This document shows, piece after piece, positions 1 through 64,000 of a stretch of DNA of 64,000 bases; position 1 is the stretch's first letter, and each line of letters starts with the position of its first letter. This DNA comes from Tenacibaculum sp. Bg11-29 (lineage in GTDB: Bacteria; Bacteroidota; Bacteroidia; Flavobacteriales; Flavobacteriaceae), in the NCBI RefSeq assembly GCF_002836595.1, contig NZ_PJBB01000003.1, forward strand, positions 2,913,001-2,977,000. The letters run 5' to 3'. The translations under genes and the position numbers were made by a program. A model generated the notes under the pieces. It saw nothing but the letters and a program-made list of their open reading frames with translations, had not been told where the DNA came from and ran no database searches.

Positions 1-161
1 GGTTAGAATTACACCATTTAATGAATAAAGATATTTTTACTGAATGTTTACCAAAAAGATGGGACACAGGCAAAAAAACAAGTAAAAAGCAACGCAAAAA
101 AATAGCAAATAGAATAGCAACTTATTATATGAAACACTTTAAAAAAGTTGTTTTTCAATAG
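1..161 (+). CDS. C-terminal end of an unidentified protein (cut by window edge)
   Basis: An open frame enters from the left edge and ends with TAG at 159-161, giving about 52 residues. The tail is strongly basic (many Lys/Arg) and contains Asp-Ile-Phe-Thr-Glu-Cys and a closing Lys-Lys-Val-Val-Phe-Gln. There is no upstream sequence from which to judge the start or domain, and I do not recognise the family. It could be the tail of a nucleic-acid-binding protein because of its charge, but that is only a guess. An internal ATG at position 21 could in principle start a short 46-residue ORF, but a truncated longer gene is more likely. Confidence 0.4.
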   Translation, partial: LELHHLMNKDIFTECLPKRWDTGKKTSKKQRKKIANRIATYYMKHFKKVVFQ

Positions 162-520
162 CATAATATAAAACCACAGTAAAAATTATTTTTTATTCTC
201 CAAAAACTTAATTCATTTAAGTTTTTGGAAGTAGCCAACGAAATAAATGGTGTTAAAAAATAAGTAAATCTTACGTTTATTGATAAAATATTTTTTTGTT
301 CACATTGGTATTAGTTTACTGTAAGGATCAACTATGATAAAAAATAAGTTATAACCAAAAATGTGATTTTAAATACTAAAAACAATTGCAATTACTGATA
401 GAATTTCTTCTTATGAAGAGATAAAAAAAATTAAGAAATTAAGTTCTTGGTAGAATTTATAATTCTACCGTAAATGATTAAGTAAATAAAAAGAAAAATA
501 ACCAATAAAAAAGAAAAAAC
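162..520. other. intergenic region with two perfect inverted repeats
   Basis: No gene is supported here. Two hairpins are visible: a 13-bp perfect stem at 199-211/217-229 and a 9-bp perfect stem at 449-457/461-469. Neither is followed by a T-run on the + strand, so they are not convincing terminators. A 26-codon open stretch ends at 450-453 just before the second hairpin (reading ...Asp-Arg-Ile-Ser-Ser-Tyr-Glu-Glu-Ile-Lys-Lys...). It has no start codon and could be the remnant of a decayed gene. Confidence 0.35.
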
Positions 521-964
521 ATGAAAATTACAACCTTACTTTTAATATGCTCATTAAGTTCACTAAGTGTATTCTCAAAAGCTAGAATACCAGTTCCTTA
601 CGGAACAGTAGAAAAGATTATAAAAATACAAGATTTACCAGATACAGAAGATTTTAAGTTAAAAGACGGGAGATATTTTGATATTGGAAGTAAGTATACT
701 AAAAGTCATTTATTATGGCTGTCTTATAGTAATACAGAGCCTGAAATAGTAGGTTTTATAAAAGGAGATGAAAATACTTTTTTAAAATTGAGTGCTGAGG
801 ATTTAAAAAAAATAGAAGAAATAACAGGAGTTCTTATTCCGAAAAAAGGAGAAGTTTCGTTTTTTGACAAATTCGTAGGAAAAGGACTTTTAGGTATTTT
901 GGCTTTGTTTATACTGTACGGTATTTATGATCGTTTTTTTGGTAAAGGTGACGACGAAGAGTAG
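521..964 (+). CDS. small secreted/membrane protein, unknown function
   Basis: The 147-residue product begins with a Sec-type signal peptide (about residues 1-19, hydrophobic core Leu-Leu-Leu-Ile-Cys-Ser-Leu, cleavage near Phe-Ser-Lys). An extracytoplasmic region follows, then one membrane helix at about 121-139 flanked by an acidic tail ending Asp-Asp-Glu-Glu. I do not recognise a domain. The gene stands alone, with its own terminator at 1030-1056. The predicted topology puts the middle of the protein in the periplasm, anchored by the C-terminal helix. The cysteine in the signal (Leu-Ile-Cys-Ser) lies too early for a normal lipobox, so I do not call it a lipoprotein. Confidence 0.6.
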   Translation: MKITTLLLICSLSSLSVFSKARIPVPYGTVEKIIKIQDLPDTEDFKLKDGRYFDIGSKYTKSHLLWLSYSNTEPEIVGFIKGDENTFLKLSAEDLKKIEEITGVLIPKKGEVSFFDKFVGKGLLGILALFILYGIYDRFFGKGDDEE

Positions 965-1029
965 TAGCAACTTTTGATAACCTAAGAATATTACTGGTAG
1001 CAAAAGTTAATTAGCATAATAAAAAATAA

Positions 1030-1056
1030 AACCATAACGAAAGTTGTGGTTTTTTA
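1030..1056 (+). terminator. rho-independent terminator
   Basis: A 9-bp stem (1030-1038 with 1043-1051, one G-U pair) has a GAAA tetraloop and runs directly into a T-run. It lies about 65 bp downstream of the small membrane protein gene and would end its transcript. Confidence 0.7.
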
Positions 1057-1199
1057 TTGAAATAATTTTCTGTCATAAGTCTTGTGAATAAAGAGTAATT
1101 TTAAGACTAATAAATAAAGGATTACTATTTAAAAAGAAATATAACGATTTAACAAACTATGTTAGTCTAAGGTTATTTCAGTACAAAACTTATAGATAA

Positions 1200-1235
1200 A
1201 ACAAAAGACTCGCCAATTAGCGAGTCTTTTGTTTT
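1200..1235. terminator. bidirectional terminator
   Basis: A 14-bp perfect stem (1200-1213 with 1220-1233) with a 6-nt loop is flanked by T-runs in both directions. It ends the minus-strand M28 peptidase transcript, whose stop is about 12 bp away, and can also stop read-through from the left. Confidence 0.8.
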
Positions 1236-1247
1236 ATTTATAGTTAT

Positions 1248-2294
1248 TTATTTTTCAGTTACTACTTTATCAACAATCAAGCGATTTTCACGATTAGCTA
1301 CCTCCCAAGCAGTATGAAAAACTAAACGAGTTCTGCTTTCTAATAGCTCATAGTTAATTTTATCAGGCGTATCGGTAGGTTGGTGATAATCAGCATGTGT
1401 TCCGTTAAAATAGAATATAACAGGAATGTTATGCTTTGCAAAATTATAGTGATCTGAACGATAATAAAAACGATTAGGATCGTTCTCTTCATTATACTTA
1501 TAATCTAAGTTAACATTGGTATATTTTTTATTCATAGCTTCAGATATATTGTGTAACTCAGTACTCAACTTATCAGCTCCAATTAAATAGATGTAATTAG
1601 GTTTTCCTTTATGACGGTCATCAACTCTACCAATCATATCAATATTTAAATCTGTAACAGTATTTGCTAATGGAAAAATTGGATTTTCTGTATAATATTT
1701 AGAACCTAACAATCCTTTTTCTTCTCCTGTTACATGTAAAAAAAGTAAAGAACGTTTTGGTCCTTTACCAGCATCTGCAGCTTTTTTAAAAGCTTCAGCA
1801 ATTTCTAAAATAGCAACAGTACCAGAACCATCATCATCAGCACCATTATAAATTTCTCCGTTTTTAACACCTTCATGATCTAAATGGGCAGAAATTACTA
1901 CAATTTCATCTGGTTTTTCTGTTCCTTTAATAAAAGCAACTACGTTTTCAGAATCTTTTAAAATCATTCCTCTACGGTTGTTACTTAAGTAAGCAGAAGG
2001 TACTTCTTGAAAATATTTAGTACCACCTAAAGGTGATTTAATACCTTGATTTATATAAAAATCTTTTAAATAATTAACCGCTTTTTTTTGACCAGGTTCA
2101 CCTGTGTCACGGCCTTCAAATTCATCTGAGGCATATATAAATAAATGTTTACCTAAATCTTTAGCTGTAATCGTTTTTGCAAATTTAGCAGCATAATCTA
2201 TATTAGAATCATTATTAATACTCGTAGTAGTGTCTTTACTAACTCCACAAGCTGCAAGTACTACGGCACTTGCTATATAAAGTAATTTTTTCAT
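1248..2294 (-). CDS. M28 family zinc aminopeptidase, lipoprotein
   Basis: This 348-residue metallopeptidase probably removes N-terminal residues from peptides at the cell envelope. The N-terminus carries a lipobox (Leu-Ala-Ala-Cys, Cys16), so it should be a lipoprotein. The M28 ligand pattern is complete: His137-x-Asp139, the Asp-Asp-Asp-Gly-Ser-Gly block at 153-158 with the bridging Asp, Glu191-Glu192 (catalytic base and ligand), Asp219 and His304 in Tyr-His-Gln-Pro-Thr-Asp. Substrate specificity cannot be read from the sequence. It is transcribed alone or at the end of the ABC-transporter unit (67-bp gap) and ends at the hairpin at 1200-1233. Confidence 0.9.
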   Translation of the reverse strand: MKKLLYIASAVVLAACGVSKDTTTSINNDSNIDYAAKFAKTITAKDLGKHLFIYASDEFEGRDTGEPGQKKAVNYLKDFYINQGIKSPLGGTKYFQEVPSAYLSNNRRGMILKDSENVVAFIKGTEKPDEIVVISAHLDHEGVKNGEIYNGADDDGSGTVAILEIAEAFKKAADAGKGPKRSLLFLHVTGEEKGLLGSKYYTENPIFPLANTVTDLNIDMIGRVDDRHKGKPNYIYLIGADKLSTELHNISEAMNKKYTNVNLDYKYNEENDPNRFYYRSDHYNFAKHNIPVIFYFNGTHADYHQPTDTPDKINYELLESRTRLVFHTAWEVANRENRLIVDKVVTEK

Positions 2295-2361
2295 CGATAT
2301 TTAATTGAAATTAGGTTTTATTTAATTCTTAAAAATAACAAATTGTTACAGAGGTTCAAAT

Positions 2362-3159
2362 TTAATTTTTCTTTATAACGAATTGTTCTAATGTTTTGTT
2401 AAAACTTATGAGTTCTTTAGGAAATAATTGTTCAAATGCATTATTATTGATTAATTCTTCTGAAGTTCCACTATATATCTGTTTTTCAGAAAGTAAAATA
2501 AATTCATCAGCAAGCTGAATGGCAAGATTTACCTCGTGTGTTGAAATAATAATAGTTTTCCCCGTATTTTTAACTAGCTTTTTTAATAATGAGAATACTT
2601 TAAAAGTATGGTGAATATCTAGGTGGGCAGTAGGTTCATCTAAAATAATAATTTCAGTATCTTGTGCTAAAGCACGAGCAATAAGAACTCGTTGAAGCTG
2701 TCCGTCACTTAACTCATAAAATCTGTTATTTTTTAAATGACTAATTGCTGTTTCTTCAATTGCCCAAAGAATTTTTTTAATATCTTTTGCTGATAATTGA
2801 TCTATCCAATTTGTGTATGGTTGTCTTCCTAAAGCAATTAATTCAAATACTGTTAATTGACTTTGTGGTATACGTTCGGTTAAAACTAAACTTAACTTGG
2901 TTGCTAATTCTTGATATGAATAATCAGCACTATTCTTTTGATTAATCTCTATGGTTCCACTTAATGGTTCTTGAACCTTAGATAAAGTGCGCAATAAAGT
3001 TGATTTTCCTATTCCGTTTTTACCTAAAAGAGCAACAAACGTCCCTTTTTCAACAGATAGATTGATATTTGAAGCAATTATTGTTTGCTTTTTTTTTGTT
3101 TGATAACCTATTGATAGATTATCAGTTTTAAGAACGATATTTTTTTTAGAATCAGTCAA
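2362..3159 (-). CDS. ABC transporter ATPase, Fe-siderophore/cobalamin type
   Basis: This is a cytoplasmic ATP-binding subunit of a FecE/BtuD-like importer (265 residues). Walker A is at residues 46-53 (Gly-Lys-Asn-Gly-Ile-Gly-Lys-Ser). The signature motif is Leu-Ser-Asp-Gly-Gln-Leu-Gln-Arg, and Walker B Ile-Ile-Leu-Asp-Glu-Pro-Thr-Ala-His-Leu-Asp is followed by the switch histidine in Ser-Thr-His-Glu. The start lies only 2 bp after the permease stop, so the two are translated together. The substrate (ferric siderophore, heme or B12) is not decidable from this subunit. Confidence 0.9.
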   Translation of the reverse strand: MTDSKKNIVLKTDNLSIGYQTKKKQTIIASNINLSVEKGTFVALLGKNGIGKSTLLRTLSKVQEPLSGTIEINQKNSADYSYQELATKLSLVLTERIPQSQLTVFELIALGRQPYTNWIDQLSAKDIKKILWAIEETAISHLKNNRFYELSDGQLQRVLIARALAQDTEIIILDEPTAHLDIHHTFKVFSLLKKLVKNTGKTIIISTHEVNLAIQLADEFILLSEKQIYSGTSEELINNNAFEQLFPKELISFNKTLEQFVIKKN

Positions 3160-3161
3160 AC

Positions 3162-4196
3162 CTATACATATATTTTCTTCTTACGAATTAATAGCCAAAT
3201 TACTACAGGTGCTCCAAATAATGATGTTATGGCATTAATAGGTAAGGTATATTCACTTGTTGGTAATTGAGCGATTGAATCGCAAATTAATAATACAATT
3301 GCACCAATTAGTGCAACTGCAGGTAATAATATTTTGTGATTAGATGTTGAAAAAAATATTTTAGCTATATGCGGTACAGCTAGACCAATAAAAGCTATTG
3401 GACCTGAAAAAGCAGTGATAACACCAGTAAGTAAACTTGTAATTAATAAAATAATATTTCTGCTTTTTTTAATGTTTATACCTAAGCTTTTTGCATAACT
3501 TTCACCTAGTAAAAAACTATTTAAAGGTTTAATTACAGTGAATGTACCAAAAACAGAGATGGTATAAATAATTCCAAAAACGATAAGTTGTTTCCAAGTT
3601 AAATTACCTAAACTTCCAAAGTTCCAAAATTGATATTGTTGAATTTGTTCTGCTTCACTAAAATAGGATAATACACTTATTATAGCGGAAGTTAATGAAC
3701 CAAACATTAATCCAATAATTAAAATAGACATGGTATTTCGAACCCTATTAGCAGCAATAATTACTGCAGATAATACGAGAAAAGAACCCAAACTAGCAGC
3801 TATAGGTAATGCCCAGCTAGAAAAAGAAATAGCAGAAATAACACCTCCAAATAATCCAGAACCTAAAATAAGTAAGGCTACTCCCAAACTTGATCCTGAA
3901 GAAATACCAAGTACAAAAGGACCTGCTAAAGGATTTCGAAATAATGTTTGCATTAGTAGCCCGCAAATAGATAAGCCAGAACCTACCATAATAGCAGTCA
4001 TTGCTTTTGGTAAACGAAAATTTATAATAATTGTTTCCCAGCTAGCTTTAGAAGCAATACCGCCAGTTAACGAATTTAAAATTTCTTTAAAAGGAATTGT
4101 CACCGAACCTAAGCTAATATTAAGAAATAAAAAAACAACCAATAATATTGATAAAAGTATAAATTGATTTGTGTATTTTTTTTGGTGTGTGTTCAA
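3162..4196 (-). CDS. FecCD-family ABC transporter permease
   Basis: The 344-residue polytopic inner-membrane protein has about 9-10 hydrophobic helices and is typical in length for the FecCD/BtuC family. It contains the family hallmark around Gly-Leu-Leu-Met-Gln-Thr-Leu-Phe-Arg-Asn-Pro-Leu-Ala-Gly-Pro and the cytoplasmic Gly-Leu-Ala-Val-Pro-His-Ile-Ala loop that contacts the ATPase. It sits in an apparent operon rdgB > CarboxypepD-like protein > permease > ATPase, 9 bp after the preceding gene. No periplasmic binding protein or TonB receptor for this importer is encoded next to it in the window. Confidence 0.9.
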   Translation of the reverse strand: MNTHQKKYTNQFILLSILLVVFLFLNISLGSVTIPFKEILNSLTGGIASKASWETIIINFRLPKAMTAIMVGSGLSICGLLMQTLFRNPLAGPFVLGISSGSSLGVALLILGSGLFGGVISAISFSSWALPIAASLGSFLVLSAVIIAANRVRNTMSILIIGLMFGSLTSAIISVLSYFSEAEQIQQYQFWNFGSLGNLTWKQLIVFGIIYTISVFGTFTVIKPLNSFLLGESYAKSLGINIKKSRNIILLITSLLTGVITAFSGPIAFIGLAVPHIAKIFFSTSNHKILLPAVALIGAIVLLICDSIAQLPTSEYTLPINAITSLFGAPVVIWLLIRKKKIYV

Positions 4197-4205
4197 AAAA
4201 GAGTT

Positions 4206-5366
4206 TTATTTTTGGAAATTAGTAATAGTCTTAGAATTCGTTGTTTCAAGTGTTTTTAAAAATTCAACCATTTCACTAGTCAATTTTAACTGCTCATTAT
4301 TATTCCAATAATTTTTATTAAAAGGGTGTTTTATTTTAAATATATCTTTTCTATTAGATATTTTATTCTTTTTATTGATTTTTTTATGATTTTCTGTAGC
4401 TGTTTTATAAATATACGTTATATCATAATTTATAGGGTTTTCTCTGCCTTTATAAAAACACTCTACAGAATACTTTAATTTGGCGTTATCTATGCGATAT
4501 TTATTTGTTATCTCTTTTTTAATAAAAGTTATAAATAAACTATTTTTTAAATCTCTATATTTAATATGTCTTTTTACTGTAAATTTAGATTTATTATTAT
4601 TTGACCACATCACTTTACTTAAAGAGTAGTCGTTTGAATTTAAAATATAATAACCTTTTGTTGAATCGTTATTAGACTTGGAGTTAAAATCTAATTTAAT
4701 TAAAGAGTCTTCTTTCAAAAATGATTTTTTAATTTTAAAATATTTTGGAGATACAGAAATTCTAACAAAGTTTGTTAAAAGCTCATTAAAGCTCAATAAT
4801 TTAAAATACACATCATTTTTATCATATGCTGCTTTACGCATATTGTTAATATATACAGTATAATTTTTTTTAGAAATTGGGTTTTCAGTTGTCGAAAAAA
4901 GAACTTTTCTATTTACGATCCCATTTAAATCTTGAATTTTAATGATAGAATCGTTTCTTTTTAAAATAGTTCTTAAAAAAAACTCTTCATTGTAACTTTT
5001 TGGTGAAAAACCTTTTTTTATAGTTGAAACCATCTTCTTAAAAAAAGAATCTTTGTTATTTACAATAACCTCTTCTAAATTAAAAGATTTAGGATCAAGA
5101 TAAATTATTGAGTTAGAAGGGAAATCGGTTATTCTTAATTTTATATTTTCATAACCTAGAAAATGAAATTTAATAGAATCGCTTTTTGAAACGAAATCAA
5201 ACTTCCCTTCTTCATTTGTAATTGTAAAACTATCTTTATTGTAAATATCAACAAACTCAATCGGTTCTAAGGTTAGTTTATCTAATACAGTTCCTGTTAT
5301 TGTTTTTTGAGAAAAGAGGAGTGGTGCAATAATCCAAAAAGCAAAAAATAAAATTTTATTTTTCAT
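4206..5366 (-). CDS. CarboxypepD_reg-like envelope protein
   Basis: The 386-residue product has a signal peptide (residues 1-19, ending Leu-Leu-Phe-Ser-Gln). Next comes a carboxypeptidase-regulatory-like beta-sandwich (about 20-95: Ile-Thr-Gly-Thr-Val-Leu-Asp...Thr-Asn-Glu-Glu-Gly-Lys-Phe) of the kind that precedes Bacteroidota outer-membrane proteins. The rest is a basic region rich in Lys, Asn and Ser without a recognised domain. It overlaps the rdgB stop by 4 bp (ATGA) and lies 9 bp before the ABC permease gene. A role in delivering the ABC importer's ligand is possible from context only. It is too short to be a TonB-dependent channel. Confidence 0.65.
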
Positions 5367-5941
5367 TTTAAATTAATTAAAAAAGTAATCAATTGTTGAA
5401 TAGCCAATCCACGATGGCTAATAATATTTTTTTCTTCAGAAGTCATTTGTGCAAATGATTTATCAAATCCTTCAGGTTGAAATATAGGATCGTACCCAAA
5501 ACCTTTTTCACCTTGCTTTTGAGTTAATATTTTACCTTTACAAATACCATTAAATAAAAATTGTTCTCCATTTAAATTTAAACAAAGAGAGGTTCTAAAC
5601 TGTGCAGACCTATTGTCTTTTTCATTTAGTTCGGTAAGTAATTTTTGCATGTTATTTTCTGTATTTGCCGGTTCACCAGCATAACGTGCAGAATATACTC
5701 CTGGAGCACCGTTTAAACTTTCAACTTCTAAACCGGTATCATCAGCAAAACAATTATATTCGAATTTTTCGGTAATATGATTGGCTTTAATTTTTGCATT
5801 TCCATCTAATGTAGTCGCGGTCTCTTCTATATCATCAAAACAATTAATGTCATTTAAAGAAAGTAATTCTACAGTGTCTGGAAGCATTTTTTGTACTTCA
5901 GCTAACTTATTTTTGTTATTCGTAGCGAAAACGAGTTTCAT
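5363..5941 (-). CDS. rdgB: RdgB/HAM1-type non-canonical purine NTP pyrophosphatase
   Basis: This enzyme hydrolyses dITP, ITP and XTP to the monophosphates and so keeps deaminated purines out of DNA and RNA. The family opening is exact: [12 protein letters not shown]. The central Phe-Ala-Asp-Asp-Thr-Gly-Leu-Glu-Val motif and the Gly-Phe-Gly-Tyr-Asp-Pro-Ile-Phe motif follow. The frame is open upstream to 6079, but those 46 residues are not conserved in the family, so I place the start at the internal ATG (5941), giving 192 residues. The stop overlaps the next gene's start as ATGA. Confidence 0.93.
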
Positions 5942-6120
5942 TTGTTCAGAAATTATAGAAACAAATGTATCAATTTTTATCATCTTTGTAATTAATATTC
6001 TTGTTTTTATAAAAAACTTAAAAAACCTTACATCCATTGAATTTAAAGGAATGTCGTGTGAATGTCGGGTTAAAATCAATTAAAATGTTTCATCAAAAAG
6101 AAAAGCTAAAGTAACATTGT

Positions 6121-6924
6121 ATGGAAAATAAAAATTTACTTACCATGAAACAACCAGCATTAGGAAAAAGGATTTCCGAATTAAGAAAACAAAAAGGATT
6201 AACTCAAGAAGAATTAGTAGAAAAATGCAATATAAATGTGCGTACTATTCAACGAATAGAGGCAGGAGAAACAATACCTAGAAGTTTTACTATTAAAACA
6301 ATATTGCAAGCTTTGGATGCAGATATTAATGTAGATAACATTATAAATGAAATTGAAATAAGCAATAATGATAGAAAGGTGTTAAACTTAGCTTGGATTT
6401 TTGGAATTATATATTTTGTTTTTGGAGTTATTGAAACAATTGCAGATGTATATCATATTACTCAAAATGAAATGATTTTTGGAATAACATCTTATGCATG
6501 TATTAAAGTAATTTCTGCAATAACATTTGTGCTCTTTTTTATGGGGTTTATAAAATTAGCAAAAAAATACTCAAGTAAATTATTAGAGGTAATTGTATAT
6601 GTTTTTATGATTACTTATGTTTTTTCAGAACTATACGATATCTTTTTAATTAGTTCGTCTAACGAAACAATAATTGTAACGAGTATTGTTGAACTAATGA
6701 GTATTGTTGAGCTAATTATTTTTGGAACAATTCAAATAATATTCGGATTATCTTTATTGCAATTAAAAACAAAATTTGATAGCCTTATAAAGGTTAATGG
6801 AATTTTGGAGATTATAACAGGTATTTGTGTTGCAACAGTAGTTTTGTCTTCTATTGGATTATTTTTTTTAATACCTACTATAATTATAGAAGTTGTAGTT
6901 TTATATAAGTTTGCTAAAAGCTAA
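6121..6924 (+). CDS. XRE-type DNA-binding protein with membrane domain
   Basis: The 267-residue protein has an N-terminal helix-turn-helix of the Cro/C1 class (about residues 15-68, Leu-Thr-Gln-Glu-Glu-Leu...Arg-Thr-Ile-Gln-Arg-Ile-Glu-Ala-Gly-Glu). About six hydrophobic helices follow, from residue 90 to the C-terminus. Such proteins are membrane-tethered regulators that may sense envelope or membrane state. The target genes are unknown. It is divergent from rdgB, with 179 bp between the two start codons. No partner protein is adjacent. Confidence 0.8.
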   Translation: MENKNLLTMKQPALGKRISELRKQKGLTQEELVEKCNINVRTIQRIEAGETIPRSFTIKTILQALDADINVDNIINEIEISNNDRKVLNLAWIFGIIYFVFGVIETIADVYHITQNEMIFGITSYACIKVISAITFVLFFMGFIKLAKKYSSKLLEVIVYVFMITYVFSELYDIFLISSSNETIIVTSIVELMSIVELIIFGTIQIIFGLSLLQLKTKFDSLIKVNGILEIITGICVATVVLSSIGLFFLIPTIIIEVVVLYKFAKS

Positions 6925-7033
6925 TTAATTTATTTATAAAAGTGCAAAATGTTTAGTAAGTGAAAGAGTAAGGTAGCAATTATGCCTAAATATTATATTT
7001 TCTTTATAAAGAATAGCGTAGTGAAGTATAAAC

Positions 7034-7069
7034 AAAAACGAAATTTAGAAGTTTCTAAATTTCGTTTTT
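7034..7069. terminator. bidirectional terminator
   Basis: A perfect inverted repeat of up to 17 bp (7034-7050 with 7053-7069) starts with A5 and ends with T5, so it works as a terminator in both directions. It closes the XRE gene from the left and the coiled-coil gene (minus strand) from the right. Confidence 0.8.
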
Positions 7070-7103
7070 AAGAATAAAAGGTTATAAGTTTTAAGACTTT
7101 AAT

Positions 7104-7250
7104 TTATTCATTTCTACTTTTAATATATTTCTTTTCTATTTTATTTAAACGGTCCTGAATTTTTAAAATAATAGATTCTTTACGAAATACTTTAGAAGTT
7201 GTAGAGTCTTTTTAGCTATTTAACTTTGTTTTCATTCTAGCTAATCCTTC
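7104..7250 (-). pseudogene. decayed C-terminal extension of the coiled-coil protein gene
   Basis: Directly after the stop of the coiled-coil gene, another minus-strand frame continues the protein: Gly-Leu-Ala-Arg-Met-Lys-Thr-Lys-Leu-Asn-Ser, a TAA at 7212-7214, then a stretch containing Phe-Arg-Lys-Glu-Ser-Ile-Ile-Leu-Lys-Ile-Gln-Asp-Arg-Leu, ending at TAA 7104-7106. It aligns with the repeat near the N-terminus of the same protein (Ala-Leu-Lys-Arg-Val-Asn-Ser-Asn-Leu ... Lys-Arg-Lys-Glu-Lys-Ile-Val-Ala-Asn-Val-Gln-Thr-Arg-Leu). A frameshift near 7244-7250 and one nonsense codon would explain the break. Confidence 0.6.
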
Positions 7251-7921
7251 TTACCACTAATTAAGATTTCTTCATTAATACTAATGTCATCTTCATAATC
7301 GCTTATTAAAGTTTTGTTTTCATTAATAATAGATTCTTCTTCAGCTTTAATTTGATTATCTAATTGTGCTAGTTTATCTGCTTCTAAACGTAGTTCTTCT
7401 TGCTGATTTAAGTAAGCTATTTCTTTAGCTTTACGTTCATCTTCTAGTTTCTTACGAGCGTTTTCTAATTTTTGTTTACGTAAAGCTAATTCGCTTTTAG
7501 CATCCGTTAAAGGAGCAGCTGATTCAGTTTCTGTTTCTTGAACAGTCTTAACTTCTTTAGGAGTAGCTCTTTTTTGTTTTCTTGCTAACTTTTTTTCAAG
7601 AGCAACTAATTCACCTTTTCGATCATTAATCAAATTCTTTAAATTCGTTAACCTCGTTTGAACATTAGCTACGATTTTTTCTTTTCTTTTAACCTCTTTT
7701 TTAGTTGCTTTTTTATCTTTTTTAAAGTTCTCTAAATTTGAGTTTACACGTTTTAGAGCACTAATTCCACTAATTAAGAATTCTTCATTAGCACTAATTT
7801 GGTTTTTCTTATCCTTAACTTTATTCTTTAAAACTTTAATTTCATCTTGTGCAGATGCTTCTTGTACAGTAACTAAGCTAGTAAATAAAATAGCAAATAT
7901 TAAAAATTTTAATGTTTTCAT
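7241..7921 (-). CDS. secreted coiled-coil protein, apparently C-terminally truncated
   Basis: The 226-residue product has a signal peptide (to about residue 24, Ala-Ser-Ala-Gln) followed by an almost continuous, Lys/Glu-rich heptad-like coiled coil. An internal repeat is visible: Ala-Asn-Glu-Glu-Phe-Leu-Ile-Ser-Gly near residue 45 and Ile-Asn-Glu-Glu-Ile-Leu-Ile-Ser-Gly just before the C-terminus. The second copy stops after four more residues, but its continuation can still be read out of frame downstream. The protein is therefore predicted to reach the periplasm and form a rod. I cannot name a function. Confidence 0.75.
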   Translation of the reverse strand: MKTLKFLIFAILFTSLVTVQEASAQDEIKVLKNKVKDKKNQISANEEFLISGISALKRVNSNLENFKKDKKATKKEVKRKEKIVANVQTRLTNLKNLINDRKGELVALEKKLARKQKRATPKEVKTVQETETESAAPLTDAKSELALRKQKLENARKKLEDERKAKEIAYLNQQEELRLEADKLAQLDNQIKAEEESIINENKTLISDYEDDISINEEILISGKKD

Positions 7922-8078
7922 TTTAATTTAATTTTGTGTGTTTTTAGGGGCGACAAAATTATAAAATTTAGAATAGAAAAAGGCTATTAATATAGAAAAT
8001 ATTTTTTTAAAAAAAAGTATAGATTTGTTTTTATGAAAAAAAGTGTTTGATAGAAGCGTTATAAGTAGGTAACAATCA

Positions 8079-8552
8079 CTACTCGTGATGATAAGGTTCG
8101 TTTCGTAGAATTGTAAAACCTCGATATATTTGTTCAACAATAAATAATCGAATCATTTGATGTGAAAAAGTCATCTTAGAAAGTGATATTTTGCCTAATG
8201 CTTTTTTATATATTGCCTCAGAAAACCCATAAGGCCCACCTATAACTAATACTAATTGTTTAATACCTGAATTCATTTTTTTTTGTAAATATTGAGAGAA
8301 CTCAATAGATGAAAAATGTTTCCCTTTATCGTCAAGTAAAACTAACTGATCAGTATTTTGAAGTTTAGATAAAATTAATTCACCTTCTTTTTCTTTTTGC
8401 TGAGATTCGCTAAGATTCTTTACGTTTTTTATGTCAGGTATAATATCTAACTCAAATTTAACGTAATGTTTTAATCTATTTTGATAGTTATTAATTAACT
8501 GAATCAAATTTTTGTCATCAGTTTTACCAATAGCGATTAGTTTTATTTTCAT
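8079..8552 (-). CDS. rlmH: 23S rRNA (pseudouridine1915-N3)-methyltransferase
   Basis: This SPOUT-class enzyme methylates pseudouridine 1915 in helix 69 of 23S rRNA. At 157 residues it has the normal family length. It shows Leu-Leu-Asp-Asp-Lys-Gly-Lys, the SAM-binding knot Leu-Val-Ile-Gly-Gly-Pro-Tyr-Gly-Phe, and the closing Phe-Ser-His-Gln-Met-Ile-Arg-Leu...Glu-Gln-Ile-Tyr-Arg-Gly ... Tyr-His-His-Glu that is nearly invariant in RlmH. It is transcribed alone, divergently from nadC. A 70-codon ORF overlapping its 3' end in another frame is not credible. Confidence 0.96.
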   Translation of the reverse strand: MKIKLIAIGKTDDKNLIQLINNYQNRLKHYVKFELDIIPDIKNVKNLSESQQKEKEGELILSKLQNTDQLVLLDDKGKHFSSIEFSQYLQKKMNSGIKQLVLVIGGPYGFSEAIYKKALGKISLSKMTFSHQMIRLFIVEQIYRGFTILRNEPYHHE

Positions 8553-8719
8553 AAGCTTTCATTTCGAAATGTTTTCTGAAATAAATTTATTTCAAAACGT
8601 TTTTAAAGTAATAATAGGCGCAAATTTATTTGTTTTAAAGCATAAATTCAGTTGAATTAACAAAATAATTCCATAGAATAAAATCAATCCGTATTTTTAC
8701 AGTATAATAAAAGAGAAGA

Positions 8720-9580
8720 ATGATATCAAAAGAACAATTTAATAAAGAGCTAGAGCTAATAATAACCAATGCTATTCGTGAAGATATTGGAGATGGAGAT
8801 CATACATCTTTATCATGTATCCCCAATGAAGCAATAGGAAAAGCTAAATTGTTAGTTAAAGATGAAGGTATTATTGCAGGAGTAGAGTTTGCTAAAAAGG
8901 TTTTTAATTATGTAGATGCTGATTTAGAAATAGAAACATTAATTAATGATGGTGATGAAGTAAAATATGGAGATATCGTTTTTTACGTGTCAGGAAAATC
9001 ACAATCAATTTTAATGGCAGAGCGTTTGGTTTTAAATGCAATGCAACGTATGAGTGCAATTGCAACTAAAACTAAGTTTTTTGCAAATTTATTAGAAGGT
9101 ACTAAGACCAAAGTATTAGATACACGTAAAACAACACCAGGTATTCGTGCTTTAGAAAAATGGGCAGTAAAAATAGGTGGAGGAAAAAACCATCGATTTG
9201 CGTTATATGATATGATAATGATAAAAGACAATCATATTGATTTTGCAGGTGGAATAACACAAGCAATAACTAAAACAAAGAAATACTTAGCTAACAAAGG
9301 ATTAGATATTAAAATTATAGTAGAAGCACGTAGTTTAGAGGAAATTAAAGAAATTTTAGCTAATGAAGGTGTGTATAGAATTTTAATAGATAATTTTAAT
9401 TATGAAGATACTTGTAAAGCAGTAGCCTTAATAGGAGACACATGTTTAACTGAATCTTCAGGCGGAATAAACGAAGAAACTATTCGTAAGTATGCAGAGT
9501 GTGGGGTAGATTTTATTTCATCAGGTGCATTAACACATTCGGTATATAATTTAGACCTAAGTTTAAAGGCTGTAAATTAA
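8720..9580 (+). CDS. nadC: nicotinate-nucleotide diphosphorylase (carboxylating)
   Basis: The enzyme converts quinolinate and PRPP to nicotinate mononucleotide, CO2 and PPi in de novo NAD synthesis. The 286-residue chain carries the family signatures Glu-Asp-Ile-Gly-Asp-Gly-Asp-His-Thr, Asp-Thr-Arg-Lys-Thr-Thr-Pro-Gly-Ile-Arg, Gly-Gly-Gly-Lys-Asn-His-Arg and Lys-Asp-Asn-His-Ile, followed by the C-terminal Glu-Ala-Arg...Glu-Ser-Ser-Gly-Gly-Ile barrel strands. No other NAD genes are beside it in the window. Confidence 0.97.
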   Translation: MISKEQFNKELELIITNAIREDIGDGDHTSLSCIPNEAIGKAKLLVKDEGIIAGVEFAKKVFNYVDADLEIETLINDGDEVKYGDIVFYVSGKSQSILMAERLVLNAMQRMSAIATKTKFFANLLEGTKTKVLDTRKTTPGIRALEKWAVKIGGGKNHRFALYDMIMIKDNHIDFAGGITQAITKTKKYLANKGLDIKIIVEARSLEEIKEILANEGVYRILIDNFNYEDTCKAVALIGDTCLTESSGGINEETIRKYAECGVDFISSGALTHSVYNLDLSLKAVN

Positions 9581-9710
9581 TATTTTATATTTTTGCAATT
9601 TTTAGAAAAGGAAATAATTTTAGTAAATAAAATTATACTATGTTTAAAAAAGAATGTTTTAATTTTAATAAGTTGTATAATTTATAAATTAGTATAAAAA
9701 TCAAAGTCAG

Positions 9711-10220
9711 ATGATAAAAAGAGTAAGTATCCTTTTTAATTTTTTATTTATGTTAGGTTTTTGTTTTCCGTTAACTAGTCAGAATATTGATATAGGTAGT
9801 GAAGCTGTTGATATTAAGGGATATGATGTCAAATCAAAAAAACAAATTAAACTTTCTCAGTTTAAAAATAAAAAAAATGTGTTGTTAAACTTTACAGCAA
9901 CTTATTGTGGGCCATGTTGGAAAACATATCCTCAGATGGATAAAATTCAAAAAAAATATGCAGCAGATTTAAAAGTGATTTCTATACATGGAGATGAAAA
10001 GAAAGATACATGGTATAGGATAGCGAAACGTTTAAAAATAAATTTTGAAGCTGCAACTATATGGGATATACAGGAAAAAGAGAAGATAAAAGAGATTTAT
10101 AAAATAAAACAATATCCTACTTTTTTTATAATAAATAAAGACGGAATTATTATTGATAAATGGGTCGGAAATAGAAAAAAATACATGGATTTGTCAATAA
10201 AGTATTTGATAGAACCATAA
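9711..10220 (+). CDS. thioredoxin-like (TlpA/ResA type) secreted protein
   Basis: The 169-residue protein has an N-terminal signal sequence (about residues 1-23) and a thioredoxin fold with the redox motif Cys-Gly-Pro-Cys in Thr-Ala-Thr-Tyr-Cys-Gly-Pro-Cys-Trp. The cis-proline strand Gln-Tyr-Pro-Thr-Phe-Phe-Ile follows. It should act in the periplasm as a disulfide reductase or donor, as TlpA/ResA proteins do. The substrate is not visible from context, since it stands alone between nadC and an M3 peptidase. Confidence 0.85.
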   Translation: MIKRVSILFNFLFMLGFCFPLTSQNIDIGSEAVDIKGYDVKSKKQIKLSQFKNKKNVLLNFTATYCGPCWKTYPQMDKIQKKYAADLKVISIHGDEKKDTWYRIAKRLKINFEAATIWDIQEKEKIKEIYKIKQYPTFFIINKDGIIIDKWVGNRKKYMDLSIKYLIEP

Positions 10221-10346
10221 AATTTAAAAGAGGTTATAAAAAATTAAACGAAAATATAAATAGTGATTTATAAAAAAAAGCATGTTTTTTTTTAGCATGT
10301 AATGTTTTTTTAATAGATGATTCAATTTTAATTAAAAATAAGTAAA

Positions 10347-12461
10347 ATGAAAAAACATATAATTTTGGGGGCAGTTTTAGTCTTAGCAATAGCCTGTAAC
10401 ACAGATAAAACTAAAGAAACAAAAAAAGAAAGTGAAAAAAGTATGGCTGTAGAGAACCCATTATTAGTTAAGAGTACATTAGATTATGGTGCTCCTGATT
10501 TTACTAAAATAAAGAATGAGCATTTTATGCCTGCTATTTTAGAAGGAATGAAATTGCAAAATGAAACGATACAGGTAATTATTAAAAATACTGAAAGCCC
10601 AACTTTTAAAAATACAATTTTAGCACTAGAGGAAAGTAGTAGTACTTTAGATAATGTAACGGCTGTTTTTTATGGATTAGCAGGGGCACATACAAACGAT
10701 GTTATTAAAACGATCGAAAAAGAGTTAGCGCCTAAATTTTCTAAGCATAATGATGATATTTTATTAAACACAGCATTGTTTGCTAGAATACAAAAAGTAT
10801 ATAATGATTTAGAAAATTTTAAATTAGATGCAGAATCTAATCATTTAGTAAAAGAATATTATAAAAATTTTACAAAAGCAGGAGCAAACTTATCAGAAGA
10901 TAAAAAGAGTCAGTTAAAAGATATAAATTCACAAATAGCAAGTTTATCTAACGAGTTTGGAAAGAAGTTACTAGATGCAAGTAAAAAAGGTGGCGTTGTA
11001 GTTTCTGATAAAGAAAAATTAAAAGGATTTTCAGAAGAGAAAATTAAATCTTTAGAAAAAGATGGTACGTATGAAATTCAGTTAATAAACACAACACAAC
11101 AACCTTCATTACAAACATTAGAAAATAGAGAAATTCGTAAAGAATTGTTCAATAAATCTATTCATAGGTCAGATGCGGGTGAATATAATACAAGTAAATT
11201 AGTGCAAGAAATGGTTGCTTTACGAGCAAAAAAAGCACAAATTTTAGGTTTTGATAATTATGCAAGCTGGAGTTTACAAGGTACAATGGCAGCAACACCA
11301 GATAAAGTTTTTGAGATGTTTAATGGATTAATTCCAGGATCTTTAGAAAAAGTAGCTTCAGAAACGAAAGAGATTCAAGCAGAAATAACTAAAGAAGGAA
11401 AAGACTTTAAACTAAGTCCATATGATTGGAATCACTATGCTGAAAAAGTTCGTAAATCAAAATACAATTTAAATGAAGAGGAAGTAAAACCTTATTTTGA
11501 GGTTACAAATGTATTAGAAAAAGGAGTTTTTTATGCCGCAACAAAATTATACGGAATTACTTTTAAAAAACGTACTGATATACCAGTATACCACCCAGAT
11601 GTAGTTGTTTATGAATTATTTGAAGAAGATGGTAGTAAGTTAGGATTATACTACGGAGACTTTTTTGCTAGAGATAGTAAACGTGGAGGAGCATGGATGA
11701 GTGCTTTTGTAAAACAATCTAAGTTACGCGATCAGAAACCTGTTATTTACAATGTGTGTAATTCACCTAAACCAGCAGCAGGAGAACCTGCTTTAATAAG
11801 CTTTGATGAAGTAGAAACTATGTTTCATGAATTTGGACATGCTTTACATGGTTTATTCGGGAATCAAAAATACGCATCAATTTCAGGAACAAGTACTGCA
11901 AGAGATTTTGTGGAGTTTCCATCTCAATTTAACGAAAACTGGTCTACACATCCAGAAGTTTTAAATAATTACGCGCTACATTATAAAACAGGAGAAGTTA
12001 TTCCTGCAGCGTTATTAAAGAAAATTAAAGATGCTGGTACTTTTAATCAAGGGTATTCTATGATAGAGAACTTATGTTCATCTAGTTTAGATATGAAATG
12101 GCACACAGTATCAGTTGATGAAAATATTGCAGATGTTGCCAAATTTGAAGAGGAAGCTTTAGCTAAAATGAAATTAAAAGTATCTGAAGTACCACCAAGA
12201 TACCGTTCAACATATTTTGCACACATTTTTAGTGGTGGTTACGCAGCCGGATATTATTCTTATTTATGGACAGAAATGTTAAGTCATGATGCTTATGATT
12301 GGTTTAAGAATAACGGATTATTAACTCGTGAAAATGGACAGAAATTCCGTGAGCAAATTTTATCAAAAGGAAATACAATGGATTATGCAAAAATGTATAA
12401 AACTTTTGCCGGAAGAGATCCAAAAGCAGCGCCAATGTTAAAAGCTAGAGGATTAAAGTAA
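10347..12461 (+). CDS. M3 family peptidyl-dipeptidase (Dcp-like), lipoprotein
   Basis: The 704-residue zinc metallopeptidase is of the thimet oligopeptidase/Dcp family and trims oligopeptides. The zinc motif His494-Glu-Phe-Gly-His498 is followed by the family's Gly-His-Ala-Leu-His-Gly context, a downstream third-ligand Glu region (Asp-Phe-Val-Glu-Phe-Pro-Ser-Gln) and the substrate-binding His-Ile-Phe-Ser-Gly-Gly-Tyr-Ala-Ala-Gly-Tyr-Tyr-Ser-Tyr segment. The N-terminus has a lipobox (Leu-Ala-Ile-Ala-Cys), so unlike cytoplasmic E. coli Dcp it is expected to be an envelope lipoprotein. It starts a likely operon with the next three genes. Confidence 0.93.
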   Translation: MKKHIILGAVLVLAIACNTDKTKETKKESEKSMAVENPLLVKSTLDYGAPDFTKIKNEHFMPAILEGMKLQNETIQVIIKNTESPTFKNTILALEESSSTLDNVTAVFYGLAGAHTNDVIKTIEKELAPKFSKHNDDILLNTALFARIQKVYNDLENFKLDAESNHLVKEYYKNFTKAGANLSEDKKSQLKDINSQIASLSNEFGKKLLDASKKGGVVVSDKEKLKGFSEEKIKSLEKDGTYEIQLINTTQQPSLQTLENREIRKELFNKSIHRSDAGEYNTSKLVQEMVALRAKKAQILGFDNYASWSLQGTMAATPDKVFEMFNGLIPGSLEKVASETKEIQAEITKEGKDFKLSPYDWNHYAEKVRKSKYNLNEEEVKPYFEVTNVLEKGVFYAATKLYGITFKKRTDIPVYHPDVVVYELFEEDGSKLGLYYGDFFARDSKRGGAWMSAFVKQSKLRDQKPVIYNVCNSPKPAAGEPALISFDEVETMFHEFGHALHGLFGNQKYASISGTSTARDFVEFPSQFNENWSTHPEVLNNYALHYKTGEVIPAALLKKIKDAGTFNQGYSMIENLCSSSLDMKWHTVSVDENIADVAKFEEEALAKMKLKVSEVPPRYRSTYFAHIFSGGYAAGYYSYLWTEMLSHDAYDWFKNNGLLTRENGQKFREQILSKGNTMDYAKMYKTFAGRDPKAAPMLKARGLK

Positions 12462-12466
12462 ATTAT

Positions 12467-13048
12467 ATGAAGTTAGAAAAACTAACGTTTTTAGAGAAAG
12501 TAAAACTAGAAGGTTACAAAAAAAAGATAACGAACTTAATAGTAAGTTGGGGAGGGGGTAGTTTTATATTATTCTTGTTTATCTCAATTATTCCTATGGG
12601 CTTAATACCTAATAAGAGAAGAGTTGTTTTATCAAATCCTGATATGAGTATTTTTGAATCTATGGGTGTTTTTCAGACAATACTAATCATGTCAGTTATT
12701 TCAGGAATAATAACTCTTTATTTACTTTATACTTACAAATATTTAAAAATTTTAAAAGACCTTGTAGATTTAAAAAAGGTAACTCTTAATGTGGTAATAA
12801 TGAATGTAATTCCTAAGAAAGGACAAGGTCCTAAAGAGGTAGAAGTTTATTTTAAACCAGCGTATAAAAATGTAAATAGAATTGAGTTTATTGGGTATGA
12901 TAATTTACCTCTTTTATATAAAAAGCAAGAGGTTGAATTAGTGATAGCACCTAATTCTTATTATCCTCTTAGTGTTAAATCTAAAGAACCAGTTAAAGAT
13001 GTTTTGCATAGTTTAGAAGTGTTAAATAAGTACAAACAAAGAGGTTAA
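12467..13048 (+). CDS. two-helix membrane protein, unknown
   Basis: The 193-residue protein has membrane helices at about 24-48 and 67-90 and a C-terminal cytoplasmic or periplasmic domain of about 100 residues without a recognised fold. It begins 5 bp after the M3 peptidase stop and ends 10 bp before the pentapeptide-repeat gene, so it is probably co-transcribed. I do not recognise the family and infer no function. Confidence 0.65.
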   Translation: MKLEKLTFLEKVKLEGYKKKITNLIVSWGGGSFILFLFISIIPMGLIPNKRRVVLSNPDMSIFESMGVFQTILIMSVISGIITLYLLYTYKYLKILKDLVDLKKVTLNVVIMNVIPKKGQGPKEVEVYFKPAYKNVNRIEFIGYDNLPLLYKKQEVELVIAPNSYYPLSVKSKEPVKDVLHSLEVLNKYKQRG

Positions 13049-13058
13049 TATTTATATC

Positions 13059-13628
13059 GTGAATAATTATTTTGATAGTGAGGTGTTTACAAAACTTGAT
13101 TTTAATACGACTAAAATAAAAAAAGGAGAGTATGATAATTGTACGTTTACAAACTGTAATTTCGAAAATGTACATGCATCAAATATTCAGTTTATAGAAT
13201 GTGAGTTCATCGATTGTAATTTTAGTAACGCAATTGTAACAAATGCAGCATTTAAAGAAGTTTTTTTTATAAACTGTAAGATGATAGGGGTGAAGTTTAA
13301 TGAATGTGATCCGTTTTTATTGCAGTTTAGCTTTAAAGAATGTCAATTAAATTTTTCTTCATTTTATAAATTAAAAATGCAAAACACGAAATTTGTTAAT
13401 TGTAATTTACAAGAAGTGGATTTTACTGAAACTGATGTCACAAATTCACTTTTTGATAATTGTGATTTACAAAAAGCAATATTCGAGAATACAATTTTAG
13501 AGAAGTCTGATTTTAAAACGGCTGCTGGTTTTTTAATAAACCCTGATAGCAATAGGTTAAAAAAAGCAAAATTCTCAAAAGAAAATATAATTGGATTATT
13601 ACAGCAGTATAATATAATTGTTGAATGA
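13059..13628 (+). CDS. pentapeptide-repeat protein (Qnr/MfpA-like fold)
   Basis: The 189-residue protein is built almost wholly of A(D/N)xxF-like pentapeptides with Asn-Cys-Xxx-Phe cores (for example Asn-Cys-Thr-Phe, Asn-Cys-Asn-Phe, Glu-Cys-Glu-Phe). The central break Glu-Cys-Asp-Pro-Phe-Leu-Leu-Gln-Phe-Ser-Phe resembles the linker in Qnr proteins. The end, Asn-Pro-Asp-Ser-Asn-Arg-Leu-Lys-Lys-Ala-Lys-Phe-Ser, is typical of chromosomal Qnr-like proteins. The fold is a right-handed quadrilateral beta-helix that can mimic DNA. The start is GTG, with no nearby ATG. The stop overlaps the next start as ATGA. Confidence 0.85.
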   Translation: MNNYFDSEVFTKLDFNTTKIKKGEYDNCTFTNCNFENVHASNIQFIECEFIDCNFSNAIVTNAAFKEVFFINCKMIGVKFNECDPFLLQFSFKECQLNFSSFYKLKMQNTKFVNCNLQEVDFTETDVTNSLFDNCDLQKAIFENTILEKSDFKTAAGFLINPDSNRLKKAKFSKENIIGLLQQYNIIVE

Positions 13629-14554
13629 CAAAAAAAATAGAAATAAAATTAGATAAAATACCTGTACTAAATTTACTGGTAGCTTTCGGGAAGAAAATAA
13701 AAATTCCTGGACTGCAAGGTATGTCTTTATATGATGTGTTAGAAATGTATGTTATTGGTATTGTAAAAGGCGCTTTAACGACAAGAGCAGGTGGAATTGC
13801 GTTTAGTTTTTTCATGGCAATATTTCCATTTATGCTATTTATTTTATCATTGATTCCTTACATACCTATTGAGGGGTTTCAAGACAATCTCTTTTGGTTA
13901 ATTCAAGAAATGTTACCGCCAAAAACTTTTGACGCTGTAGATTTAGTTTTAAAAGATATTATAAACAACCAATATGGAGGTTTATTATCTTTTGGTTTCT
14001 TAGCGTCTATTTTTTTAATGACAAATGGGGTAAATGCTATTTTCGGAGGATTTGAATATTCATATCATGTAACCGAAATGAGAAATGTATTTAGAGCTTA
14101 CATTGTTTCATTAGGGGTTTCATTATTAATGTCTTTTTTCTTAATAATAACCGTTGTTGCAATTATTTTTTACCAAGTAGCTTTGGTTAGAATAGGTAAT
14201 GTAGGTTGGTTAGATACAGGTGATTTAGATTTACTGTATTGGGGTAGAGGGGTGTTGTTTTTAATTATGATTTTTACCATTGTTTCACTGTTGTTTCGTT
14301 TTGGGACAACGCAAGGTAAAGAAGTAAAGTTCTTTTCTCCAGGTGCAATTTTAACAACGCTTTTATCGCTTTTTACATTTTATCTTTTCGGAATTTATGT
14401 TGTTAAATTTGCAACTTACAATGAATTATATGGTTCTATTGGTACTTTGTTAATTTTAATGTTATTCGTTTGGTTAAACGCAATTATTTTACTTTTAGGC
14501 TTCGAATTAAATGCATCTATTTATCGATTAAAACGTAGAAATAAAACGTTATAA
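13625..14554 (+). CDS. YihY/BrkB family inner-membrane protein
   Basis: The 309-residue integral membrane protein has about six helices and the family core Thr-Thr-Arg-Ala-Gly-Gly-Ile-Ala-Phe-Ser-Phe-Phe-Met-Ala-Ile-Phe-Pro near residue 60. Further family elements are Thr-Asn-Gly-Val-Asn-Ala-Ile-Phe-Gly-Gly-Phe and the late Tyr-Gly-Ser-Ile-Gly-Thr-Leu-Leu-Ile-Leu-Met-Leu-Phe-Val-Trp-Leu. The family was once annotated as ribonuclease BN, which is wrong for these proteins. The transport role is uncertain. It is translationally coupled to the pentapeptide gene by a 4-bp overlap. Confidence 0.9.
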   Translation: MTKKIEIKLDKIPVLNLLVAFGKKIKIPGLQGMSLYDVLEMYVIGIVKGALTTRAGGIAFSFFMAIFPFMLFILSLIPYIPIEGFQDNLFWLIQEMLPPKTFDAVDLVLKDIINNQYGGLLSFGFLASIFLMTNGVNAIFGGFEYSYHVTEMRNVFRAYIVSLGVSLLMSFFLIITVVAIIFYQVALVRIGNVGWLDTGDLDLLYWGRGVLFLIMIFTIVSLLFRFGTTQGKEVKFFSPGAILTTLLSLFTFYLFGIYVVKFATYNELYGSIGTLLILMLFVWLNAIILLLGFELNASIYRLKRRNKTL

Positions 14555-14657
14555 TTTGTTATTAAATTCAGATATTTGCCATCACAGCGTGTTTAAGTAT
14601 TTACTGATGTAAAAATTAAAACTCATAAATAATCATTTTTATAATTCATAATTAATA

Positions 14658-16022
14658 ATGAAGCCATCAATCCCAAAAGGAACTAGAGATTTTTCGTCAA
14701 ACGAAGTAGCAAAAAGAAATTATATTTTTAATATAATAAAACATTCGTTTGAAAATTTTGGATTTCAGCCTATCGAAACACCAAGTTTCGAAAACTCTTC
14801 AACTTTAATGGGAAAGTATGGAGAAGAAGGTGATCGTTTAATTTTTAAGATTTTAAACTCTGGAGATTATTTAAAAAAGGTTGATGGAAATTTATTAGAA
14901 GAAAAAAATAGTCAAAAAATAATATCAAAAATATCTGAAAAAGCACTTCGTTACGATTTAACGGTACCATTTGCACGTTACGTAGTACAACATCAAAACG
15001 ACATTACTTTTCCTTTTAAAAGATATCAAATTCAACCAGTTTGGAGAGCGGATCGTCCACAAAAAGGACGTTTTCGAGAATTTTATCAATGTGATGCAGA
15101 TGTAGTAGGGAGTAAATCATTATTACAAGAAGTAGAGTTTGTACAATTATATGATACTGTTTTTAGTAAGTTAGGTTTAAACGGTACGACTATCAAAATT
15201 AATAATCGAAAAATATTATCTGGTATCGCCGAAGTAATTGGTGCAAAAGATAAATTAATTGATTTTACGGTAGCTTTAGATAAGTTAGATAAGATTGGTA
15301 AAGAAGGGGTTGTAAAAGAAATGTTAGAGAAAGGAATCTCAGAAGATGCAATTCTTAAAGTAGACCCTTTATTTAGTTTTTCAGGAACGAATCAAGATAA
15401 ATTAGCTTCTTTAGAAGGTATGTTACAGTCTTCGGAAGAAGGACAAGCAGGCGTACAAGAATTACGTACTGTTGTAAGTATGGTAGAAGAAATCGGTTTA
15501 GCATCTGCAAGCCTAGAACTAGATGTTACTTTGGCTCGTGGATTAAATTATTATACAGGTGCTATTTACGAAGTATCGGCTCCAGAAGGTGTAAAAATGG
15601 GCTCTATCGGTGGTGGAGGTCGTTATGATGATTTAACAGGTATCTTTGGTTTAAAAGATGTAAGTGGTGTTGGTATTTCTTTCGGATTAGATAGAATTTA
15701 CTTGGTAATGGAAGAATTAGGTTTGTTTAAAACTGTTGAACTGCCAAAACCAAAAGTATTGTTCTTAAATTTTAAAGAAGATCAGAATCTTTTAAAGATT
15801 ATAGCAATTAAAAAATTAAGAGAAAATAATATTAAATCAGAATTATATCCTGATTCAGCAACAAGTAATAAGCAAGAGAAGAGACAATGGAAATATGTTA
15901 GTAATAGGGGCATAGAGTTTGTTGTAACAGATGTAGATAATAATATATATGTTTTAAAAAACATGATAAACGGAGAGCAAACTACTTGCTCTTTAGATGA
16001 ATTGATAAGTAAAGTACAGTAA
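14658..16022 (+). CDS. hisS: histidyl-tRNA synthetase
   Basis: This class II aminoacyl-tRNA synthetase charges tRNA-His. The 454-residue protein opens with Lys-Gly-Thr-Arg-Asp-Phe. It has motif 2 (Tyr-Gln-Ile-Gln-Pro-Val-Trp-Arg-Ala-Asp-Arg-Pro...Arg-Phe-Arg-Glu-Phe-Tyr-Gln-Cys-Asp), the histidine-specific Leu-Ala-Arg-Gly-Leu-Asn-Tyr-Tyr-Thr-Gly, motif 3 Gly-Val-Gly-Ile-Ser-Phe-Gly-Leu-Asp-Arg, and a C-terminal anticodon-binding domain. It is followed 44 bp later by folE, which has its own promoter. Confidence 0.98.
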   Translation: MKPSIPKGTRDFSSNEVAKRNYIFNIIKHSFENFGFQPIETPSFENSSTLMGKYGEEGDRLIFKILNSGDYLKKVDGNLLEEKNSQKIISKISEKALRYDLTVPFARYVVQHQNDITFPFKRYQIQPVWRADRPQKGRFREFYQCDADVVGSKSLLQEVEFVQLYDTVFSKLGLNGTTIKINNRKILSGIAEVIGAKDKLIDFTVALDKLDKIGKEGVVKEMLEKGISEDAILKVDPLFSFSGTNQDKLASLEGMLQSSEEGQAGVQELRTVVSMVEEIGLASASLELDVTLARGLNYYTGAIYEVSAPEGVKMGSIGGGGRYDDLTGIFGLKDVSGVGISFGLDRIYLVMEELGLFKTVELPKPKVLFLNFKEDQNLLKIIAIKKLRENNIKSELYPDSATSNKQEKRQWKYVSNRGIEFVVTDVDNNIYVLKNMINGEQTTCSLDELISKVQ

Positions 16023-16038
16023 ATTAACAACAAAAGTG

Positions 16039-16046
16039 TAAATTTG
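16039..16046 (+). promoter_or_regulatory. Bacteroidota -7 promoter box for folE
   Basis: TAAATTTG matches the Bacteroidota -7 consensus TAnnTTTG. Transcription should begin about 6-7 nt downstream, near 16053. That leaves almost no leader for the upstream TTG codon at 16058, so the ATG at 16067 is preferred as the start. No clear -33 TTG is present at the usual distance. Confidence 0.5.
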
Positions 16047-16066
16047 CGCCCAAATAATTGAAAGAA

Positions 16067-16759
16067 ATGTTTGAAGTTAACAACAACAAAATGAATGACG
16101 AAAGGATAGAGGAGATAGGAGAGAATCACATAGGTACATCAGCAAAGTCACCAATACGTGCAGATGCTTTTGATATATCTGATGATGAAAAAATTAAAAG
16201 AATTGAAGAAAGTGTTAAAGATATTTTAATCACTTTAGGAATGGACTTAACAGATGATAGTATGCAAGGAACACCTAAGCGTGTAGCAAAATCATTTGTA
16301 AATGAAATTTTTATGGGATTAAATCCTGCAAATATGCCAAAGGCATCAACATTTGATAATAATTATAATTATGGTGAAATGTTGGTAGAAAAGAATATCG
16401 TTGTATATTCTACCTGTGAACATCATTTATTACCAATTGTAGGTCGTGCGCATGTTGCTTATATTTCTGATGGAAAAGTTATAGGACTTTCTAAAATGAA
16501 TCGTATTGTGGAGTATTTTTCAAAACGACCACAAGTACAAGAGCGTTTAACAATGCAAATAGTACAAGCAATGCAAGAAGCATTAGGTACTGATGATGTT
16601 GCTTGTGTTATTGATGCAAAGCATTTATGTGTAAACTCTCGTGGAATAAAAGATATTGAAAGTTCTACGGTTACGGCAGAATTTGGCGGTAAATTTAAAG
16701 AAAAAGATACAAAACGTGAGTTTTTAGATTACTTAAAACTAAACACAAGTTTTGATTAA
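16067..16759 (+). CDS. folE: GTP cyclohydrolase I
   Basis: The enzyme converts GTP to 7,8-dihydroneopterin triphosphate, the first step of folate and pterin synthesis. The zinc and active-site motifs are Ser-Thr-Cys-Glu-His-His-Leu-Leu-Pro, Gly-Leu-Ser-Lys, Arg-Pro-Gln-Val-Gln-Glu-Arg-Leu-Thr and Lys-His-Leu-Cys-Val-Asn-Ser-Arg-Gly. The open frame extends to a TTG at 16058, but the promoter position and codon preference favour ATG 16067 (230 residues), or possibly ATG 16091. The N-terminal 45 residues before the conserved domain are variable in this family. Confidence 0.95.
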   Translation: MFEVNNNKMNDERIEEIGENHIGTSAKSPIRADAFDISDDEKIKRIEESVKDILITLGMDLTDDSMQGTPKRVAKSFVNEIFMGLNPANMPKASTFDNNYNYGEMLVEKNIVVYSTCEHHLLPIVGRAHVAYISDGKVIGLSKMNRIVEYFSKRPQVQERLTMQIVQAMQEALGTDDVACVIDAKHLCVNSRGIKDIESSTVTAEFGGKFKEKDTKREFLDYLKLNTSFD

Positions 16760-16785
16760 TTTTTAAACTAATAAATAATAAAAGG

Positions 16786-16821
16786 AAAAGCTCTTAACTA
16801 TACAGTTAAGAGCTTTTTTTT
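16786..16821 (+). terminator. terminator after folE
   Basis: A perfect 14-bp stem (16786-16799 with 16804-16817), loop ATAC, runs into T8. It isolates folE from the SusC locus downstream. Confidence 0.88.
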
Positions 16822-17012
16822 GTTAAATTTTTGTTGGTCAAATGTTTAATTGAAACGACAACATTAACTTAATTTTAGCATGCTGTAATTAACAATTATC
16901 TTACAAGAAAGTATCTTTTTGTATAAGTTTTCTTAACTTCTATAAGTTTACAAATAGTAAAAATATCATTTAATTTGGTCTTTAATATTTAACTATTGTA
17001 AAATTTAAACAA

Positions 17013-20000
17013 ATGAATGATTTTAGGCTTTTTGTAAGCATATTAATTAGTGTTTTTATTGGGGGAACAATTTTAGCACAAAATACTTCTATTTCAGGTG
17101 TAATTACCGATGGTAGTTTTCCGTTACCAGGAGCTAGTGTAATACTAGATGGAACGACTACTGGAGTGAATACAGATTTTGATGGTAAATTTACATTAAA
17201 GAAAATAACATCAGAAAAAGTAACGCTAAAAATATCTTTTATAGGCTATGTAAATAAGTTAGTACCATTACAATTAAATAAAGGAGAAAATACAAATGTA
17301 GGAACGATTATTTTAAAAGAATCTGCACAACAATTAGAAGAAGTTGTTATTACTGCGTTAGGAATTAAAAAAGAAGAAAAATCACTAGGGTATTCGGTTT
17401 CAAACTTAAAGGCAAAGGAATTGAATGAAGCTAAGGAAACCAATTTAGTGAATGCTTTAAATGGAAAAATTGCAGGAGTACAAATTACAAACGGATCTAC
17501 GGGAGTAGGGTCAACATCAAGAGTTGTAATTCGTGGAGAATCTTCTTTAACTTTAGGTGGTAATGGCCCTTTATTTGTGGTTGATGGAGTACCAATACAT
17601 AATAATACCATTTTTGGAAGTGGTGAAAATACCGGAGGTAGTGAAATGCAAGAGGTCGATTATGGTAATGGTGCTTCCGAAATAGATCCAGATAGTGTAG
17701 AGAGTATTAGTGTCTTAAAAGGAGCAAACGCAGCAGCATTATATGGTTCACGTGGTTCTAACGGAGTTATATTAATAAATACCAAAACAGCAAGGCGTAA
17801 TAAAGGTTTAAGTATATCTATAAATACGGGTACTACTTTAGAAGAGGCGTTAAGATTGCCTAAATATCAAAATAAATATGGGCAAGGCTGGTCAGGAGAA
17901 TTTGAATACGCTGATGGTTTAAATAATAGTTTAGGAAAAAATGATCAAGAAGATGTTTCTTGGGGACCAGAAGCCAACGGTCAGTTAATTACTCAATTCG
18001 ATAGTCCTGCAGAAGGAGGGTTAAGAGCAGGAGATATATTTTCTAGAGGATGGGTAAGAGATGCTAATGGTAAAGTAATATCACCAACGAGCATACCTAA
18101 TGATGTAACAGCAACTCCTTTTACAGCAAGGCCAAATAATGTTGAAAATTTCTACAGAACAGGGCATACTACAACATTTAGTACCGCAATTGGTTTCGGA
18201 TCAGATAAATCAGATTTTTTATTCAGCTTCGGATTGCTAGATAACGAAGGTATTATTCCCAATACTGGATTAAAAAGAAGATCATATAGAGTTAATGGAA
18301 GTATTGATGTAACAGATAAATTAAAAATTTCATTAAAATCTAATTATATAAATTCAAATAGTACTAATCGACCAAGCTCTGGATACGGTTCAGAATCGGC
18401 AATGTATATGTTTACTTGGTATGGAAGAACTGTAAATACAGAGGCTTTAAAAGAATATTGGCAAAGAGGTTATGAAGGGTTAGAGCAGTATAATTATAAT
18501 TATGCATGGCATGATAATCCATATTTTATGTTGAATGAAAATACCAATGCTTTTAATAAACATAGAGTTTTAGGAAATATTAAATTAGAATATCAATTTT
18601 CTGAAAATTTAAAATTTCAAGCAAAAAGCGGTATGGATTATTATACTGATAGAAGAGAATCTAAAAGAGCATATAGTACTCAACGATTTTTAAAAGGCGC
18701 TTATAAAGATGAAAGGGCTGATTTTAAAGAAGTAAATACAGATTTTTTGTTTTCTTATGATAAAAACTTAAATGATGTTTGGGGATTGAATGCAAATTTT
18801 GGAGGTAATCAAATGAAGCAAGAAATTAATTTTTTGTCAAATATTGCCAATGGTTTGGTTATACCAGAACTTTATAATCTTCAAAACTCTGTATCTAATT
18901 TGGTAACAGAACAGTATAAGGAAGAAAAAGAAATTAATAGTTTATATGGTACTCTAGGCATTTCATATGATAATAAAGTATTTGTTGATATAACAGCAAG
19001 AAACGACTGGTCTTCTACATTGCCAGAAAAAAACAATTCATATTTCTATCCCTCAGCATCTGTTAGTTTATTAATGAATGAAATTTTTGAAATGCCAGCA
19101 GCGTTTAGTTTCTTTAAAATAAGAGGTTCTTTGGCTAAGGTAGGTAATGACACTTCTCCTTATAATTTAAAAACACCATATTCATACCAAACACCATATG
19201 CTGGTAATAAAACATTAAGTAGAAGTACCATATTGTTAAATGAAAATTTAAAACCAGAAATGAGTACTTCATTTGAGGTGGGTACAGATTTAAAAATGTT
19301 TAATGGAGCAGTAGGTGTAGATTTTACATATTACAAATCTACTTCAGAAAATCAAATCATGACAGTGCCAATTACCAATACAGTTGGTTATAGTGCACAG
19401 GTAATTAATGCAGGTAAAATTGAAAATAAAGGAATTGAAGCTTTATTAACATTAAAACCAATAAGAAACGAAAACTTTGCATGGACCTCTAGTATCAATT
19501 TTTCTAAAAATGAAGGCAAAGTATTAGCGTTAGCAGAAAACACAGATGTTTTAACAATGGGATATGCTTCTGTATATGGAGCAGAAACATCAAAAGTATT
19601 TGTACAGGCAAGAAAAGGAGAACGTTTAGGTAACATGTACGGAAGAAAGTTTGAACGTTATAACGGTAAAATAGTTTATAAAGATGGTAAGCCGTTGGTT
19701 AATGATGAGTTACAGTTATTAGGCAATTATAATCCTGATTTTTCTTTAGGTTTTAAAAATAGCTTTAAGTATAAAAACTTCGATTTTTCTTTTTTAGTAG
19801 ATTGGAAACAAGGGGGAACTATTATTTCTAGAACAAAACAAATAGCAACGTATGCTGGTAATCTAGAAGGGTCAGAGAATAGAAACAACTATGAAGATAT
19901 TGTACCTGATGGTGTAAAGCAAGTAGGTGATGAATATGTTGCTTTAACAGATGCTGATGCTGTAGGTTGGTGGACTTATTATAAGCCAATGTACGATAGA

Positions 20001-20282
20001 AGAAATCAACAAGAAACAGGAATTGTAGATGCAACGTATGTAAAGCTAAGAGAGGTTAAATTTGGATATGATGTTCCTACTAGCTTCGTACAAAAATTAG
20101 GAATGGAATCATTAAAAATATCTATTGTAGGTAGAAATTTAGGTTTATGGACACCGTCTTCAAATCCTCATTTCGATCCAGAAACGTTAGCGATGCAAGG
20201 ATCTAATATTGTTCCTGGTATAGAGGATGTTTCGTATCCATCATCAAGAAGTTATGGTGTTAACTTTTTATTCAAATTTTAA
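17013..20282 (+). CDS. SusC/RagA-type TonB-dependent outer-membrane transporter
   Basis: The 1089-residue protein forms the channel of a SusCD uptake complex. It has a signal peptide (to about residue 22, Leu-Ala-Gln), a carboxypeptidase-regulatory-like domain (about 25-105), and a TonB box region (Glu-Glu-Val-Val-Ile-Thr-Ala-Leu-Gly). The plug carries the family motifs Val-Val-Asp-Gly-Val-Pro-Ile and Leu-Lys-Gly-Ala-Asn/Asn-Ala-Ala-Ala-Leu-Tyr-Gly-Ser-Arg-Gly. The beta-barrel ends in aromatic Leu-Phe-Lys-Phe. It is followed 20 bp later by SusD. No carbohydrate-active enzyme is nearby. The downstream genes point instead to a phosphonate or phospho-ester substrate. Confidence 0.95.
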   Translation: MNDFRLFVSILISVFIGGTILAQNTSISGVITDGSFPLPGASVILDGTTTGVNTDFDGKFTLKKITSEKVTLKISFIGYVNKLVPLQLNKGENTNVGTIILKESAQQLEEVVITALGIKKEEKSLGYSVSNLKAKELNEAKETNLVNALNGKIAGVQITNGSTGVGSTSRVVIRGESSLTLGGNGPLFVVDGVPIHNNTIFGSGENTGGSEMQEVDYGNGASEIDPDSVESISVLKGANAAALYGSRGSNGVILINTKTARRNKGLSISINTGTTLEEALRLPKYQNKYGQGWSGEFEYADGLNNSLGKNDQEDVSWGPEANGQLITQFDSPAEGGLRAGDIFSRGWVRDANGKVISPTSIPNDVTATPFTARPNNVENFYRTGHTTTFSTAIGFGSDKSDFLFSFGLLDNEGIIPNTGLKRRSYRVNGSIDVTDKLKISLKSNYINSNSTNRPSSGYGSESAMYMFTWYGRTVNTEALKEYWQRGYEGLEQYNYNYAWHDNPYFMLNENTNAFNKHRVLGNIKLEYQFSENLKFQAKSGMDYYTDRRESKRAYSTQRFLKGAYKDERADFKEVNTDFLFSYDKNLNDVWGLNANFGGNQMKQEINFLSNIANGLVIPELYNLQNSVSNLVTEQYKEEKEINSLYGTLGISYDNKVFVDITARNDWSSTLPEKNNSYFYPSASVSLLMNEIFEMPAAFSFFKIRGSLAKVGNDTSPYNLKTPYSYQTPYAGNKTLSRSTILLNENLKPEMSTSFEVGTDLKMFNGAVGVDFTYYKSTSENQIMTVPITNTVGYSAQVINAGKIENKGIEALLTLKPIRNENFAWTSSINFSKNEGKVLALAENTDVLTMGYASVYGAETSKVFVQARKGERLGNMYGRKFERYNGKIVYKDGKPLVNDELQLLGNYNPDFSLGFKNSFKYKNFDFSFLVDWKQGGTIISRTKQIATYAGNLEGSENRNNYEDIVPDGVKQVGDEYVALTDADAVGWWTYYKPMYDRRNQQETGIVDATYVKLREVKFGYDVPTSFVQKLGMESLKISIVGRNLGLWTPSSNPHFDPETLAMQGSNIVPGIEDVSYPSSRSYGVNFLFKF

Positions 20283-20302
20283 TTAAAAGAAACTTAGAAA
20301 CT

Positions 20303-21688
20303 ATGAAACTTACTAAAATTTTTAAAGGATTATTGATTGTTGCAATAACCACCTTTATTTCTTGCGATAATTTTGACAATATTAATATAAACCCAAACGA
20401 ACCTACAGCTGCTGAAGCAACGTACTTAATAACCAATGCTATTTATACCTTAGGAAACCAAACTGCTACTAGTGGGTTTAACTATGCTAGTATATTAATG
20501 CAGTACCAAGGAAAGTATGATTTTAATACAATAGATCAATATAAAATAGATTCAAATAATTCACTCTGGGTTACTAACAATAGGCTTTTGGGTGATATGA
20601 ATGATATTTTAAAAGAAGAAAAGGTAAATACATCAATGAAAGCTGTAACAAAAATTATGAAAGCCTATATAGGGGCGCAGCTTACCGATTTGTATGGGCC
20701 TGTTCCTTTTTTAGAAGCTGGTGATATCAATAATTTAACACCCAAATATAATACCCAAGAAGAAATATATACGGCTTCAAATGGTGTGTTAGATTTACTT
20801 TCTCAGGCAGTTATTACTTTATCTAACAGTAATGCAGCAATAACTGGTGATGTATTATTTAATGGTGATAATAATGCATGGATAAAGTTTGCAAATGTTT
20901 TAAGATTGCGATACTTACTTAGAGTTAGCGATAAATATGCAAATGCAGCTATAGAAATGAATCAGATAATTGCTTCGGGAAATATTTTTAATTCGAATGC
21001 TGATAATGCCATTTTACCATTTACTTCAGAACCAAATAATTGGTTTTTATCAAAAGTAAGAGAAGGTGATTTTAAAATATACAGTATTACAACAACTATT
21101 TTAGAAATGTTAAGTGATAGAGAAGACCCTAGAATTTCTTTTTACTATAAGCCCAATATGACCAATACTTACGTAGGAATTATACCTGGTTCAAATGATA
21201 GGTCTGGTAATTATACAGGATTGGGAGATGTAATGAGAGCTGATAATGTATTAGATATGGTTTTTGCTACCTATTTTGAACAAGAGTTTATTTTAGCAGA
21301 AGCAGCTATAAAAGGTCTTATTGATGTTTCAGAATCTAAAATGCATTATGAAAATGCCATAAAAGCCAATTTTGAGTATAGAAATATTAGTCTTCCAGTA
21401 AATTATTTAACAGCAGTATCAAAAGGAGCGTTTAAGGGTACGGTAGAGAATGTAATTACACAAAAATATTTAGCGAATATAATGTTAGGGCATGAGGCTT
21501 GGTTTGATTATAGAAGAACGGGTTACCCGACTTTAACGCCTGCTTTAAATAATACAAACTCAAATAAAATACCAGTACGATTTAAATATCCATCAGAAGA
21601 AACGTTTACAAATAAGATAAACAATGCAGAGGCTGTTTCTTGGTTAGGAGGTAATAATTACGATGCTAAATCGTGGTGGGATAAATAA
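20303..21688 (+). CDS. SusD/RagB-type surface lipoprotein (SusD-like_2 class)
   Basis: The 461-residue substrate-capturing lid of the SusCD transporter has a lipobox (Phe-Ile-Ser-Cys, Cys about residue 21). The opening after it, Asn-Ile-Asn-Pro-Asn-Glu-Pro-Thr, and the Gln-Tyr-Gln-Gly-Lys-Tyr and Trp-Phe-Asp-Tyr-Arg-Arg-Thr-Gly-Tyr-Pro segments are typical of the SusD-like_2 subfamily. The alpha-helical TPR scaffold is expected but not directly visible. It is co-transcribed with SusC. A long-loop inverted repeat follows before the AP-fold gene. Confidence 0.93.
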   Translation: MKLTKIFKGLLIVAITTFISCDNFDNININPNEPTAAEATYLITNAIYTLGNQTATSGFNYASILMQYQGKYDFNTIDQYKIDSNNSLWVTNNRLLGDMNDILKEEKVNTSMKAVTKIMKAYIGAQLTDLYGPVPFLEAGDINNLTPKYNTQEEIYTASNGVLDLLSQAVITLSNSNAAITGDVLFNGDNNAWIKFANVLRLRYLLRVSDKYANAAIEMNQIIASGNIFNSNADNAILPFTSEPNNWFLSKVREGDFKIYSITTTILEMLSDREDPRISFYYKPNMTNTYVGIIPGSNDRSGNYTGLGDVMRADNVLDMVFATYFEQEFILAEAAIKGLIDVSESKMHYENAIKANFEYRNISLPVNYLTAVSKGAFKGTVENVITQKYLANIMLGHEAWFDYRRTGYPTLTPALNNTNSNKIPVRFKYPSEETFTNKINNAEAVSWLGGNNYDAKSWWDK

Positions 21689-21705
21689 TTAATAAGATTT
21701 TTAAG

Positions 21706-21753
21706 ATAACCTGTTGCAATTTTTGTTTCCCCTAACAATAGCAACAGGTTTAT
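21706..21753 (+). other. long-loop inverted repeat after susD
   Basis: A 10-bp perfect stem (21708-21717 with 21741-21750) encloses a 23-nt loop and lies between susD and the AP-fold gene. No T-run follows, so it may stabilise the susCD mRNA or cause partial attenuation rather than full termination. The role is inferred. Confidence 0.45.
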
Positions 21754-21768
21754 CAAATAACAAAAATT

Positions 21769-22911
21769 ATGGTAAAAATAAGAGTATTATTAGCGCTGTT
21801 TATTATTATACTAACAGCTTGTAGTAAAAAAAATAATAAGGAATCAATACCTGAAAAAATAATAAAACCCAAAGTTGTTTTAATAACTTTAGATGGAGTT
21901 CGTTGGCAAGAATTATTTTCAGGAGCCGATTCATTGTTAGTTACAAATAGTAAATATGTAAAAGATACCGTTGCATTAGCTGCTGATTTTTGGAAAAACA
22001 CTCCAAATAAAAGAAGAGAAACATTATTGCCTTTTTTTTGGAACCATATAGCAAAAAATGGTGTTGTCTACGGAAATAGAAATTATGAAAACAATGTAAA
22101 CCTAACCAATAATCATTGGTTTTCGTATCCAGGATATAGTGAAATTCTTTGCGGTTTTGCTGATGATGAAAGCGTAAAAAGTAATGATAAAATTGATAAC
22201 CCGAATAAAACTATTTTAGAATTAGTAAATAATTCTAATGACTATAAAAATAAAGTAGCTGCTTTTGGTAGTTGGGATGTTTTTCCTAGTATTATTAATA
22301 GAACAAGAAGTAAAATACATCTTAATGCAGGATTTGAAACTGCTCTGAGAGAAGATGCTTCCGAAGAAGAAAAACAATTAAATAGATATCAATCTCAAAC
22401 ACCGAGTCCATGGCACAATGTACGATTAGATGTTTTTACACATAATTATGCTATTAATTATATGAAAGAGAAACACCCTGATTTAATATATATAGCCTAC
22501 GGAGAAACTGATGATTTTGCACATGATGGGGAGTATGATCAATATTTAAATGCTATAAAAAGATCGGATGCGTTTATAAAAAATCTATGGGATTTTGTAC
22601 AGAAGGAAACATACTATAAAGACAATACTACTTTTATTATAACTACAGATCATGGGCGTGGTACACAACCTTTAGAAACATGGAAACATCATGGTAATAA
22701 TTTACAATATCACGGAAATACATATACAATTAAGGGAGCTGATGAAGTTTGGATCGCTGCTTTTGGTAATGGCGTAAAAAAGCAAGGAGAAATGAAAATA
22801 AAAAGCCAACTATATACAAGTCAAATAGCTTCTACTATAGAAAAAACTTTGAATATTAGTGTTTTAGGGAGTAAGGCAAATAAAAAAAGCTTACCATTCA
22901 TTCAGGAATGA
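21769..22911 (+). CDS. alkaline-phosphatase-superfamily lipoprotein (phosphodiesterase-like)
   Basis: The 380-residue metal-dependent hydrolase is exported as a lipoprotein (Leu-Thr-Ala-Cys, Cys18). Family ligands are visible: Asp42 in Thr-Leu-Asp-Gly-Val-Arg-Trp, a putative nucleophile Ser119 in Phe-Ser-Tyr-Pro-Gly-Tyr-Ser-Glu-Ile-Leu-Cys-Gly, Asp248 and His252 (Thr-Asp-Asp-Phe-Ala-His-Asp-Gly), Asp294-His295 and His308. The layout is that of nucleotide pyrophosphatase/phosphodiesterases and phosphonoacetate hydrolases, with Ser in place of their usual Thr. It lies in the SusCD-phosphonate cluster, so it could release a phospho- or phosphono-ester head group outside the inner membrane. The substrate is unknown. 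Confidence 0.8.
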   Translation: MVKIRVLLALFIIILTACSKKNNKESIPEKIIKPKVVLITLDGVRWQELFSGADSLLVTNSKYVKDTVALAADFWKNTPNKRRETLLPFFWNHIAKNGVVYGNRNYENNVNLTNNHWFSYPGYSEILCGFADDESVKSNDKIDNPNKTILELVNNSNDYKNKVAAFGSWDVFPSIINRTRSKIHLNAGFETALREDASEEEKQLNRYQSQTPSPWHNVRLDVFTHNYAINYMKEKHPDLIYIAYGETDDFAHDGEYDQYLNAIKRSDAFIKNLWDFVQKETYYKDNTTFIITTDHGRGTQPLETWKHHGNNLQYHGNTYTIKGADEVWIAAFGNGVKKQGEMKIKSQLYTSQIASTIEKTLNISVLGSKANKKSLPFIQE

Positions 22912-22945
22912 TAAACTCAAGTTGTGTTGTTTGAATTAAATGTTA

Positions 22946-22978
22946 GGCAAGTCTCTTTTTATTAAAGAGAGCTTGTCT
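22946..22978 (+). other. imperfect hairpin between AP-fold gene and DUF5690 gene
   Basis: Two stacked stems (GGCAAG/CTTGTC with one G-U pair, and CTCTTT/AAAGAG) are separated by a small bulge. The hairpin is followed by TTATT and not by a proper T-run, so it may be a weak terminator or processing site within the cluster. Confidence 0.45.
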
Positions 22979-22993
22979 TATTAAAAAAAGAAT

Positions 22994-24256
22994 ATGAATT
23001 TACGTTTCATAATACAAGCTTCTTTAGCGGCATTCGGTACTTATTTCTGTATGTATGCTTTTAGAAAACCATTTACAGTAGCTACCTTCTCTAATGAGCT
23101 TTTTTTCGGAATAGATTATAAAATTTTATTGATTATAGCACAAGTTCTAGGGTACACTTTGTCAAAGTTTATAGGTATAAAAGTTATTTCTGAAATGACA
23201 TCTTCAAAAAGAATGATAGCTTTAATAGCATTTATCTTATTTGCTGAACTAGCATTGTTAGGTTTTGCATTAGTTCCAGCTCCATATAATATCTTGTTTT
23301 TATTTTTAAACGGATTACCACTTGGAATGATTTGGGGAATTATTTTTTCTTACTTAGAAGGGAGAAAAGCAACGGAGTTATTAGGTGTTATATTATCATC
23401 AAGCTTTATAGTTTCTTCAGGAGCAGTAAAATCGGTAGGTAAATTAGTCATGGATAAATTGCAATTTAATGAGTATTGGATGCCTTTTATTACAGGATTG
23501 TTTTTTATAATACCATTGGTTTTTTTTACCTACTTATTAGAAAAATTGCCAAAGCCCACAGAGGAAGATAATGCGTTGAAAATAGCTAGGAAACCATTAG
23601 ATAAAGAAGGACGGAAAGAACTATTTAGACAGTTTTCAGTACCCTTAATAATAATTGTTATTTTCTTTATGATGTTAACATCCATTAGAGATTTTAGAGA
23701 TAATTTTGCTCGTGAAATATGGGATACCTTAAATTATAAGGATGCTTCTATTTATAGTATTTCTGAAATTCCAATAGCGGTAATAGTATTAATAGTTTTG
23801 GGAATTATTGGTAGTATTACTAAAAACTATAAAGCTTTTATCTTTTATCATTATGTATTGTTTATTGGATGCTTATCTATTTTAATTTCTACCTATTTAT
23901 TTCAATTAGAATTAATATCACCAATTGCTTGGATGATGATTTCAGGCTTGGGACTGTATAGTTGTTATGTACCTTTTAATGGAATCTTTTTTGATAGAAT
24001 GATAGCAACTTTCAAAATAGAAGGAAATGTAGGTTTCTTAATATATATAGCAGATGCTTTCGGTTATTTAGGAAGCATTTTTATTTTACTATTCAAAAAC
24101 TTTGCTAAAGAGGAACTTTCTTGGTTATCCTTTTTTACTACAAGCTTATACTTTTTAGCTTTCTCAGGCTTGGGAATAACACTGTATTGCTACCATTTCT
24201 TTAAGAAAAAATATAAACAACCAGTAAAAATTAACGAATTAATATATGAACAATAA
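22994..24256 (+). CDS. DUF5690 family MFS-like membrane transporter
   Basis: The 420-residue polytopic protein has about 11-12 hydrophobic helices, including an MFS-like start (Tyr-Phe-Cys-Met-Tyr-Ala-Phe-Arg-Lys-Pro-Phe) reminiscent of organophosphate:phosphate antiporters of the GlpT/UhpT group. A basic central loop lies at about residues 190-215. DUF5690 has no assigned function that I know of. Here it lies directly upstream of, and overlaps by 11 bp, the FAD oxidoreductase gene, with a phosphonatase-like gene next. Import of an aminophosphonate across the inner membrane is the simplest inference. Confidence 0.78.
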   Translation: MNLRFIIQASLAAFGTYFCMYAFRKPFTVATFSNELFFGIDYKILLIIAQVLGYTLSKFIGIKVISEMTSSKRMIALIAFILFAELALLGFALVPAPYNILFLFLNGLPLGMIWGIIFSYLEGRKATELLGVILSSSFIVSSGAVKSVGKLVMDKLQFNEYWMPFITGLFFIIPLVFFTYLLEKLPKPTEEDNALKIARKPLDKEGRKELFRQFSVPLIIIVIFFMMLTSIRDFRDNFAREIWDTLNYKDASIYSISEIPIAVIVLIVLGIIGSITKNYKAFIFYHYVLFIGCLSILISTYLFQLELISPIAWMMISGLGLYSCYVPFNGIFFDRMIATFKIEGNVGFLIYIADAFGYLGSIFILLFKNFAKEELSWLSFFTTSLYFLAFSGLGITLYCYHFFKKKYKQPVKINELIYEQ

Positions 24257-25403
24257 ATACGATCTTATTATTGTTGGAGGAGGTGTTTTAGGAACATTTC
24301 ATGCGTATCACGCAGCACAAAAAGGGTTAACCGTGGCTATTTTAGAAAAAAATAGTGAACCACAAGGAGCGACTGTGAGAAATTTCGGACAAGTAGTGCC
24401 TTCTGGAATGAATCAAAAATGGCAAAATTATGGAAGAGAAAGTTTAAACATTTACAAGTCAATACAAAAAGAGTTTGATATTACGATTCGTCAGAATGGA
24501 ACAGTATATCTAGCCTCAAATGACGAGGAGGTACAATTGATTGAAGAGCTACATCAAATAAACAAAGCGAATAATTATAAATCACAATTATTAACTAAAA
24601 ATCAATGTTTAGAAAAGTATAGTGGTTTGAGAAATGATTATTGTAAAGCAGGTCTGTTTTTTCCAGAAGAAGTAACGGTGGAGCCAAGAGCAATGATACA
24701 TAGACTACATACTTTTATGACGAAAAATTTAACTGTAGATATCTATTATAATACAACAGTTATAGATGTAGAGGAACTTACAGTAGAAACAATTGCTATT
24801 ACTTCCGAAGGGAAAATATATAAAGGCAATAAGATACTTGTTTGTAATGGAAGTGATTTTAAAACACTTTATCCAAAAATTTATAATGAGAGTGATTTAA
24901 TTGTCTCTAAATTACAAATGCTACAAACAAAATCACAAGGGAGCTATAAATTAGATGGTTCCATTTTAACAGGATTAACAATTCGTAGATATGAGGCTTT
25001 TGAAGAATGTGCTTCTTGGGAAAGTATAAAGATTAAGGAAGATCCAAATTGTTTTGGTAAGAAATATGGGATACATATTTTATTCAAACAAGCATTAGAT
25101 GGTTCTGTGATTATAGGAGATTCTCATGAGTATGCAGATGCAAAAAATGTAGATGATTTAGGGTTTGATTTAAAAGAAGACATAGATAGTTTTATGATTG
25201 AAGAAGCGAAAAAAATCATAAACCTGCCTACATATCAAATTCAACATCGTTGGGCAGGTTTTTACAGCCAATGTAAAACAAAAGATATTTTTGAACATAC
25301 CATAAGTAATAATATACATATAGTTACTGGTATAGGAGGTAAGGGAATGACAGGTAGTGCTGGTTATTCAAAAGAAAATATAAATAAAATATTTAATTAT
25401 TAA
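24246..25403 (+). CDS. TIGR03364-type FAD-dependent oxidoreductase (phosphonate-associated)
   Basis: This 385-residue DadA/glycine-oxidase-like flavoenzyme has the FAD-binding dinucleotide fold at the N-terminus (Ile-Ile-Val-Gly-Gly-Gly-Val-Leu-Gly, residues 8-16) with the distal acidic residue in Ile-Leu-Glu-Lys. It closes with Gly-Ile-Gly-Gly-Lys-Gly-Met-Thr. The family is known for synteny with phosphonatase-like hydrolases and is proposed to deaminate 2-aminoethylphosphonate or N-methylated or hydroxylated relatives oxidatively. The adjacent gene is exactly such a hydrolase (TAA directly followed by ATG), which strongly supports that role. The precise substrate is not known. Confidence 0.85.
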   Translation: MNNKYDLIIVGGGVLGTFHAYHAAQKGLTVAILEKNSEPQGATVRNFGQVVPSGMNQKWQNYGRESLNIYKSIQKEFDITIRQNGTVYLASNDEEVQLIEELHQINKANNYKSQLLTKNQCLEKYSGLRNDYCKAGLFFPEEVTVEPRAMIHRLHTFMTKNLTVDIYYNTTVIDVEELTVETIAITSEGKIYKGNKILVCNGSDFKTLYPKIYNESDLIVSKLQMLQTKSQGSYKLDGSILTGLTIRRYEAFEECASWESIKIKEDPNCFGKKYGIHILFKQALDGSVIIGDSHEYADAKNVDDLGFDLKEDIDSFMIEEAKKIINLPTYQIQHRWAGFYSQCKTKDIFEHTISNNIHIVTGIGGKGMTGSAGYSKENINKIFNY

Positions 25404-26075
25404 ATGATAAAAGATACGATAAAAATGGTTGTTTTTGACATGGCAGGAACAACGGTAGATGAACAAAATGTAGTTTATAAAACATTACATAAAGCTATTG
25501 TAGCTTACGGAATTGAGACAAGTTTAGCAACAGTTTTAGAATTCGGTGCAGGTAAAGAAAAACATCAGGCAATTAAAGATATATTAAATCATTTGAATTA
25601 TGACGTAAATAATTCAAATGTGATTTTTGAAAACTTTAAAAAGATGTTGAATGTAGCTTATGAGGTTCTAGAGGTGAAACCAATAAAGGGAGTACAAAAA
25701 GTAATATTAGAGTTACGTTCGAAGAATATCATTGTTGTTTTAAATACAGGGTATAATAGAGAAATAGCAAGCTTATTGTTAGGTAAAATGAAATGGAAAG
25801 AAGGAGTGCATTATGATGCATTAATTACTGCAAGTGATGTAGAGGTTGGTAGACCTTATCCAGAAATGATAGAAAAGGCAATGAAAATGTTTCAAATTGA
25901 TGATGCTTCCTCAGTTTTAAAAGCAGGAGATTCTGCAATTGATATCGAAGAAGGAAAAAATGCAAAATGTGGTGTAACAATAGGAGTTTTATCTGGTGCA
26001 CAAACTAAAGAGCAGATAGCTGTTATGAAACCAGATTTTATAATTGATTCATTAGCAGATTTAAAAGTTAGTTAA
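25404..26075 (+). CDS. phosphonatase-like HAD hydrolase (TIGR03351 type)
   Basis: The 223-residue HAD-superfamily enzyme is predicted to cleave a C-P bond of a phosphonoaldehyde, releasing phosphate. Motif I is Asp12-Met-Ala-Gly-Thr-Thr, close to the Asp-x-Ala-Gly-Thr of phosphonoacetaldehyde hydrolase PhnX. In the cap, Gly-Ala-Gly-Lys51-Glu-Lys-His54 fits the PhnX Gly-x-x-Lys-x-x-His pattern that supplies the Schiff-base lysine. Motif II (Leu-Asn-Thr-Gly) and the terminal Lys-Ala-Gly-Asp-Ser-Ala-Ile-Asp-Ile-Glu are present. It is the last gene of the tightly packed block. The AP-hemopexin gene follows after 140 bp with its own promoter. Confidence 0.87.
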   Translation: MIKDTIKMVVFDMAGTTVDEQNVVYKTLHKAIVAYGIETSLATVLEFGAGKEKHQAIKDILNHLNYDVNNSNVIFENFKKMLNVAYEVLEVKPIKGVQKVILELRSKNIIVVLNTGYNREIASLLLGKMKWKEGVHYDALITASDVEVGRPYPEMIEKAMKMFQIDDASSVLKAGDSAIDIEEGKNAKCGVTIGVLSGAQTKEQIAVMKPDFIIDSLADLKVS

Positions 26076-26173
26076 TTGTAAATCATTTGTATGTATAATG
26101 TTTTTTTAATGTTATGTAGTTTATCATTCTTTTAAGGATGATTTTAAAGGGTAATTTTTGTTTACTAATAGTA

Positions 26174-26181
26174 TATTTTTG
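26174..26181 (+). promoter_or_regulatory. -7 promoter box upstream of AP-hemopexin gene
   Basis: TATTTTTG matches TAnnTTTG and lies 35 bp upstream of the ATG at 26216, giving a leader of about 28 nt. This suggests that the AP-hemopexin gene can be transcribed separately from the preceding oxidoreductase-hydrolase genes. No good -33 element was found. Confidence 0.4.
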
Positions 26182-26215
26182 ATTTGATTATTAACTAATA
26201 TTAAAATATTTAAAC

Positions 26216-28042
26216 ATGAAAAAATTACCCTTCATAAAATTAGTCGTATTAACTTTTGTGGTTTTACTATCGAATTGTCAGAACAATTTAGAAGAACAAG
26301 AAGCCGTTTTAAAGTTAGGAAAAGGAAAGTTGTCTTCCAGAGGTGTGGCTAAGAAGAAAGTTTTATTATTAGGTATAGATGGTCTTCAATTTGAAAAAAT
26401 GGTGAATGTATTTACACCTAACTTAGATGAATTTAATATTGTAAAAGCCTACACAGGTGGAATTAAAGGAGCTATTTCAGAACAAAAAACAAATAGTGGA
26501 CCAGGTTGGACAACTATTCTAACAGGTGTTTGGGCTAATAAACACCGTGTTTTAGATAATAATAGTTCTTTTAAATCAGCTACAAAAAGTATTTTTCAAA
26601 GAATTAAAGAACATAATCCAAATCTAGAAACAACAAGTATTGTTACTTGGAAAACCATCCATGACTTTTTAAGAGAGCAATTAAATTATATAGATTATAA
26701 AATTGAAGGATATGGAGATGATAAGGCTATTATGAATGCCGTAAATGAAATTAACAACCATAATCCTGATTTTTTATTTATTGATATAGATGAACCCGAT
26801 TCAGTTGGTCATGGAAATGGATTTGGAGGACTCTATAATAATGCAATTAAAAGAGCAGATGAACGATTAGGTACTTTGGTAGCGGCTGTTAAAAATAGAG
26901 CTAAGGAACGAAATGAAGATTGGTTAATTATTTTAACAACAGACCATGGAAGACAGCCAAGTGGTTATGGGCATGGAAGCCAGTCAAATTCAGAGAAAAC
27001 TATTTTTATAGGAATGAATAAAATTGGGAATGAAGAATTTACTTCATATACTTCTTCGGTTCCTAATAAAGGTTTTAATGGATTGTATGGGCATGTATCA
27101 CAAACTTCAATAGTACCAACTATTTTAACTCATTTAGAAATTCCTATTAAAAAAGAATGGCAATTATCATCAACATCATTAATAGGAAATGTTGGTGCTA
27201 GAAAGGTAATGATGGAAAATAACAATACTATTTATTGGGATTCAAATTCGTTAGGAAGCATAGAAGTGTATCGTAATAACGAGTATATAAATAGCGTTAA
27301 CGCATCTCAAGGATATTTTTTAGATAATGATCAGCCAGATGGATTACTCAATTATACACTAGTTTTAAATGGCCAAACAGCAACTACAACTATAAATAAC
27401 TTAACGATTACTGCAGGTTTAGATTGGAATGATGGTTTAAATAATAAAGCATATTTTTTTAGAGGAGATAATAAGTATGTTCGTTACAATAAAATTCTTG
27501 ACAAGGCCGATAATGGCTATCCTGTGGAAATAGATAACTCTAATTGGCCAGGTTTAGAAAGTTATAAAAATTTAATTTCTGCAGCCTTTAAATGGAATAG
27601 TTCAAAATGCATTTTCTTTTTGAAAGATGGAAGGTATATTCGATATGATATGAATAGTGATAGTATAGATTCAGGATATCCTTTAGAAATAAATAATTCT
27701 AATTGGCCAGGTTTAGAGGCACATAAGAATAAAATTCGAGCAGCTTTTAAATGGAATAATAAAAAAGCATATTTCTTTTTAAATGATGGTACCTATCTTC
27801 GATATAGTATAGCTAATGATAGAGTAGATTCTGGATACCCAAAACCAATTAATAATACAACGTGGCCAGGCTTAGGAAGTGTAGCTAGTAAAATTACCGC
27901 AGCAGTTAACTGGAATTCAGTGCACTGCTATTTATTTTTAAATGATAATACGTACGTGAAATATAGCAAAACATTAGATAGAGCAGAGTTAAACTATCCA
28001 AGGCCGACGAATAATCGTACTTGGCCAGGGCTACTTAAATAA
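26216..28042 (+). CDS. AP-superfamily hydrolase fused to a hemopexin-repeat propeller, lipoprotein
   Basis: The 608-residue lipoprotein (Leu-Leu-Ser-Asn-Cys, Cys21) has an alkaline-phosphatase-superfamily domain at about 47-330. Ligands are Asp55 (Gly-Ile-Asp-Gly), a putative Ser94 nucleophile in Ser-Gly-Pro-Gly-Trp-Thr-Thr-Ile-Leu-Thr-Gly, Asp194 and His198 in Glu-Pro-Asp-Ser-Val-Gly-His, Asp242-His243-Gly and His252 or His292. After a beta-rich linker come four hemopexin-like repeats (about 405-608), each with Ala-Tyr/Cys-x-Phe-Phe, a Tyr-x-Arg/Lys-Tyr strand and Tyr-Pro...Asn-x-x-Trp-Pro-Gly-Leu. The propeller probably binds a ligand or surface. Confidence 0.82.
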   Translation: MKKLPFIKLVVLTFVVLLSNCQNNLEEQEAVLKLGKGKLSSRGVAKKKVLLLGIDGLQFEKMVNVFTPNLDEFNIVKAYTGGIKGAISEQKTNSGPGWTTILTGVWANKHRVLDNNSSFKSATKSIFQRIKEHNPNLETTSIVTWKTIHDFLREQLNYIDYKIEGYGDDKAIMNAVNEINNHNPDFLFIDIDEPDSVGHGNGFGGLYNNAIKRADERLGTLVAAVKNRAKERNEDWLIILTTDHGRQPSGYGHGSQSNSEKTIFIGMNKIGNEEFTSYTSSVPNKGFNGLYGHVSQTSIVPTILTHLEIPIKKEWQLSSTSLIGNVGARKVMMENNNTIYWDSNSLGSIEVYRNNEYINSVNASQGYFLDNDQPDGLLNYTLVLNGQTATTTINNLTITAGLDWNDGLNNKAYFFRGDNKYVRYNKILDKADNGYPVEIDNSNWPGLESYKNLISAAFKWNSSKCIFFLKDGRYIRYDMNSDSIDSGYPLEINNSNWPGLEAHKNKIRAAFKWNNKKAYFFLNDGTYLRYSIANDRVDSGYPKPINNTTWPGLGSVASKITAAVNWNSVHCYLFLNDNTYVKYSKTLDRAELNYPRPTNNRTWPGLLK

Positions 28043-28051
28043 TATTTATAA

Positions 28052-28087
28052 AACAGGGTTATTAAATATACTAAAAATAGCCCTGTT
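28052..28087. terminator. convergent bidirectional terminator
   Basis: A 12-bp stem (28052-28063 with 28076-28087, one G-U pair) has a 12-nt AT loop between the convergent AP-hemopexin and XRE-cupin genes. The T-run is short, so strength is uncertain. Confidence 0.6.
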
Positions 28088-28661
28088 AGTTATTTTCAGA
28101 ATAAAAGTAGAACACCAACATTAGGCAATCTTCTTTGCTTCTATTTTCGGGAACATGTGGTAACCTTCCATTAAAATAAAGAGAATCACCTTCCGAAACG
28201 GTTACTTCCGTGTCATCTATTAAATAAGTACATTCTCCTTTAATAACATATTTAAATTCCCAAGCATCTGTAATAACTTTTTCTCTTTTAGACCCTGGAG
28301 ATACATTTAATAATACAGCTTCAAAGCCCACCGCATTTAAACTTTTTCCGAAAATTTGAAAATAAGTAAAACCTTCTGCTTCTACTTCTTTTTCTATTAA
28401 TTGTAGATTCTCCTTTTTGACGTGAATAAACTTTTCATTAGTTCTTTTTTCGACACCTTCAAAAAAAGTACTAGGATCAATTTCTAAAGCACCAATGACT
28501 TCCAATAAAACAGGTAAAGATGGAATAGTTCTACCATTTTCAACTCTAGAAATCAGTCCGTTGGAAACACCTGCATTAGCGGCTACTTGGCTGATAGTTA
28601 GCTTTTGTTTTTTTCTGATGGTTTTGATTCGTTTACCAATACCAATTAAGAAATCATTCAT
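28086..28661 (-). CDS. XRE-cupin transcriptional regulator
   Basis: The 191-residue protein has an N-terminal Cro/C1 helix-turn-helix (about 7-63: Leu-Thr-Ile-Ser-Gln-Val-Ala-Ala-Asn-Ala-Gly-Val-Ser-Asn-Gly-Leu-Ile-Ser-Arg-Val-Glu-Asn-Gly-Arg) and a C-terminal cupin_2 barrel (about 115-188: Glu-Phe-Lys-Tyr-Val-Ile-Lys-Gly-Glu-Cys-Thr...Gly-Asp-Ser-Leu-Tyr-Phe...Pro-His-Val-Pro). Proteins of this type bind a small metabolite in the cupin and control nearby catabolic operons. It is convergent with the SusCD-phosphonate cluster, so it is the best local candidate for its regulator. The ligand is unknown. Confidence 0.87.
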   Translation of the reverse strand: MNDFLIGIGKRIKTIRKKQKLTISQVAANAGVSNGLISRVENGRTIPSLPVLLEVIGALEIDPSTFFEGVEKRTNEKFIHVKKENLQLIEKEVEAEGFTYFQIFGKSLNAVGFEAVLLNVSPGSKREKVITDAWEFKYVIKGECTYLIDDTEVTVSEGDSLYFNGRLPHVPENRSKEDCLMLVFYFYSENN

Positions 28662-28810
28662 AGTGTATTTTTAAACTAAAGTAAAATAAAAATTTCATTT
28701 TAAGAGGCCTAAATTAAAGATGTTTATATTAAAATAGCTTCTCTAATCTTAGATATATTGAATATTAACCAAAAGGAGTTTTGTCTTCTCTTTTTTGTGA
28801 AATCGAAAGT

Positions 28811-28859
28811 TGTATAAATAATAAAACCCCGAAATAATCGGGGTTTTATTATTTATACA
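28811..28859. terminator. 22-bp perfect bidirectional terminator
   Basis: The arms 28811-28832 and 28838-28859 are perfectly complementary over 22 bp with an AATAA loop. The GC core CCCCGA/TCGGGG is followed by TTTTATTATTT in both orientations. It ends the minus-strand transcript of the M43 protease and the small gene behind it. Confidence 0.9.
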
Positions 28860-28873
28860 GAAGTATGCGAATA

Positions 28874-29044
28874 TTAAAAACCGCCTCCAGGAGCTTCTGG
28901 ACTTTGGGCTTGTGCCTTTTGAGGGTTTAAAATCATATAAGTTCCTAAGGCGGTTAAAGTAGCATATTTACCATAACCTCCTATCTTTTTTAAGGCATCT
29001 TTTCTAGAGATCTTTTCATCTTTATGTTTAGTTTGTTTTTTCAT
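28874..29044 (-). CDS. 56-residue small protein behind the M43 protease
   Basis: A short frame starts at ATG 29044 and stops at TAA 28874-28876. It lies 14 bp after the protease stop and just before the strong terminator, so it fits as the last gene of that transcript. The peptide is basic at its N-terminus (Lys-Lys-Gln-Thr-Lys-His-Lys), then has Ser-Arg-Lys-Asp-Ala-Leu-Lys-Lys-Ile-Gly-Gly-Tyr-Gly-Lys-Tyr, a hydrophobic stretch (Ala-Thr-Leu-Thr-Ala-Leu-Gly-Thr-Tyr-Met-Ile-Leu), Ala-Gln-Ala-Gln and a Gly-rich end Pro-Gly-Gly-Gly-Phe. The layout resembles a signal-like or Tat-like leader of a tiny exported protein. Function unknown. Confidence 0.7.
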   Translation of the reverse strand: MKKQTKHKDEKISRKDALKKIGGYGKYATLTALGTYMILNPQKAQAQSPEAPGGGF

Positions 29045-29058
29045 GAGATTGTGTTTAA

Positions 29059-32000
29059 TTACTCTATAATAATTTTCTTATTAATTTTACCTAAACTAGA
29101 CGTTAATTCAATAATGTAAATACCTACAGAAGTTTTTGGTAGTTGAATTACATGAACTCCAGTTGATTTAAACTGTGTACTTATAATTTTCTTACCTAAT
29201 ATAGAGTACATACTTAATGATGCTTTATCTGTTTGTAACCCCGCAATAGTTAAATTATCATTACCCGATTTATAAATGCTTACATTTTGCAAATCTTGTG
29301 TAATAATTATGTTTTCTAATTTTTTAGATGTAGTATGAATGTAAAACTGCCCAATTCCTTTGGCTGCATTTTCTAGAACTATTTTATGACTTTGTTCTGA
29401 TAGGTTAATAAATGTATTCGTTAACCTATCTTCTAAGTAAACATTAATTCCTTCAGGGAAATTTTTAGAATTAATAGAAAATGTTAATTCTTTACCAGCT
29501 TCAGTTGTTAAACCAACAGGAACTACCATTGTTTCAATATTACTATTTGGTAAAGATTGAATCTCTAGTTTATTTCCTGTATTATTTGATAATAATTCTG
29601 TAAATAATTCAAATTCATTAGTAGTTCCTCCAAACAATTTAGAATCATAACCATTGTCAAAACCAGTAGTTTTATTATCAATATAAAACACTTTAGTCGA
29701 TTTTTTATGAGTCCCGTTTTCTACAAATAGCTCTAAAGATTGTTTAGGAATTTCTCTTTTAAATGTATTAGTATTTTGGTGTGTTTGATTAGAAGCAGCA
29801 AAAGAAATAGTACTCGTATTAGGGCTTACGTTTGCTTCTATAAAGAAACCTTGTGCAGGTGCAATTTGAATAGGGTTTAAAGTATTATGAGCTACATATT
29901 GAGTACCATTCCATAACCAAACTGTTTCTTCTGAAAGTTCAAGTGTATTCGTTGATGCTAATATTGATGAACTAAGATATGCTGCAAAAGGATTACCAAG
30001 TAAATTAAAATCGTTTCTAGCGCCGTTATTGATATTAATATTTACATTAGAAGTGTTTAATGTTCCCGTAAATGAAATATCACCAGTGTTAGCTAATTTT
30101 AAAGAATAGCCTTTAGCATTTTGAATAGCTCCAGTTGAGGTTGCTGATTGATAATCCCAAGCACTTGTAAGACTATTATTATTAAAAGGAGCAATACCTA
30201 TGTTGGTGCTTGTTCCCGAGGCTAAAGTATGATTTGGATTTGTAATGAAATCTTCAATAGTTTGACCAGCAAGAGGTGAAGAAATTAAATACCAATTAGT
30301 ACTTGGTATATTTCTTCTGTATGTTACTGAACCTGTAACTGTACTTTGTGGAATAAAAGAAGCACCAGAGTTAATCGTTAAAGTATTAAAATTTACAGCC
30401 GTATTTGCTGTTGGGTAATTAGTTAAACCATTAGGAATAGTAATAATACTTGTAGCTGTTGGTACTGTATTGCTACTCCAATTACTTGATGTATTCCAAT
30501 CATTATCAGTATTCCCTGTCCAAGTTATATAAGTAGCGTCAATGGTAGAATTTAAACTTAAGTTGTCAATCCAAATTCTTGTTCCATATCCCGAAATATT
30601 TTTGAATTTTACTAAAACATTAGGGTTACCATCAAAAGTGTTTAAATCGATAGTTTCTTTTCTCCAGTGTTCTGGCAATGTAGGAATCCAGTCATTAGGT
30701 TCTGTTATATCTGGAGTTGAAACATCATCCAAAACTTCAAAAGTTTGTAATTCATTTTGATCTTTGTTGTATGCTTCAGTCCATGTTGCACCACAATTTG
30801 TCGAAATTAGAATGATTAAGTTATCAGGGCTAATAACACCAGGTGTATGTGTATTGTTGTACTTAGTGTATGCTATATCAAATTCCATTTTTTTATCTCC
30901 AATAACTGAAAAGTCAAAAGGTTTTAATATTAATTCATCTACTTTACCAGTAGGACTATCTGCATTGTTAATAACTAAACATGAAGAATCTCCGTTACCA
31001 GCATCACTTCTTTTTTCCCAAAGAATAGCATCATCATCTGGGTTAATAATTTCCCAGTCTGAAATAGGAAATGCTCCTTCAAAGCTTTCAGTATATGGTA
31101 AAGAGTTAGTTCCTTTTACGGTAATGTATGATGTTTTAATAGTAGTTGTTCCTGTACCAAAAGTATTACTAGCTGTTAATTCAACTTTGTAAACACCAGA
31201 TTGGCTATAAGTAATTAAAGGGTTTTGTTCTGTAGAAGTAGCAGGTGTTCCCCCTTCAAGTATCCAGGTCCATGCGGTAGGTATTCCTGTAGATAAATCG
31301 GTAAACTGAACATTACTTTCTTGACAAACTCCTTTGTCTTCTTTTTCAAAATCAGAAGAAGGTGTTTCTTGACTGTCAGTTGTAATACTTACATTGTCAA
31401 TCCAAATACGAGTTCCGTATCCCGATTCATTTACAAATTTTACTAATACATTCGATTCTCCTTGATAGTCATTAAGAATAATTCTTTCTTTTCTCCAATG
31501 TTCAGGTAGCGAAGGAACCCAGTCGTTGGCTTCATTATTTGGTGTTTCTGGATTATCTAAAACTTCTGTCGTTTCTAGTTCGGTATGAGTTTTTTCATAC
31601 AATGTAACCCAAGTAACACCACAATCTTTAGATATTAAAACTTTTAGTTTATCAGGGCTATCATTATCGAATTTAGTATAAGCTACATCAAAATAAAAGT
31701 CAGTAGCACCTACTGATAAATCTAATGAAGGCAATAAAATTTCGTCTAATTCGCCTATGGTAGAGTTGTCAGCGTTATTCATTATCATGCATAAATTATC
31801 GCCATTTCCTGCGTTTCCTTGTTCAAATTGTAATCCACTATCAAAATTTCGAATTTGCCAATCAGTAGGAGGGAAGGTGCCAGAAAAATCTTCAGTAAAT
31901 GATTGTGATTTGGGTGTTTTTAAAACAACAAAAGCTGTTTGAGTAACAGAATTACTACCATATATGTTTGTTGTTGTAAGCGTAACATCATAAGAACCTG

Positions 32001-33972
32001 CACCATTATAATCAACTATAGGGTTTTGAAGGTTAGAAGTTGCTGGTACTCCTCCAGGAAATTCCCAAGCCCATGAAGTTGGAGTAGCATTTGATGTGTC
32101 AAAAAATGCGACCTGTTCACTGCTACATAATGAGTTTCTTGTTTTGGTATAGAAGCCAGTTTCTGGAGCAATATCATTTTTTAAAGAAATAGCAACGTTA
32201 TCTAACCAAATTCTAGTTCCGTATCCAGATATATTTTTAAATCTAAATGTTAAATTAGAGTAACCGTCATAAGCACTTAAATCTACAATTTCTTTTCTCC
32301 AATGTGATTCTTCATTAGGAATCCAATCATTTGGAGATAATGCAGATATGGTAGTTTCTAGTTCGGTATGAGTTTTTGAATACACTTCATTCCAATTTGT
32401 TCCACAATCTGTAGATACTTCTACTTTTAAAATATCAGGACTATTAGCGTCAAATTTAACATAAGCTACATCAAAATACATTTGCGCCTTTGTTGCTCCA
32501 GTAAAATCATAAAAAGGTAATCTTAAATAATCTTCTTCTCCTGTAACTGCATTATCTGCATTATTCATTATAATACAATAAGAATCACCATTACCAACAT
32601 CGGTACGTTTTTCCCACGCTAATTTTCCGTCAGGATTTGTAATAGTCCATCCTTTAGCAGGAAAAATACTAGAGAAGTCTTCAGTTGTATCAGTTGTTGT
32701 GTATTGGTTAACATCAATATAATTTACAGCTTCGGTAGTGTTTGTTCCAGAGGTATTTGTTACTTGTAAGGTCACTTTGTATTTACCTACAGTATTATAA
32801 GTAACTGTAGGGTTTATGGCTGTAGACGTTGATGGTGTTCCGCCTTCAAAAGTCCAAAATCTAGAACTAGGTAAACCTGTAGATACATCATTGAAAATAA
32901 CATTCTTATTAATACATACAGCAGTTTCATTACTAGTAAATATAGCTGTTGGAACTCTTGGTGTTATACCTGTTGCAATAAGGTTGTTAGATTGCCAAAG
33001 TAAACTTCTTGGGTGTGGAGCTGTATTTGTATCTTCTAACCACATATTCATCATTGCAACTTGATCAACAGTAAACATGTTTTGACATGAAGTATTATAA
33101 TCCATGTGGTTTTCTAAATTAGGATATACTCCTGGCACATTTAATACATCTCTAGTACAACCTTCAGAGCCTAAAGTAGGAGGTGTATCATCAATACCAT
33201 CATTTTCTTCAGTCCACGTTCCTTCCGTTTTATTACTGTCATTAAAAGTATGTTTTAAACCAAAATAGTGTCCAAATTCATGAGTCATAACTTTTTCAAA
33301 ACCAATATTACTTTCAGAAGGATTATCAGGACAAGCAGAAGCTCTACCTACGTATCTCCAATTAAATACTACTCTAGGAAATGCATCTTGAACAGGTAAA
33401 AAAGCATGTCCAGATTGATATTCACCTTCATCCATTCCGTTAGAGTGTGATACAATAAATACTTGTAAATAGTATTTACCATTTTTACCCCACCACCATT
33501 GATCTCCTGTGATTTTGTTATCATAACCATCTTGAACAAGATTGCTATCTGCTAACCAATTCATTCCTGGGTATTCTAATAAATTACCATCAGGATCTTC
33601 TTTCGCTAAGATAAATTCAATATTATCCATCTTGCTTTTTACGGCATCAAATCTAGAATCAGTTGTATTAAAACCAGGGAATTCTCCACGAAAATCTTTA
33701 TTAACAACTTCCATGACATCATTAATTCGACATTCCATATTTTTTCGAGTAACAGACCCTCCGTTATTTAATACATGAAAAACAACAGGTATTTTATATG
33801 ATCCTTGTACTCTTTTTCTGCTTTTTAGTTGTTTATTCTTTAAAATTGCTTTTTTGTAAGCTTTTTGTTCTTTTAGTGATAATTTCACACCACATCCAAT
33901 TTCTTTTTTCTGAGCAAAAGTTCCACTCACAGAAATGGTAAAGAATGCGACTAATAAAAAGTTTTTAATCAT
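29059..33972 (-). CDS. M43 (cytophagalysin/pappalysin) metalloprotease with PKD repeats and T9SS sorting domain
   Basis: This 1637-residue secreted protease has a signal peptide (1-20, Phe-Ala-Gln). The catalytic domain carries the zinc motif His231-Glu-Phe-Gly-His235-Tyr-Phe-Gly-Leu-Lys-His241, followed by the Met-turn region near Asn-His-Met-Asp-Tyr. Three tandem modules of about 200 residues follow, each a PKD domain (Trp-x-x-Glu/Leu-Gly-Gly-x-Pro-Ala/Ser-Thr-Ser) plus a jelly-roll choice-of-anchor-J-like domain (Gly-Asn-Gly-Asp-Ser... Gly-Tyr-Gly-Thr-Arg-Ile-Trp-Ile-Asp-Asn). A further beta region and a type A T9SS sorting domain (about 1565-1637, ending Lys-Lys-Ile-Ile-Ile-Glu) complete it. 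It is exported across the outer membrane by T9SS to the surface or medium. Confidence 0.92.
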   Translation of the reverse strand: MIKNFLLVAFFTISVSGTFAQKKEIGCGVKLSLKEQKAYKKAILKNKQLKSRKRVQGSYKIPVVFHVLNNGGSVTRKNMECRINDVMEVVNKDFRGEFPGFNTTDSRFDAVKSKMDNIEFILAKEDPDGNLLEYPGMNWLADSNLVQDGYDNKITGDQWWWGKNGKYYLQVFIVSHSNGMDEGEYQSGHAFLPVQDAFPRVVFNWRYVGRASACPDNPSESNIGFEKVMTHEFGHYFGLKHTFNDSNKTEGTWTEENDGIDDTPPTLGSEGCTRDVLNVPGVYPNLENHMDYNTSCQNMFTVDQVAMMNMWLEDTNTAPHPRSLLWQSNNLIATGITPRVPTAIFTSNETAVCINKNVIFNDVSTGLPSSRFWTFEGGTPSTSTAINPTVTYNTVGKYKVTLQVTNTSGTNTTEAVNYIDVNQYTTTDTTEDFSSIFPAKGWTITNPDGKLAWEKRTDVGNGDSYCIIMNNADNAVTGEEDYLRLPFYDFTGATKAQMYFDVAYVKFDANSPDILKVEVSTDCGTNWNEVYSKTHTELETTISALSPNDWIPNEESHWRKEIVDLSAYDGYSNLTFRFKNISGYGTRIWLDNVAISLKNDIAPETGFYTKTRNSLCSSEQVAFFDTSNATPTSWAWEFPGGVPATSNLQNPIVDYNGAGSYDVTLTTTNIYGSNSVTQTAFVVLKTPKSQSFTEDFSGTFPPTDWQIRNFDSGLQFEQGNAGNGDNLCMIMNNADNSTIGELDEILLPSLDLSVGATDFYFDVAYTKFDNDSPDKLKVLISKDCGVTWVTLYEKTHTELETTEVLDNPETPNNEANDWVPSLPEHWRKERIILNDYQGESNVLVKFVNESGYGTRIWIDNVSITTDSQETPSSDFEKEDKGVCQESNVQFTDLSTGIPTAWTWILEGGTPATSTEQNPLITYSQSGVYKVELTASNTFGTGTTTIKTSYITVKGTNSLPYTESFEGAFPISDWEIINPDDDAILWEKRSDAGNGDSSCLVINNADSPTGKVDELILKPFDFSVIGDKKMEFDIAYTKYNNTHTPGVISPDNLIILISTNCGATWTEAYNKDQNELQTFEVLDDVSTPDITEPNDWIPTLPEHWRKETIDLNTFDGNPNVLVKFKNISGYGTRIWIDNLSLNSTIDATYITWTGNTDNDWNTSSNWSSNTVPTATSIITIPNGLTNYPTANTAVNFNTLTINSGASFIPQSTVTGSVTYRRNIPSTNWYLISSPLAGQTIEDFITNPNHTLASGTSTNIGIAPFNNNSLTSAWDYQSATSTGAIQNAKGYSLKLANTGDISFTGTLNTSNVNININNGARNDFNLLGNPFAAYLSSSILASTNTLELSEETVWLWNGTQYVAHNTLNPIQIAPAQGFFIEANVSPNTSTISFAASNQTHQNTNTFKREIPKQSLELFVENGTHKKSTKVFYIDNKTTGFDNGYDSKLFGGTTNEFELFTELLSNNTGNKLEIQSLPNSNIETMVVPVGLTTEAGKELTFSINSKNFPEGINVYLEDRLTNTFINLSEQSHKIVLENAAKGIGQFYIHTTSKKLENIIITQDLQNVSIYKSGNDNLTIAGLQTDKASLSMYSILGKKIISTQFKSTGVHVIQLPKTSVGIYIIELTSSLGKINKKIIIE

Positions 33973-34419
33973 GATTACATTTTGGTTTTTGTTATATTTA
34001 TTTTTAACGTATTAAACTTTTAAATTAAATCTAATATGCTTTTTTTATCATTTAATTCATTTCAGTTATGAGTGATATTGTTCTGATAAAAAGGTAGTTA
34101 ATGCATAATGATACAAAAATACCTGTGATATGAATGCTTTGAGTAATTGTTAAGGATATATAGTATTAGTAATAGATAATATTTAGTTTAGATTAACAAA
34201 ATTTCCATGATTTATTAATCAATTTAGGTAAAACTGATGATGGTATATTTTTATTAATACATTGTGTAATATGACTATATGTAGTGAGTAGTTTAGTTTT
34301 ATTATTGATAAGTGAAATAAATAGTTTAAATATTACGAAATACTTAATTCGTGTTTGTGATTCAATTAGTATTTATTTTAATGAAAATGAGTTTTATATT
34401 TAAAGTTTAATAAATATTA
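33973..34419. other. AT-rich intergenic region without a recognisable gene
   Basis: This stretch holds the upstream region of the M43 protease gene (minus strand). I see no ORF with coding character, no clear -7/-33 promoter pair and no further cold-shock copy in it. Confidence 0.5.
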
Positions 34420-34665
34420 TAAAAGATAATATACAGGAGGTTTTTAAATAAATTAAAAGGATTTGGGATTGTAACTTAAGAAGAAGAATTAAAGAGATAA
34501 CGTTTTGTAAAATTTTAAGGATTAATAGACGAGGTTATTGAGAGTGAAAAAGTTTAATTCAAATTGTAAGAAGAAAAAAAAGGGTTCAACGCTGTTAACG
34601 TATAAGTATTACTAAAGTAAACTTTAAAATAGAGTCTATGATATTATTGATAATCTATATTATAA
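34420..34665 (+). pseudogene. decayed fifth cold-shock gene copy with terminator remnant
   Basis: From about 34438 the sequence can be read in one frame collinear with the functional csp genes: Asn-Lys-Leu-Lys-Gly-Phe-Gly-Ile-Val-Thr, then Gly-Leu-Ile-Asp-Glu-Val, then Lys-Lys-Gly-Phe-Asn-Ala-Val-Asn-Val, ending near 34611. It has six in-frame TAA codons, one extra codon and no start codon (the start position would be 34420). The distance to the next gene's start is 417 bp, close to the 425-bp period of the intact array. A blurred version of the csp terminator hairpin follows at about 34634-34655. Confidence 0.8.
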
Positions 34666-34776
34666 GTATGCTGCTTTAATAGCTGTTCTTCTAAAAATTT
34701 AAAAAAGATAAATAGGCATATTAGAAAATAAATAGAAATAAAATTATTTTATAGGTAGAATTTAAAATATAGGCAG

Positions 34777-34836
34777 TATATTTGCAACTCAATAAACGTT
34801 GTTTGCACTTAAGTAAGCAACATATAATTTTTTATT
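34777..34836 (+). promoter_or_regulatory. promoter box and structured 5' leader of csp copy 1
   Basis: The -7 box TATATTTG is at 34777-34784. The roughly 45-nt leader contains the arms GTTGT (34798-34802) and GCAAC (34817-34821) around an ACTTAAGT core. The same leader layout occurs before all four genes, which points to a conserved RNA element. Confidence 0.6.
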
Positions 34837-35028
34837 ATGCATAAAGGTACCGTAAAATTCTTCAACGAATCAAAAGGATTTGGATTTATTACAGAAGAAG
34901 GATCAAACAAAGAACATTTTGTACATGTTTCAGGATTAATTGACGAAGTTCGTGAGAATGACGAAGTTGAATTTGAATTACAAGAAGGAAAAAAAGGATT
35001 AAACGCTGTTGACGTAAGAGTATTATAA
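34837..35028 (+). CDS. cold-shock protein, tandem copy 1
   Basis: The 63-residue CspA-family RNA chaperone is a single five-stranded OB fold. The RNP1-like motif Lys-Gly-Phe-Gly-Phe-Ile is at residues 13-18 and the RNP2-like motif His-Phe-Val-His-Val is at 27-31, with the opening Lys-Gly-Thr-Val-Lys-Phe-Phe-Asn. Such proteins melt mRNA secondary structure at low temperature or in stationary phase. The protein is identical to copies 2 and 3. It has its own promoter and terminator, so each copy is an independent transcription unit. Its DNA differs from the later copies at a few synonymous sites, so it is the most diverged intact unit apart from copy 4. Confidence 0.96.
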   Translation: MHKGTVKFFNESKGFGFITEEGSNKEHFVHVSGLIDEVRENDEVEFELQEGKKGLNAVDVRVL

Positions 35029-35061
35029 TATATATTATTTATTACCAGAGTAAACTTTTTA

Positions 35062-35096
35062 AAAAAAGGCTATCAATTAATTGATAGCCTTTTTTG
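35062..35096 (+). terminator. terminator of csp copy 1
   Basis: A 17-bp perfect palindrome (35062-35078 with 35079-35095) with core GGCTATCAATT/AATTGATAGCC runs into T6. Confidence 0.85.
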
Positions 35097-35200
35097 TTTT
35101 TAAATAAACGAATCTATTTCTGTAAGACACTTAAGTTTTACAGAAAATATGTTTTTTATAAAAAAGTAATATTTGTAAGTGAAAATTAAAATATTGGCAT

Positions 35201-35261
35201 TATATTTGCAATTCAATAAACGTTGTAAGCACTTAAGCTAAACAACATATAATTTTTTATT
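35201..35261 (+). promoter_or_regulatory. promoter box and structured 5' leader of csp copy 2
   Basis: The -7 box TATATTTG is at 35201-35208. The leader arms GTTGT (35222-35226) and ACAAC (35242-35246) pair fully, with an inner AGC/GCT pairing around ACTTAA. Confidence 0.6.
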
Positions 35262-35453
35262 ATGCATAAAGGTACCGTAAAATTCTTCAACGAATCAAAA
35301 GGATTTGGATTTATCACAGAAGAAGGATCAAACAAAGAACATTTTGTACATGTTTCAGGATTAATCGACGAAGTTCGTGAGAATGACGAAGTTGAATTCG
35401 AATTACAAGAAGGAAAAAAAGGATTAAACGCTGTTGACGTAAGAGTATTATAA
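35262..35453 (+). CDS. cold-shock protein, tandem copy 2
   Basis: This gene encodes the same 63 residues as copies 1 and 3, starting exactly 425 bp after copy 1. Its coding DNA appears identical to that of copy 3, including the synonymous ATC and GAC codons that separate it from copy 1. Promoter, leader and terminator are its own. Identical neighbouring copies suggest recent duplication or gene conversion. The predicted role is the same RNA chaperone activity, so the array mainly raises dosage. Confidence 0.96.
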   Translation: MHKGTVKFFNESKGFGFITEEGSNKEHFVHVSGLIDEVRENDEVEFELQEGKKGLNAVDVRVL

Positions 35454-35485
35454 TATATATTATTTATTACCAGAGTAAACTTTTT

Positions 35486-35518
35486 AAAAAAAGCCTATCA
35501 ATATTGATAGGCTTTTTT
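35486..35518 (+). terminator. terminator of csp copy 2
   Basis: An inverted repeat with core AAGCCTATCAATATTGATAGGCTT runs into T6. It is identical to the terminator of copy 3. Confidence 0.85.
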
Positions 35519-35625
35519 GTTTTTTAAATAAACTTATCGTTTTCTGTAAGATACCTAAGTTTTACATTAGGTATGTTTTTTTAGAAAGAAATAATATTTG
35601 TAAGTGAAAATCAAAAAGTTGGCAT

Positions 35626-35686
35626 TATCTTTGCAATTCAATAAACGTTGTAAGCACTTAAGCTAAACAACATATAATTTTTTATT
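35626..35686 (+). promoter_or_regulatory. promoter box and structured 5' leader of csp copy 3
   Basis: The -7 box TATCTTTG is at 35626-35633, followed by the same GTTGT...ACAAC leader hairpin as in copy 2. Confidence 0.6.
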
Positions 35687-35878
35687 ATGCATAAAGGTAC
35701 CGTAAAATTCTTCAACGAATCAAAAGGATTTGGATTTATCACAGAAGAAGGATCAAACAAAGAACATTTTGTACATGTTTCAGGATTAATCGACGAAGTT
35801 CGTGAGAATGACGAAGTTGAATTCGAATTACAAGAAGGAAAAAAAGGATTAAACGCTGTTGACGTAAGAGTATTATAA
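35687..35878 (+). CDS. cold-shock protein, tandem copy 3
   Basis: The third 63-residue CspA-family copy starts exactly 425 bp after copy 2. Both its coding region and its downstream 230 bp match the copy 2 unit, so these two repeats are the youngest or most recently homogenised. It has the same OB-fold RNP motifs as copy 1. No residue change separates it from copies 1 and 2. Confidence 0.96.
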   Translation: MHKGTVKFFNESKGFGFITEEGSNKEHFVHVSGLIDEVRENDEVEFELQEGKKGLNAVDVRVL

Positions 35879-35910
35879 TATATATTATTTATTACCAGAG
35901 TAAACTTTTT

Positions 35911-35943
35911 AAAAAAAGCCTATCAATATTGATAGGCTTTTTT
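35911..35943 (+). terminator. terminator of csp copy 3
   Basis: The same hairpin and T-run as behind copy 2, exactly 425 bp further on. Confidence 0.85.
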
Positions 35944-36050
35944 GTTTTTTAAATAAACTTATCGTTTTCTGTAAGATACCTAAGTTTTACATTAGGTATG
36001 TTTTTTTAGAAAGAAATAATATTTGTAAGTGAAAATCAAAAAGTTGGCAT

Positions 36051-36111
36051 TATCTTTGCAATTCAATAAACGTTGTAAGCACTTAAGCTAAACAACATAT
36101 AATTTTTTATT
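36051..36111 (+). promoter_or_regulatory. promoter box and structured 5' leader of csp copy 4
   Basis: The -7 box TATCTTTG is at 36051-36058, with a leader identical to that of copy 3. Confidence 0.6.
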
Positions 36112-36303
36112 ATGCATAAAGGTACCGTAAAATTCTTCAACGAATCAAAAGGATTTGGATTTATCACAGAAGAAGGATCAAACAAAGAACATTTTGTACA
36201 TGTTTCAGGATTAATTGACGAAGTTCGCGAGAATGACGAAGTTGAATTTGAATTACAAGACGGAAAAAAAGGATTAAACGCTGTAGACGTAAGAGTATTA
36301 TAA
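36112..36303 (+). CDS. cold-shock protein, tandem copy 4 (one residue different)
   Basis: The last array member starts 425 bp after copy 3. Its leader and promoter match copy 3, but the coding region drifts towards the 3' end. It reads Gln-Asp-Gly-Lys-Lys where the other three have Gln-Glu-Gly-Lys-Lys (Glu51 to Asp), and the terminator differs. This is what one expects at the edge of a tandem array, where homogenisation fades. The RNA-binding motifs are intact, so it should be functional. Confidence 0.96.
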   Translation: MHKGTVKFFNESKGFGFITEEGSNKEHFVHVSGLIDEVRENDEVEFELQDGKKGLNAVDVRVL

Positions 36304-36335
36304 TATATTATTATTATCAGAATAAACTTTTAAGA

Positions 36336-36366
36336 GAAGCCTATCAATTAGTTGATAGGCTTCCTT
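36336..36366 (+). terminator. terminator of csp copy 4
   Basis: A 12-bp perfect stem (36336-36347 with 36352-36363), loop TTAG. The T-run is interrupted (TTCCTTATTTTT), so some read-through into the YwbE gene 27 bp on is likely. Confidence 0.65.
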
Positions 36367-36390
36367 ATTTTTAATAAGTAAATAGTTATA

Positions 36391-36591
36391 ATGAAGGACG
36401 GGAAAAATAGAACTAATATAAAAATAGGGGGGAGCGTTGATGTGGTGCAAAAAAATCACCAAAGAACGGGAGAATTAACCTCAGGAATTGTGAGTAGAAT
36501 ATTAACAAACTCAGCACAACATCCTCACGGAATTAAAGTTCAACTAGAATCAGGTATTGTAGGGAGAGTAAAAAAGGTATTAGAAGAATAA
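36391..36591 (+). CDS. YwbE family protein (DUF2196)
   Basis: The 66-residue basic protein has the YwbE core Ile-Gly-Gly-Ser-Val-Asp-Val-Val-Gln-Lys, Gly-Ile-Val-Ser-Arg-Ile-Leu-Thr-Asn-Ser and His-Pro-His-Gly-Ile-Lys-Val-x-Leu. It forms a small KOW/SH3-like beta barrel. The function of the family is not established. Its position directly behind the csp array, after a leaky terminator, suggests co-expression with copy 4. Nucleic-acid binding is a reasonable guess only. Confidence 0.85.
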   Translation: MKDGKNRTNIKIGGSVDVVQKNHQRTGELTSGIVSRILTNSAQHPHGIKVQLESGIVGRVKKVLEE

Positions 36592-36623
36592 GTTTAATAT
36601 TTTTACTTTGTTAATGAAATATA

Positions 36624-36661
36624 TAATAAAAGCTCATTCTATATAGAATGAGCTTTTATTA
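36624..36661. terminator. bidirectional terminator
   Basis: A 19-bp perfect palindrome (36624-36642 with 36643-36661) with core AGCTCATTCTAT and T-rich flanks both ways lies between the YwbE gene and the convergent small membrane protein gene. Confidence 0.8.
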
Positions 36662-36871
36662 TTAAACCTTGTGTTGTTTTAGTTTTTTTACACCATCTAT
36701 TAAAAACCAACTTGCAAATAATAGTCTTACAAGTAAGAATATATATTTATTATCTGTTTTAAAATTGAATAAGACTCTGTATTCTTCTTGATTATTAAAA
36801 AAAATAGAAATAGTTCCAAATAAAATAAAAAAACCTATAATTAGATATACATAAGGCATTACTTTCTTCAT
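36662..36871 (-). CDS. small two-helix membrane protein
   Basis: The 69-residue protein has two hydrophobic helices (about 7-24 and 43-61) and a basic C-terminus. Its ATG shares one base with the TAA of the lytic transglycosylase gene, so it is translationally coupled to it. I do not recognise the family. A helper role for the transglycosylase is possible from context only. Confidence 0.6.
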   Translation of the reverse strand: MKKVMPYVYLIIGFFILFGTISIFFNNQEEYRVLFNFKTDNKYIFLLVRLLFASWFLIDGVKKLKQHKV

Positions 36872-37773
36872 TAATGAACAGGGATTTTTATAGTATAAGT
36901 TTTTCTACTTTTATTATTAAGCCTTATTTCTCGTAACCAAGGATTCACTAGCTTTAAATCTTTATAAGTAATTCCGCAATTTTTAGCAAAGTTTGCAATA
37001 TTAGTTATAGTAGTATCTACTTTAACTTCATAGGTATGAGGGAATGTATATAAATCTTCTTGATCGTAAACAAAACCATATTTTTTTGGATTTGATAATA
37101 CTTCTTTTAAAGCCAAAATTCTAAAAATATACCTACCTGTTTCAGCATTTAAAAGTAAATCATAATAATTATTGGTTTGTTGTTGTCTCATACGTTGAGA
37201 TATTCTACCATTACCAGCATTATAAGCAGCAGCAGCTAAGGTCCAAGAACCTAATTTTCTTTTTGCCCTTTTTAAATACTCTGCAGCAACTCTTGTTGAT
37301 TTTTCTAGATTATAACGCTCATCAACATTTTTGTTTACCTCTAAACCATACTCACGACCAGTGGCAGGCATAAAATGCCAATATCCAGCAGCTCCTTTTG
37401 ATGAAGGAATATTAATCAAACCACTTTCAGCAACGCATAAGTATTTAAAATCATCAGGCAAACCATATTTTTCTAATAAAGGTTCGATAATAGGAAAAAA
37501 CTTATTTGCACGCTTTATAAGTAGTAGCCCGTTAGATTGCCAATAGGTATTTACTAATAGTTCACGATCCATGCGCTCTTTAATATCAGCTTTATTTAAG
37601 GGTACAGGTTCTCCTGCGAGTTCCATATTATCAGGTGTTTTAACAGCTCTAATTTCATAACTCTCAGCCACATTTTTTATTTCAGGCTCATTAGATTTAC
37701 TTATTGTATTTGTAAATAAAATCGTTACAAAAACAATGGCTATAAATGAGAATAATCGTATATATTTTTTCAT
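36871..37773 (-). CDS. lytic transglycosylase (SLT/MltD-like)
   Basis: The 300-residue enzyme should cleave the MurNAc-GlcNAc bond of peptidoglycan. It has an N-terminal signal/anchor segment (about 7-23). The SLT domain at about 95-230 has the catalytic Glu116 in Cys-Val-Ala-Glu-Ser-Gly-Leu and the family motifs Gly-Ala-Ala-Gly-Tyr-Trp-His-Phe-Met-Pro-Ala-Thr-Gly-Arg and Ala-Ala-Ala-Tyr-Asn-Ala-Gly. The C-terminal 50 residues look like a single LysM-like remnant (Asn-Pro-Trp-Leu...Thr-Tyr-Thr-Ile-Lys-Ile-Pro). It is smaller than E. coli MltD and lacks its clear tandem LysM repeats. Confidence 0.9.
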   Translation of the reverse strand: MKKYIRLFSFIAIVFVTILFTNTISKSNEPEIKNVAESYEIRAVKTPDNMELAGEPVPLNKADIKERMDRELLVNTYWQSNGLLLIKRANKFFPIIEPLLEKYGLPDDFKYLCVAESGLINIPSSKGAAGYWHFMPATGREYGLEVNKNVDERYNLEKSTRVAAEYLKRAKRKLGSWTLAAAAYNAGNGRISQRMRQQQTNNYYDLLLNAETGRYIFRILALKEVLSNPKKYGFVYDQEDLYTFPHTYEVKVDTTITNIANFAKNCGITYKDLKLVNPWLREIRLNNKSRKTYTIKIPVH

Positions 37774-37795
37774 TTTATTTAATTTTTCTTTTCAA

Positions 37796-38467
37796 TTAAC
37801 AAGTTAATAAATTAAAACATTCCTTTTCTATAATTTTAGAAATACTTTTAGCTTTATTTAAAATCATGATATGAGTTCCATTCTCAATTTCAATGTAATT
37901 CTCTATATGTTTTGCAGGAAAAACTTCATCATCATTTCCGTGTATATGAATTATGTTTTGTATTGCTTTTTCCTGTTGCCAGTGTAATACATTATAAATA
38001 GCCCATTGTAAATACTGTTTGTCTCTTATTGATAAGTATATTTTGTATAATTCGGCTCTTTTTTTTAAATAATCATTAAAAAAATAATGCTCATAACTTT
38101 CAATATTAGCTATGATTTTTGAAGGAAAAAGTTTGTAGACACCTGTTATTTGAGCTAATTTTAAGCGTTTAGGTAATTCACTATTGCTTTTTATACTAGA
38201 GATTATAATTAACTTTTCATAAGGAATTAGCTTACTCATTTCTTGTGCCATAATACCTCCAAAAGAAACACCTACGAGTATAATATTTGTATGTTGAATG
38301 TTATTACACATTCTCTGTGCATATTCTTGTATGCTTTCATTTATAGAGTTAGGTAATAACCATTCTAAAAAGTGAAGTTCAAAATGATCTTCAGACAAAG
38401 AAATATACTCAAATATTTTTGAATTGGCAGCTAAACCAGGCACAAAATACACGTGAGTTTTTTGCAT
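37796..38467 (-). CDS. alpha/beta hydrolase
   Basis: The 223-residue protein has the nucleophile elbow Gly-Val-Ser68-Phe-Gly-Gly, a late acidic loop (His-Gly-Asn-Asp-Asp-Glu-Val-Phe) and a terminal His in Gly-Thr-His-Ile-Met, so the Ser-Asp-His triad appears complete. The substrate is not apparent and no signal peptide is seen. The start shares one base with the stop of the upstream DUF6438 lipoprotein gene, so the two are co-translated. Confidence 0.8.
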   Translation of the reverse strand: MQKTHVYFVPGLAANSKIFEYISLSEDHFELHFLEWLLPNSINESIQEYAQRMCNNIQHTNIILVGVSFGGIMAQEMSKLIPYEKLIIISSIKSNSELPKRLKLAQITGVYKLFPSKIIANIESYEHYFFNDYLKKRAELYKIYLSIRDKQYLQWAIYNVLHWQQEKAIQNIIHIHGNDDEVFPAKHIENYIEIENGTHIMILNKAKSISKIIEKECFNLLTC

Positions 38468-39213
38468 TATTCTATCATTTTTTTATTTAACAAAATACTT
38501 TCAATATATTCATGAATATTAATTAACTCATCAGGAATATCTCTCCATAAACGAATTTTAACTTGTTTGTCATTATAGGTTATAAAAGTATTTGCTAAAC
38601 CTACAATACTAGGGTCGTCATATTCATCTTTAAAGTTTTCAAAGCCTTTTGCACTAAACATAGTATTTAGCTTTTCAAATTCTTTCTCAGAAAGCTTAAA
38701 TTCATGTTTTCCTTCTTTAAGTACGTATTTTATACCTTTGTAGATTACATTTCCTTGTTTATCAATAGAAAGTTCATATACAGCACAATCACCGGAACAG
38801 GGTGTTTTTTTTATACTTACAAGAGTATTTTCTTCTATTTTAATTAAATTACTTACTGTTTTATCAGTATTGATATTAACCAATTTAAAAGCGTTTGTTT
38901 TTTTTAATTTCTCTAACCAAAAAGCTCTTTTACCTTCAGGTACAGTAATAACTCCAATTTTTGATGTATTTTTATCATACACCATTTTTTGAAAAGATAA
39001 ACCACTATCTTCAATTAAAGATTTAGCACCTTCAATATTTTTAGGGTTTTTAAAAATAACAATAAGTTCGTTTTCTATTGTTTTAGGTATATCAACAGTT
39101 TTCTTTAGTATAACTTTTTTTTCTTCAATTTTTGTAGATTTTATTTTTGTTTCCTTTTTAGGAACACTACAAGCTAATGTTAAAGCAAAAGATAATAGTA
39201 ATAAATATCTCAT
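38467..39213 (-). CDS. DUF6438 domain lipoprotein
   Basis: The 248-residue envelope protein has a lipobox (Ala-Leu-Thr-Leu-Ala-Cys, Cys15), a charged linker and a small alpha/beta region around 48-108. The C-terminal DUF6438 domain (about 132-248) has the marker Thr-Pro-Cys-Ser-Gly-Asp-Cys-Ala-Val-Tyr, whose two cysteines may form a disulfide. Function is unknown for the family. It is upstream of and coupled to the alpha/beta hydrolase gene and lies 36 bp after mtaB. Confidence 0.75.
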   Translation of the reverse strand: MRYLLLLSFALTLACSVPKKETKIKSTKIEEKKVILKKTVDIPKTIENELIVIFKNPKNIEGAKSLIEDSGLSFQKMVYDKNTSKIGVITVPEGKRAFWLEKLKKTNAFKLVNINTDKTVSNLIKIEENTLVSIKKTPCSGDCAVYELSIDKQGNVIYKGIKYVLKEGKHEFKLSEKEFEKLNTMFSAKGFENFKDEYDDPSIVGLANTFITYNDKQVKIRLWRDIPDELINIHEYIESILLNKKMIE

Positions 39214-39249
39214 ATTTTTATTTTTAGTAATTTAATAACTACTCACAAT

Positions 39250-40584
39250 TTAAGCAATAACTTGGTTTTTAACAAAGTTAAAGCGAACTAAACCATCTTC
39301 ATCAATTTTAGTTAAAGTTACTGTATGTAAGGTATTTATTAATTCAGGATTCCAAGGGGTTTTTACTTTTACATAATTTTCTGTAAAACCATATATGTAA
39401 CCTTCTTTATTTTCACTTTCAAAAAGTACTGTTAATGTATTTCCTATTTGAGTTTCATAAAAAGCTCTACGCTTTTTAACGGATAAGCCACGTAACATTT
39501 TACTGCGTTTTGCACGTGTTTTTTTAGGAATTGTACCATCCATTTCAACGGCTTCAGTATTTGGTCTTTCAGAATAGGTAAATACATGTAAATACGAAAT
39601 ATCCATTTCGTTTAAATAATTGTAAGTCTCTAAAAATAATTCATCTGTTTCACCAGGAAAACCAACAATAACATCAACACCAATACAAGCATTTGGCATT
39701 ACTTCTTTTATTTTAAAAACTCTATTAGTGTAGGTTCTCGTTAAATAACGGCGCTTCATTCTTTTTAATAAATCATCGCTACCTGATTGTAATGGGATAT
39801 GAAAATGAGGAACAAATGTTTTAGAATTTGAAACAAAATCAATTGTTTCATCTTTTAATAAATTTGGTTCAATAGATGAAATACGCAAACGATTAATTCC
39901 ATTAACTTTATCTAATTCTCTTACGAGTTCTAAAAAAGTATGTTCGTGTTTTTTATTACCAAACTCACCTTTACCATAATCACCAATATTAACACCAGTT
40001 AAAACGATTTCTTTAATTCCTTTTTCTGAAATTTCTTTGGCGTTTTTTAACACATTCTCTAAAGTATCAGATCTAGAAATACCACGAGCAAGTGGAATAG
40101 TACAGTAAGTACATTTATAATCACAACCATCTTGTACCTTTAAGAAAGCACGTGTACGATCTCCAATAGAATAAGCACCTACGTAAGAATCAGCTTCTTC
40201 AATTTCGCAAGAATGTACCTCACCAATATCATTTTTGGTTAAGTCATTAATATAGCTAGTAACGTTAAATTTTTCGGTAGCTCCTAGAACTAAATCAACC
40301 CCATTAACATTTGCTAACTCTTCAGGCTTTAATTGTGCATAGCAACCAACACCAATTATAAAAGCATCATCGTTTTGTTTTAAAGCAGATTTTACAATCG
40401 ATTTAAAACGTTTATCAGCGTTATCTGTAACAGAACATGTATTAATTACATATACATCTGCTTTTTCATCAAATTCAACACGATCAAATCCTTCGTTTAC
40501 AAAGCTTCTAGCAATGGTAGAGGTTTCAGAAAAATTTAATTTACATCCTAACGTATAAAAAGCTACTTTTTTATCTGCATTCAT
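39250..40584 (-). CDS. mtaB: tRNA t6A37 methylthiotransferase MtaB
   Basis: This radical-SAM enzyme converts t6A to ms2t6A at position 37 of tRNAs reading ANN codons. An N-terminal UPF0004 domain starts Phe-Tyr-Thr-Leu-Gly-Cys-Lys-Leu-Asn and has the three expected cysteines. The radical-SAM cluster is Asp-Gly-Cys-Asp-Tyr-Lys-Cys-Thr-Tyr-Cys, the SAM region is Gly-Val-Asp-Val-Ile-Val-Gly-Phe-Pro-Gly-Glu, and a TRAM domain is C-terminal. The frame extends nine codons upstream, but the homologous start is the ATG at 40584, giving 444 residues. The Sua5/YrdC gene at 49776, which makes the t6A precursor, is in the same window. Confidence 0.95.
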   Translation of the reverse strand: MNADKKVAFYTLGCKLNFSETSTIARSFVNEGFDRVEFDEKADVYVINTCSVTDNADKRFKSIVKSALKQNDDAFIIGVGCYAQLKPEELANVNGVDLVLGATEKFNVTSYINDLTKNDIGEVHSCEIEEADSYVGAYSIGDRTRAFLKVQDGCDYKCTYCTIPLARGISRSDTLENVLKNAKEISEKGIKEIVLTGVNIGDYGKGEFGNKKHEHTFLELVRELDKVNGINRLRISSIEPNLLKDETIDFVSNSKTFVPHFHIPLQSGSDDLLKRMKRRYLTRTYTNRVFKIKEVMPNACIGVDVIVGFPGETDELFLETYNYLNEMDISYLHVFTYSERPNTEAVEMDGTIPKKTRAKRSKMLRGLSVKKRRAFYETQIGNTLTVLFESENKEGYIYGFTENYVKVKTPWNPELINTLHTVTLTKIDEDGLVRFNFVKNQVIA

Positions 40585-40712
40585 TCTTTTAATATCCTTA
40601 ATAAAAAGCAAAAGTCTTGTATAAGTCTTTATTTTTTTAGAAGTTCGTATAGTGTATTTTTATAAACCTGCTTTATACAGCATTTATTAACTGCAAAATT
40701 ACAATTTTATTC

Positions 40713-41210
40713 ATGATTTTTGAAACTGAAAGACTACTGATTAGAAAACTTACTATGTTTGATTTAGACAGCTTTTTTAAATTAGAAAGTAATCCGTTAG
40801 TTTTAAAATATGCAACAGGCGATATAAAAACAATTATTACATGTGAAAAAGAATTAAAAAATTTAATAGCGAGGTATGAAAAGAGATTAAATTATTTTTT
40901 TATTTATGCAGTAGAAAGAAAAAATGATACTGTTTTTATAGGAACAGTAGCTTTAGTAAAGGATAATATAGATGACGAGATAGGGTATCGATTTATTGAA
41001 GAATATTGGGGTAATGGTTATGCTACTGAAATTTGTGAAGGATTAATTACTTATTGTAGATCTGTAGGAATGAAAAAAATTGTGGCTTATGTTGTTGATG
41101 CTAATATCGCTTCCTCTAAAATCTTAAAAAGATTTAATTTTGTAGAAGTTAAAAAGTTTATAAGTGAAGATATAGGCTTACCTGAAACAAAATATGAATT
41201 ACTCCTATGA
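40713..41210 (+). CDS. GNAT acetyltransferase (RimJ/RimL type)
   Basis: The 165-residue N-acetyltransferase has the RimJ-like opening Phe-Glu-Thr-Glu-Arg-Leu-Leu-Ile-Arg-Lys-Leu, the strand Glu-Ile-Gly-Tyr-Arg-Phe and the acetyl-CoA loop Glu-Glu-Tyr-Trp-Gly-Asn-Gly-Tyr-Ala-Thr-Glu. The terminal Asn-Ile-Ala-Ser-Ser-Lys-Ile-Leu-Lys-Arg-Phe-Asn-Phe follows. The acceptor (protein N-terminus or small molecule) is not known. It is divergent from mtaB and single. Confidence 0.9.
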   Translation: MIFETERLLIRKLTMFDLDSFFKLESNPLVLKYATGDIKTIITCEKELKNLIARYEKRLNYFFIYAVERKNDTVFIGTVALVKDNIDDEIGYRFIEEYWGNGYATEICEGLITYCRSVGMKKIVAYVVDANIASSKILKRFNFVEVKKFISEDIGLPETKYELLL

Positions 41211-41379
41211 TAGAAGTTTTTTAATGTCATCATATTATGTTAGCTGTAATTTTTCAAAGGAAAAACAATATGTAACATACAGAATCTAGAGATATGAGAA
41301 GAGAAAAGTGATATGAATAATATCAACTACGAATTTGTAAGGTAGAAGGTGAATATAGACTTAAAATAGTAACAAATAA

Positions 41380-41892
41380 ATGTACGCAGCAATTTCAAAA
41401 GTATTAAATAAGTTTTTAAAACAGCATGTTATTTTTAAATACGGGTTTAATATATCACCAATGTATCGTCGGTCTACAGGTAAGATTATTAAAGTATCTG
41501 ATGATTTACTTAATGTGAAAGTTAAAATTTCGATTAGTTATAAAAATAAAAACTATGTAGGTTCTATATTTGGCGGAAGTTTGTTCTCAGCTACTGATCC
41601 TATATTTATGATTCAGTTAATGAATGTTTTAGGGAATGATTACGTAGTTTGGGACAAAAGTGCAAGTATTAAGTTTAAAAGACCAGCAAAAGAAAACTCA
41701 TATGTTGATTTTATTTTCACTAAAGATGAAATTCAAAAAATAAAAGAACGAGTAGTTCGTGAAAAAGAAATAGATTTAATAAAAAACATTAAGATAACAA
41801 ATAAAGAGGCTTCAACTGTTTATGCAGAAGTTTCTAAAACGATATACATTGCAGATAAAATATACTATAAAGACAAGCGTAAAAAGAAGTAA
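41380..41892 (+). CDS. DUF4442 hotdog-fold protein
   Basis: The 170-residue protein belongs to the thioesterase-like DUF4442 family (Gly-Ser-Ile-Phe-Gly-Gly-Ser-Leu-Phe-Ser-Ala-Thr-Asp-Pro near residue 61 and Trp-Asp-Lys-Ser-Ala-Ser-Ile-Lys-Phe at 87). The hotdog fold suggests acyl-CoA or acyl-ACP binding. No function is established. Its 3' end overlaps the following peptide-binding lipoprotein gene by 71 bp in another frame. Confidence 0.8.
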   Translation: MYAAISKVLNKFLKQHVIFKYGFNISPMYRRSTGKIIKVSDDLLNVKVKISISYKNKNYVGSIFGGSLFSATDPIFMIQLMNVLGNDYVVWDKSASIKFKRPAKENSYVDFIFTKDEIQKIKERVVREKEIDLIKNIKITNKEASTVYAEVSKTIYIADKIYYKDKRKKK

Positions 41893-43486
41893 GCTATTTA
41901 GTAGGATACTTTTTATTTTAATAATAATTTCTTCTTGTTCAAAAGAAAAGAATCAATTTGCTGACTCACAGGTTTTTCGTTATAATGAACATTCAAATAT
42001 AACATCACTAGACCCTGTATTTGCAAAAGATCAGCGTAATATTTGGGCGGTAAATCAATTATTTAATGGGTTAGTACAGTTAGACGATAGTTTACGTGTA
42101 CAACCTGATATAGCGAGAATTTGGACGATTTCTGAAGATGGAAAGACCTATAAATTTACGCTTAGAAATGATGTGTATTTTCATAAACATTTATTATTTG
42201 GAAAAGATTCAACAAGAATAGTTAAGGCAAATGATTTTGAATTTTCATTTAATAGATTATTAAATAAAAAAGTAGCTTCTCCTGGAGGTTGGGTATTACA
42301 AAATGTAGCTAGTTTTAAAGCAGAAAATGATTCTACTTTTATCATAAATTTAAAGCAAGCTTTTCCGCCTTTCTTAGGTTTACTAGCAATGAAATATTGT
42401 TCAGTAGTTCCTAAAGAAGCGGTAAGGTATTTTGGTAATAATTTTAGAGCAAATCCTATTGGTACAGGACCTTTTAAGTTTAAATTATGGGTTGAAAACA
42501 CCAAGTTAGTTTTACGTAAAAACCCATTATATTATGAAAAAGATATAAAAGGAAAACAATTGCCATATTTAGAAGCAGTTGCAATTACTTTTTTACCAGA
42601 TAAACAAAGTGAATTTTTACAGTTTATTCAAGGGAATATCGATTTTATGAAAAGTTTAGACGCTTCTTATAAAGATGATATTTTAAATACTAATGGAACA
42701 TTAAAGGAAAAGCATAAAGGTAAAATTATAATGCAAACGGGAGCTTATTTAAATACAGAGTATTTAGGTGTTTATATGGAGGGGGAAGTTAAATATCCAA
42801 CAAAATCAAAATTAATACGACAGGCTATAAATTACGGATTTGACCGTAAAAAAATGATTAAATTTTTACGTAATGGAATAGGAACACCTGCTACGAGTGG
42901 ATTTATCCCTAAAGGATTACCGTCATTTAATAACCAAAAAGGATATACATATCAACCTGAAAAAGCTGCTGCTTTAGTTTTACAATATGTAAAAGAAACG
43001 GGAGATGAAAACCCTGAAATAACTATAACTACAAATGGAAATTATTTAGATTTATGTGAATTTATTCAACGTGAATTACAAAATATAGGATTACAAACAA
43101 AGGTAGATGTAATTCCACCTTCTACTTTACGACAAGGGAAGGCGAGTGGTAAATTACCTGTTTTTAGAGCGAGTTGGATTGCTGATTATCCTGATGCAGA
43201 AAATTATGTTTCATTGTTTTATAGTAAGAATTTTACCCCAAATGGGCCAAATTACACTCATTTTAAAAATGAAATTTTCGATAATCTATATGAAGAGTCA
43301 ATAAAAGAAGTTGATGTTAAAAAACGTTATCAATTATATCAAAAAATGGATAGTATCATAATTGAAGAAGCGCCGATAATACCACTATATTATGATGAAG
43401 TAATTCGTTTTAGTCAAAAAAATATAAAAGGTTTAGGTATTAATCCTATTGATTTATTAAGCTTGAAAACGGTTAGAAAAGAGTAA
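41822..43486 (+). CDS. ABC transporter substrate-binding lipoprotein (peptide/OppA family)
   Basis: The 554-residue extracytoplasmic solute-binding protein family 5 member binds oligopeptides or related solutes. The first 28 residues are unusually long and basic before the hydrophobic core and the lipobox Ile-Ser-Ser-Cys. The only ATG in frame lies 71 bp inside the preceding gene, and I saw no better ATG, GTG or TTG nearer the signal. Hallmarks include Asn-Glu-His-Ser-Asn-Ile-Thr-Ser-Leu-Asp-Pro-Val, Asn-Pro-Ile-Gly-Thr-Gly-Pro-Phe and Pro-Ile-Ile-Pro-Leu-Tyr-Tyr. No permease or ATPase genes are adjacent. Confidence 0.85.
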   Translation: MQKFLKRYTLQIKYTIKTSVKRSKLFSRILFILIIISSCSKEKNQFADSQVFRYNEHSNITSLDPVFAKDQRNIWAVNQLFNGLVQLDDSLRVQPDIARIWTISEDGKTYKFTLRNDVYFHKHLLFGKDSTRIVKANDFEFSFNRLLNKKVASPGGWVLQNVASFKAENDSTFIINLKQAFPPFLGLLAMKYCSVVPKEAVRYFGNNFRANPIGTGPFKFKLWVENTKLVLRKNPLYYEKDIKGKQLPYLEAVAITFLPDKQSEFLQFIQGNIDFMKSLDASYKDDILNTNGTLKEKHKGKIIMQTGAYLNTEYLGVYMEGEVKYPTKSKLIRQAINYGFDRKKMIKFLRNGIGTPATSGFIPKGLPSFNNQKGYTYQPEKAAALVLQYVKETGDENPEITITTNGNYLDLCEFIQRELQNIGLQTKVDVIPPSTLRQGKASGKLPVFRASWIADYPDAENYVSLFYSKNFTPNGPNYTHFKNEIFDNLYEESIKEVDVKKRYQLYQKMDSIIIEEAPIIPLYYDEVIRFSQKNIKGLGINPIDLLSLKTVRKE

Positions 43487-43493
43487 AATAATA

Positions 43494-44258
43494 TTATCGA
43501 CTTACCCATTTACCAGGCCCAGCACGTTTCATTTTAGGCATACCTTCTGATAATAACATTTTTATATAACCGACTATAGCTAAGGATAAAATAGAAATAA
43601 AGAAGAGTAATAAAATTATTACAAAGAAAGGAACAGAATTACCATAAAAAATACTGTAAATAAGTAATGAATCAAAACCAATCATTAGAAAAGGAACGAA
43701 AAAATAAAAACCAATTAATGATGCTAGGTTTTTATAATTATCCATCGGGTGATTTAAAATAAAAAATAAAAGTCCTATAAATAAGAACGAAAAAACAAAG
43801 CAAAAAATAAAAGCGCCAACAGTTTTAATAATCATTGTAAAGCCAAGAGTAATGATAGTATCATTTGTTTCATCATAATGGACTTTATATGTTTTACCAA
43901 TTTTTTTATTTGATGTAGAAAAATTTAACTCTTTATGAATTAAACTCCCTGTATTGGTCGTAAATTTAACTGTAGGTGTATACATTGTTTGGTATTCACC
44001 ACTTTCATCATTATAATGCTCTTCACTAGTTGTACTAACAACTTCAGCATAATATTTATTTTCGGACACTGATACAGTATAAATATCTTTCAAACTATTA
44101 CACATAAATAACCATGAAAAAATAGTGAAGGCGTTAATACTTAAAATAAGTAAACCAATATAACCAAAAGAAATACATCCTTTAGAATTCATTCTTCTAA
44201 CGCAAAGAAATGTAGAAACAATTGTTATAACCAAAAAAAGTATTGTTTGTAATTTCAT
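43494..44258 (-). CDS. DUF3592-type membrane protein
   Basis: The 254-residue protein has helices at about 1-20, 30-52, 132-165, 175-205 and 210-232. Between the second and third lies a soluble beta-rich DUF3592-like domain (Tyr-Tyr-Ala-Glu-Val-Val-Ser-Thr...Thr-Pro-Thr-Val-Lys-Phe-Thr-Thr...Lys-Val-His-Tyr). The function is unknown. It is convergent with the peptide-binding lipoprotein gene, 7 bp apart. Confidence 0.72.
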   Translation of the reverse strand: MKLQTILFLVITIVSTFLCVRRMNSKGCISFGYIGLLILSINAFTIFSWLFMCNSLKDIYTVSVSENKYYAEVVSTTSEEHYNDESGEYQTMYTPTVKFTTNTGSLIHKELNFSTSNKKIGKTYKVHYDETNDTIITLGFTMIIKTVGAFIFCFVFSFLFIGLLFFILNHPMDNYKNLASLIGFYFFVPFLMIGFDSLLIYSIFYGNSVPFFVIILLLFFISILSLAIVGYIKMLLSEGMPKMKRAGPGKWVSR

Positions 44259-44425
44259 TTTTGTTGATTTTCTATAAGGTTATTTACTCATTTAAAGTAA
44301 TTTAGTACCTACAGAAAGTTTGTAAGTATAATTGATTAATTATGTATATTTTTAAGTGTTATTAAATGTGATGTTTAATTATTTAATAAGATAAAGAGTA
44401 ACCTTAAAAAGAGTAGTGTAGGTTA

Positions 44426-45205
44426 TTAATTGAAAAACTCTTTTGAGTTTTTCCAATGTATATCCATTTCACCTAAAGTCATATCAGAAAGTTCTTTCCC
44501 TTCTTTTTTTGCCGCTTTTTCTAAGTATTGAAAGCGGTTGATAAATTTTTTATTCGTTTTCTCTAAAGCATTCTCAGGGTTTACTTTAATAAAGCGGGCA
44601 TAGTTAATCAAAGAAAATAATACATCGCCAAATTCTTTTTCGGTGTTTTCTATGTTACCAGCTTTTATTTCTTCATTAAGCTCAGAAATTTCTTCTTGTA
44701 CTTTTTCCCAAACTTGTTGTGGTTCTTCCCAGTCAAAACCAACACCAGCAACTTTCTCTTGTATTCTACTAGCTTTTACTAAGGCAGGTAAACTTTTAGG
44801 TACTCCTTCTAAAACAGATGTTTTTCCTTCTTTTAACTTTAGTTTTTCCCAGTTTTGTTTTACTTCTTCTTCATTTTCAACAACTACATCGCCGTAAATA
44901 TGTGGATGGCGATGAATTAATTTATCAGAAATTGAATTAGCAACATCAGCAATGTCAAAATATTTTTTTTCACTACCTATTTTAGCATAAAAGACGATGT
45001 GTAATAACACATCGCCTAATTCATTCTTAATTTCTTCTAAGTCATTTTCTAGAATAGCATCTCCTAGTTCGTAAGTTTCTTCAATAGTTAAATGACGTAG
45101 ACTTTCTAAGGTTTGTTTTTTATCCCATGGACACTTCTCACGAAGTTCGTCCATAATATCTAATAAACGATTAAAAGCGTCTAATTGTTGCTTACGAGTA
45201 TTCAT
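44426..45205 (-). CDS. mazG: nucleoside triphosphate pyrophosphohydrolase MazG
   Basis: The 259-residue house-cleaning enzyme hydrolyses NTPs and dNTPs to monophosphates. It has two all-alpha MazG domains. The first has Cys-Pro-Trp-Asp-Lys-Lys-Gln-Thr, Glu-Glu-Thr-Tyr-Glu-Leu and Glu-Leu-Gly-Asp-Val-Leu-Leu. The second has Gly-Phe-Asp-Trp-Glu and Glu-Lys-Glu-Phe-Gly-Asp-Val-Leu-Phe-Ser-Leu. It lies 3 bp after the DUF5606 gene, in a minus-strand run with def and ruvX. Confidence 0.95.
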   Translation of the reverse strand: MNTRKQQLDAFNRLLDIMDELREKCPWDKKQTLESLRHLTIEETYELGDAILENDLEEIKNELGDVLLHIVFYAKIGSEKKYFDIADVANSISDKLIHRHPHIYGDVVVENEEEVKQNWEKLKLKEGKTSVLEGVPKSLPALVKASRIQEKVAGVGFDWEEPQQVWEKVQEEISELNEEIKAGNIENTEKEFGDVLFSLINYARFIKVNPENALEKTNKKFINRFQYLEKAAKKEGKELSDMTLGEMDIHWKNSKEFFN

Positions 45206-45208
45206 ATT

Positions 45209-45628
45209 TTATTCTTCTTCTTCAGTTGTTGCTACCTCTACTAAAGAGCTAAAGTCAAAATCAGAATTAGCTAAAGTATTATACCATTGAATAATTTTTT
45301 TAATATTTGATGCGTATACACGTTCTTCATCAAATCCAGGTAAAACTTCACTAAAGTAAGATGTTAATTTTTTAGCACTTTCTTTATGAGATATAGCTTC
45401 TTTACCATCTTCTTTATCTGCTATGTTTTTTAACACTTTAGCTAAAGGAACTTCTTCTTCATAAGTATAGATAGCTATATTTTCTAATAAACTTACGTTA
45501 TGAGTAGCTGTTATAGGAAAACGTTTACCATCAATAATTGATTTTACAATTACACCAGTTTTTGTTTGTGATAAAATTTCAAATAAACCAGGTTTTCCTG
45601 TTACAGATATAATTTTGTTAAATTCCAT
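45209..45628 (-). CDS. DUF5606 domain protein
   Basis: The 139-residue acidic cytoplasmic protein is of a Bacteroidota-specific family. It has a small SH3-like N-terminal part (Ile-Ser-Val-Thr-Gly-Lys-Pro-Gly-Leu-Phe-Glu-Ile, residues 7-18) followed by a helical region and an acidic tail of four Glu. The family has no assigned function. Its conserved place between def and mazG suggests a housekeeping role. Confidence 0.82.
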   Translation of the reverse strand: MEFNKIISVTGKPGLFEILSQTKTGVIVKSIIDGKRFPITATHNVSLLENIAIYTYEEEVPLAKVLKNIADKEDGKEAISHKESAKKLTSYFSEVLPGFDEERVYASNIKKIIQWYNTLANSDFDFSSLVEVATTEEEE

Positions 45629-45649
45629 ATGTTTTAATGTCTTTATATT

Positions 45650-46237
45650 TTATTTTTTCTTTGCATTAGGAAAGCGCATTCTATAATCAGCATTAACTTT
45701 TCCTTTAGAAATATTTTCTAATTTTTTCTTAATTAACCTTTTCTTTAAAGAAGATAATTTATCCGTAAACAATATACCTTCAATATGATCGTATTCGTGT
45801 TGAAAAACTCTTGCTGTTAAACCACTTAAAATTTCCGTATGCTTTTCGAAGTTTTCATCTTGGTATTCAATTGTAATTTTTTCTTGACGAAAAACATCTT
45901 CATTAACAGAAGGAATACTTAAACAACCTTCGTTAAAAGCCCATTCTTCACCTTCTTCTTTAATAATTTTAGCATTAATAAATACACGATTAAAGTTTTC
46001 GAAAGCTTTTCTATCTTCCTCTGATAAATTCTCATCATCTGCAAAAGGAGAAGCGTCAATTAAAAATAAACGGATATCTTTTCCAATTTGTGGAGCAGCT
46101 AATCCTAAACCATTAGCGTTATACATGGTTTCCTTCATGTTAGCAATCAATTTTTCTAACTCAGGATATTCCTTATCGATTTCTTGTCCTACTTTACGTA
46201 ATACGGGATCTCCGTATGCAACAATGGGTAAAATCAT
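45650..46237 (-). CDS. def: peptide deformylase
   Basis: The 195-residue enzyme removes the formyl group from new proteins. All three active-site motifs are present: Gly-Leu-Gly-Leu-Ala-Ala-Pro-Gln-Ile-Gly, Glu-Gly-Cys-Leu-Ser and His-Glu-Tyr-Asp-His, giving the Cys-His-His metal site and the catalytic Glu. It lies between ruvX (55 bp upstream) and the DUF5606 gene (21 bp downstream). Confidence 0.97.
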   Translation of the reverse strand: MILPIVAYGDPVLRKVGQEIDKEYPELEKLIANMKETMYNANGLGLAAPQIGKDIRLFLIDASPFADDENLSEEDRKAFENFNRVFINAKIIKEEGEEWAFNEGCLSIPSVNEDVFRQEKITIEYQDENFEKHTEILSGLTARVFQHEYDHIEGILFTDKLSSLKKRLIKKKLENISKGKVNADYRMRFPNAKKK

Positions 46238-46292
46238 GTTTTTTTAATTTTTTTAAGAATGCGAAAATACAAAGAATGGTTTGTCTATAAAA

Positions 46293-46703
46293 TTATTTAT
46301 TGTACAAATATGATTGTAAAATGATTGTAGCACTTATTTCATCAACCAAAGCTTTGTTTTGACGTTGTTTTTTATTTAATCCACTATCTATCATTGTTTG
46401 AAAAGCCATTTTAGAGGTAAAACGTTCATCTTCTCGTTTTATTGGAATATTAGGAATAGCTTTTTCTAATTTCTGTAAAAAAGGTATAATTAACGCTTCA
46501 CTTTCACTATCTGTATTATCCATTTGCTTCGGCTTACCTAGTATAAATAAATCTACACTTTCTTTTTTAATATATTCTTTTAAAAAAGGAATTAATTCTT
46601 TTGTATTGACTGTTGTTAAACCAGAAGCAATAATTTGTAGTTCATCTGTAACAGCTATTCCTGTTCTTTTTTTTCCGAAATCTATGGCTAAAACTCTTCC
46701 CAA
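46293..46703 (-). CDS. ruvX: RuvX/YqgF family resolvase-like nuclease
   Basis: The 136-residue RNase H-fold protein opens with Ala-Ile-Asp-Phe-Gly-Lys-Lys-Arg-Thr-Gly and has Gly-Lys-Pro, Arg-Glu-Asp-Glu-Arg-Phe-Thr-Ser and the closing Leu-Val-Asp-Glu-Ile-Ser-Ala. In E. coli YqgF acts in 16S rRNA 5' maturation. A Holliday-junction activity has also been proposed for the family. It has its own -7 box 20 bp upstream and is divergent from dapD. Confidence 0.93.
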   Translation of the reverse strand: MGRVLAIDFGKKRTGIAVTDELQIIASGLTTVNTKELIPFLKEYIKKESVDLFILGKPKQMDNTDSESEALIIPFLQKLEKAIPNIPIKREDERFTSKMAFQTMIDSGLNKKQRQNKALVDEISATIILQSYLYNK

Positions 46704-46722
46704 ATTTGTTTTTAATTTTTTA

Positions 46723-46730
46723 CAAAAATA
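46723..46730 (-). promoter_or_regulatory. -7 promoter box of ruvX
   Basis: On the minus strand this reads TATTTTTG, matching TAnnTTTG. It lies 20 bp before the ruvX start. The -33 element is not obvious. Confidence 0.45.
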
Positions 46731-46789
46731 ATAGTTAAGTTTCTATAAAATTGCTAATTTTAAAATTAGTTAAAGTATATGCTAATTAT

Positions 46790-46809
46790 TTACGTTTTTT
46801 AAACGTAAA
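46790..46809. promoter_or_regulatory. 9-bp palindrome in the ruvX-dapD divergent region
   Basis: TTTACGTTT and AAACGTAAA are separated by 2 bp and lie between the divergent ruvX and dapD genes. The spacer is too short and no T-run follows, so a terminator is unlikely. A dimeric regulator binding site is possible. Confidence 0.3.
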
Positions 46810-46881
46810 ACAAGTAATTTAAACAAGAAAAAAAGAGTTGTTTAAAAAATGTATATTCGCGTAATATAGAAATAGAGATTT

Positions 46882-46889
46882 TATATTTG
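46882..46889 (+). promoter_or_regulatory. -7 promoter box of dapD
   Basis: TATATTTG matches TAnnTTTG exactly. An in-frame TTG at 46887-46889 lies inside this box and so cannot be the start codon. That supports ATG 46905. Confidence 0.55.
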
Positions 46890-46904
46890 AAGAAAATTTT
46901 AAAG

Positions 46905-47720
46905 ATGACAGAATTACAATCTATTATAGAAAAAGCGTGGAATAATCGTGATTTGTTAAAAGAAGATAATACGATTAATACAATAAGAAAAGTTGTTGAT
47001 TTATTAGATGCTGGTGAGTTACGAGTAGCTGAACCTACAGATAATGGATGGCAAGTAAATGAATGGGTTAAAAAAGCAGTTGTATTATATTTTCCTATTC
47101 AAAAAATGGAAACTTTAGAAGCTGGTATTTTTGAATATTATGATAAAATTCCATTAAAGAGAAACTTTAAAGAAAAAGGAATACGTGTGGTACCAAATGC
47201 AGTTGCACGTCATGGAGCATATATTTCATCAGGAACAATTTTAATGCCTAGTTATGTAAACATTGGAGCTTATGTAGATGAAGGTACAATGGTTGACACA
47301 TGGGCTACAGTTGGCTCTTGTGCTCAAATAGGTAAAAATGTACACCTATCTGGTGGAGTAGGAATTGGTGGTGTTTTAGAGCCATTACAAGCAGCTCCAG
47401 TAATTATTGAAGACGGAGCTTTTATAGGTTCTCGTTGTATTGTTGTTGAAGGTGTTAGAGTAGAGAAGGAGGCTGTTTTAGGAGCAAACGTAGTTTTAAC
47501 AATGAGTACCAAAATTATAGACGTTACTGGTGATACACCTGTTGAAACGAAAGGAGTAGTTCCTGCTCGTTCAGTAGTAATTCCTGGTAGTTATACTAAA
47601 AAATTTGCTGCAGGTGAGTATCAAGTACCGTGTGCATTAATTATTGGTAAACGTAAGGAAAGTACAAATAAGAAAACTTCGTTAAACGATGCTCTTAGAG
47701 AGTATGATGTAGCGGTATAA
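46905..47720 (+). CDS. dapD: tetrahydrodipicolinate N-succinyltransferase
   Basis: The enzyme makes N-succinyl-2-amino-6-ketopimelate in the succinylase branch of lysine and meso-diaminopimelate synthesis. The 271-residue chain from ATG 46905 has an N-terminal helical domain and a left-handed beta-helix of hexapeptide repeats (Ile-Gly-Ala-Tyr-Val-Asp-Glu-Gly-Thr-Met-Val-Asp-Thr-Trp-Ala-Thr-Val-Gly-Ser-Cys-Ala-Gln). It ends near Ala-Leu-Ile-Ile-Gly-Lys-Arg. An upstream in-frame TTG falls within the promoter and is rejected. It opens a run of + strand envelope-related genes. Confidence 0.96.
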   Translation: MTELQSIIEKAWNNRDLLKEDNTINTIRKVVDLLDAGELRVAEPTDNGWQVNEWVKKAVVLYFPIQKMETLEAGIFEYYDKIPLKRNFKEKGIRVVPNAVARHGAYISSGTILMPSYVNIGAYVDEGTMVDTWATVGSCAQIGKNVHLSGGVGIGGVLEPLQAAPVIIEDGAFIGSRCIVVEGVRVEKEAVLGANVVLTMSTKIIDVTGDTPVETKGVVPARSVVIPGSYTKKFAAGEYQVPCALIIGKRKESTNKKTSLNDALREYDVAV

Positions 47721-47743
47721 AAGTATAGCAAAACATATTTAAA

Positions 47744-48757
47744 ATGATTATTGAAGATCCTTCAAATTTTAATAAAGATGAAAACAACGTAGATGTATCT
47801 ATTATAATTGTTAATTATAAAAGTTGGAGTGATCTTCAAAATTGTTTAAATTCATTAAAGAAAATAACTCAAAAGACATTCTCTTTTGAGACTATTGTTA
47901 TAGATAACTGTTCTAATGATGATAAGTTAACTGATTTTTCTAAAAATCATGAAAATGTTTTGTTTTTTGAAAATTCAGGGAATAACGGTTTTTCTAATGG
48001 GTGTAATACAGGTGCAAATAAGAGTAAAGGTAATTATTTATTATTCTTAAATCCAGATACAATAGTAAATGTAGAAGCACTGGAGAAAATGTTAAAGACT
48101 TTAAAAGAGAATTCTAATTTCGGAATAGTTTCTTCTAGTCAAACAAATAGTAAAGGTAAATTAGAAGACTCAATACGAATTTTTCCTCAGATGTTTACTT
48201 TATTTGGATTATCGAGAGCTGTTTTCAGGTTAGTTAATGATCGTTATAAAAAAATAGTGATTTCAGATGAGAAAAAGATATTTCCTGATTGGGTATCAGG
48301 TTCAACTATTTTTATTAGTAAACTTTGGTTTCATAAAATAGGTAAGTGGAATGAAAATTATTGGATGTATTTTGAAGATGTAGATTTATGTAAAAAAGTA
48401 ACTGACTTAGGGGGGGAAATCTGTTTATTAAAAGATGTCTCTATTATCCATAATCATGGAGGAGCTTCAAGAATAAATGTTATAACAACAGCGTTAACAA
48501 AATCTCAAGTGTTAATTTCAAAACATATATATGTTAATACTCACTTTAAGGGTTTATCTAAAAGTATTAGTCAAGTTTTATTAATTAGTCAGAATATCTT
48601 TTCAAAATTAATTTTAGGATTTTTAGGTTTTATTTTCTTCTTTGTCCCTAAATTAAACATTCAATATCATTTATTAATTAATATGAAGAATTATTACTTT
48701 CAAGCATTAAAAAATAAAACTTGGTTAAGTTTTCGTTCAACTCAATTCCCTAAATAA
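47744..48757 (+). CDS. glycosyltransferase family 2 (rhamnosyltransferase-like)
   Basis: The 337-residue GT-A enzyme has the nucleotide-binding start Val-Ser-Ile-Ile-Ile-Val-Asn-Tyr-Lys-Ser, the Asn-Gly-Phe-Ser-Asn-Gly-Cys-Asn loop, the Leu-Asn-Pro-Asp-Thr motif in place of DxD, and Phe-Glu-Asp-Val-Asp-Leu-Cys. This is the WbbL-like type that adds deoxyhexoses to surface polysaccharide. A C-terminal hydrophobic stretch (about 285-305) may contact the membrane. The stop overlaps the next start by one base (TAATG), so the two act in the same pathway. Confidence 0.88.
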   Translation: MIIEDPSNFNKDENNVDVSIIIVNYKSWSDLQNCLNSLKKITQKTFSFETIVIDNCSNDDKLTDFSKNHENVLFFENSGNNGFSNGCNTGANKSKGNYLLFLNPDTIVNVEALEKMLKTLKENSNFGIVSSSQTNSKGKLEDSIRIFPQMFTLFGLSRAVFRLVNDRYKKIVISDEKKIFPDWVSGSTIFISKLWFHKIGKWNENYWMYFEDVDLCKKVTDLGGEICLLKDVSIIHNHGGASRINVITTALTKSQVLISKHIYVNTHFKGLSKSISQVLLISQNIFSKLILGFLGFIFFFVPKLNIQYHLLINMKNYYFQALKNKTWLSFRSTQFPK

Positions 48758-49773
48758 TGCGTTCAATTTTTTTTATTTCAAAACCGTTAGAATTATTGGG
48801 GGCTATTGAAGCTAGAAATCAATTTAATATAAAAAAAACGATTCTAATCATTAAAGCAAGTAAGAGTGATGAGAGTACCATTAATTATTTAATTGAAAAA
48901 TCAGGGGACTGGAATGAAATAATTAGAACTAAAAGAAAATCGTCATACGGTTTATCTTGGCTAAAACTAATTTTAAAATTACAAAAAAAAGAGTATGATT
49001 ATTTATTTACAAGGGCTTTTCCTATAGCTTCTTATTTTGTGAATAATTTAAATTATAATCATCTATACCTTTTAGATGATGGAAATGCAACTATTAATAT
49101 AGCTAAAGAATTTAGAGACACAAATAATTTAACAAAAAGATTTTCTCTGTTTAAAGGGAAAAATAAAAAGGGATTTAAGTATGATTTTGTTAAGTTTATT
49201 TATAATGTTTATGGTGTAAAAATAGAAAAACAAGTTAGTAAAGTTGGTTTTTATACGTTTTATGATTTACCAAATTACCCTAATCAAGTTATAATTGAAA
49301 ATGAATTAGATTGGTTTAAATCATTAAAAGTAAATGCTATTCCACAATCTTCAAACGAAGTGTATATTATAGGTACAGATATAGTAGGCGCTGGTATTGT
49401 TAATTTGAAAGATTATTTAATAACCTTAAAGAAAATAGCAGAATTATATAAAGAAAAAAAACTTATATATATACCACATGGTAGAGAGTCTAATGCTGAA
49501 ATTGAAGAAATAAAGCAATATGTTAATTGCGAAATAAGAAGGAATGAGTTTAATATTGAGCTAGATTTTATATTACGTAATGAATACCCAGTTCATGTTG
49601 TAGGAACTATTACAACAGCGTTAATAACATTAAAATTGATTTATAAAAAAGACATTCGTGTAGAGTATTTTAATTTTGACGAATCTAAAGTTATAAAAGA
49701 TAAAAGGAAAGATATTCATGAAATATATGAATATCAGAAAAAGTACATTGATTTTATTCAATTGAATTATTAA
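48757..49773 (+). CDS. putative GT-B glycosyltransferase with sialyltransferase-like motifs
   Basis: This 338-residue protein has no assured family. Two motifs match the hallmark pair of bacterial sialyltransferases (GT52/GT38/GT80): Leu-Leu-Asp107-Asp108-Gly109 for the D/E-D/E-G motif, and Tyr-Ile-Pro-His241-Gly-Arg-Glu at the place of the HP motif. Gly-Thr-Ile-Thr-Thr-Ala-Leu (283-289) sits where the terminal Ser/Thr motif is expected. No signal or membrane segment is seen. It is coupled by a 1-bp overlap to the GT2 gene. CMP-sialate synthesis genes are not in the window, so the donor may differ. Confidence 0.6.
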   Translation: MRSIFFISKPLELLGAIEARNQFNIKKTILIIKASKSDESTINYLIEKSGDWNEIIRTKRKSSYGLSWLKLILKLQKKEYDYLFTRAFPIASYFVNNLNYNHLYLLDDGNATINIAKEFRDTNNLTKRFSLFKGKNKKGFKYDFVKFIYNVYGVKIEKQVSKVGFYTFYDLPNYPNQVIIENELDWFKSLKVNAIPQSSNEVYIIGTDIVGAGIVNLKDYLITLKKIAELYKEKKLIYIPHGRESNAEIEEIKQYVNCEIRRNEFNIELDFILRNEYPVHVVGTITTALITLKLIYKKDIRVEYFNFDESKVIKDKRKDIHEIYEYQKKYIDFIQLNY

Positions 49774-49775
49774 TT

Positions 49776-50336
49776 ATGCATGCAGATATTCAAAAAGCAT
49801 TATTAACTTTAAATAATGGAGAAACAATATTATATCCAACAGATACTGTATGGGGTATAGGTTGTGATGCTACAAGTGAAGATGCTGTAAAGAAGGTTTA
49901 TAAAATAAAGAACAGAAAGGAATCTAAAAGCTTAATTATTTTGGTAGATTCAATAGCTATGTTAAAAAATTACATAGAGATACTTACTGAAGAAACAATA
50001 GAACTTATAAAAACAGTAGAGAAGCCAACTACAATTATTTATAACAACCCCAAAAAATTGGCAAAAAATACAATAGCTTCTGATAATACCATTGCTATTA
50101 GAATACCACAGGATGATTTTTGTTTAAAACTAATAAGTGAGTTTGGGAAACCCATTGTTTCTACTTCTGCAAATATTAGTGGATTACCAACTCCAAAATC
50201 ATTTACAGAAATAAGTGACGCTATTTTACAAAGTGTAGATTATGTAGTAGCTTTGCAGTTAAATAAAAAAGTAGTTAAATCATCTACAATTTTAAAATTA
50301 ACAACAACTAATGAAATTAAAATAATCCGAGAGTAA
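49776..50336 (+). CDS. L-threonylcarbamoyladenylate synthase (Sua5/YrdC family)
   Basis: The 186-residue protein makes threonylcarbamoyl-AMP from threonine, bicarbonate and ATP for tRNA t6A37. It has Leu-Tyr-Pro-Thr-Asp-Thr-Val-Trp-Gly-Ile-Gly-Cys-Asp, Lys-Xxx-Arg near residue 45 and the terminal Ser-Thr-Ser-Ala-Asn-Ile-Ser-Gly. It lacks the C-terminal Sua5 extension and so is of the short YrdC/TsaC type. It is 2 bp behind the sialyltransferase-like gene. Confidence 0.92.
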   Translation: MHADIQKALLTLNNGETILYPTDTVWGIGCDATSEDAVKKVYKIKNRKESKSLIILVDSIAMLKNYIEILTEETIELIKTVEKPTTIIYNNPKKLAKNTIASDNTIAIRIPQDDFCLKLISEFGKPIVSTSANISGLPTPKSFTEISDAILQSVDYVVALQLNKKVVKSSTILKLTTTNEIKIIRE

Positions 50337-50414
50337 AATTTAATTTCTTTGTGATAATCACCTCTAGAATTTCTATTAAAATTTATTTTTTGATTATTTA
50401 CACCTAATACTATT

Positions 50415-52406
50415 ATGCGTTATAAAACACCCAATTACTTAAAATTTTTATATGTAAACATTTTAAGTTTGTTCATTTTTGTTACTCTATTAAGAATTGC
50501 TTTTTATAGTTTGTTTATTGGTAAATTAACTGTTGATTTCAGTGATTTAATCCAAGCTATTTCTTTTGGTATTCGATTCGATTTAAAGTTAGCAATATTA
50601 GCTTTTGTACCGATAGCTTTCGGTTACTTTATATCCAAATATTTTTTTGTTAAGAAAATTGGTAAAATTATTTATCTTATATATACGAGTCTTTTGTATT
50701 TGATTATTTTATCTTTTTACTTGTTTGATTTTGGTCATTATAGTTATTTAAATTTAAGAGTCAATGCAAGTGCATTACGTTTTTTGGAAAATTTAAAAAT
50801 TTCTACTCAAGTTTTTATGGAAAGCTATCCTGTTTATAAGGGAATAACTGTAATTTTAGTATTTTTTTTATTGTTGATAAAATATCATAGTTGGCTTTAT
50901 ACTAAATTTTCAAAAACCAATTTTGTGTCAACAAAAAAGAATAAAGTTATATTTTCAATAATTACATTATTAGTATTGACTTTTGGAGTATATAGCAGTT
51001 TACAGCATTATCCATTAAGGTGGAGTCAAGCTTTTTTTTCGAGTAATAAAGATTTGAATCAATTTTCATTGAACCCTGTATTATATTTTTTTGATAGTTT
51101 TAAGTTTAGAAATGAAAGTTACAGTATTGAGAAAACAAAAAAATACGCTCCTATAATTAATAATTATTTAGGTGTTAATTCTGATTCTATTAATTTTGAA
51201 AGAAAAAGTATCTTTAAGGATACTATAAAAAATAAACCAAATGTTGTTTTTGTAATGCTAGAGTCTGTAGGTAATGCATCTTTAAGTTACTATGGCAACC
51301 CTATTAAGAGTACACCTGTATTAGATAGTTTAATGAAAGAGAGTATCAGTTTTACCAATCATTATGTACATAAAGCAACAACGGCAGGAAGTGTTTTTAG
51401 TAGTATAACAGGTTTACCAGATATTGATAATGTAAAATCTGCTTCAAGAAACCCGATGATTATAAACCAACGAGTATTATTTAATCAGTTTAAGGATTAT
51501 CAAAAATTATACTTATTAGGTGGTAGTGCTAATTGGGCGAATATTAGAGCAGTTTTTCAGGCAAATATTAATGATTTAAAAATTTATGAAGAAGGTAGTT
51601 ATGAAGAGGAGAATAGAGCTGATGTTTGGGGGATAGATGATTATGATTTATTTAAAGAAGCTGATAAAATATTTAAGAAAATACATGATTCAAAGAAGCC
51701 ATTTGTAGCATATTTACAAACGGCTACCAATCATATGCCGTTTACGGTGCCCGAAAAAAAAGAAAGTTATATTCCTTTGAAAGAACAAGATATTGATAAA
51801 AAGGTACTTGAAGAGTCTGGATTTAAATCAGTAGCACAATTAAATGCGCTTAGATATTTAGATTTTAATATAAATGAATTTCTAAAGAGAGCTAAAAAAT
51901 CAGGATATTACGATAATACTATTTTTGTTTTTTTTGGAGATCATCAAACAGCAATGAATACAGTAACACATTTTAGACCAACTCATGCTCAATTAGGTCT
52001 TTTAATGCATAATGTTCCTTTTATTATTCATGCACCAAAATTAGTAGCACCTAAAGAAATAACAAAAAATGCTCATTTAGTAGATGTTGTTCCAACAGTT
52101 ATGAGTTTAATAAAGCAAGATCATATTAATTATACATTGGGGCGTAATGTTTTAGATAGTTTACAAAAAAAACCTTTTTCTTTTATCTGTAGAAATATAA
52201 AAGGAGAACCAGCTTCTGGTATTATTAAAGATTCATTATATTATTATAAAACAGTTTATAATAAAAAGTATCAATTAATAAATTTGAAAAATAATTCATT
52301 AAAAGATATTAGTAAAAAAAATAAAGAACTAACTAAAAAGATGGATGATTTGCTTAGTTCCTTTTATCATAGTACAAAATATTTATATTTTAATAATAAA
52401 AAATAA
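50415..52406 (+). CDS. LtaS-like sulfatase-fold membrane protein (phosphoglycerol/phosphoethanolamine transferase type)
   Basis: The 663-residue protein has five N-terminal membrane helices (within about residues 10-205) and a periplasmic alkaline-phosphatase-fold domain (about 270-590). The domain shows Phe-Val-Met-Leu-Glu-Ser-Val-Gly, a nucleophile region Lys-Ala-Thr-Thr-Ala-Gly-Ser-Val-Phe-Ser-Ser-Ile-Thr-Gly, Phe-Gly-Asp-His-Gln and a late His-Ala-Pro. Gram-negative members decorate lipid A or glycans with phosphoethanolamine or phosphoglycerol. Substrate unknown here. It lies between the Sua5/YrdC gene and cca. Confidence 0.87.
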   Translation: MRYKTPNYLKFLYVNILSLFIFVTLLRIAFYSLFIGKLTVDFSDLIQAISFGIRFDLKLAILAFVPIAFGYFISKYFFVKKIGKIIYLIYTSLLYLIILSFYLFDFGHYSYLNLRVNASALRFLENLKISTQVFMESYPVYKGITVILVFFLLLIKYHSWLYTKFSKTNFVSTKKNKVIFSIITLLVLTFGVYSSLQHYPLRWSQAFFSSNKDLNQFSLNPVLYFFDSFKFRNESYSIEKTKKYAPIINNYLGVNSDSINFERKSIFKDTIKNKPNVVFVMLESVGNASLSYYGNPIKSTPVLDSLMKESISFTNHYVHKATTAGSVFSSITGLPDIDNVKSASRNPMIINQRVLFNQFKDYQKLYLLGGSANWANIRAVFQANINDLKIYEEGSYEEENRADVWGIDDYDLFKEADKIFKKIHDSKKPFVAYLQTATNHMPFTVPEKKESYIPLKEQDIDKKVLEESGFKSVAQLNALRYLDFNINEFLKRAKKSGYYDNTIFVFFGDHQTAMNTVTHFRPTHAQLGLLMHNVPFIIHAPKLVAPKEITKNAHLVDVVPTVMSLIKQDHINYTLGRNVLDSLQKKPFSFICRNIKGEPASGIIKDSLYYYKTVYNKKYQLINLKNNSLKDISKKNKELTKKMDDLLSSFYHSTKYLYFNNKK

Positions 52407-52435
52407 TTTAATAATCATCTTTACAGAATAATTAG

Positions 52436-53860
52436 ATGCAAGAACAATACTATAAAGAGGCCATTTCTGCTGAAATATTTCAATACATAAGTAAAGCAAC
52501 AGAAGAATTACAATTAGAAAGTTATGTAATTGGAGGTTTTGTACGTGATTTTATTTTACAAAGAGGTGTTGCAAAAGATATAGATGTAGTTGCTGTTGGT
52601 AGCGGAATAGAATTAGCAGAAAGAGTAGCTTCTTTGTTACCAAACAAACCAAAGGTTCAAGTTTTTAAAACATACGGAACAGCAATGTTACGATATAAAG
52701 ATATTGAAATAGAGTTTGTAGGAGCTCGCAAAGAATCTTATAAAGAAAATAGTAGAAATCCAGAAGTAAAGGCAGGTTCGTTGCAAGATGATCAAAATAG
52801 GCGTGATTTTACTATAAACGCATTGGCTTTAAGTTTAAATAAGGAAACATTCGGCTTATTATTAGATCCTTTTGATGGAATGTCAGATTTAGAATCTAAA
52901 ATAATAAAAACCCCCTTAGATCCTGATATTACATATTCAGATGATCCGTTACGGATGATGCGTGCCATTCGTTTTGCAGCACAGTTGAATTTTGTAATAG
53001 AAGCTGAATCTTTAAGTGCTATTGCAAAAAATGCAAAACGTATAGATATTATTACCAAAGAACGAATAATTGTTGAGTTAAATAAAGTATTAGATTCATC
53101 TAAGCCTTCTGTTGGTTTTTTATTGCTAGAGGAAACAGGATTATTAGAACGAATTATCCCAGAACTGATAGCTTTAAAAGGGGTTGAGGAACTAGAAGGG
53201 CAAAAACATAAAGATAATTTTTATCATACTTTAGAAGTTGTTGATAATATCTCTAAAAACACTGAGGATGTTTGGCTTCGTTGGGCAGCATTGTTGCACG
53301 ATATAGGTAAGGCACCAACAAAACGTTATCATAAAAAACAAGGATGGACATTTCATGCACATGAATTTGTAGGTTCTAAAATGGTGTATAAATTATTTAA
53401 GCGATTAAAAATGCCATTGAACAATAAAATGAAATTTGTTCAAAAAATGGTAATGTTAAGTTCTCGACCAATTGTTTTAGCAAGTGATGTAACCGATTCA
53501 GCAGTTCGAAGGTTGGTCTTTGATGCCGGAGATGACGTAGATTCTTTAATGACTCTATGTGAGGCAGATATAACAACAAAAAATCCTAAAAAATTTAGTC
53601 GTTATCATAAAAATTTTGAACTCGTTCGTGATAAAATTAAAGAAGTAGAAGAGCGAGATAAAGTACGTAATTTTCAACCACCCATTACAGGTGAAGAAAT
53701 TATGAAAGCTTTTAATTTAACACCGTGTAGAGAAATAGGAGAGATAAAAGAAGCTATCAAAGAAGCTATTTTAGAAGGTGAAATACCGAATGAACATGAA
53801 GCTTGTTATGATTTTATGATAGTAAAAGGGAAGAAGCTAGGTTTAGAAATATGTAATTAA
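52436..53860 (+). CDS. cca: CCA-adding enzyme/poly(A) polymerase family with HD domain
   Basis: The 474-residue nucleotidyltransferase adds or repairs the tRNA 3' CCA end. The catalytic start is Gly-Gly-Phe-Val-Arg-Asp-Phe...Lys-Asp-Ile-Asp-Val-Val, followed by Arg-Arg-Asp-Phe-Thr-Ile-Asn-Ala-Leu-Ala and Asp-Asp-Pro-Leu-Arg-Met-Met-Arg-Ala-Ile-Arg-Phe-Ala. An HD domain has Leu-Leu-His-Asp-Ile-Gly-Lys. The length and HD domain match the Bacteroidota type. A strong terminator follows. Confidence 0.94.
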   Translation: MQEQYYKEAISAEIFQYISKATEELQLESYVIGGFVRDFILQRGVAKDIDVVAVGSGIELAERVASLLPNKPKVQVFKTYGTAMLRYKDIEIEFVGARKESYKENSRNPEVKAGSLQDDQNRRDFTINALALSLNKETFGLLLDPFDGMSDLESKIIKTPLDPDITYSDDPLRMMRAIRFAAQLNFVIEAESLSAIAKNAKRIDIITKERIIVELNKVLDSSKPSVGFLLLEETGLLERIIPELIALKGVEELEGQKHKDNFYHTLEVVDNISKNTEDVWLRWAALLHDIGKAPTKRYHKKQGWTFHAHEFVGSKMVYKLFKRLKMPLNNKMKFVQKMVMLSSRPIVLASDVTDSAVRRLVFDAGDDVDSLMTLCEADITTKNPKKFSRYHKNFELVRDKIKEVEERDKVRNFQPPITGEEIMKAFNLTPCREIGEIKEAIKEAILEGEIPNEHEACYDFMIVKGKKLGLEICN

Positions 53861-53873
53861 AATTTTAAAATAT

Positions 53874-53912
53874 AAAAAAAAGGAAAGTTTATGAACTTTC
53901 CTTTTTTTTTTA
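53874..53912. terminator. bidirectional terminator
   Basis: A 16-bp stem (53874-53889 with 53894-53909), loop TATG, has A8 on the left and T10 on the right. It is shared by cca (+) and the MsbA-like exporter (-). Confidence 0.88.
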
Positions 53913-53926
53913 TTAATTATAAATAT

Positions 53927-55759
53927 TTAAGCTAGTGATTGCATACTCACTAATTTATAATACTCACCTTTTTTAGCTAATAATTCATCATGTTTCCCTT
54001 GTTCTACGATTTGGCCTTTTTTCATAACAACTATTTTATCAGCATTTTGAATGGTAGATAATCGATGTGCAATAACTAAAGATGTTCTATTTTTCATCAT
54101 TTTTTCTAAAGCTATTTGAACTAACTGTTCAGATTCGGTATCTAAAGCGGAAGTTGCTTCATCTAAAATCATAATTGGAGGGTTTTTTAAAACAGCTCTT
54201 GCGATAGCAATTCGTTGTTGCTGACCACCAGACAATGAACTACCTCTATCACCAATTATAGTTTGGTATTTCAGAGGGAAATCATTGATGAAATCAGCGG
54301 CATTTGCTATTATAGCCGCGTTTTCAATTTCTTTATCAGTAGCAAAAGGTTTACTTAATTTTATATTATTAGCAATTGTATCATTAAATAAAGTGGCATC
54401 TTGTGCTACAACTCCTGTTAATCCTCGAAGTGATTTTTTAGAAACGTCTTTTATATTATTACCATCAATAAAAATATCACCTTTGTTTAGATCATAAAAA
54501 CGAGTAATTAAGTTTGCTAAAGTAGATTTTCCGCTACCAGATTGTCCTACTAAAGCAACTGTTTTTCCTTTAGGAATTGTTAATGAAAAGTTTTTTAAAA
54601 TATAGCTTTCGTCATATTTAAACGAAATGTTTTTAAATTGAATTTCCTCTTTAAAAATGGTTAACTCTTTAGGGTTATCAAGTTCGATTAATTCATTTTT
54701 GGTATCGATAACTTCAAAAATTCTTTGTGCAGCGGCGTTTCCGATCTTAATATTATTATTAGCTTTTGCAATTGCTTTTGCTGGTGTAAGTATATTGTAA
54801 GCTGCAGCCATAAAACCAATAAAAGTACCACCTAGTAATGTTTTATCAATCAAAACCATTTTACCACCATACCAAAGAAGCCCTGCAATTGTAACAATTC
54901 CTAAAAACTCACTCATAGGACTAGCTAGGGTTTCTTTTTTACTCATTTTGTTAGATAATAATCTAATATCTTCTGTTTGAGTATTAAATTTTGAGGTAAA
55001 TAATTGTTCAGCGTTAAAAGCTTTAATAATTTTTAATCCAGAAATACTTTCTTCTAAAATTCCTAAGAGCCCACCGATTTTATAAGAAATTTCACCAGAT
55101 TGTTCTTTTATTTTTTTACTTATAAATGAAATAACTAAACCAGAAACAGGAATAAAAGTAAAAATGAAAATAGATAATTCCCAACTTGTTTTTACCATTA
55201 CAAACAATGTAAAAATAATATTTAATGGTTCCCTTATAAAAGTGATGATTAAATTAAGATAAGAATTATTAATAGTATTTACATCATTAGTACTACGAGC
55301 AATAATATCACCTTTGTTTTGTTTCAAAAAAAAAGAAAGTGGTAACGTTATTATTTTTTGATAAATAATTGTTCTAAGATCCTTTAATACATTATTTTTT
55401 AAAAAAACCATGGTTAGTTGTCCTAAATAACTAAATAAATTTTTAAGTAAAAAAACAATAATTACACATAGTACTACATATAGCAGCGTTTTTTCCTGTC
55501 CATAATTTTCATTTGTGTGGGTAACATAATAATTTAATAAATTACTTAAATATTCTTTATTTAGAGAATTACTAAAACCTAAAAATTGAGGTTTTATAAA
55601 AACTTTGGGTGTTTCGCCAAATAAAATATTTAAAGTAGGCATTAAAATAACGTATGATAGAGTGGTAAATAACGCATACAAAATATTAAGAATAATACTT
55701 AATATTCCAATTGATTTATAAGGACGTGCGTAATTAAAAAATCTTTTAAAATAATTCAT
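53927..55759 (-). CDS. MsbA-like ABC exporter (half transporter)
   Basis: The 610-residue protein has a six-helix ABC type 1 membrane domain (about 15-330) fused to an ATPase. Walker A is Gly-Gln-Ser-Gly-Ser-Gly-Lys-Ser-Thr, the signature is Leu-Ser-Gly-Gly-Gln-Gln-Gln-Arg-Ile-Ala-Ile-Ala-Arg-Ala and Walker B is Ile-Met-Ile-Leu-Asp-Glu-Ala-Thr. It probably flips lipid A core or another lipid across the inner membrane as a homodimer. A drug exporter role cannot be excluded. Its start is directly adjacent (0 bp) to the phosphohexomutase stop. Confidence 0.9.
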   Translation of the reverse strand: MNYFKRFFNYARPYKSIGILSIILNILYALFTTLSYVILMPTLNILFGETPKVFIKPQFLGFSNSLNKEYLSNLLNYYVTHTNENYGQEKTLLYVVLCVIIVFLLKNLFSYLGQLTMVFLKNNVLKDLRTIIYQKIITLPLSFFLKQNKGDIIARSTNDVNTINNSYLNLIITFIREPLNIIFTLFVMVKTSWELSIFIFTFIPVSGLVISFISKKIKEQSGEISYKIGGLLGILEESISGLKIIKAFNAEQLFTSKFNTQTEDIRLLSNKMSKKETLASPMSEFLGIVTIAGLLWYGGKMVLIDKTLLGGTFIGFMAAAYNILTPAKAIAKANNNIKIGNAAAQRIFEVIDTKNELIELDNPKELTIFKEEIQFKNISFKYDESYILKNFSLTIPKGKTVALVGQSGSGKSTLANLITRFYDLNKGDIFIDGNNIKDVSKKSLRGLTGVVAQDATLFNDTIANNIKLSKPFATDKEIENAAIIANAADFINDFPLKYQTIIGDRGSSLSGGQQQRIAIARAVLKNPPIMILDEATSALDTESEQLVQIALEKMMKNRTSLVIAHRLSTIQNADKIVVMKKGQIVEQGKHDELLAKKGEYYKLVSMQSLA

Positions 55760-57469
55760 CTATAAATTTAATCCTTTGATAATTCTTTGAATTTTAGTGT
55801 CTAATTCTTTTTCAACAGCAACTGCATTATTAATAGTGTCTAAGGTTGTTCTTACACTAAAATAGAATTTTATTTTTGGTTCAGTCCCACTAGGACGAGC
55901 TGCTATTTTTGTACCATCTGTAGTTTGATAAATTAGTACATTCGATTTAGGAATATCCATAATTACCTCTTCACCAGTAATCAAATTCTTTCTAATAGAC
56001 GCTTGATAATCATATAAAAACTCCACTTTTTTATCGTCTATTTCAGTAAAAGGAGCACTACGTAAATCTGCCATCATTTGTTTGATTTCATTAGCACCAT
56101 CCATTCCTTTTTTAACAATAGAAATTAAGTGTTCTTTATAAAAATGATGACGTGTGTATAAAGTTAATAATTCATTGTAAAAAGAACTATCGTTTGCTTT
56201 TGTATTTGCGGCAATTTCGCAAGCTAATAAAGCAGCAGTTACAGCATCTTTATCACGAACAAAATCACCAACCATATAACCAAAACTTTCTTCACCACCA
56301 CCTATAAAATCAAGTTCTGGGTGGTCTTTAATCATCTTAGCTATCCATTTAAAACCTGTTAATCCAACTTTAGTTTCTACACCATAAGATTCAGCAATTT
56401 CATTTACTAAATTAGTTGATACAATTGTAGATCCTACAAATTGTTTTCCGTTTAATTTACCTTGCTTTTCCCAGTCATTAATTAAAAAATAGGTCATCAT
56501 ACTCATAGTTTGATTTCCGTTTAATAATTTCATATTACCTTCTAAGTCACGAACAGCAATACCTATTCTGTCCGAATCAGGGTCAGTTCCTAAAACAATA
56601 TCAGCATCAATTTTATTCGCTAAATCAACAGCCATTTGTAATGCTTCCGGTTCTTCTGGATTTGGTGATTTTACAGTAGGGAAACTTCCATTAGGCTCAG
56701 CTTGTTCTTCAACAATATGAACTTGTGCATATCCAGCACGTTTTAAAACTTCAGGAATTAATTTAATAGCAGTACCATGTAAAGAAGTAAAAACAATTTT
56801 TAAATCTTCACGGCCTTTTACATTAAAAGTTCCGTTTTTAATAGATGCTAACCAAAAAGCTTCGTCTATTTCATTTCCTATAGAAGAAATAAGGTTTTCA
56901 TTGGAGTTAAAGTTAATATCTGTATATTCTAAAGAATTTACTTCGTTAATAATTCCTTTATCTTCTGGAGGTACGATTTGACCACCATCAGACCAGTATA
57001 CTTTGTATCCGTTATATTCTGGAGGATTATGAGAAGCTGTCAATACAATACCAACATCACATCCTAAATGATTTACCGCAAATGATAACTCGGGGGTAGG
57101 GCGTAGGTCTTCAAAAAGAAAAACTTTAATATTATTTGCAGAAAAAACATCCGCAACAACTTTAGATAACCATTTACTATCATGACGACAGTCATAACCA
57201 ATGGCTACTTTTAATTCTTTCTTAGGATAAATTTGGTGTAAATAATTACTTAAACCTTGCGTTGCTTTACCTAAAGTATATTTATTTATTCGATTGGTTC
57301 CTGCTCCGACGATACCACGCATTCCGCCAGTACCAAATTCTAAATTTTTATAAAAGCGATCAGCTAAATCACTAGAGTTAATCTCTATTAATCGTTGAAT
57401 CTCATTTTTAGTTTCTGAATCAAATGAGTCAGAAAGCCATAATTTTGCTTTATTTAATGTCTCTTTCAT
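55760..57469 (-). CDS. phosphohexomutase (phosphoglucomutase/PGM2-like)
   Basis: The 569-residue enzyme interconverts hexose 1- and 6-phosphates. The phosphoserine loop is Val-Leu-Thr-Ala-Ser-His-Asn-Pro-Pro-Glu-Tyr-Asn-Gly, the Mg loop is Gly-Thr-Asp-Pro-Asp-Ser-Asp-Arg-Ile-Gly, the sugar loop is Gly-Gly-Glu-Glu-Ser-Phe-Gly and the phosphate loop is Ala-Ala-Arg-Pro-Ser-Gly-Thr-Glu-Pro-Lys-Ile-Lys. All four are complete. Glucose, mannose or phosphopentose specificity cannot be told apart. It feeds nucleotide-sugar synthesis for the surface polymers suggested by neighbouring genes. Confidence 0.93.
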   Translation of the reverse strand: MKETLNKAKLWLSDSFDSETKNEIQRLIEINSSDLADRFYKNLEFGTGGMRGIVGAGTNRINKYTLGKATQGLSNYLHQIYPKKELKVAIGYDCRHDSKWLSKVVADVFSANNIKVFLFEDLRPTPELSFAVNHLGCDVGIVLTASHNPPEYNGYKVYWSDGGQIVPPEDKGIINEVNSLEYTDINFNSNENLISSIGNEIDEAFWLASIKNGTFNVKGREDLKIVFTSLHGTAIKLIPEVLKRAGYAQVHIVEEQAEPNGSFPTVKSPNPEEPEALQMAVDLANKIDADIVLGTDPDSDRIGIAVRDLEGNMKLLNGNQTMSMMTYFLINDWEKQGKLNGKQFVGSTIVSTNLVNEIAESYGVETKVGLTGFKWIAKMIKDHPELDFIGGGEESFGYMVGDFVRDKDAVTAALLACEIAANTKANDSSFYNELLTLYTRHHFYKEHLISIVKKGMDGANEIKQMMADLRSAPFTEIDDKKVEFLYDYQASIRKNLITGEEVIMDIPKSNVLIYQTTDGTKIAARPSGTEPKIKFYFSVRTTLDTINNAVAVEKELDTKIQRIIKGLNL

Positions 57470-57502
57470 ATGTCAAATTTATAAAGTACAAAAGTACATG
57501 TT

Positions 57503-58459
57503 TTAAAAATTCAATTTTTCTTTAATTGCATAATGTTTTTGTTGCGGATTACTTTTTATAATTAATTCACCTAAAAAACCAGCTAAAAATAAAAGTGTTC
57601 CTAAAACCATTGATGTTAAAGCAATGTAAAACCAAGGATTGTTTGTTACCAAAATGGTTTTTACACTAGTAGATAAATGGTAGATTTTTAACACCCCAAT
57701 AAAAAAAGCGGCTAAAAAACCGAATATAAACATTAAACTACCCCAAAGGCCAAAGAAATGCATTGGGCGTTTTCCGAACTTAGAAAGAAAAGAAATAGTA
57801 ATTAAATCTAAAAACCCGTTAATAAAACGATCCATACCAAATTTAGTAACACCATATTTACGAGCTTGGTGTTGCACTATTTTTTCGCCAATATTATTAA
57901 AACCTTCATTTTTCGCTAATACGGGAATATAACGATGCATTTCACCACTTACTTTTACTGTCTTAATGACTTCGTTTTTGTAGGCTTTTAAACCACAATT
58001 AAAATCATTTAATTTTAAACCAGATGTTTTACGGGCTGCCCAATTAAATAATTTAGATGGAATGTTTTTCGTCATAACATTATCATAACGTTTCTTTTTC
58101 CATCCAGAAATTAAATCGAAATTTTTATCATTTATTAAATTGTATAAACCAGGGATTTCATCAGGACTATCCTGTAGGTCGGCGTCCATTGTTATAACAA
58201 CTCTTCCTTTGGCTAAACCAAAACCGGCATCTAAAGCCTGAGATTTACCATAGTTTTTTTGAAAACGAATTCCTTTTACTGATTTATTTTTTTCTGATAA
58301 TTGTTCAATTACTTGCCAAGAAGTGTCGGTGCTACCGTCATCAATAAATATAATTTCATATAAATAATTATTGGATTGCATAACCGTTGCAATCCAATTG
58401 TGTAATTCTTGTAAAGATTCTTCTTCGTTAAGAAGTGGTATTACTACCGATATATTCAT
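57503..58459 (-). CDS. GtrB/DPM1-like glycosyltransferase family 2 with two membrane helices
   Basis: The 318-residue enzyme has the GT-A catalytic domain (Val-Val-Ile-Pro-Leu-Leu-Asn-Glu-Glu-Glu; Asp-Asp-Gly-Ser-Thr-Asp; Asp-Ala-Asp-Leu-Gln-Asp-Ser-Pro) and two C-terminal helices (about 228-260 and 272-298). It transfers a sugar from a nucleotide donor, probably to undecaprenyl phosphate. The frame extends five codons up to a TTG, but ATG 58459 gives the usual family start, so it is preferred. Confidence 0.9.
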   Translation of the reverse strand: MNISVVIPLLNEEESLQELHNWIATVMQSNNYLYEIIFIDDGSTDTSWQVIEQLSEKNKSVKGIRFQKNYGKSQALDAGFGLAKGRVVITMDADLQDSPDEIPGLYNLINDKNFDLISGWKKKRYDNVMTKNIPSKLFNWAARKTSGLKLNDFNCGLKAYKNEVIKTVKVSGEMHRYIPVLAKNEGFNNIGEKIVQHQARKYGVTKFGMDRFINGFLDLITISFLSKFGKRPMHFFGLWGSLMFIFGFLAAFFIGVLKIYHLSTSVKTILVTNNPWFYIALTSMVLGTLLFLAGFLGELIIKSNPQQKHYAIKEKLNF

Positions 58460-58479
58460 ATTTATTTGGTACAAAATTT

Positions 58480-58530
58480 AAAAAGGTAAAGTTACGAAGT
58501 CTTTCGTAAACTTTATAACTTTACCTTTTT
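58480..58530 (-). terminator. terminator of the DUF4199 gene
   Basis: The outer arms AAAAAGGTAAAGTT (58480-58493) and AACTTTACCTTTTT (58517-58530) are perfectly complementary, with a second internal stem ACGAA/TTCGT. On the minus strand the hairpin ends in T5 and separates the DUF4199 gene from the downstream GT2 gene. Confidence 0.75.
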
Positions 58531-58541
58531 AAAAGTATTCT

Positions 58542-59069
58542 TTAATATTGATCCTCTTCAGTTTTTTTCATAATTGCCCCTGCAATAGCTGAAGTTACAA
58601 AACCTAAAAAGACATAAAATAATAAACCTAAAGCATCACCAATAATTGTTCCTTGAAATTTAGATTGCATAGCTAATTGAGCTTCAATTTGTTCTTCTGT
58701 TAAACCAGCATCTAAAAATTTTCCTGTTTGAAATTCATTAAGTTGGTTATAAAAATCTGGTTCAATAACACCTGTAAATATATGAGTATATAAAATACTA
58801 ATAAGAGCACCTAAAGCAACAATACCAACACCAATCTTTATAGCTTGTCCCCAGGCTAAAAAGCCATAATTTTCTTTTTTGAATTTTTTGATTGCTAAAG
58901 TAGGTAGACCTATAATACAAACAGCTAAGGCAATCATATTAATTACACCACCTATTGTATCAAATGTCATTCCTAATGCATATATTATTAAATTGATGAA
59001 AATTATAATGCCACCATAAATTAATCCGTAATTTAAAATAATGTTTTTACTATTTGCTTGATTTTCCAT
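58542..59069 (-). CDS. DUF4199 membrane protein
   Basis: The 175-residue protein has four hydrophobic helices (about 12-31, 36-57, 75-100 and 140-163) and the DUF4199 pattern Gly-Xxx-Leu-Ala-Trp-Gly-Gln-Ala-Ile-Lys-Ile-Gly and Asp-Phe-Tyr-Asn-Gln in the second loop. The family is common in Bacteroidota and has no assigned function. It has its own terminator and is probably transcribed alone. Confidence 0.85.
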   Translation of the reverse strand: MENQANSKNIILNYGLIYGGIIIFINLIIYALGMTFDTIGGVINMIALAVCIIGLPTLAIKKFKKENYGFLAWGQAIKIGVGIVALGALISILYTHIFTGVIEPDFYNQLNEFQTGKFLDAGLTEEQIEAQLAMQSKFQGTIIGDALGLLFYVFLGFVTSAIAGAIMKKTEEDQY

Positions 59070-59201
59070 TTTATGAATTTAGTTAGTTTAACAAATGTAT
59101 TATTTTGCTTTTGAATCGAAGTTATCTCAAAAAAAGTTATTTAACAATATGTTAGTATTCAAATAGTTAAAAATGTTACAAAAAAAACTAACTTTTTTTC
59201 A

Positions 59202-59231
59202 TTGTTTTATCAAAACAAGGACGTAGATTTG
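59202..59231 (+). promoter_or_regulatory. canonical Bacteroidota promoter of the SRP RNA
   Basis: TTG at 59202-59204 is followed after exactly 19 bp by TAGATTTG at 59224-59231, which matches the -33/-7 consensus (TTG, N about 19, TAnnTTTG). Transcription is expected at about 59236, the first base of the closing stem of the RNA. Confidence 0.8.
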
Positions 59232-59235
59232 CAGC

Positions 59236-59336
59236 GGCAAGTCCTACACAACTAGCTCCCTTTGAATCCCCCAGGGCGGGAACGCAGCAAGGGTATTAGG
59301 TTGTAGCAGTGTGATGTAGGTAGCTTGCCTTTTTTT
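59236..59336 (+). ncRNA. ffs: signal recognition particle RNA (4.5S, small bacterial type)
   Basis: The RNA of the SRP binds Ffh and targets membrane proteins. The conserved domain IV tip is visible as CCCCCAGGGCGGGAACGCAGCAAGGG (59258-59293), which has the asymmetric loops that bind Ffh. The closing stem is GGCAAG (59236-59241) with CTTGCC (59324-59329), and further pairing GTCCTACACAACTA/TAGTTGTAGCAGTGTGATGTAGG can be drawn in part. A T7 run at 59330-59336 terminates it. About 100 nt is the usual size. Confidence 0.92.
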
Positions 59337-59357
59337 GTACCCAATACTTTCGTAAAA

Positions 59358-60275
59358 CTACTCTTCTTTTAAATTAATATTACTTCTTGGGTGGTGTAAT
59401 TCTACTACTTCTTTCAAATAACTAGTATCTAAATGTACATAAATCTCAGTAGTTGTAATACTTTCATGACCTAACAATTGTTGTATAACACGTAAATCAG
59501 CACCATTCTTTAATAAATAGGTAGCAAATGAGTGTCGTAAAGTATGCGGGCCAATACTTTTTTTAAGATTTGTTTTTATTGCTAATTCTTTAAGTATAAT
59601 GAAGATCATTTGACGGGTTAAACGTTTTCCTCGCCTATTTAAGAAAATAATATCTTCCTCTTTTTCTTTGGGTGTAATTTTAGAACGAATATCATTAATA
59701 TAAAAGTTTAAACGACGAATTGTTGTAATGTGTATAGGTACAAAACGATACTTATTTCCTTTTCCTAGTATTTGTATATAGCCATCATTAAAAAATAAAT
59801 CAGATAATTGTAAGTTAATTAACTCACTTACTCGCAAACCACAACTATAAATAGTTTCAATAATTGTTTTGTTTCGTTCTCCTTGCGAATGTGTTAAATC
59901 GATAGCTGCAATTAAAGCATCAATTTCTTCTTTTTCTAAAGTATCAGGAAGTTTTCTCGTAATATTAGGACTTTCTATTAAATCAGTAGGGTTATCTTTT
60001 CTATAGTCTTCAAAAACTAAATAATCAAAGAAACTACGTAAGCCTGAAATTAAACGAGCTTGACTTCGTGGATTAATATTTTTACTAGTAACATATATAA
60101 ATTGCTGAATAATTTCTGAAGTAATATATATAGGACTATAAGAACTAGCTAGGTCGTTAATAAACAAAACAAGCTTTTTTATGTCTCTATTATAGCTGTC
60201 AATAGAGTTTTTAGAGAGCCCTTTTTCAATTTTTAAATAGTTTGTATAATCAGATGTTGCTTGTTTCCAATTCAT
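59358..60275 (-). CDS. XerC/XerD-type tyrosine recombinase
   Basis: The 305-residue site-specific recombinase probably resolves chromosome dimers at dif. It has an N-terminal SAM-like core-binding domain (about 1-90). The catalytic residues are Arg in Ser-Cys-Gly-Leu-Arg-Val-Ser-Glu-Leu, Lys in Gly-Lys-Gly-Asn-Lys-Tyr-Arg, His-x-Leu-Arg-His (His-Thr-Leu-Arg-His-Ser-Phe-Ala-Thr), His in Leu-Leu-Gly-His-Glu-Ser, and the nucleophile Tyr in Glu-Ile-Tyr-Val-His-Leu. XerC and XerD cannot be told apart from this sequence alone. No mobile-element genes accompany it, so a chromosomal role is more likely than an integrase role. Confidence 0.92.
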   Translation of the reverse strand: MNWKQATSDYTNYLKIEKGLSKNSIDSYNRDIKKLVLFINDLASSYSPIYITSEIIQQFIYVTSKNINPRSQARLISGLRSFFDYLVFEDYRKDNPTDLIESPNITRKLPDTLEKEEIDALIAAIDLTHSQGERNKTIIETIYSCGLRVSELINLQLSDLFFNDGYIQILGKGNKYRFVPIHITTIRRLNFYINDIRSKITPKEKEEDIIFLNRRGKRLTRQMIFIILKELAIKTNLKKSIGPHTLRHSFATYLLKNGADLRVIQQLLGHESITTTEIYVHLDTSYLKEVVELHHPRSNINLKEE

Positions 60276-60331
60276 TATGAAAAATATGTTTTTTTAACAT
60301 GAAATAAGAGGGGAGAGGACCAGAATATTAC

Positions 60332-60339
60332 TAGTTTTG
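60332..60339 (+). promoter_or_regulatory. -7 promoter box of the first OMP gene
   Basis: TAGTTTTG fits TAnnTTTG and lies 34 bp before the ATG. No -33 TTG is found at the usual distance. Confidence 0.45.
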
Positions 60340-60372
60340 CAGGACAAAAATAATTAATAAAATTAAAAAGTA

Positions 60373-60846
60373 ATGAAAAAATTATTATTAGTTGCAATGA
60401 TGGCTTTTGGTATAGCTGTGAATGCACAAGAGGCAGAATTAAATGTAGGTGGTACTATCGGTTTACCTGTAGGTGATGCAGATACGGCTAACATAACTGG
60501 AGCAATTGAAGCTAACTATTTATTTAAAGTTTCTCCTCAGTTTAAAGTAGGACCAACTGTTTCTTATTTACATTTTCAAGGTGATGGAGCCGATGCTGCT
60601 TTTTTACCTATAGGAGCTGCTGGTCGTTTTGATGTGTCTGAGAAATTTATTTTAGGTTTAGACTTAGGATATGGAATTGGAGTTAGGCCTTCTGAGTATA
60701 CTCAAGATGGTTTTTACTACAGACCAATGGTAGGTTATAAAGCAACAGAAAAAATTACAATTCATGTTGATTATTCAGCAGTTGTTCTTGAAAACTCTAC
60801 ACCTGCAACTATCGGTTTAGGTGGAACTTATTCTTTTACTCTATAA
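60373..60846 (+). CDS. small outer-membrane beta-barrel protein, tandem copy A
   Basis: The 157-residue protein has a signal peptide (1-18, Val-Asn-Ala-Gln) and a predicted eight-stranded OmpX-like barrel of alternating hydrophobic strands (Leu-Asn-Val-Gly-Gly-Thr-Ile-Gly; Thr-Ile-Gly-Leu-Gly-Gly-Thr-Tyr-Ser-Phe-Thr-Leu at the C-terminus). It is highly similar to the next gene, with a nearly identical first 30 residues, so the pair arose by duplication. The function is unknown, and a structural or porin-like role is likely. Confidence 0.82.
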   Translation: MKKLLLVAMMAFGIAVNAQEAELNVGGTIGLPVGDADTANITGAIEANYLFKVSPQFKVGPTVSYLHFQGDGADAAFLPIGAAGRFDVSEKFILGLDLGYGIGVRPSEYTQDGFYYRPMVGYKATEKITIHVDYSAVVLENSTPATIGLGGTYSFTL

Positions 60847-60868
60847 AATAGAAATAAACAACGGTTTC

Positions 60869-60897
60869 ATTTCAAAAAAAAAAAATTTTTTTGAAAT
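60869..60897 (+). terminator. AT-only hairpin after OMP copy A
   Basis: ATTTCAAAAAAA (60869-60880) pairs with TTTTTTTGAAAT (60886-60897). The stem is long but very AT-rich, so it is probably a weak terminator between the two OMP genes. Confidence 0.45.
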
Positions 60898-60902
60898 AAA
60901 TT

Positions 60903-60932
60903 TTGTGGAAGTTATAAATATATTTACTTTTG
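60903..60932 (+). promoter_or_regulatory. canonical promoter of OMP copy B
   Basis: TTG at 60903-60905, 19 bp, then TACTTTTG at 60925-60932: an exact match to the Bacteroidota -33/-7 spacing. The ATG is 37 bp downstream. The A-rich leader before the start fits a strongly translated gene in this phylum. Confidence 0.75.
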
Positions 60933-60969
60933 CCGAACATTAAAAAAAAAATATTTAAAATTTAAAATT

Positions 60970-61497
60970 ATGAAAAAATTATTATTAGTTGCTATGATGG
61001 CATTTGGTATTGCTGTTAACGCACAAGAAGGACAACTTAATGTTGGAGGTACAATTGGTTTACCAGTAGGTGATGCTAGTGATGCTTTTGATGTTACAGG
61101 TGCTATTGAGGCAAATTACTTATTTAAGGTTTCTGAAAAGTTTCAAGTAGGACCATCTGTGTCTTATTTACACTTTAATGGAGAAGGAGCTGATGTTGCT
61201 TTTTTACCATTAGCTGCTGCTGCACGTTATGCTGTAGCTGAAAAAGTTACTATTGGTGCTGATTTAGGATATGGAATTGGAGTTAGACCTTCTGGTTCAA
61301 ATGATGGAGGTTTTTATTATCGTGCTCTTGTTGGTTACAAAGTAACTGACAAAATTACGTTACACCTTGATTATTCTGCTGCTAGTGTAAGCCAAACTAT
61401 AAGCCAAACTCTTCCTTTATTAGGAACTTTAAGTGTTGATGTAAATTCTACTTTTTCAACTTTTGGTTTAGGTGGAACTTACTCTTTTTCTTTATAA
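60970..61497 (+). CDS. small outer-membrane beta-barrel protein, tandem copy B
   Basis: The 175-residue paralog of the preceding gene has the same signal peptide and strand pattern and ends Gly-Gly-Thr-Tyr-Ser-Phe-Ser-Leu with a terminal barrel strand. It carries an insertion near residue 140 (Ser-Gln-Thr-Ile-Ser-Gln-Thr-Leu-Pro-Leu) before the last strands, absent from copy A. It has its own strong promoter and a GC-richer terminator, so it is probably the more highly expressed copy. Function unknown. Confidence 0.82.
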   Translation: MKKLLLVAMMAFGIAVNAQEGQLNVGGTIGLPVGDASDAFDVTGAIEANYLFKVSEKFQVGPSVSYLHFNGEGADVAFLPLAAAARYAVAEKVTIGADLGYGIGVRPSGSNDGGFYYRALVGYKVTDKITLHLDYSAASVSQTISQTLPLLGTLSVDVNSTFSTFGLGGTYSFSL

Positions 61498-61522
61498 TAA
61501 GAAATTACTATTATAATTATAT

Positions 61523-61563
61523 AAAAAAGTGCTGTTATAGAAATATAACAGTACTTTTTTTTT
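61523..61563 (+). terminator. terminator after OMP copy B
   Basis: A 17-bp stem (61523-61539 with 61544-61560, one G-U pair), loop GAAA, runs into a T-run reaching 61563. Confidence 0.85.
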
Positions 61564-62063
61564 GAAAAATATTTAAAATTATTATTATTAATTGCTATTG
61601 TAAGGTTAGGGTTTAGTAGTTAAAGCACCCCCCCTTTGGCTTTAGGTTCTTTTGAAATAGGATATGAAAAAATTATTTCAGAATCAAGTTCTGTTGAATT
61701 GGCTGTAGCTTATTCAAGTTTAAAAGTAAACACAGTAGGGGGTAAGTTGACGCTAAATCAGAGGGATTTGGAGTGTAGAAGGAAAATATAAATTTTACTT
61801 TGATGAATAAAGGCTTAGAGGATGGTGTACACAGCTTCTGTTGTATCTTACTCTAGTACTTCTTTAGATTCAGCTGGTGGTTTTTATTTCTTTTGAGCTG
61901 GAGTTGTTGTTGGATACCAATGAGTATTTGGTGGAGGAGACTTAAGTTTAGATTTAAATTTTGGAGCTCAATATGCTTAAATTAACACAAGTGGTTCTAT
62001 TTTATTAACAGGTATTGAAGGATTCTTACCTAAATTAGGATTATCTTTAGTTTACGTCTGATA
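61563..62063 (+). pseudogene. decayed outer-membrane beta-barrel gene (DUF3575-like)
   Basis: Readable fragments occur in shifting frames: a signal-like Leu-Lys-Leu-Leu-Leu-Leu-Ile-Ala-Ile-Val, then Gly-Ser-Phe-Glu-Ile-Gly-Tyr-Glu-Lys-Ile, Val-Glu-Leu-Ala-Val-Ala-Tyr-Ser-Ser, Glu-Gly-Lys-Tyr-Lys-Phe-Tyr-Phe, Ala-Gly-Val-Val-Val-Gly-Tyr-Gln, Asp-Leu-Ser-Leu-Asp-Leu-Asn-Phe-Gly-Ala-Gln-Tyr-Ala and a final Pro-Lys-Leu-Gly-Leu-Ser-Leu-Val-Tyr-Val. The start codon is lost, and several stops and at least two frameshifts interrupt it. The barrel family differs from the two intact OMP genes upstream. Confidence 0.75.
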
Positions 62064-62082
62064 ATCTAAATTTAGATATTAT

Positions 62083-62117
62083 AAAAAGGGAAGCAGTTTA
62101 TTTTGCTTCCCTTTTTT
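62083..62117 (+). terminator. terminator behind the OMP pseudogene
   Basis: A 13-bp perfect stem AAAAAGGGAAGCA/TGCTTCCCTTTTT (62083-62095 with 62104-62116) survives intact behind the dead gene and would shield aroQ from read-through. Confidence 0.85.
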
Positions 62118-62138
62118 ATACTTAAAAATTAAAAAGAG

Positions 62139-62146
62139 TATTTTTG
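62139..62146 (+). promoter_or_regulatory. -7 promoter box of aroQ
   Basis: TATTTTTG fits TAnnTTTG and lies 18 bp before the aroQ ATG, giving a very short leader. The -33 element is unclear. Confidence 0.4.
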
Positions 62147-62163
62147 TATTTTAAATAAATGAA

Positions 62164-62580
62164 ATGAAAAAACTAATTGTTATAAACGGACCCAATTTAA
62201 ATCTATTAGGAAAGCGTGAACCTGAAATATACGGAGCTAGTTCTTTTGATGAGTTTTTTAATGAATTAAAAGAAACCTATAATACTATTGAATTATATTA
62301 TTTTCAATCTAATGTTGAAGGTGAAATCATAAATAAATTACATGAAGTAGGGTTTAAATACGATGGTATTATTTTAAATGCTGCTGCCTATACACATACT
62401 TCAGTTGCAATAGCTGATGCTGTAAAGGGGATTGAAACACCAGTGGTAGAGGTACATATTTCTAATGTACATTCGCGTGAAACTTTTCGACATATAAGTT
62501 ACCTTGCACCTAATACAAAAGGAGTTATTACAGGTTTTGGCTTACAAAGTTATAAATTAGCGATTCAAAGTTTTTTGTAA
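62164..62580 (+). CDS. aroQ: type II 3-dehydroquinate dehydratase
   Basis: The 138-residue enzyme dehydrates 3-dehydroquinate in the shikimate pathway. The start Ile-Asn-Gly-Pro-Asn-Leu-Asn-Leu-Leu-Gly-Lys-Arg-Glu-Pro is diagnostic, with the catalytic Tyr in Ile-Tyr-Gly, then Asn-Ala-Ala-Ala-Tyr-Thr-His-Thr-Ser and Glu-Val-His-Ile-Ser-Asn-Val-His-Ser-Arg-Glu. The 3' end overlaps the convergent Lnb/DUF4105 gene by 24 bp. Confidence 0.96.
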   Translation: MKKLIVINGPNLNLLGKREPEIYGASSFDEFFNELKETYNTIELYYFQSNVEGEIINKLHEVGFKYDGIILNAAAYTHTSVAIADAVKGIETPVVEVHISNVHSRETFRHISYLAPNTKGVITGFGLQSYKLAIQSFL

Positions 62581-63741
62581 AAACCAATATCTAAACCCTA
62601 ATAAAAGCAGTAAAGGTATTAAAGTAAACGAAAGTATTTGAATTTTTATTATCCAGATAAAAGAGGTTATTAGCAAAAATATTAATAGAATAAGACAATA
62701 TTTAGCTATCCAATTAGGAGGTCTTTTATTTAATAATAAAAAGGCTATAATAAAATTAGGTGCAAAAGCCCATAAGATATTAAAATTATTAGGGGCAGTT
62801 GAATGATTTGTAAAAAACCACATGTAAACAATTAATATACCTATTATTCCAGTAAAAAAGAATAATGTAAAGTCTAACCATTTACTTCTTTTGTTGTTTC
62901 TATAATCTTTATATGTTATAAATAATCCTATTAAGGAAAGTAATAAAATTACCAAAAATGGACTCACTGTATCGCTTTGTGACTTTTTTTCATCAAAATC
63001 TAATAAAATATTCGTTTTTAAAACTAAATTCTCTTCTTTTCTCTCTTTTTTTACTTTAGATAAATTTAAAGCCTCATATACATAATCAGGTAAATATAGG
63101 TATTCATTAGCTGTTGCAGTTTTATCTAATCTACTACCTAAAGCAATATTAATACCTAAACTTCCCCAAGTATTTGGATGAATTTCTTTATTCATTAATG
63201 CTCTTAAAGATAAGTTTTCAGATACGAAATTGTCATTAAAAACTAAGTTTTCACCTAGTACTTTTTTAATAATATCACGAGGTTTAGTTGCGCAATTATT
63301 AAAATATGGATCATAAAAATAACTTGCATTTTTTGGGTCAGCGTTTATTTCTAAAAATTGAAAAATTTCATTTTTTTGCTCTTCAGTTAAGTTCAATATT
63401 TGTTCTTTAACCCAACGTTTATCTTGTTGGTTACTTTTTAAAGCTAAATAAAAAGGATATCGAACTAATTTATATTTCATAAACCCTTTAGTAAAATCAA
63501 TATAAAAATTTGGGTTTTCAAAATTAATAATTCCATAATTATAAATTAAATCGAATTGTAAAACAGGATCTTTAACACGTATTGCTGTATGACCAAACTT
63601 TTCATATAAAGCTTCTCCAGGGCCTGAAGTTATAATACTTATTTTAGAGAAAGTAGATAGATTAACTGTTTTTGAGACCTGAGATTCAGCTATATTAATA
63701 CAGAAAAGAATAAAGAAAATAGCAATGTTTTTTTTTAGCAT
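62557..63741 (-). CDS. Lnb/DUF4105 family protein (possible lipoprotein N-acyltransferase)
   Basis: The 394-residue protein has a signal peptide (1-20), an N-terminal periplasmic DUF4105 domain and four to five C-terminal helices (about 258-390). The domain carries a putative cysteine-protease-like site: His in Phe-Gly-His-Thr-Ala-Ile-Arg and Cys in Asn-Asn-Cys-Ala-Thr-Lys-Pro. DUF4105 proteins of Bacteroides have been linked to lipoprotein N-acylation (Lnb). I infer the same possibility here, not a proof. It lies next to the YheT-like gene at the window edge. Confidence 0.8.
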   Translation of the reverse strand: MLKKNIAIFFILFCINIAESQVSKTVNLSTFSKISIITSGPGEALYEKFGHTAIRVKDPVLQFDLIYNYGIINFENPNFYIDFTKGFMKYKLVRYPFYLALKSNQQDKRWVKEQILNLTEEQKNEIFQFLEINADPKNASYFYDPYFNNCATKPRDIIKKVLGENLVFNDNFVSENLSLRALMNKEIHPNTWGSLGINIALGSRLDKTATANEYLYLPDYVYEALNLSKVKKERKEENLVLKTNILLDFDEKKSQSDTVSPFLVILLLSLIGLFITYKDYRNNKRSKWLDFTLFFFTGIIGILIVYMWFFTNHSTAPNNFNILWAFAPNFIIAFLLLNKRPPNWIAKYCLILLIFLLITSFIWIIKIQILSFTLIPLLLLLGFRYWFLQKTLNR

Positions 63742-63809
63742 AATTTAAATCTAATAAGAGATAATTAATTATTACAAATATCTTAATTAAGATTATAATA
63801 ATTGTTTTT

Positions 63810-64000
63810 TTAAGAACATATTCCAATATTTTCTTGAATGAATTTAGTAATTTTTTTTTCAACCCATTTATTCTCATCATTATTAAAAGAAGATGTAAAA
63901 CCTACATGACCACCATAATTAGGTGTTAATAAATAGAAATTAGCTGAGTTTTCAGCCTCTTTAAAAGGATAACACTCTTTAGATAAAAAAGTGTCATCAA
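63810..64000 (-). CDS. YheT-like alpha/beta hydrolase, C-terminal end (cut by window edge)
   Basis: A minus-strand frame entering from the right edge ends at TAA 63810-63812 and gives about 63 residues. They contain Asp-Asp-Thr-Phe-Leu-Ser-Lys-Glu-Cys-Tyr-Pro and Thr-Pro-Asn-Tyr-Gly-Gly-His-Val-Gly-Phe. This is the catalytic-histidine end typical of YheT/EMB8-type predicted hydrolases. The nucleophile part lies outside the window. An ORF overlapping it at 63695-63880 in another frame is spurious. Confidence 0.8.
   Translation of the reverse strand, partial: DDTFLSKECYPFKEAENSANFYLLTPNYGGHVGFTSSFNNDENKWVEKKITKFIQENIGICS

Follow-up and report, generated by a model that had tools for sequence, protein, structure and literature searches.

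A predicted aminophosphonate utilisation locus in Tenacibaculum sp. Bg11-29 with an outer-membrane receptor, a DUF5690 protein and a PbfD-type oxidase

Gene content of the locus

The window analysed is a stretch of 64,000 nucleotides from Tenacibaculum sp. Bg11-29, to which all coordinates refer. Positions 17013-28661 contain eight uninterrupted open reading frames, with ends identical to those given in the initial annotation. The seven leading genes lie on the plus strand, and the regulator gene is convergent to them on the minus strand. The first gene (17013..20282, +) encodes a SusC-type TonB receptor (TIGR04056, 651.6 bits; cut-off 368.25) and is followed by a gene for a SusD-like lipoprotein (20303..21688, +; SusD-like_2, PF12771, 276.8 bits), together the make-up of a SusCD importer. 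They are followed by AP1 (21769..22911, +; PF01676/PF01663), assigned to the alkaline-phosphatase (AP) hydrolase superfamily, a DUF5690 membrane protein (22994..24256, +; PF18943, 556.2 bits), an FAD oxidoreductase (24246..25403, +), a phosphonatase-like HAD hydrolase (25404..26075, +) and AP2 (26216..28042, +), in which AP-superfamily matches (PF01663/PF01676) are combined with hemopexin repeats (PF00045). In AP1 and AP2 a lipoprotein-type signal can be recognised by eye. The convergent gene (28086..28661, −) encodes an XRE-cupin regulator (HTH_3 and Cupin_2). The gene families, their order and the convergent regulator are as initially annotated, and the reading-frame positions and TIGR and Pfam scores bear them out.

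Residues S119, D42, D248, D249, H252, D294, H295 and H308 of AP1 are invariant in 25 of 25 aligned sequences, and S94, D243, H244 and H253 of AP2 in 10 of 10. A search for a close characterised relative of AP1 and AP2 found none. Judged by family, both would be phosphoesterase-type enzymes, which gives the window the SusCD-phosphoesterase arrangement of PusCD loci.

The FAD oxidoreductase belongs to TIGR03364, the PbfD family (419.5 bits; cut-off 285.1), of which two members from other organisms, PbfD1 and PbfD2, oxidise M1AEP and 2-aminoethylphosphonate (AEP) to phosphonoacetaldehyde (PAA; PMC10590968). The HAD hydrolase narrowly exceeds the cut-off of TIGR03351 (221.8 vs 218.9 bits) and stays below that of the PhnX equivalog TIGR01422 (111 vs 220 bits). 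Its best solved relatives are PhnX enzymes (profile E 8e-30), with whose Schiff-base Lys53 its own Lys53 aligns; Asp12 and Lys53 are invariant in all 24 aligned family members. PhnX His56 has no counterpart, since family alignment and profile both show an alanine in that column of the window HAD, and conservation of this histidine, as judged by eye from the sequence, is thereby rejected. PhnW was not found over its cut-off in any of the 25 DUF5690 genomes of a sample of 296 Flavobacteriales genomes (the order sample), and PbfD would therefore have to supply PAA there. A PhnW-like match in the genome of the window (G000:C3:3883013) was discarded at 120.6 vs 400.8 bits; no phosphonate gene was recognised by eye beside it.

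Recurrence and variation of the gene group

The distribution of the gene families was analysed in the order sample and in a phylum sample of 395 genomes, eight DUF5690 genomes being common to both. TIGR03364 is present over the cut-off in 24 and DUF5690 in 25 of the 296 order genomes, with 24 genomes containing both (Fisher 2e-34, kinship ignored); the corresponding numbers for the phylum sample are 32, 42 and 29 of 395 (Fisher 1e-30, kinship again ignored). In each of the 23 other order genomes with TIGR03364, genes for DUF5690, the FAD enzyme and the HAD enzyme are found within one region of at most 20 kb, and the gene group thus recurs more often than expected by chance, even as gene order and strand differ among the regions. 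DUF5690 was not found in three of the 32 TIGR03364 genomes of the phylum sample, and in two others (G465 and G515) the two genes are far apart. The whole locus is also present in Tenacibaculum ovolyticum, with 97% identity in DUF5690, and versions of it occur in many related bacteria.

Variation was further followed in 80 named DUF5690 loci, the best 80 of at least 533 relatives and those nearest to the query. Several of them are cut by contig ends, and many come from Chryseobacterium, Flavobacterium, Arenibacter and Tenacibaculum, so that they are not independent. Genes in this and the other locus sets were called by script as the longest open reading frames after removal of overlaps, by which genes can be missed; at L224 even the DUF5690 frame was lost. 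Among these best 80 of at least 533, a HAD gene is present in 69, PbfD in 67, an AP-type gene in 66, an XRE-cupin gene in 65, PbfA in 13 and a receptor in 73, and a single locus (L082) contains an orphan DUF5690 gene. DUF5690, PbfD and HAD form the constant part of the cluster, and the receptor and AP genes vary. This bears on the possibility that the locus serves general organophosphate scavenging of the PusCD kind, acting on phosphodiesters of lipids or nucleic acids, with the FAD and HAD enzymes as a side line or working on a non-phosphonate amine. Such a role would agree with the two AP-superfamily hydrolases and with the Flavobacterium PusCD loci, which pair SusCD with phosphodiesterases (PMC8115612), but is improbable given which part of the cluster is constant, and given that loci without PbfD often have other aminophosphonate enzymes.

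Indeed, AEP routes other than PbfD accompany DUF5690. PbfA reaches 727.5 bits (cut-off 525), and PhnY (665.1 bits; cut-off 635.65) and PhnA (496 bits; cut-off 407.55) are found at other DUF5690 loci. PbfA exceeds its cut-off in two of the 25 DUF5690 genomes of the order sample, both times inside the DUF5690 region. Outside the order, PhnW exceeds its cut-off in four of four candidates, chosen by eye, at DUF5690 loci, and a recognised AEP-route gene (PbfD, PbfA, PhnW or HAD) is present in 22 of the 34 loci viewed. The remaining 12, without a recognised phosphonate neighbour, are an upper bound because PhnW candidates were picked by eye. One DUF5690 copy was taken per genome in this set, in which G559, G601, G612 and G630 have more; in G559 and G612, both among the 12, another copy adjoins PbfD.

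Since DUF5690 elsewhere adjoins PhnW, PhnY with PhnA, or the hydroxy-AEP lyase PbfA, and co-occurs with TIGR03364, it probably carries aminophosphonates through the inner membrane. This assignment, drawn from gene company, gives a testable role to a family of unknown function, no mention of which was found in the literature searched. Basic residues R24, K43, K58, R124 and R232 of DUF5690 are conserved. The protein also contains a YAFRKPF stretch, which we take to resemble OPA/GlpT-type carriers. The OPA/GlpT assignment that it suggests is unproven and receives no support from profile comparisons. No PDB match was obtained with E up to 1, and hhalign comparison with 13 proteins picked by TIGR00881 gave non-significant E values of 0.09 (16 DUF5690 sequences) and 0.06 (138-sequence alignment, which holds near-duplicates). 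The 13 picks are a poor stand-in for GlpT, as all score below the TIGR00881 cut-off (exceeded in 0 of 99 genomes) and at least one (L176) seems to have been translated in the wrong frame; in a control, the TIGR00881 set did match a TIGR00710 set (E 3e-25). Other Pfam matches of 16 DUF5690 members are weak, namely AzlD in five (best E 0.0007) and MFS_1 in one (E 0.0016). The AEP permease AepP (Murphy et al. 2021, PMC8316502) is a carrier of the inner membrane made of a single polypeptide, with its gene next to those of AEP enzymes, a type to which DUF5690 would also belong, but AepP is related to GlpT, whereas for DUF5690 the PDB search and hhalign found no such relation.

The receptor is exchangeable, and the importer at such loci need not be SusCD. 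Among the best 80 of at least 533 loci, 29 contain SusC, 26 SusD and 45 another TonB receptor, one locus having both receptor kinds. The initial annotation had expected the SusCD pair to accompany the FAD/HAD pair in other genomes, and this is what is found in part of them: the receptor nearest to DUF5690 on the same strand, within six genes, is SusC in 28 of these 80 and a TonB receptor of a different kind in 45. The phosphonate route from outer membrane to cytoplasm that it proposed thus largely stands, by gene families and co-occurrence, without SusCD as an obligatory part. The window SusC scores 743 to 1035 bits against SusC of 17 DUF5690 loci outside Tenacibaculum and 489 bits against its best home paralogue, values from different programs and databases that are only roughly comparable. 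Nine SusC proteins of DUF5690 loci (six from Arenibacter, and L081, L126 and L134) reach 414 to 456 bits only and, within that rough comparability, match the window SusC no better than the home paralogue does.

The XRE-cupin regulator and its putative sites

A palindrome, TTTAC-N5-GTAAA, new to this work, precedes genes of the locus and tracks the XRE-cupin gene. Three proposed operators, to which no strand is assigned, lie in the window: operator 1, TTTACAAATAGTAAA (16947..16961), is an exact site, and operator 2, before the susC start (16988..17002), and operator 3, before AP2 (26161..26175), each have one mismatch. A second site at the spacing of operator 2 recurs in most other Tenacibaculum loci, and in all 24 Chryseobacterium loci the AP2-type gene is preceded by exact or relaxed sites. 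Among the best 80 of at least 533 loci, the palindrome is found upstream of locus genes in 58, compared with at most seven for 19 permuted-arm decoys. The XRE-cupin gene itself is present in 21 of the 23 order regions as well as in 65 of these 80 loci, and the palindrome occurs in 56 of the 65 vs two of the 15 without the gene, both on cut contigs. In six XRE-cupin loci of this set no site was detected, relaxed patterns included.

On the genome scale, core-form sites occur in 11 of 12 locus genomes and in none of 12 hand-picked genomes without DUF5690 (Fisher 1e-5, kinship ignored; core forms chosen after the named loci had been viewed). The core forms alone separate the two groups, as the complete degenerate pattern, which admits other inner letters, is present in five of the 12 genomes without DUF5690. 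Eleven of the 14 core-form sites of the locus genomes fall inside the locus. As to the other three, G000:C3:3335552 lies within an open reading frame and G143:C6:88660 is intergenic between genes read as unrelated, and both were rejected as operators; G286:C8:183581, 47 bases upstream of a large lipoprotein-like gene, might be a real operator site.

The strong correlation between gene and palindrome suggests control of the locus by the XRE-cupin protein through these putative sites. Because the core-form sites are concentrated in the locus, the regulator most likely responds to the substrate or an intermediate and is not a global regulator of the Pho type. Such regulation would also fit a locus for nitrogen rather than phosphorus supply, as would the release of ammonia or methylamine by PbfD and the requirement of AepP for growth of Pseudomonas putida on AEP as nitrogen source (PMC8316502). 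Nitrogen supply is nevertheless an unlikely main purpose of the aminophosphonate locus, the HAD step, predicted to yield phosphate, being kept in 69 of the best 80 of at least 533 loci.

Proposed pathway and relation to known systems

The whole is very likely an aminophosphonate utilisation locus, leading from uptake to C-P bond cleavage by the following proposed steps. The SusCD pair would bind a ligand bearing AEP or N-methyl-AEP and pass it, driven by TonB, through the outer membrane. AP1 and AP2 may then hydrolyse a phosphonate ester, releasing an AEP-type head group, which DUF5690, as its gene company suggests, would move through the inner membrane. In the cytoplasm, the PbfD-type flavoenzyme is predicted to convert the amine and O2 into PAA, ammonia or methylamine, and H2O2, the reaction shown in other members of the family. 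The HAD enzyme, on the basis of its family and of Lys53, would form a Schiff base and split the C-P bond to yield acetaldehyde and phosphate. The XRE-cupin protein may act at the TTTAC-N5-GTAAA sites before susC and AP2. The predicted substrate, initially annotated broadly as phosphonates, can be narrowed to 2-aminoethylphosphonate-type compounds (AEP and N-methyl-AEP), because assayed TIGR03364 members act on these (PMC10590968) and other DUF5690 loci carry PbfA, PhnW, PhnY or PhnA.

The two AP-superfamily lipoproteins suggest, from their family, that the food may be phosphonolipid or phosphonoglycan. In a possible but less favoured variant, the substrate consists entirely of free AEP or N-methyl-AEP, a small molecule that the receptor concentrates, and other esters are the targets of the AP hydrolases. 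The assayed PbfD substrates are free compounds (PMC10590968), and no AP gene is in view in 14 of the best 80 of at least 533 loci, some of them cut, but the TonB receptor in 73 of the same 80 is in keeping with a ligand of a size that porins would not pass, and both the window and all 24 Chryseobacterium loci have a proposed operator in front of the AP2-type gene. The uptake of a bound ligand is part of a wider reading of the aminophosphonate locus, to which we give an even chance: a modular locus shared among Bacteroidota, with a fixed cytoplasmic core and exchangeable receptors and hydrolases, DUF5690 as a new carrier class, XRE-cupin on TTTAC-N5-GTAAA as dedicated switch, and ester- or polymer-bound aminophosphonates, not free AEP, as food.

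Among the closest known systems is the hydrolytic PbfD-phnX pathway for AEP (Zangelmi et al. 2023, PMC10590968), which likewise has a TIGR03364 FAD oxidase adjoining a phosphonatase-type HAD enzyme without PhnW. It differs in that the window HAD belongs to TIGR03351, not TIGR01422, and that the window adds an outer-membrane receptor, AP hydrolases, DUF5690 and XRE-cupin. PbfD is mentioned for the FCB group in that study, the main text of which does not contain the words SusD or Bacteroid. Lidbury et al. (2020, PMC8115612) place phosphonate-degrading enzymes next to the phosphate-starvation SusCD pairs (PusCD) of Flavobacterium; the word FAD is absent from the main text of that report. The AEP uptake work in PMC8316502, as far as its available part goes, concerns inner-membrane systems. 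The present locus points to an outer-membrane AEP route in a phylum whose members feed on large molecules, and provides a predicted operator for an uncharacterised XRE-cupin regulator. Phosphonates constitute a sizeable share of marine organic phosphorus, and consumers of bound phosphonates therefore bear on the phosphorus cycle.

With polysaccharide utilisation loci the window shares SusCD, lipoprotein hydrolases and a local regulator, but its cytoplasmic part is phosphonate catabolism, and the Pfam matches of the eight genes include no glycoside hydrolase, lyase or other carbohydrate-active enzyme, at least one of which such a locus should contain; the initial annotation was right on this point. 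A role in carbohydrate uptake, as proposed for a similar SusCD pair of Maribacter forsetii (P177_RS04595/04600) that rises most on laminarin relative to casamino acids (PMC11345257), is accordingly very improbable. According to the available part of the same study, that pair is expressed on glucose too and has an alkaline phosphatase, an FAD oxidoreductase and a phosphonatase-like hydrolase among its neighbours. The Maribacter proteome study probably saw a locus of the kind described here, which offers an alternative reading for the proposed laminarin importer; a Maribacter metagenome-assembled genome (L097) contains DUF5690, PbfD, HAD, XRE and SusC in this order, cut in SusC.

Organization and conservation of the locus

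The + strand of the window carries, at 17013-28661, seven genes encoding SusC, SusD, an alkaline-phosphatase-superfamily lipoprotein (AP1), a DUF5690 protein, an FAD oxidoreductase (PbfD, TIGR03364), a phosphonatase-like HAD hydrolase (TIGR03351) and a second such lipoprotein with hemopexin (AP2), to which an XRE-cupin gene is convergent. Open reading frames and family matches place all eight genes in the families named in the initial annotation, which was also right that no carbohydrate-active enzyme is present (none among their Pfam matches). The DUF5690 and FAD genes overlap by 11 bases, and the FAD gene abuts the HAD gene. The window's own genome contains one TIGR03364 gene over the cut-off and one copy of the locus HAD. 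Among the best 80 of at least 533 DUF5690 relatives, the closest locus is that of Tenacibaculum ovolyticum DSM 18103 (L066), with the same gene order and 97% DUF5690 identity. Adjoining the locus, at 29059-33972 (-), lies a gene for a 1637-residue protein with a T9SS sorting tail (TIGR04183, 26.2 versus a cut-off of 23) and a metalloproteinase match that stays under the threshold (TIGR03952, 64.2 versus 208.1 bits). At 34837-36303 a gene for a 63-residue protein, by eye resembling a cold-shock protein, occurs in four tandem copies with starts 425 bases apart; three of the proteins are identical and one has a single change. A small signal recognition particle RNA (Rfam RF04183, 104.5 bits) is found at 59228-59334 (+).

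In the Flavobacteriales sample (296 genomes), 24 genomes have TIGR03364 over the cut-off, 25 have DUF5690 and 24 have both (Fisher 2e-34); the corresponding numbers for the Bacteroidota sample (395 genomes) are 32, 42 and 29 (Fisher 1e-30). The neighbourhood search that the initial annotation proposed as a check finds the DUF5690, PbfD and HAD genes together in 23/23 fetched Flavobacteriales regions, in variable order and strand, with an XRE-cupin gene in 21 of the 23. The sole Flavobacteriales genome with DUF5690 but without a TIGR03364 FAD gene over the cut-off (G164) has a HAD gene, an AP-type gene and a TonB receptor close by in its DUF5690 region (L143). In the Bacteroidota sample, DUF5690 is missing from G486, G523 and G602, and the FAD gene of G492 is slightly under the cut-off. 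The Caulobacter vibrioides control genome has a DUF5690 match and no TIGR03364 gene over the cut-off.

The 80 named loci come from searching species genomes with the DUF5690 alignment and are the best 80 of at least 533 relatives. These contain a HAD gene in 69 cases, PbfD in 67, an AP-type hydrolase in 66, an XRE-cupin gene in 65, PbfA (an enzyme of another 2-aminoethylphosphonate, AEP, route) in 13 and another FAD oxidase in two. Two of the 80 are without a phosphonate gene, the orphan L082 and L091, which is cut by a contig end. The locus is real, conserved and modular, and very probably an aminophosphonate locus.

The locus is close to a known idea, since the association of SusCD with phosphonate genes is already published, as the consulted part of the Flavobacterium PusCD paper states (PMC8115612). 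What is added is an outer-membrane component, together with candidates for a carrier family and a switch, all of which are testable. In the open-licence PubMed Central literature no paper was found on DUF5690 or on TIGR03351, and the matches listed include none on the cluster besides PMC8115612 and a Maribacter forsetii proteome paper that proposes its SusCD for laminarin (PMC11345257). The Maribacter locus, as described in the accessible part of that paper, is read here as of the same kind as the window locus. According to the same part, the log2 differences of about 28 were calculated after absent control values had been replaced by 0. The sugar cultures had sugar added to a casamino-acid medium limiting carbon, so another nutrient may have become limiting.

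Receptor exchange and AP hydrolases

The pairing of SusCD with the FAD and HAD genes, on which the initial annotation depended, recurs elsewhere: SusC is present in 29 and SusD in 26 of the 80 named loci, another TonB receptor in 45 and any receptor in 73. In these 73 loci the nearest receptor lies on the DUF5690 strand at most six genes away, and directly upstream in 45. Four other Tenacibaculum loci (L061, L064, L083 and L128) follow HisS and FolE, as in the window and L066, and have a TonB receptor of 945 to 950 residues at the place of the window's SusC, SusD and AP1; that of L061 belongs to TIGR01782 (468 bits versus 310). The window SusC scores 743 to 1035 bits against SusC of 17 DUF5690 loci outside Tenacibaculum, versus 489 bits against its best home paralogue. 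Nine further SusC proteins of DUF5690 loci (six from Arenibacter) score only 414 to 456 bits, and thus more than one SusC line exists among these loci.

In AP1, Ser119, which by superfamily motifs would be at the nucleophile position, and the metal-binding-type Asp/His residues are kept in 25/25 aligned sequences, as are Ser94 and the Asp/His set of AP2 in 10/10. The relatives of AP1 are very numerous (6569 matches among 8000 candidates scored) and variously named (the 120 listed include alkaline phosphatase family protein, sulfatase-like hydrolase and phosphoglyceromutase), so the family is wider than the locus. Judging by their superfamily, our guess is that the AP hydrolases might cleave phosphonate monoesters.

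Enzymes and the DUF5690 family

The locus FAD enzyme is over the TIGR03364 cut-off (419.5 versus 285.1 bits). Among the 25 DUF5690 genomes of the Flavobacteriales sample PbfD is present in 24, and none has PhnW over the cut-off, which fits the second PbfD group as described in the consulted part of the PbfD paper (PMC10590968). The HAD hydrolase passes the TIGR03351 cut-off narrowly (221.8 versus 218.9) and falls under that of the phosphonoacetaldehyde hydrolase (PhnX) equivalog (111 versus 220). The best matches of a 24-member locus HAD profile are solved PhnX chains (E 8e-30), and the invariant lysine of the family aligns with PhnX Lys53. Asp12, Lys53 and His56 are listed as catalytic participants in the accessible part of an Achromobacter paper (PMC11203657). 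Because the profile is PhnX-like and Asp12 and Lys53 are invariant (24/24), C-P cleavage via a Schiff base is likely, as judged from the alignment. The His56 column holds Ala in the locus HAD, and the role of His56 therefore needs another provider. Two loci with DUF5690 and HAD but without PbfD contain a second type of FAD oxidase (L094, 11247-12491; L103, 19405-20643), which is over the cut-off of no NCBIfam family and may be another aminophosphonate oxidase.

DUF5690 is a candidate aminophosphonate carrier, mainly because it is shared by other AEP routes. PbfA is over the cut-off in two of the 25 Flavobacteriales DUF5690 genomes, both times inside the DUF5690 region. Nine of ten Arenibacter loci carry PbfA without PbfD and HAD, the tenth being the cut L091; the PbfA of L086 scores 727.5 versus a cut-off of 525 bits. 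Outside Flavobacteriales, the Bacteroidota locus L205 (9413-17858) contains on one strand AP1, a Phn-HD oxygenase-like gene slightly under the cut-off (209.1 versus 214.6 bits), PhnA (496 versus 407.55), PhnY (665.1 versus 635.65 bits), PhnW (485.1 versus 400.8), an FAD oxidase and DUF5690; PhnW is over the cut-off also in L217, L224 and L226. No recognised AEP-route gene is in view in 12 of the 34 DUF5690 loci outside the order, and the family may therefore have additional tasks. In five loci (L201, L203, L204, L219 and L221) the N-terminal motif is slightly different (FGFRKSF) and no recognised phosphonate gene was found near DUF5690; these members perhaps serve another substrate.

Hydropathy analysis of DUF5690 gives 16 short segments, which by eye merge into about twelve. 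The family has no match among solved structures, its profile comparisons with two MFS families do not reach significance, and a weak MFS_1 match is found in one of 16 members. Across 138 sequences, conservation is at least 0.97 for R24, K43, K58, R124, R199, R207, R232 and R335, a set that would suit an anionic ligand.

A candidate regulator site

The upstream regions of the locus genes have in common the palindrome TTTAC-N5-GTAAA, a candidate regulator site for which the XRE-cupin protein is the candidate switch. In the window, one exact and one single-mismatch site precede susC and one single-mismatch site precedes AP2. By count, single-mismatch matches show no enrichment in the window (16 found versus 11.5 expected); the case for an operator rests on place and recurrence. 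At most 300 bases upstream of locus genes, the palindrome occurs in 58 of the 80 named loci (from at least 533 relatives), versus a maximum of 7/80 for the 19 alternative arms obtained by permuting its letters. It is found in 56 of 65 loci with an XRE-cupin gene and in 2 of 15 without (Fisher 1.3e-7), the latter two (L075 and L120) being cut contigs. Of the nine XRE-cupin loci lacking the exact site, three have a relaxed site and six have none even with relaxed patterns. A comparison of 24 whole genomes shows core-form sites (with AAATA, TATTT, TAATA or TATTA as inner letters) in 11/12 with the locus, in ten of them inside it, versus 0/12 others (Fisher 1e-5); a wider pattern occurs in 11/12 versus 5/12.
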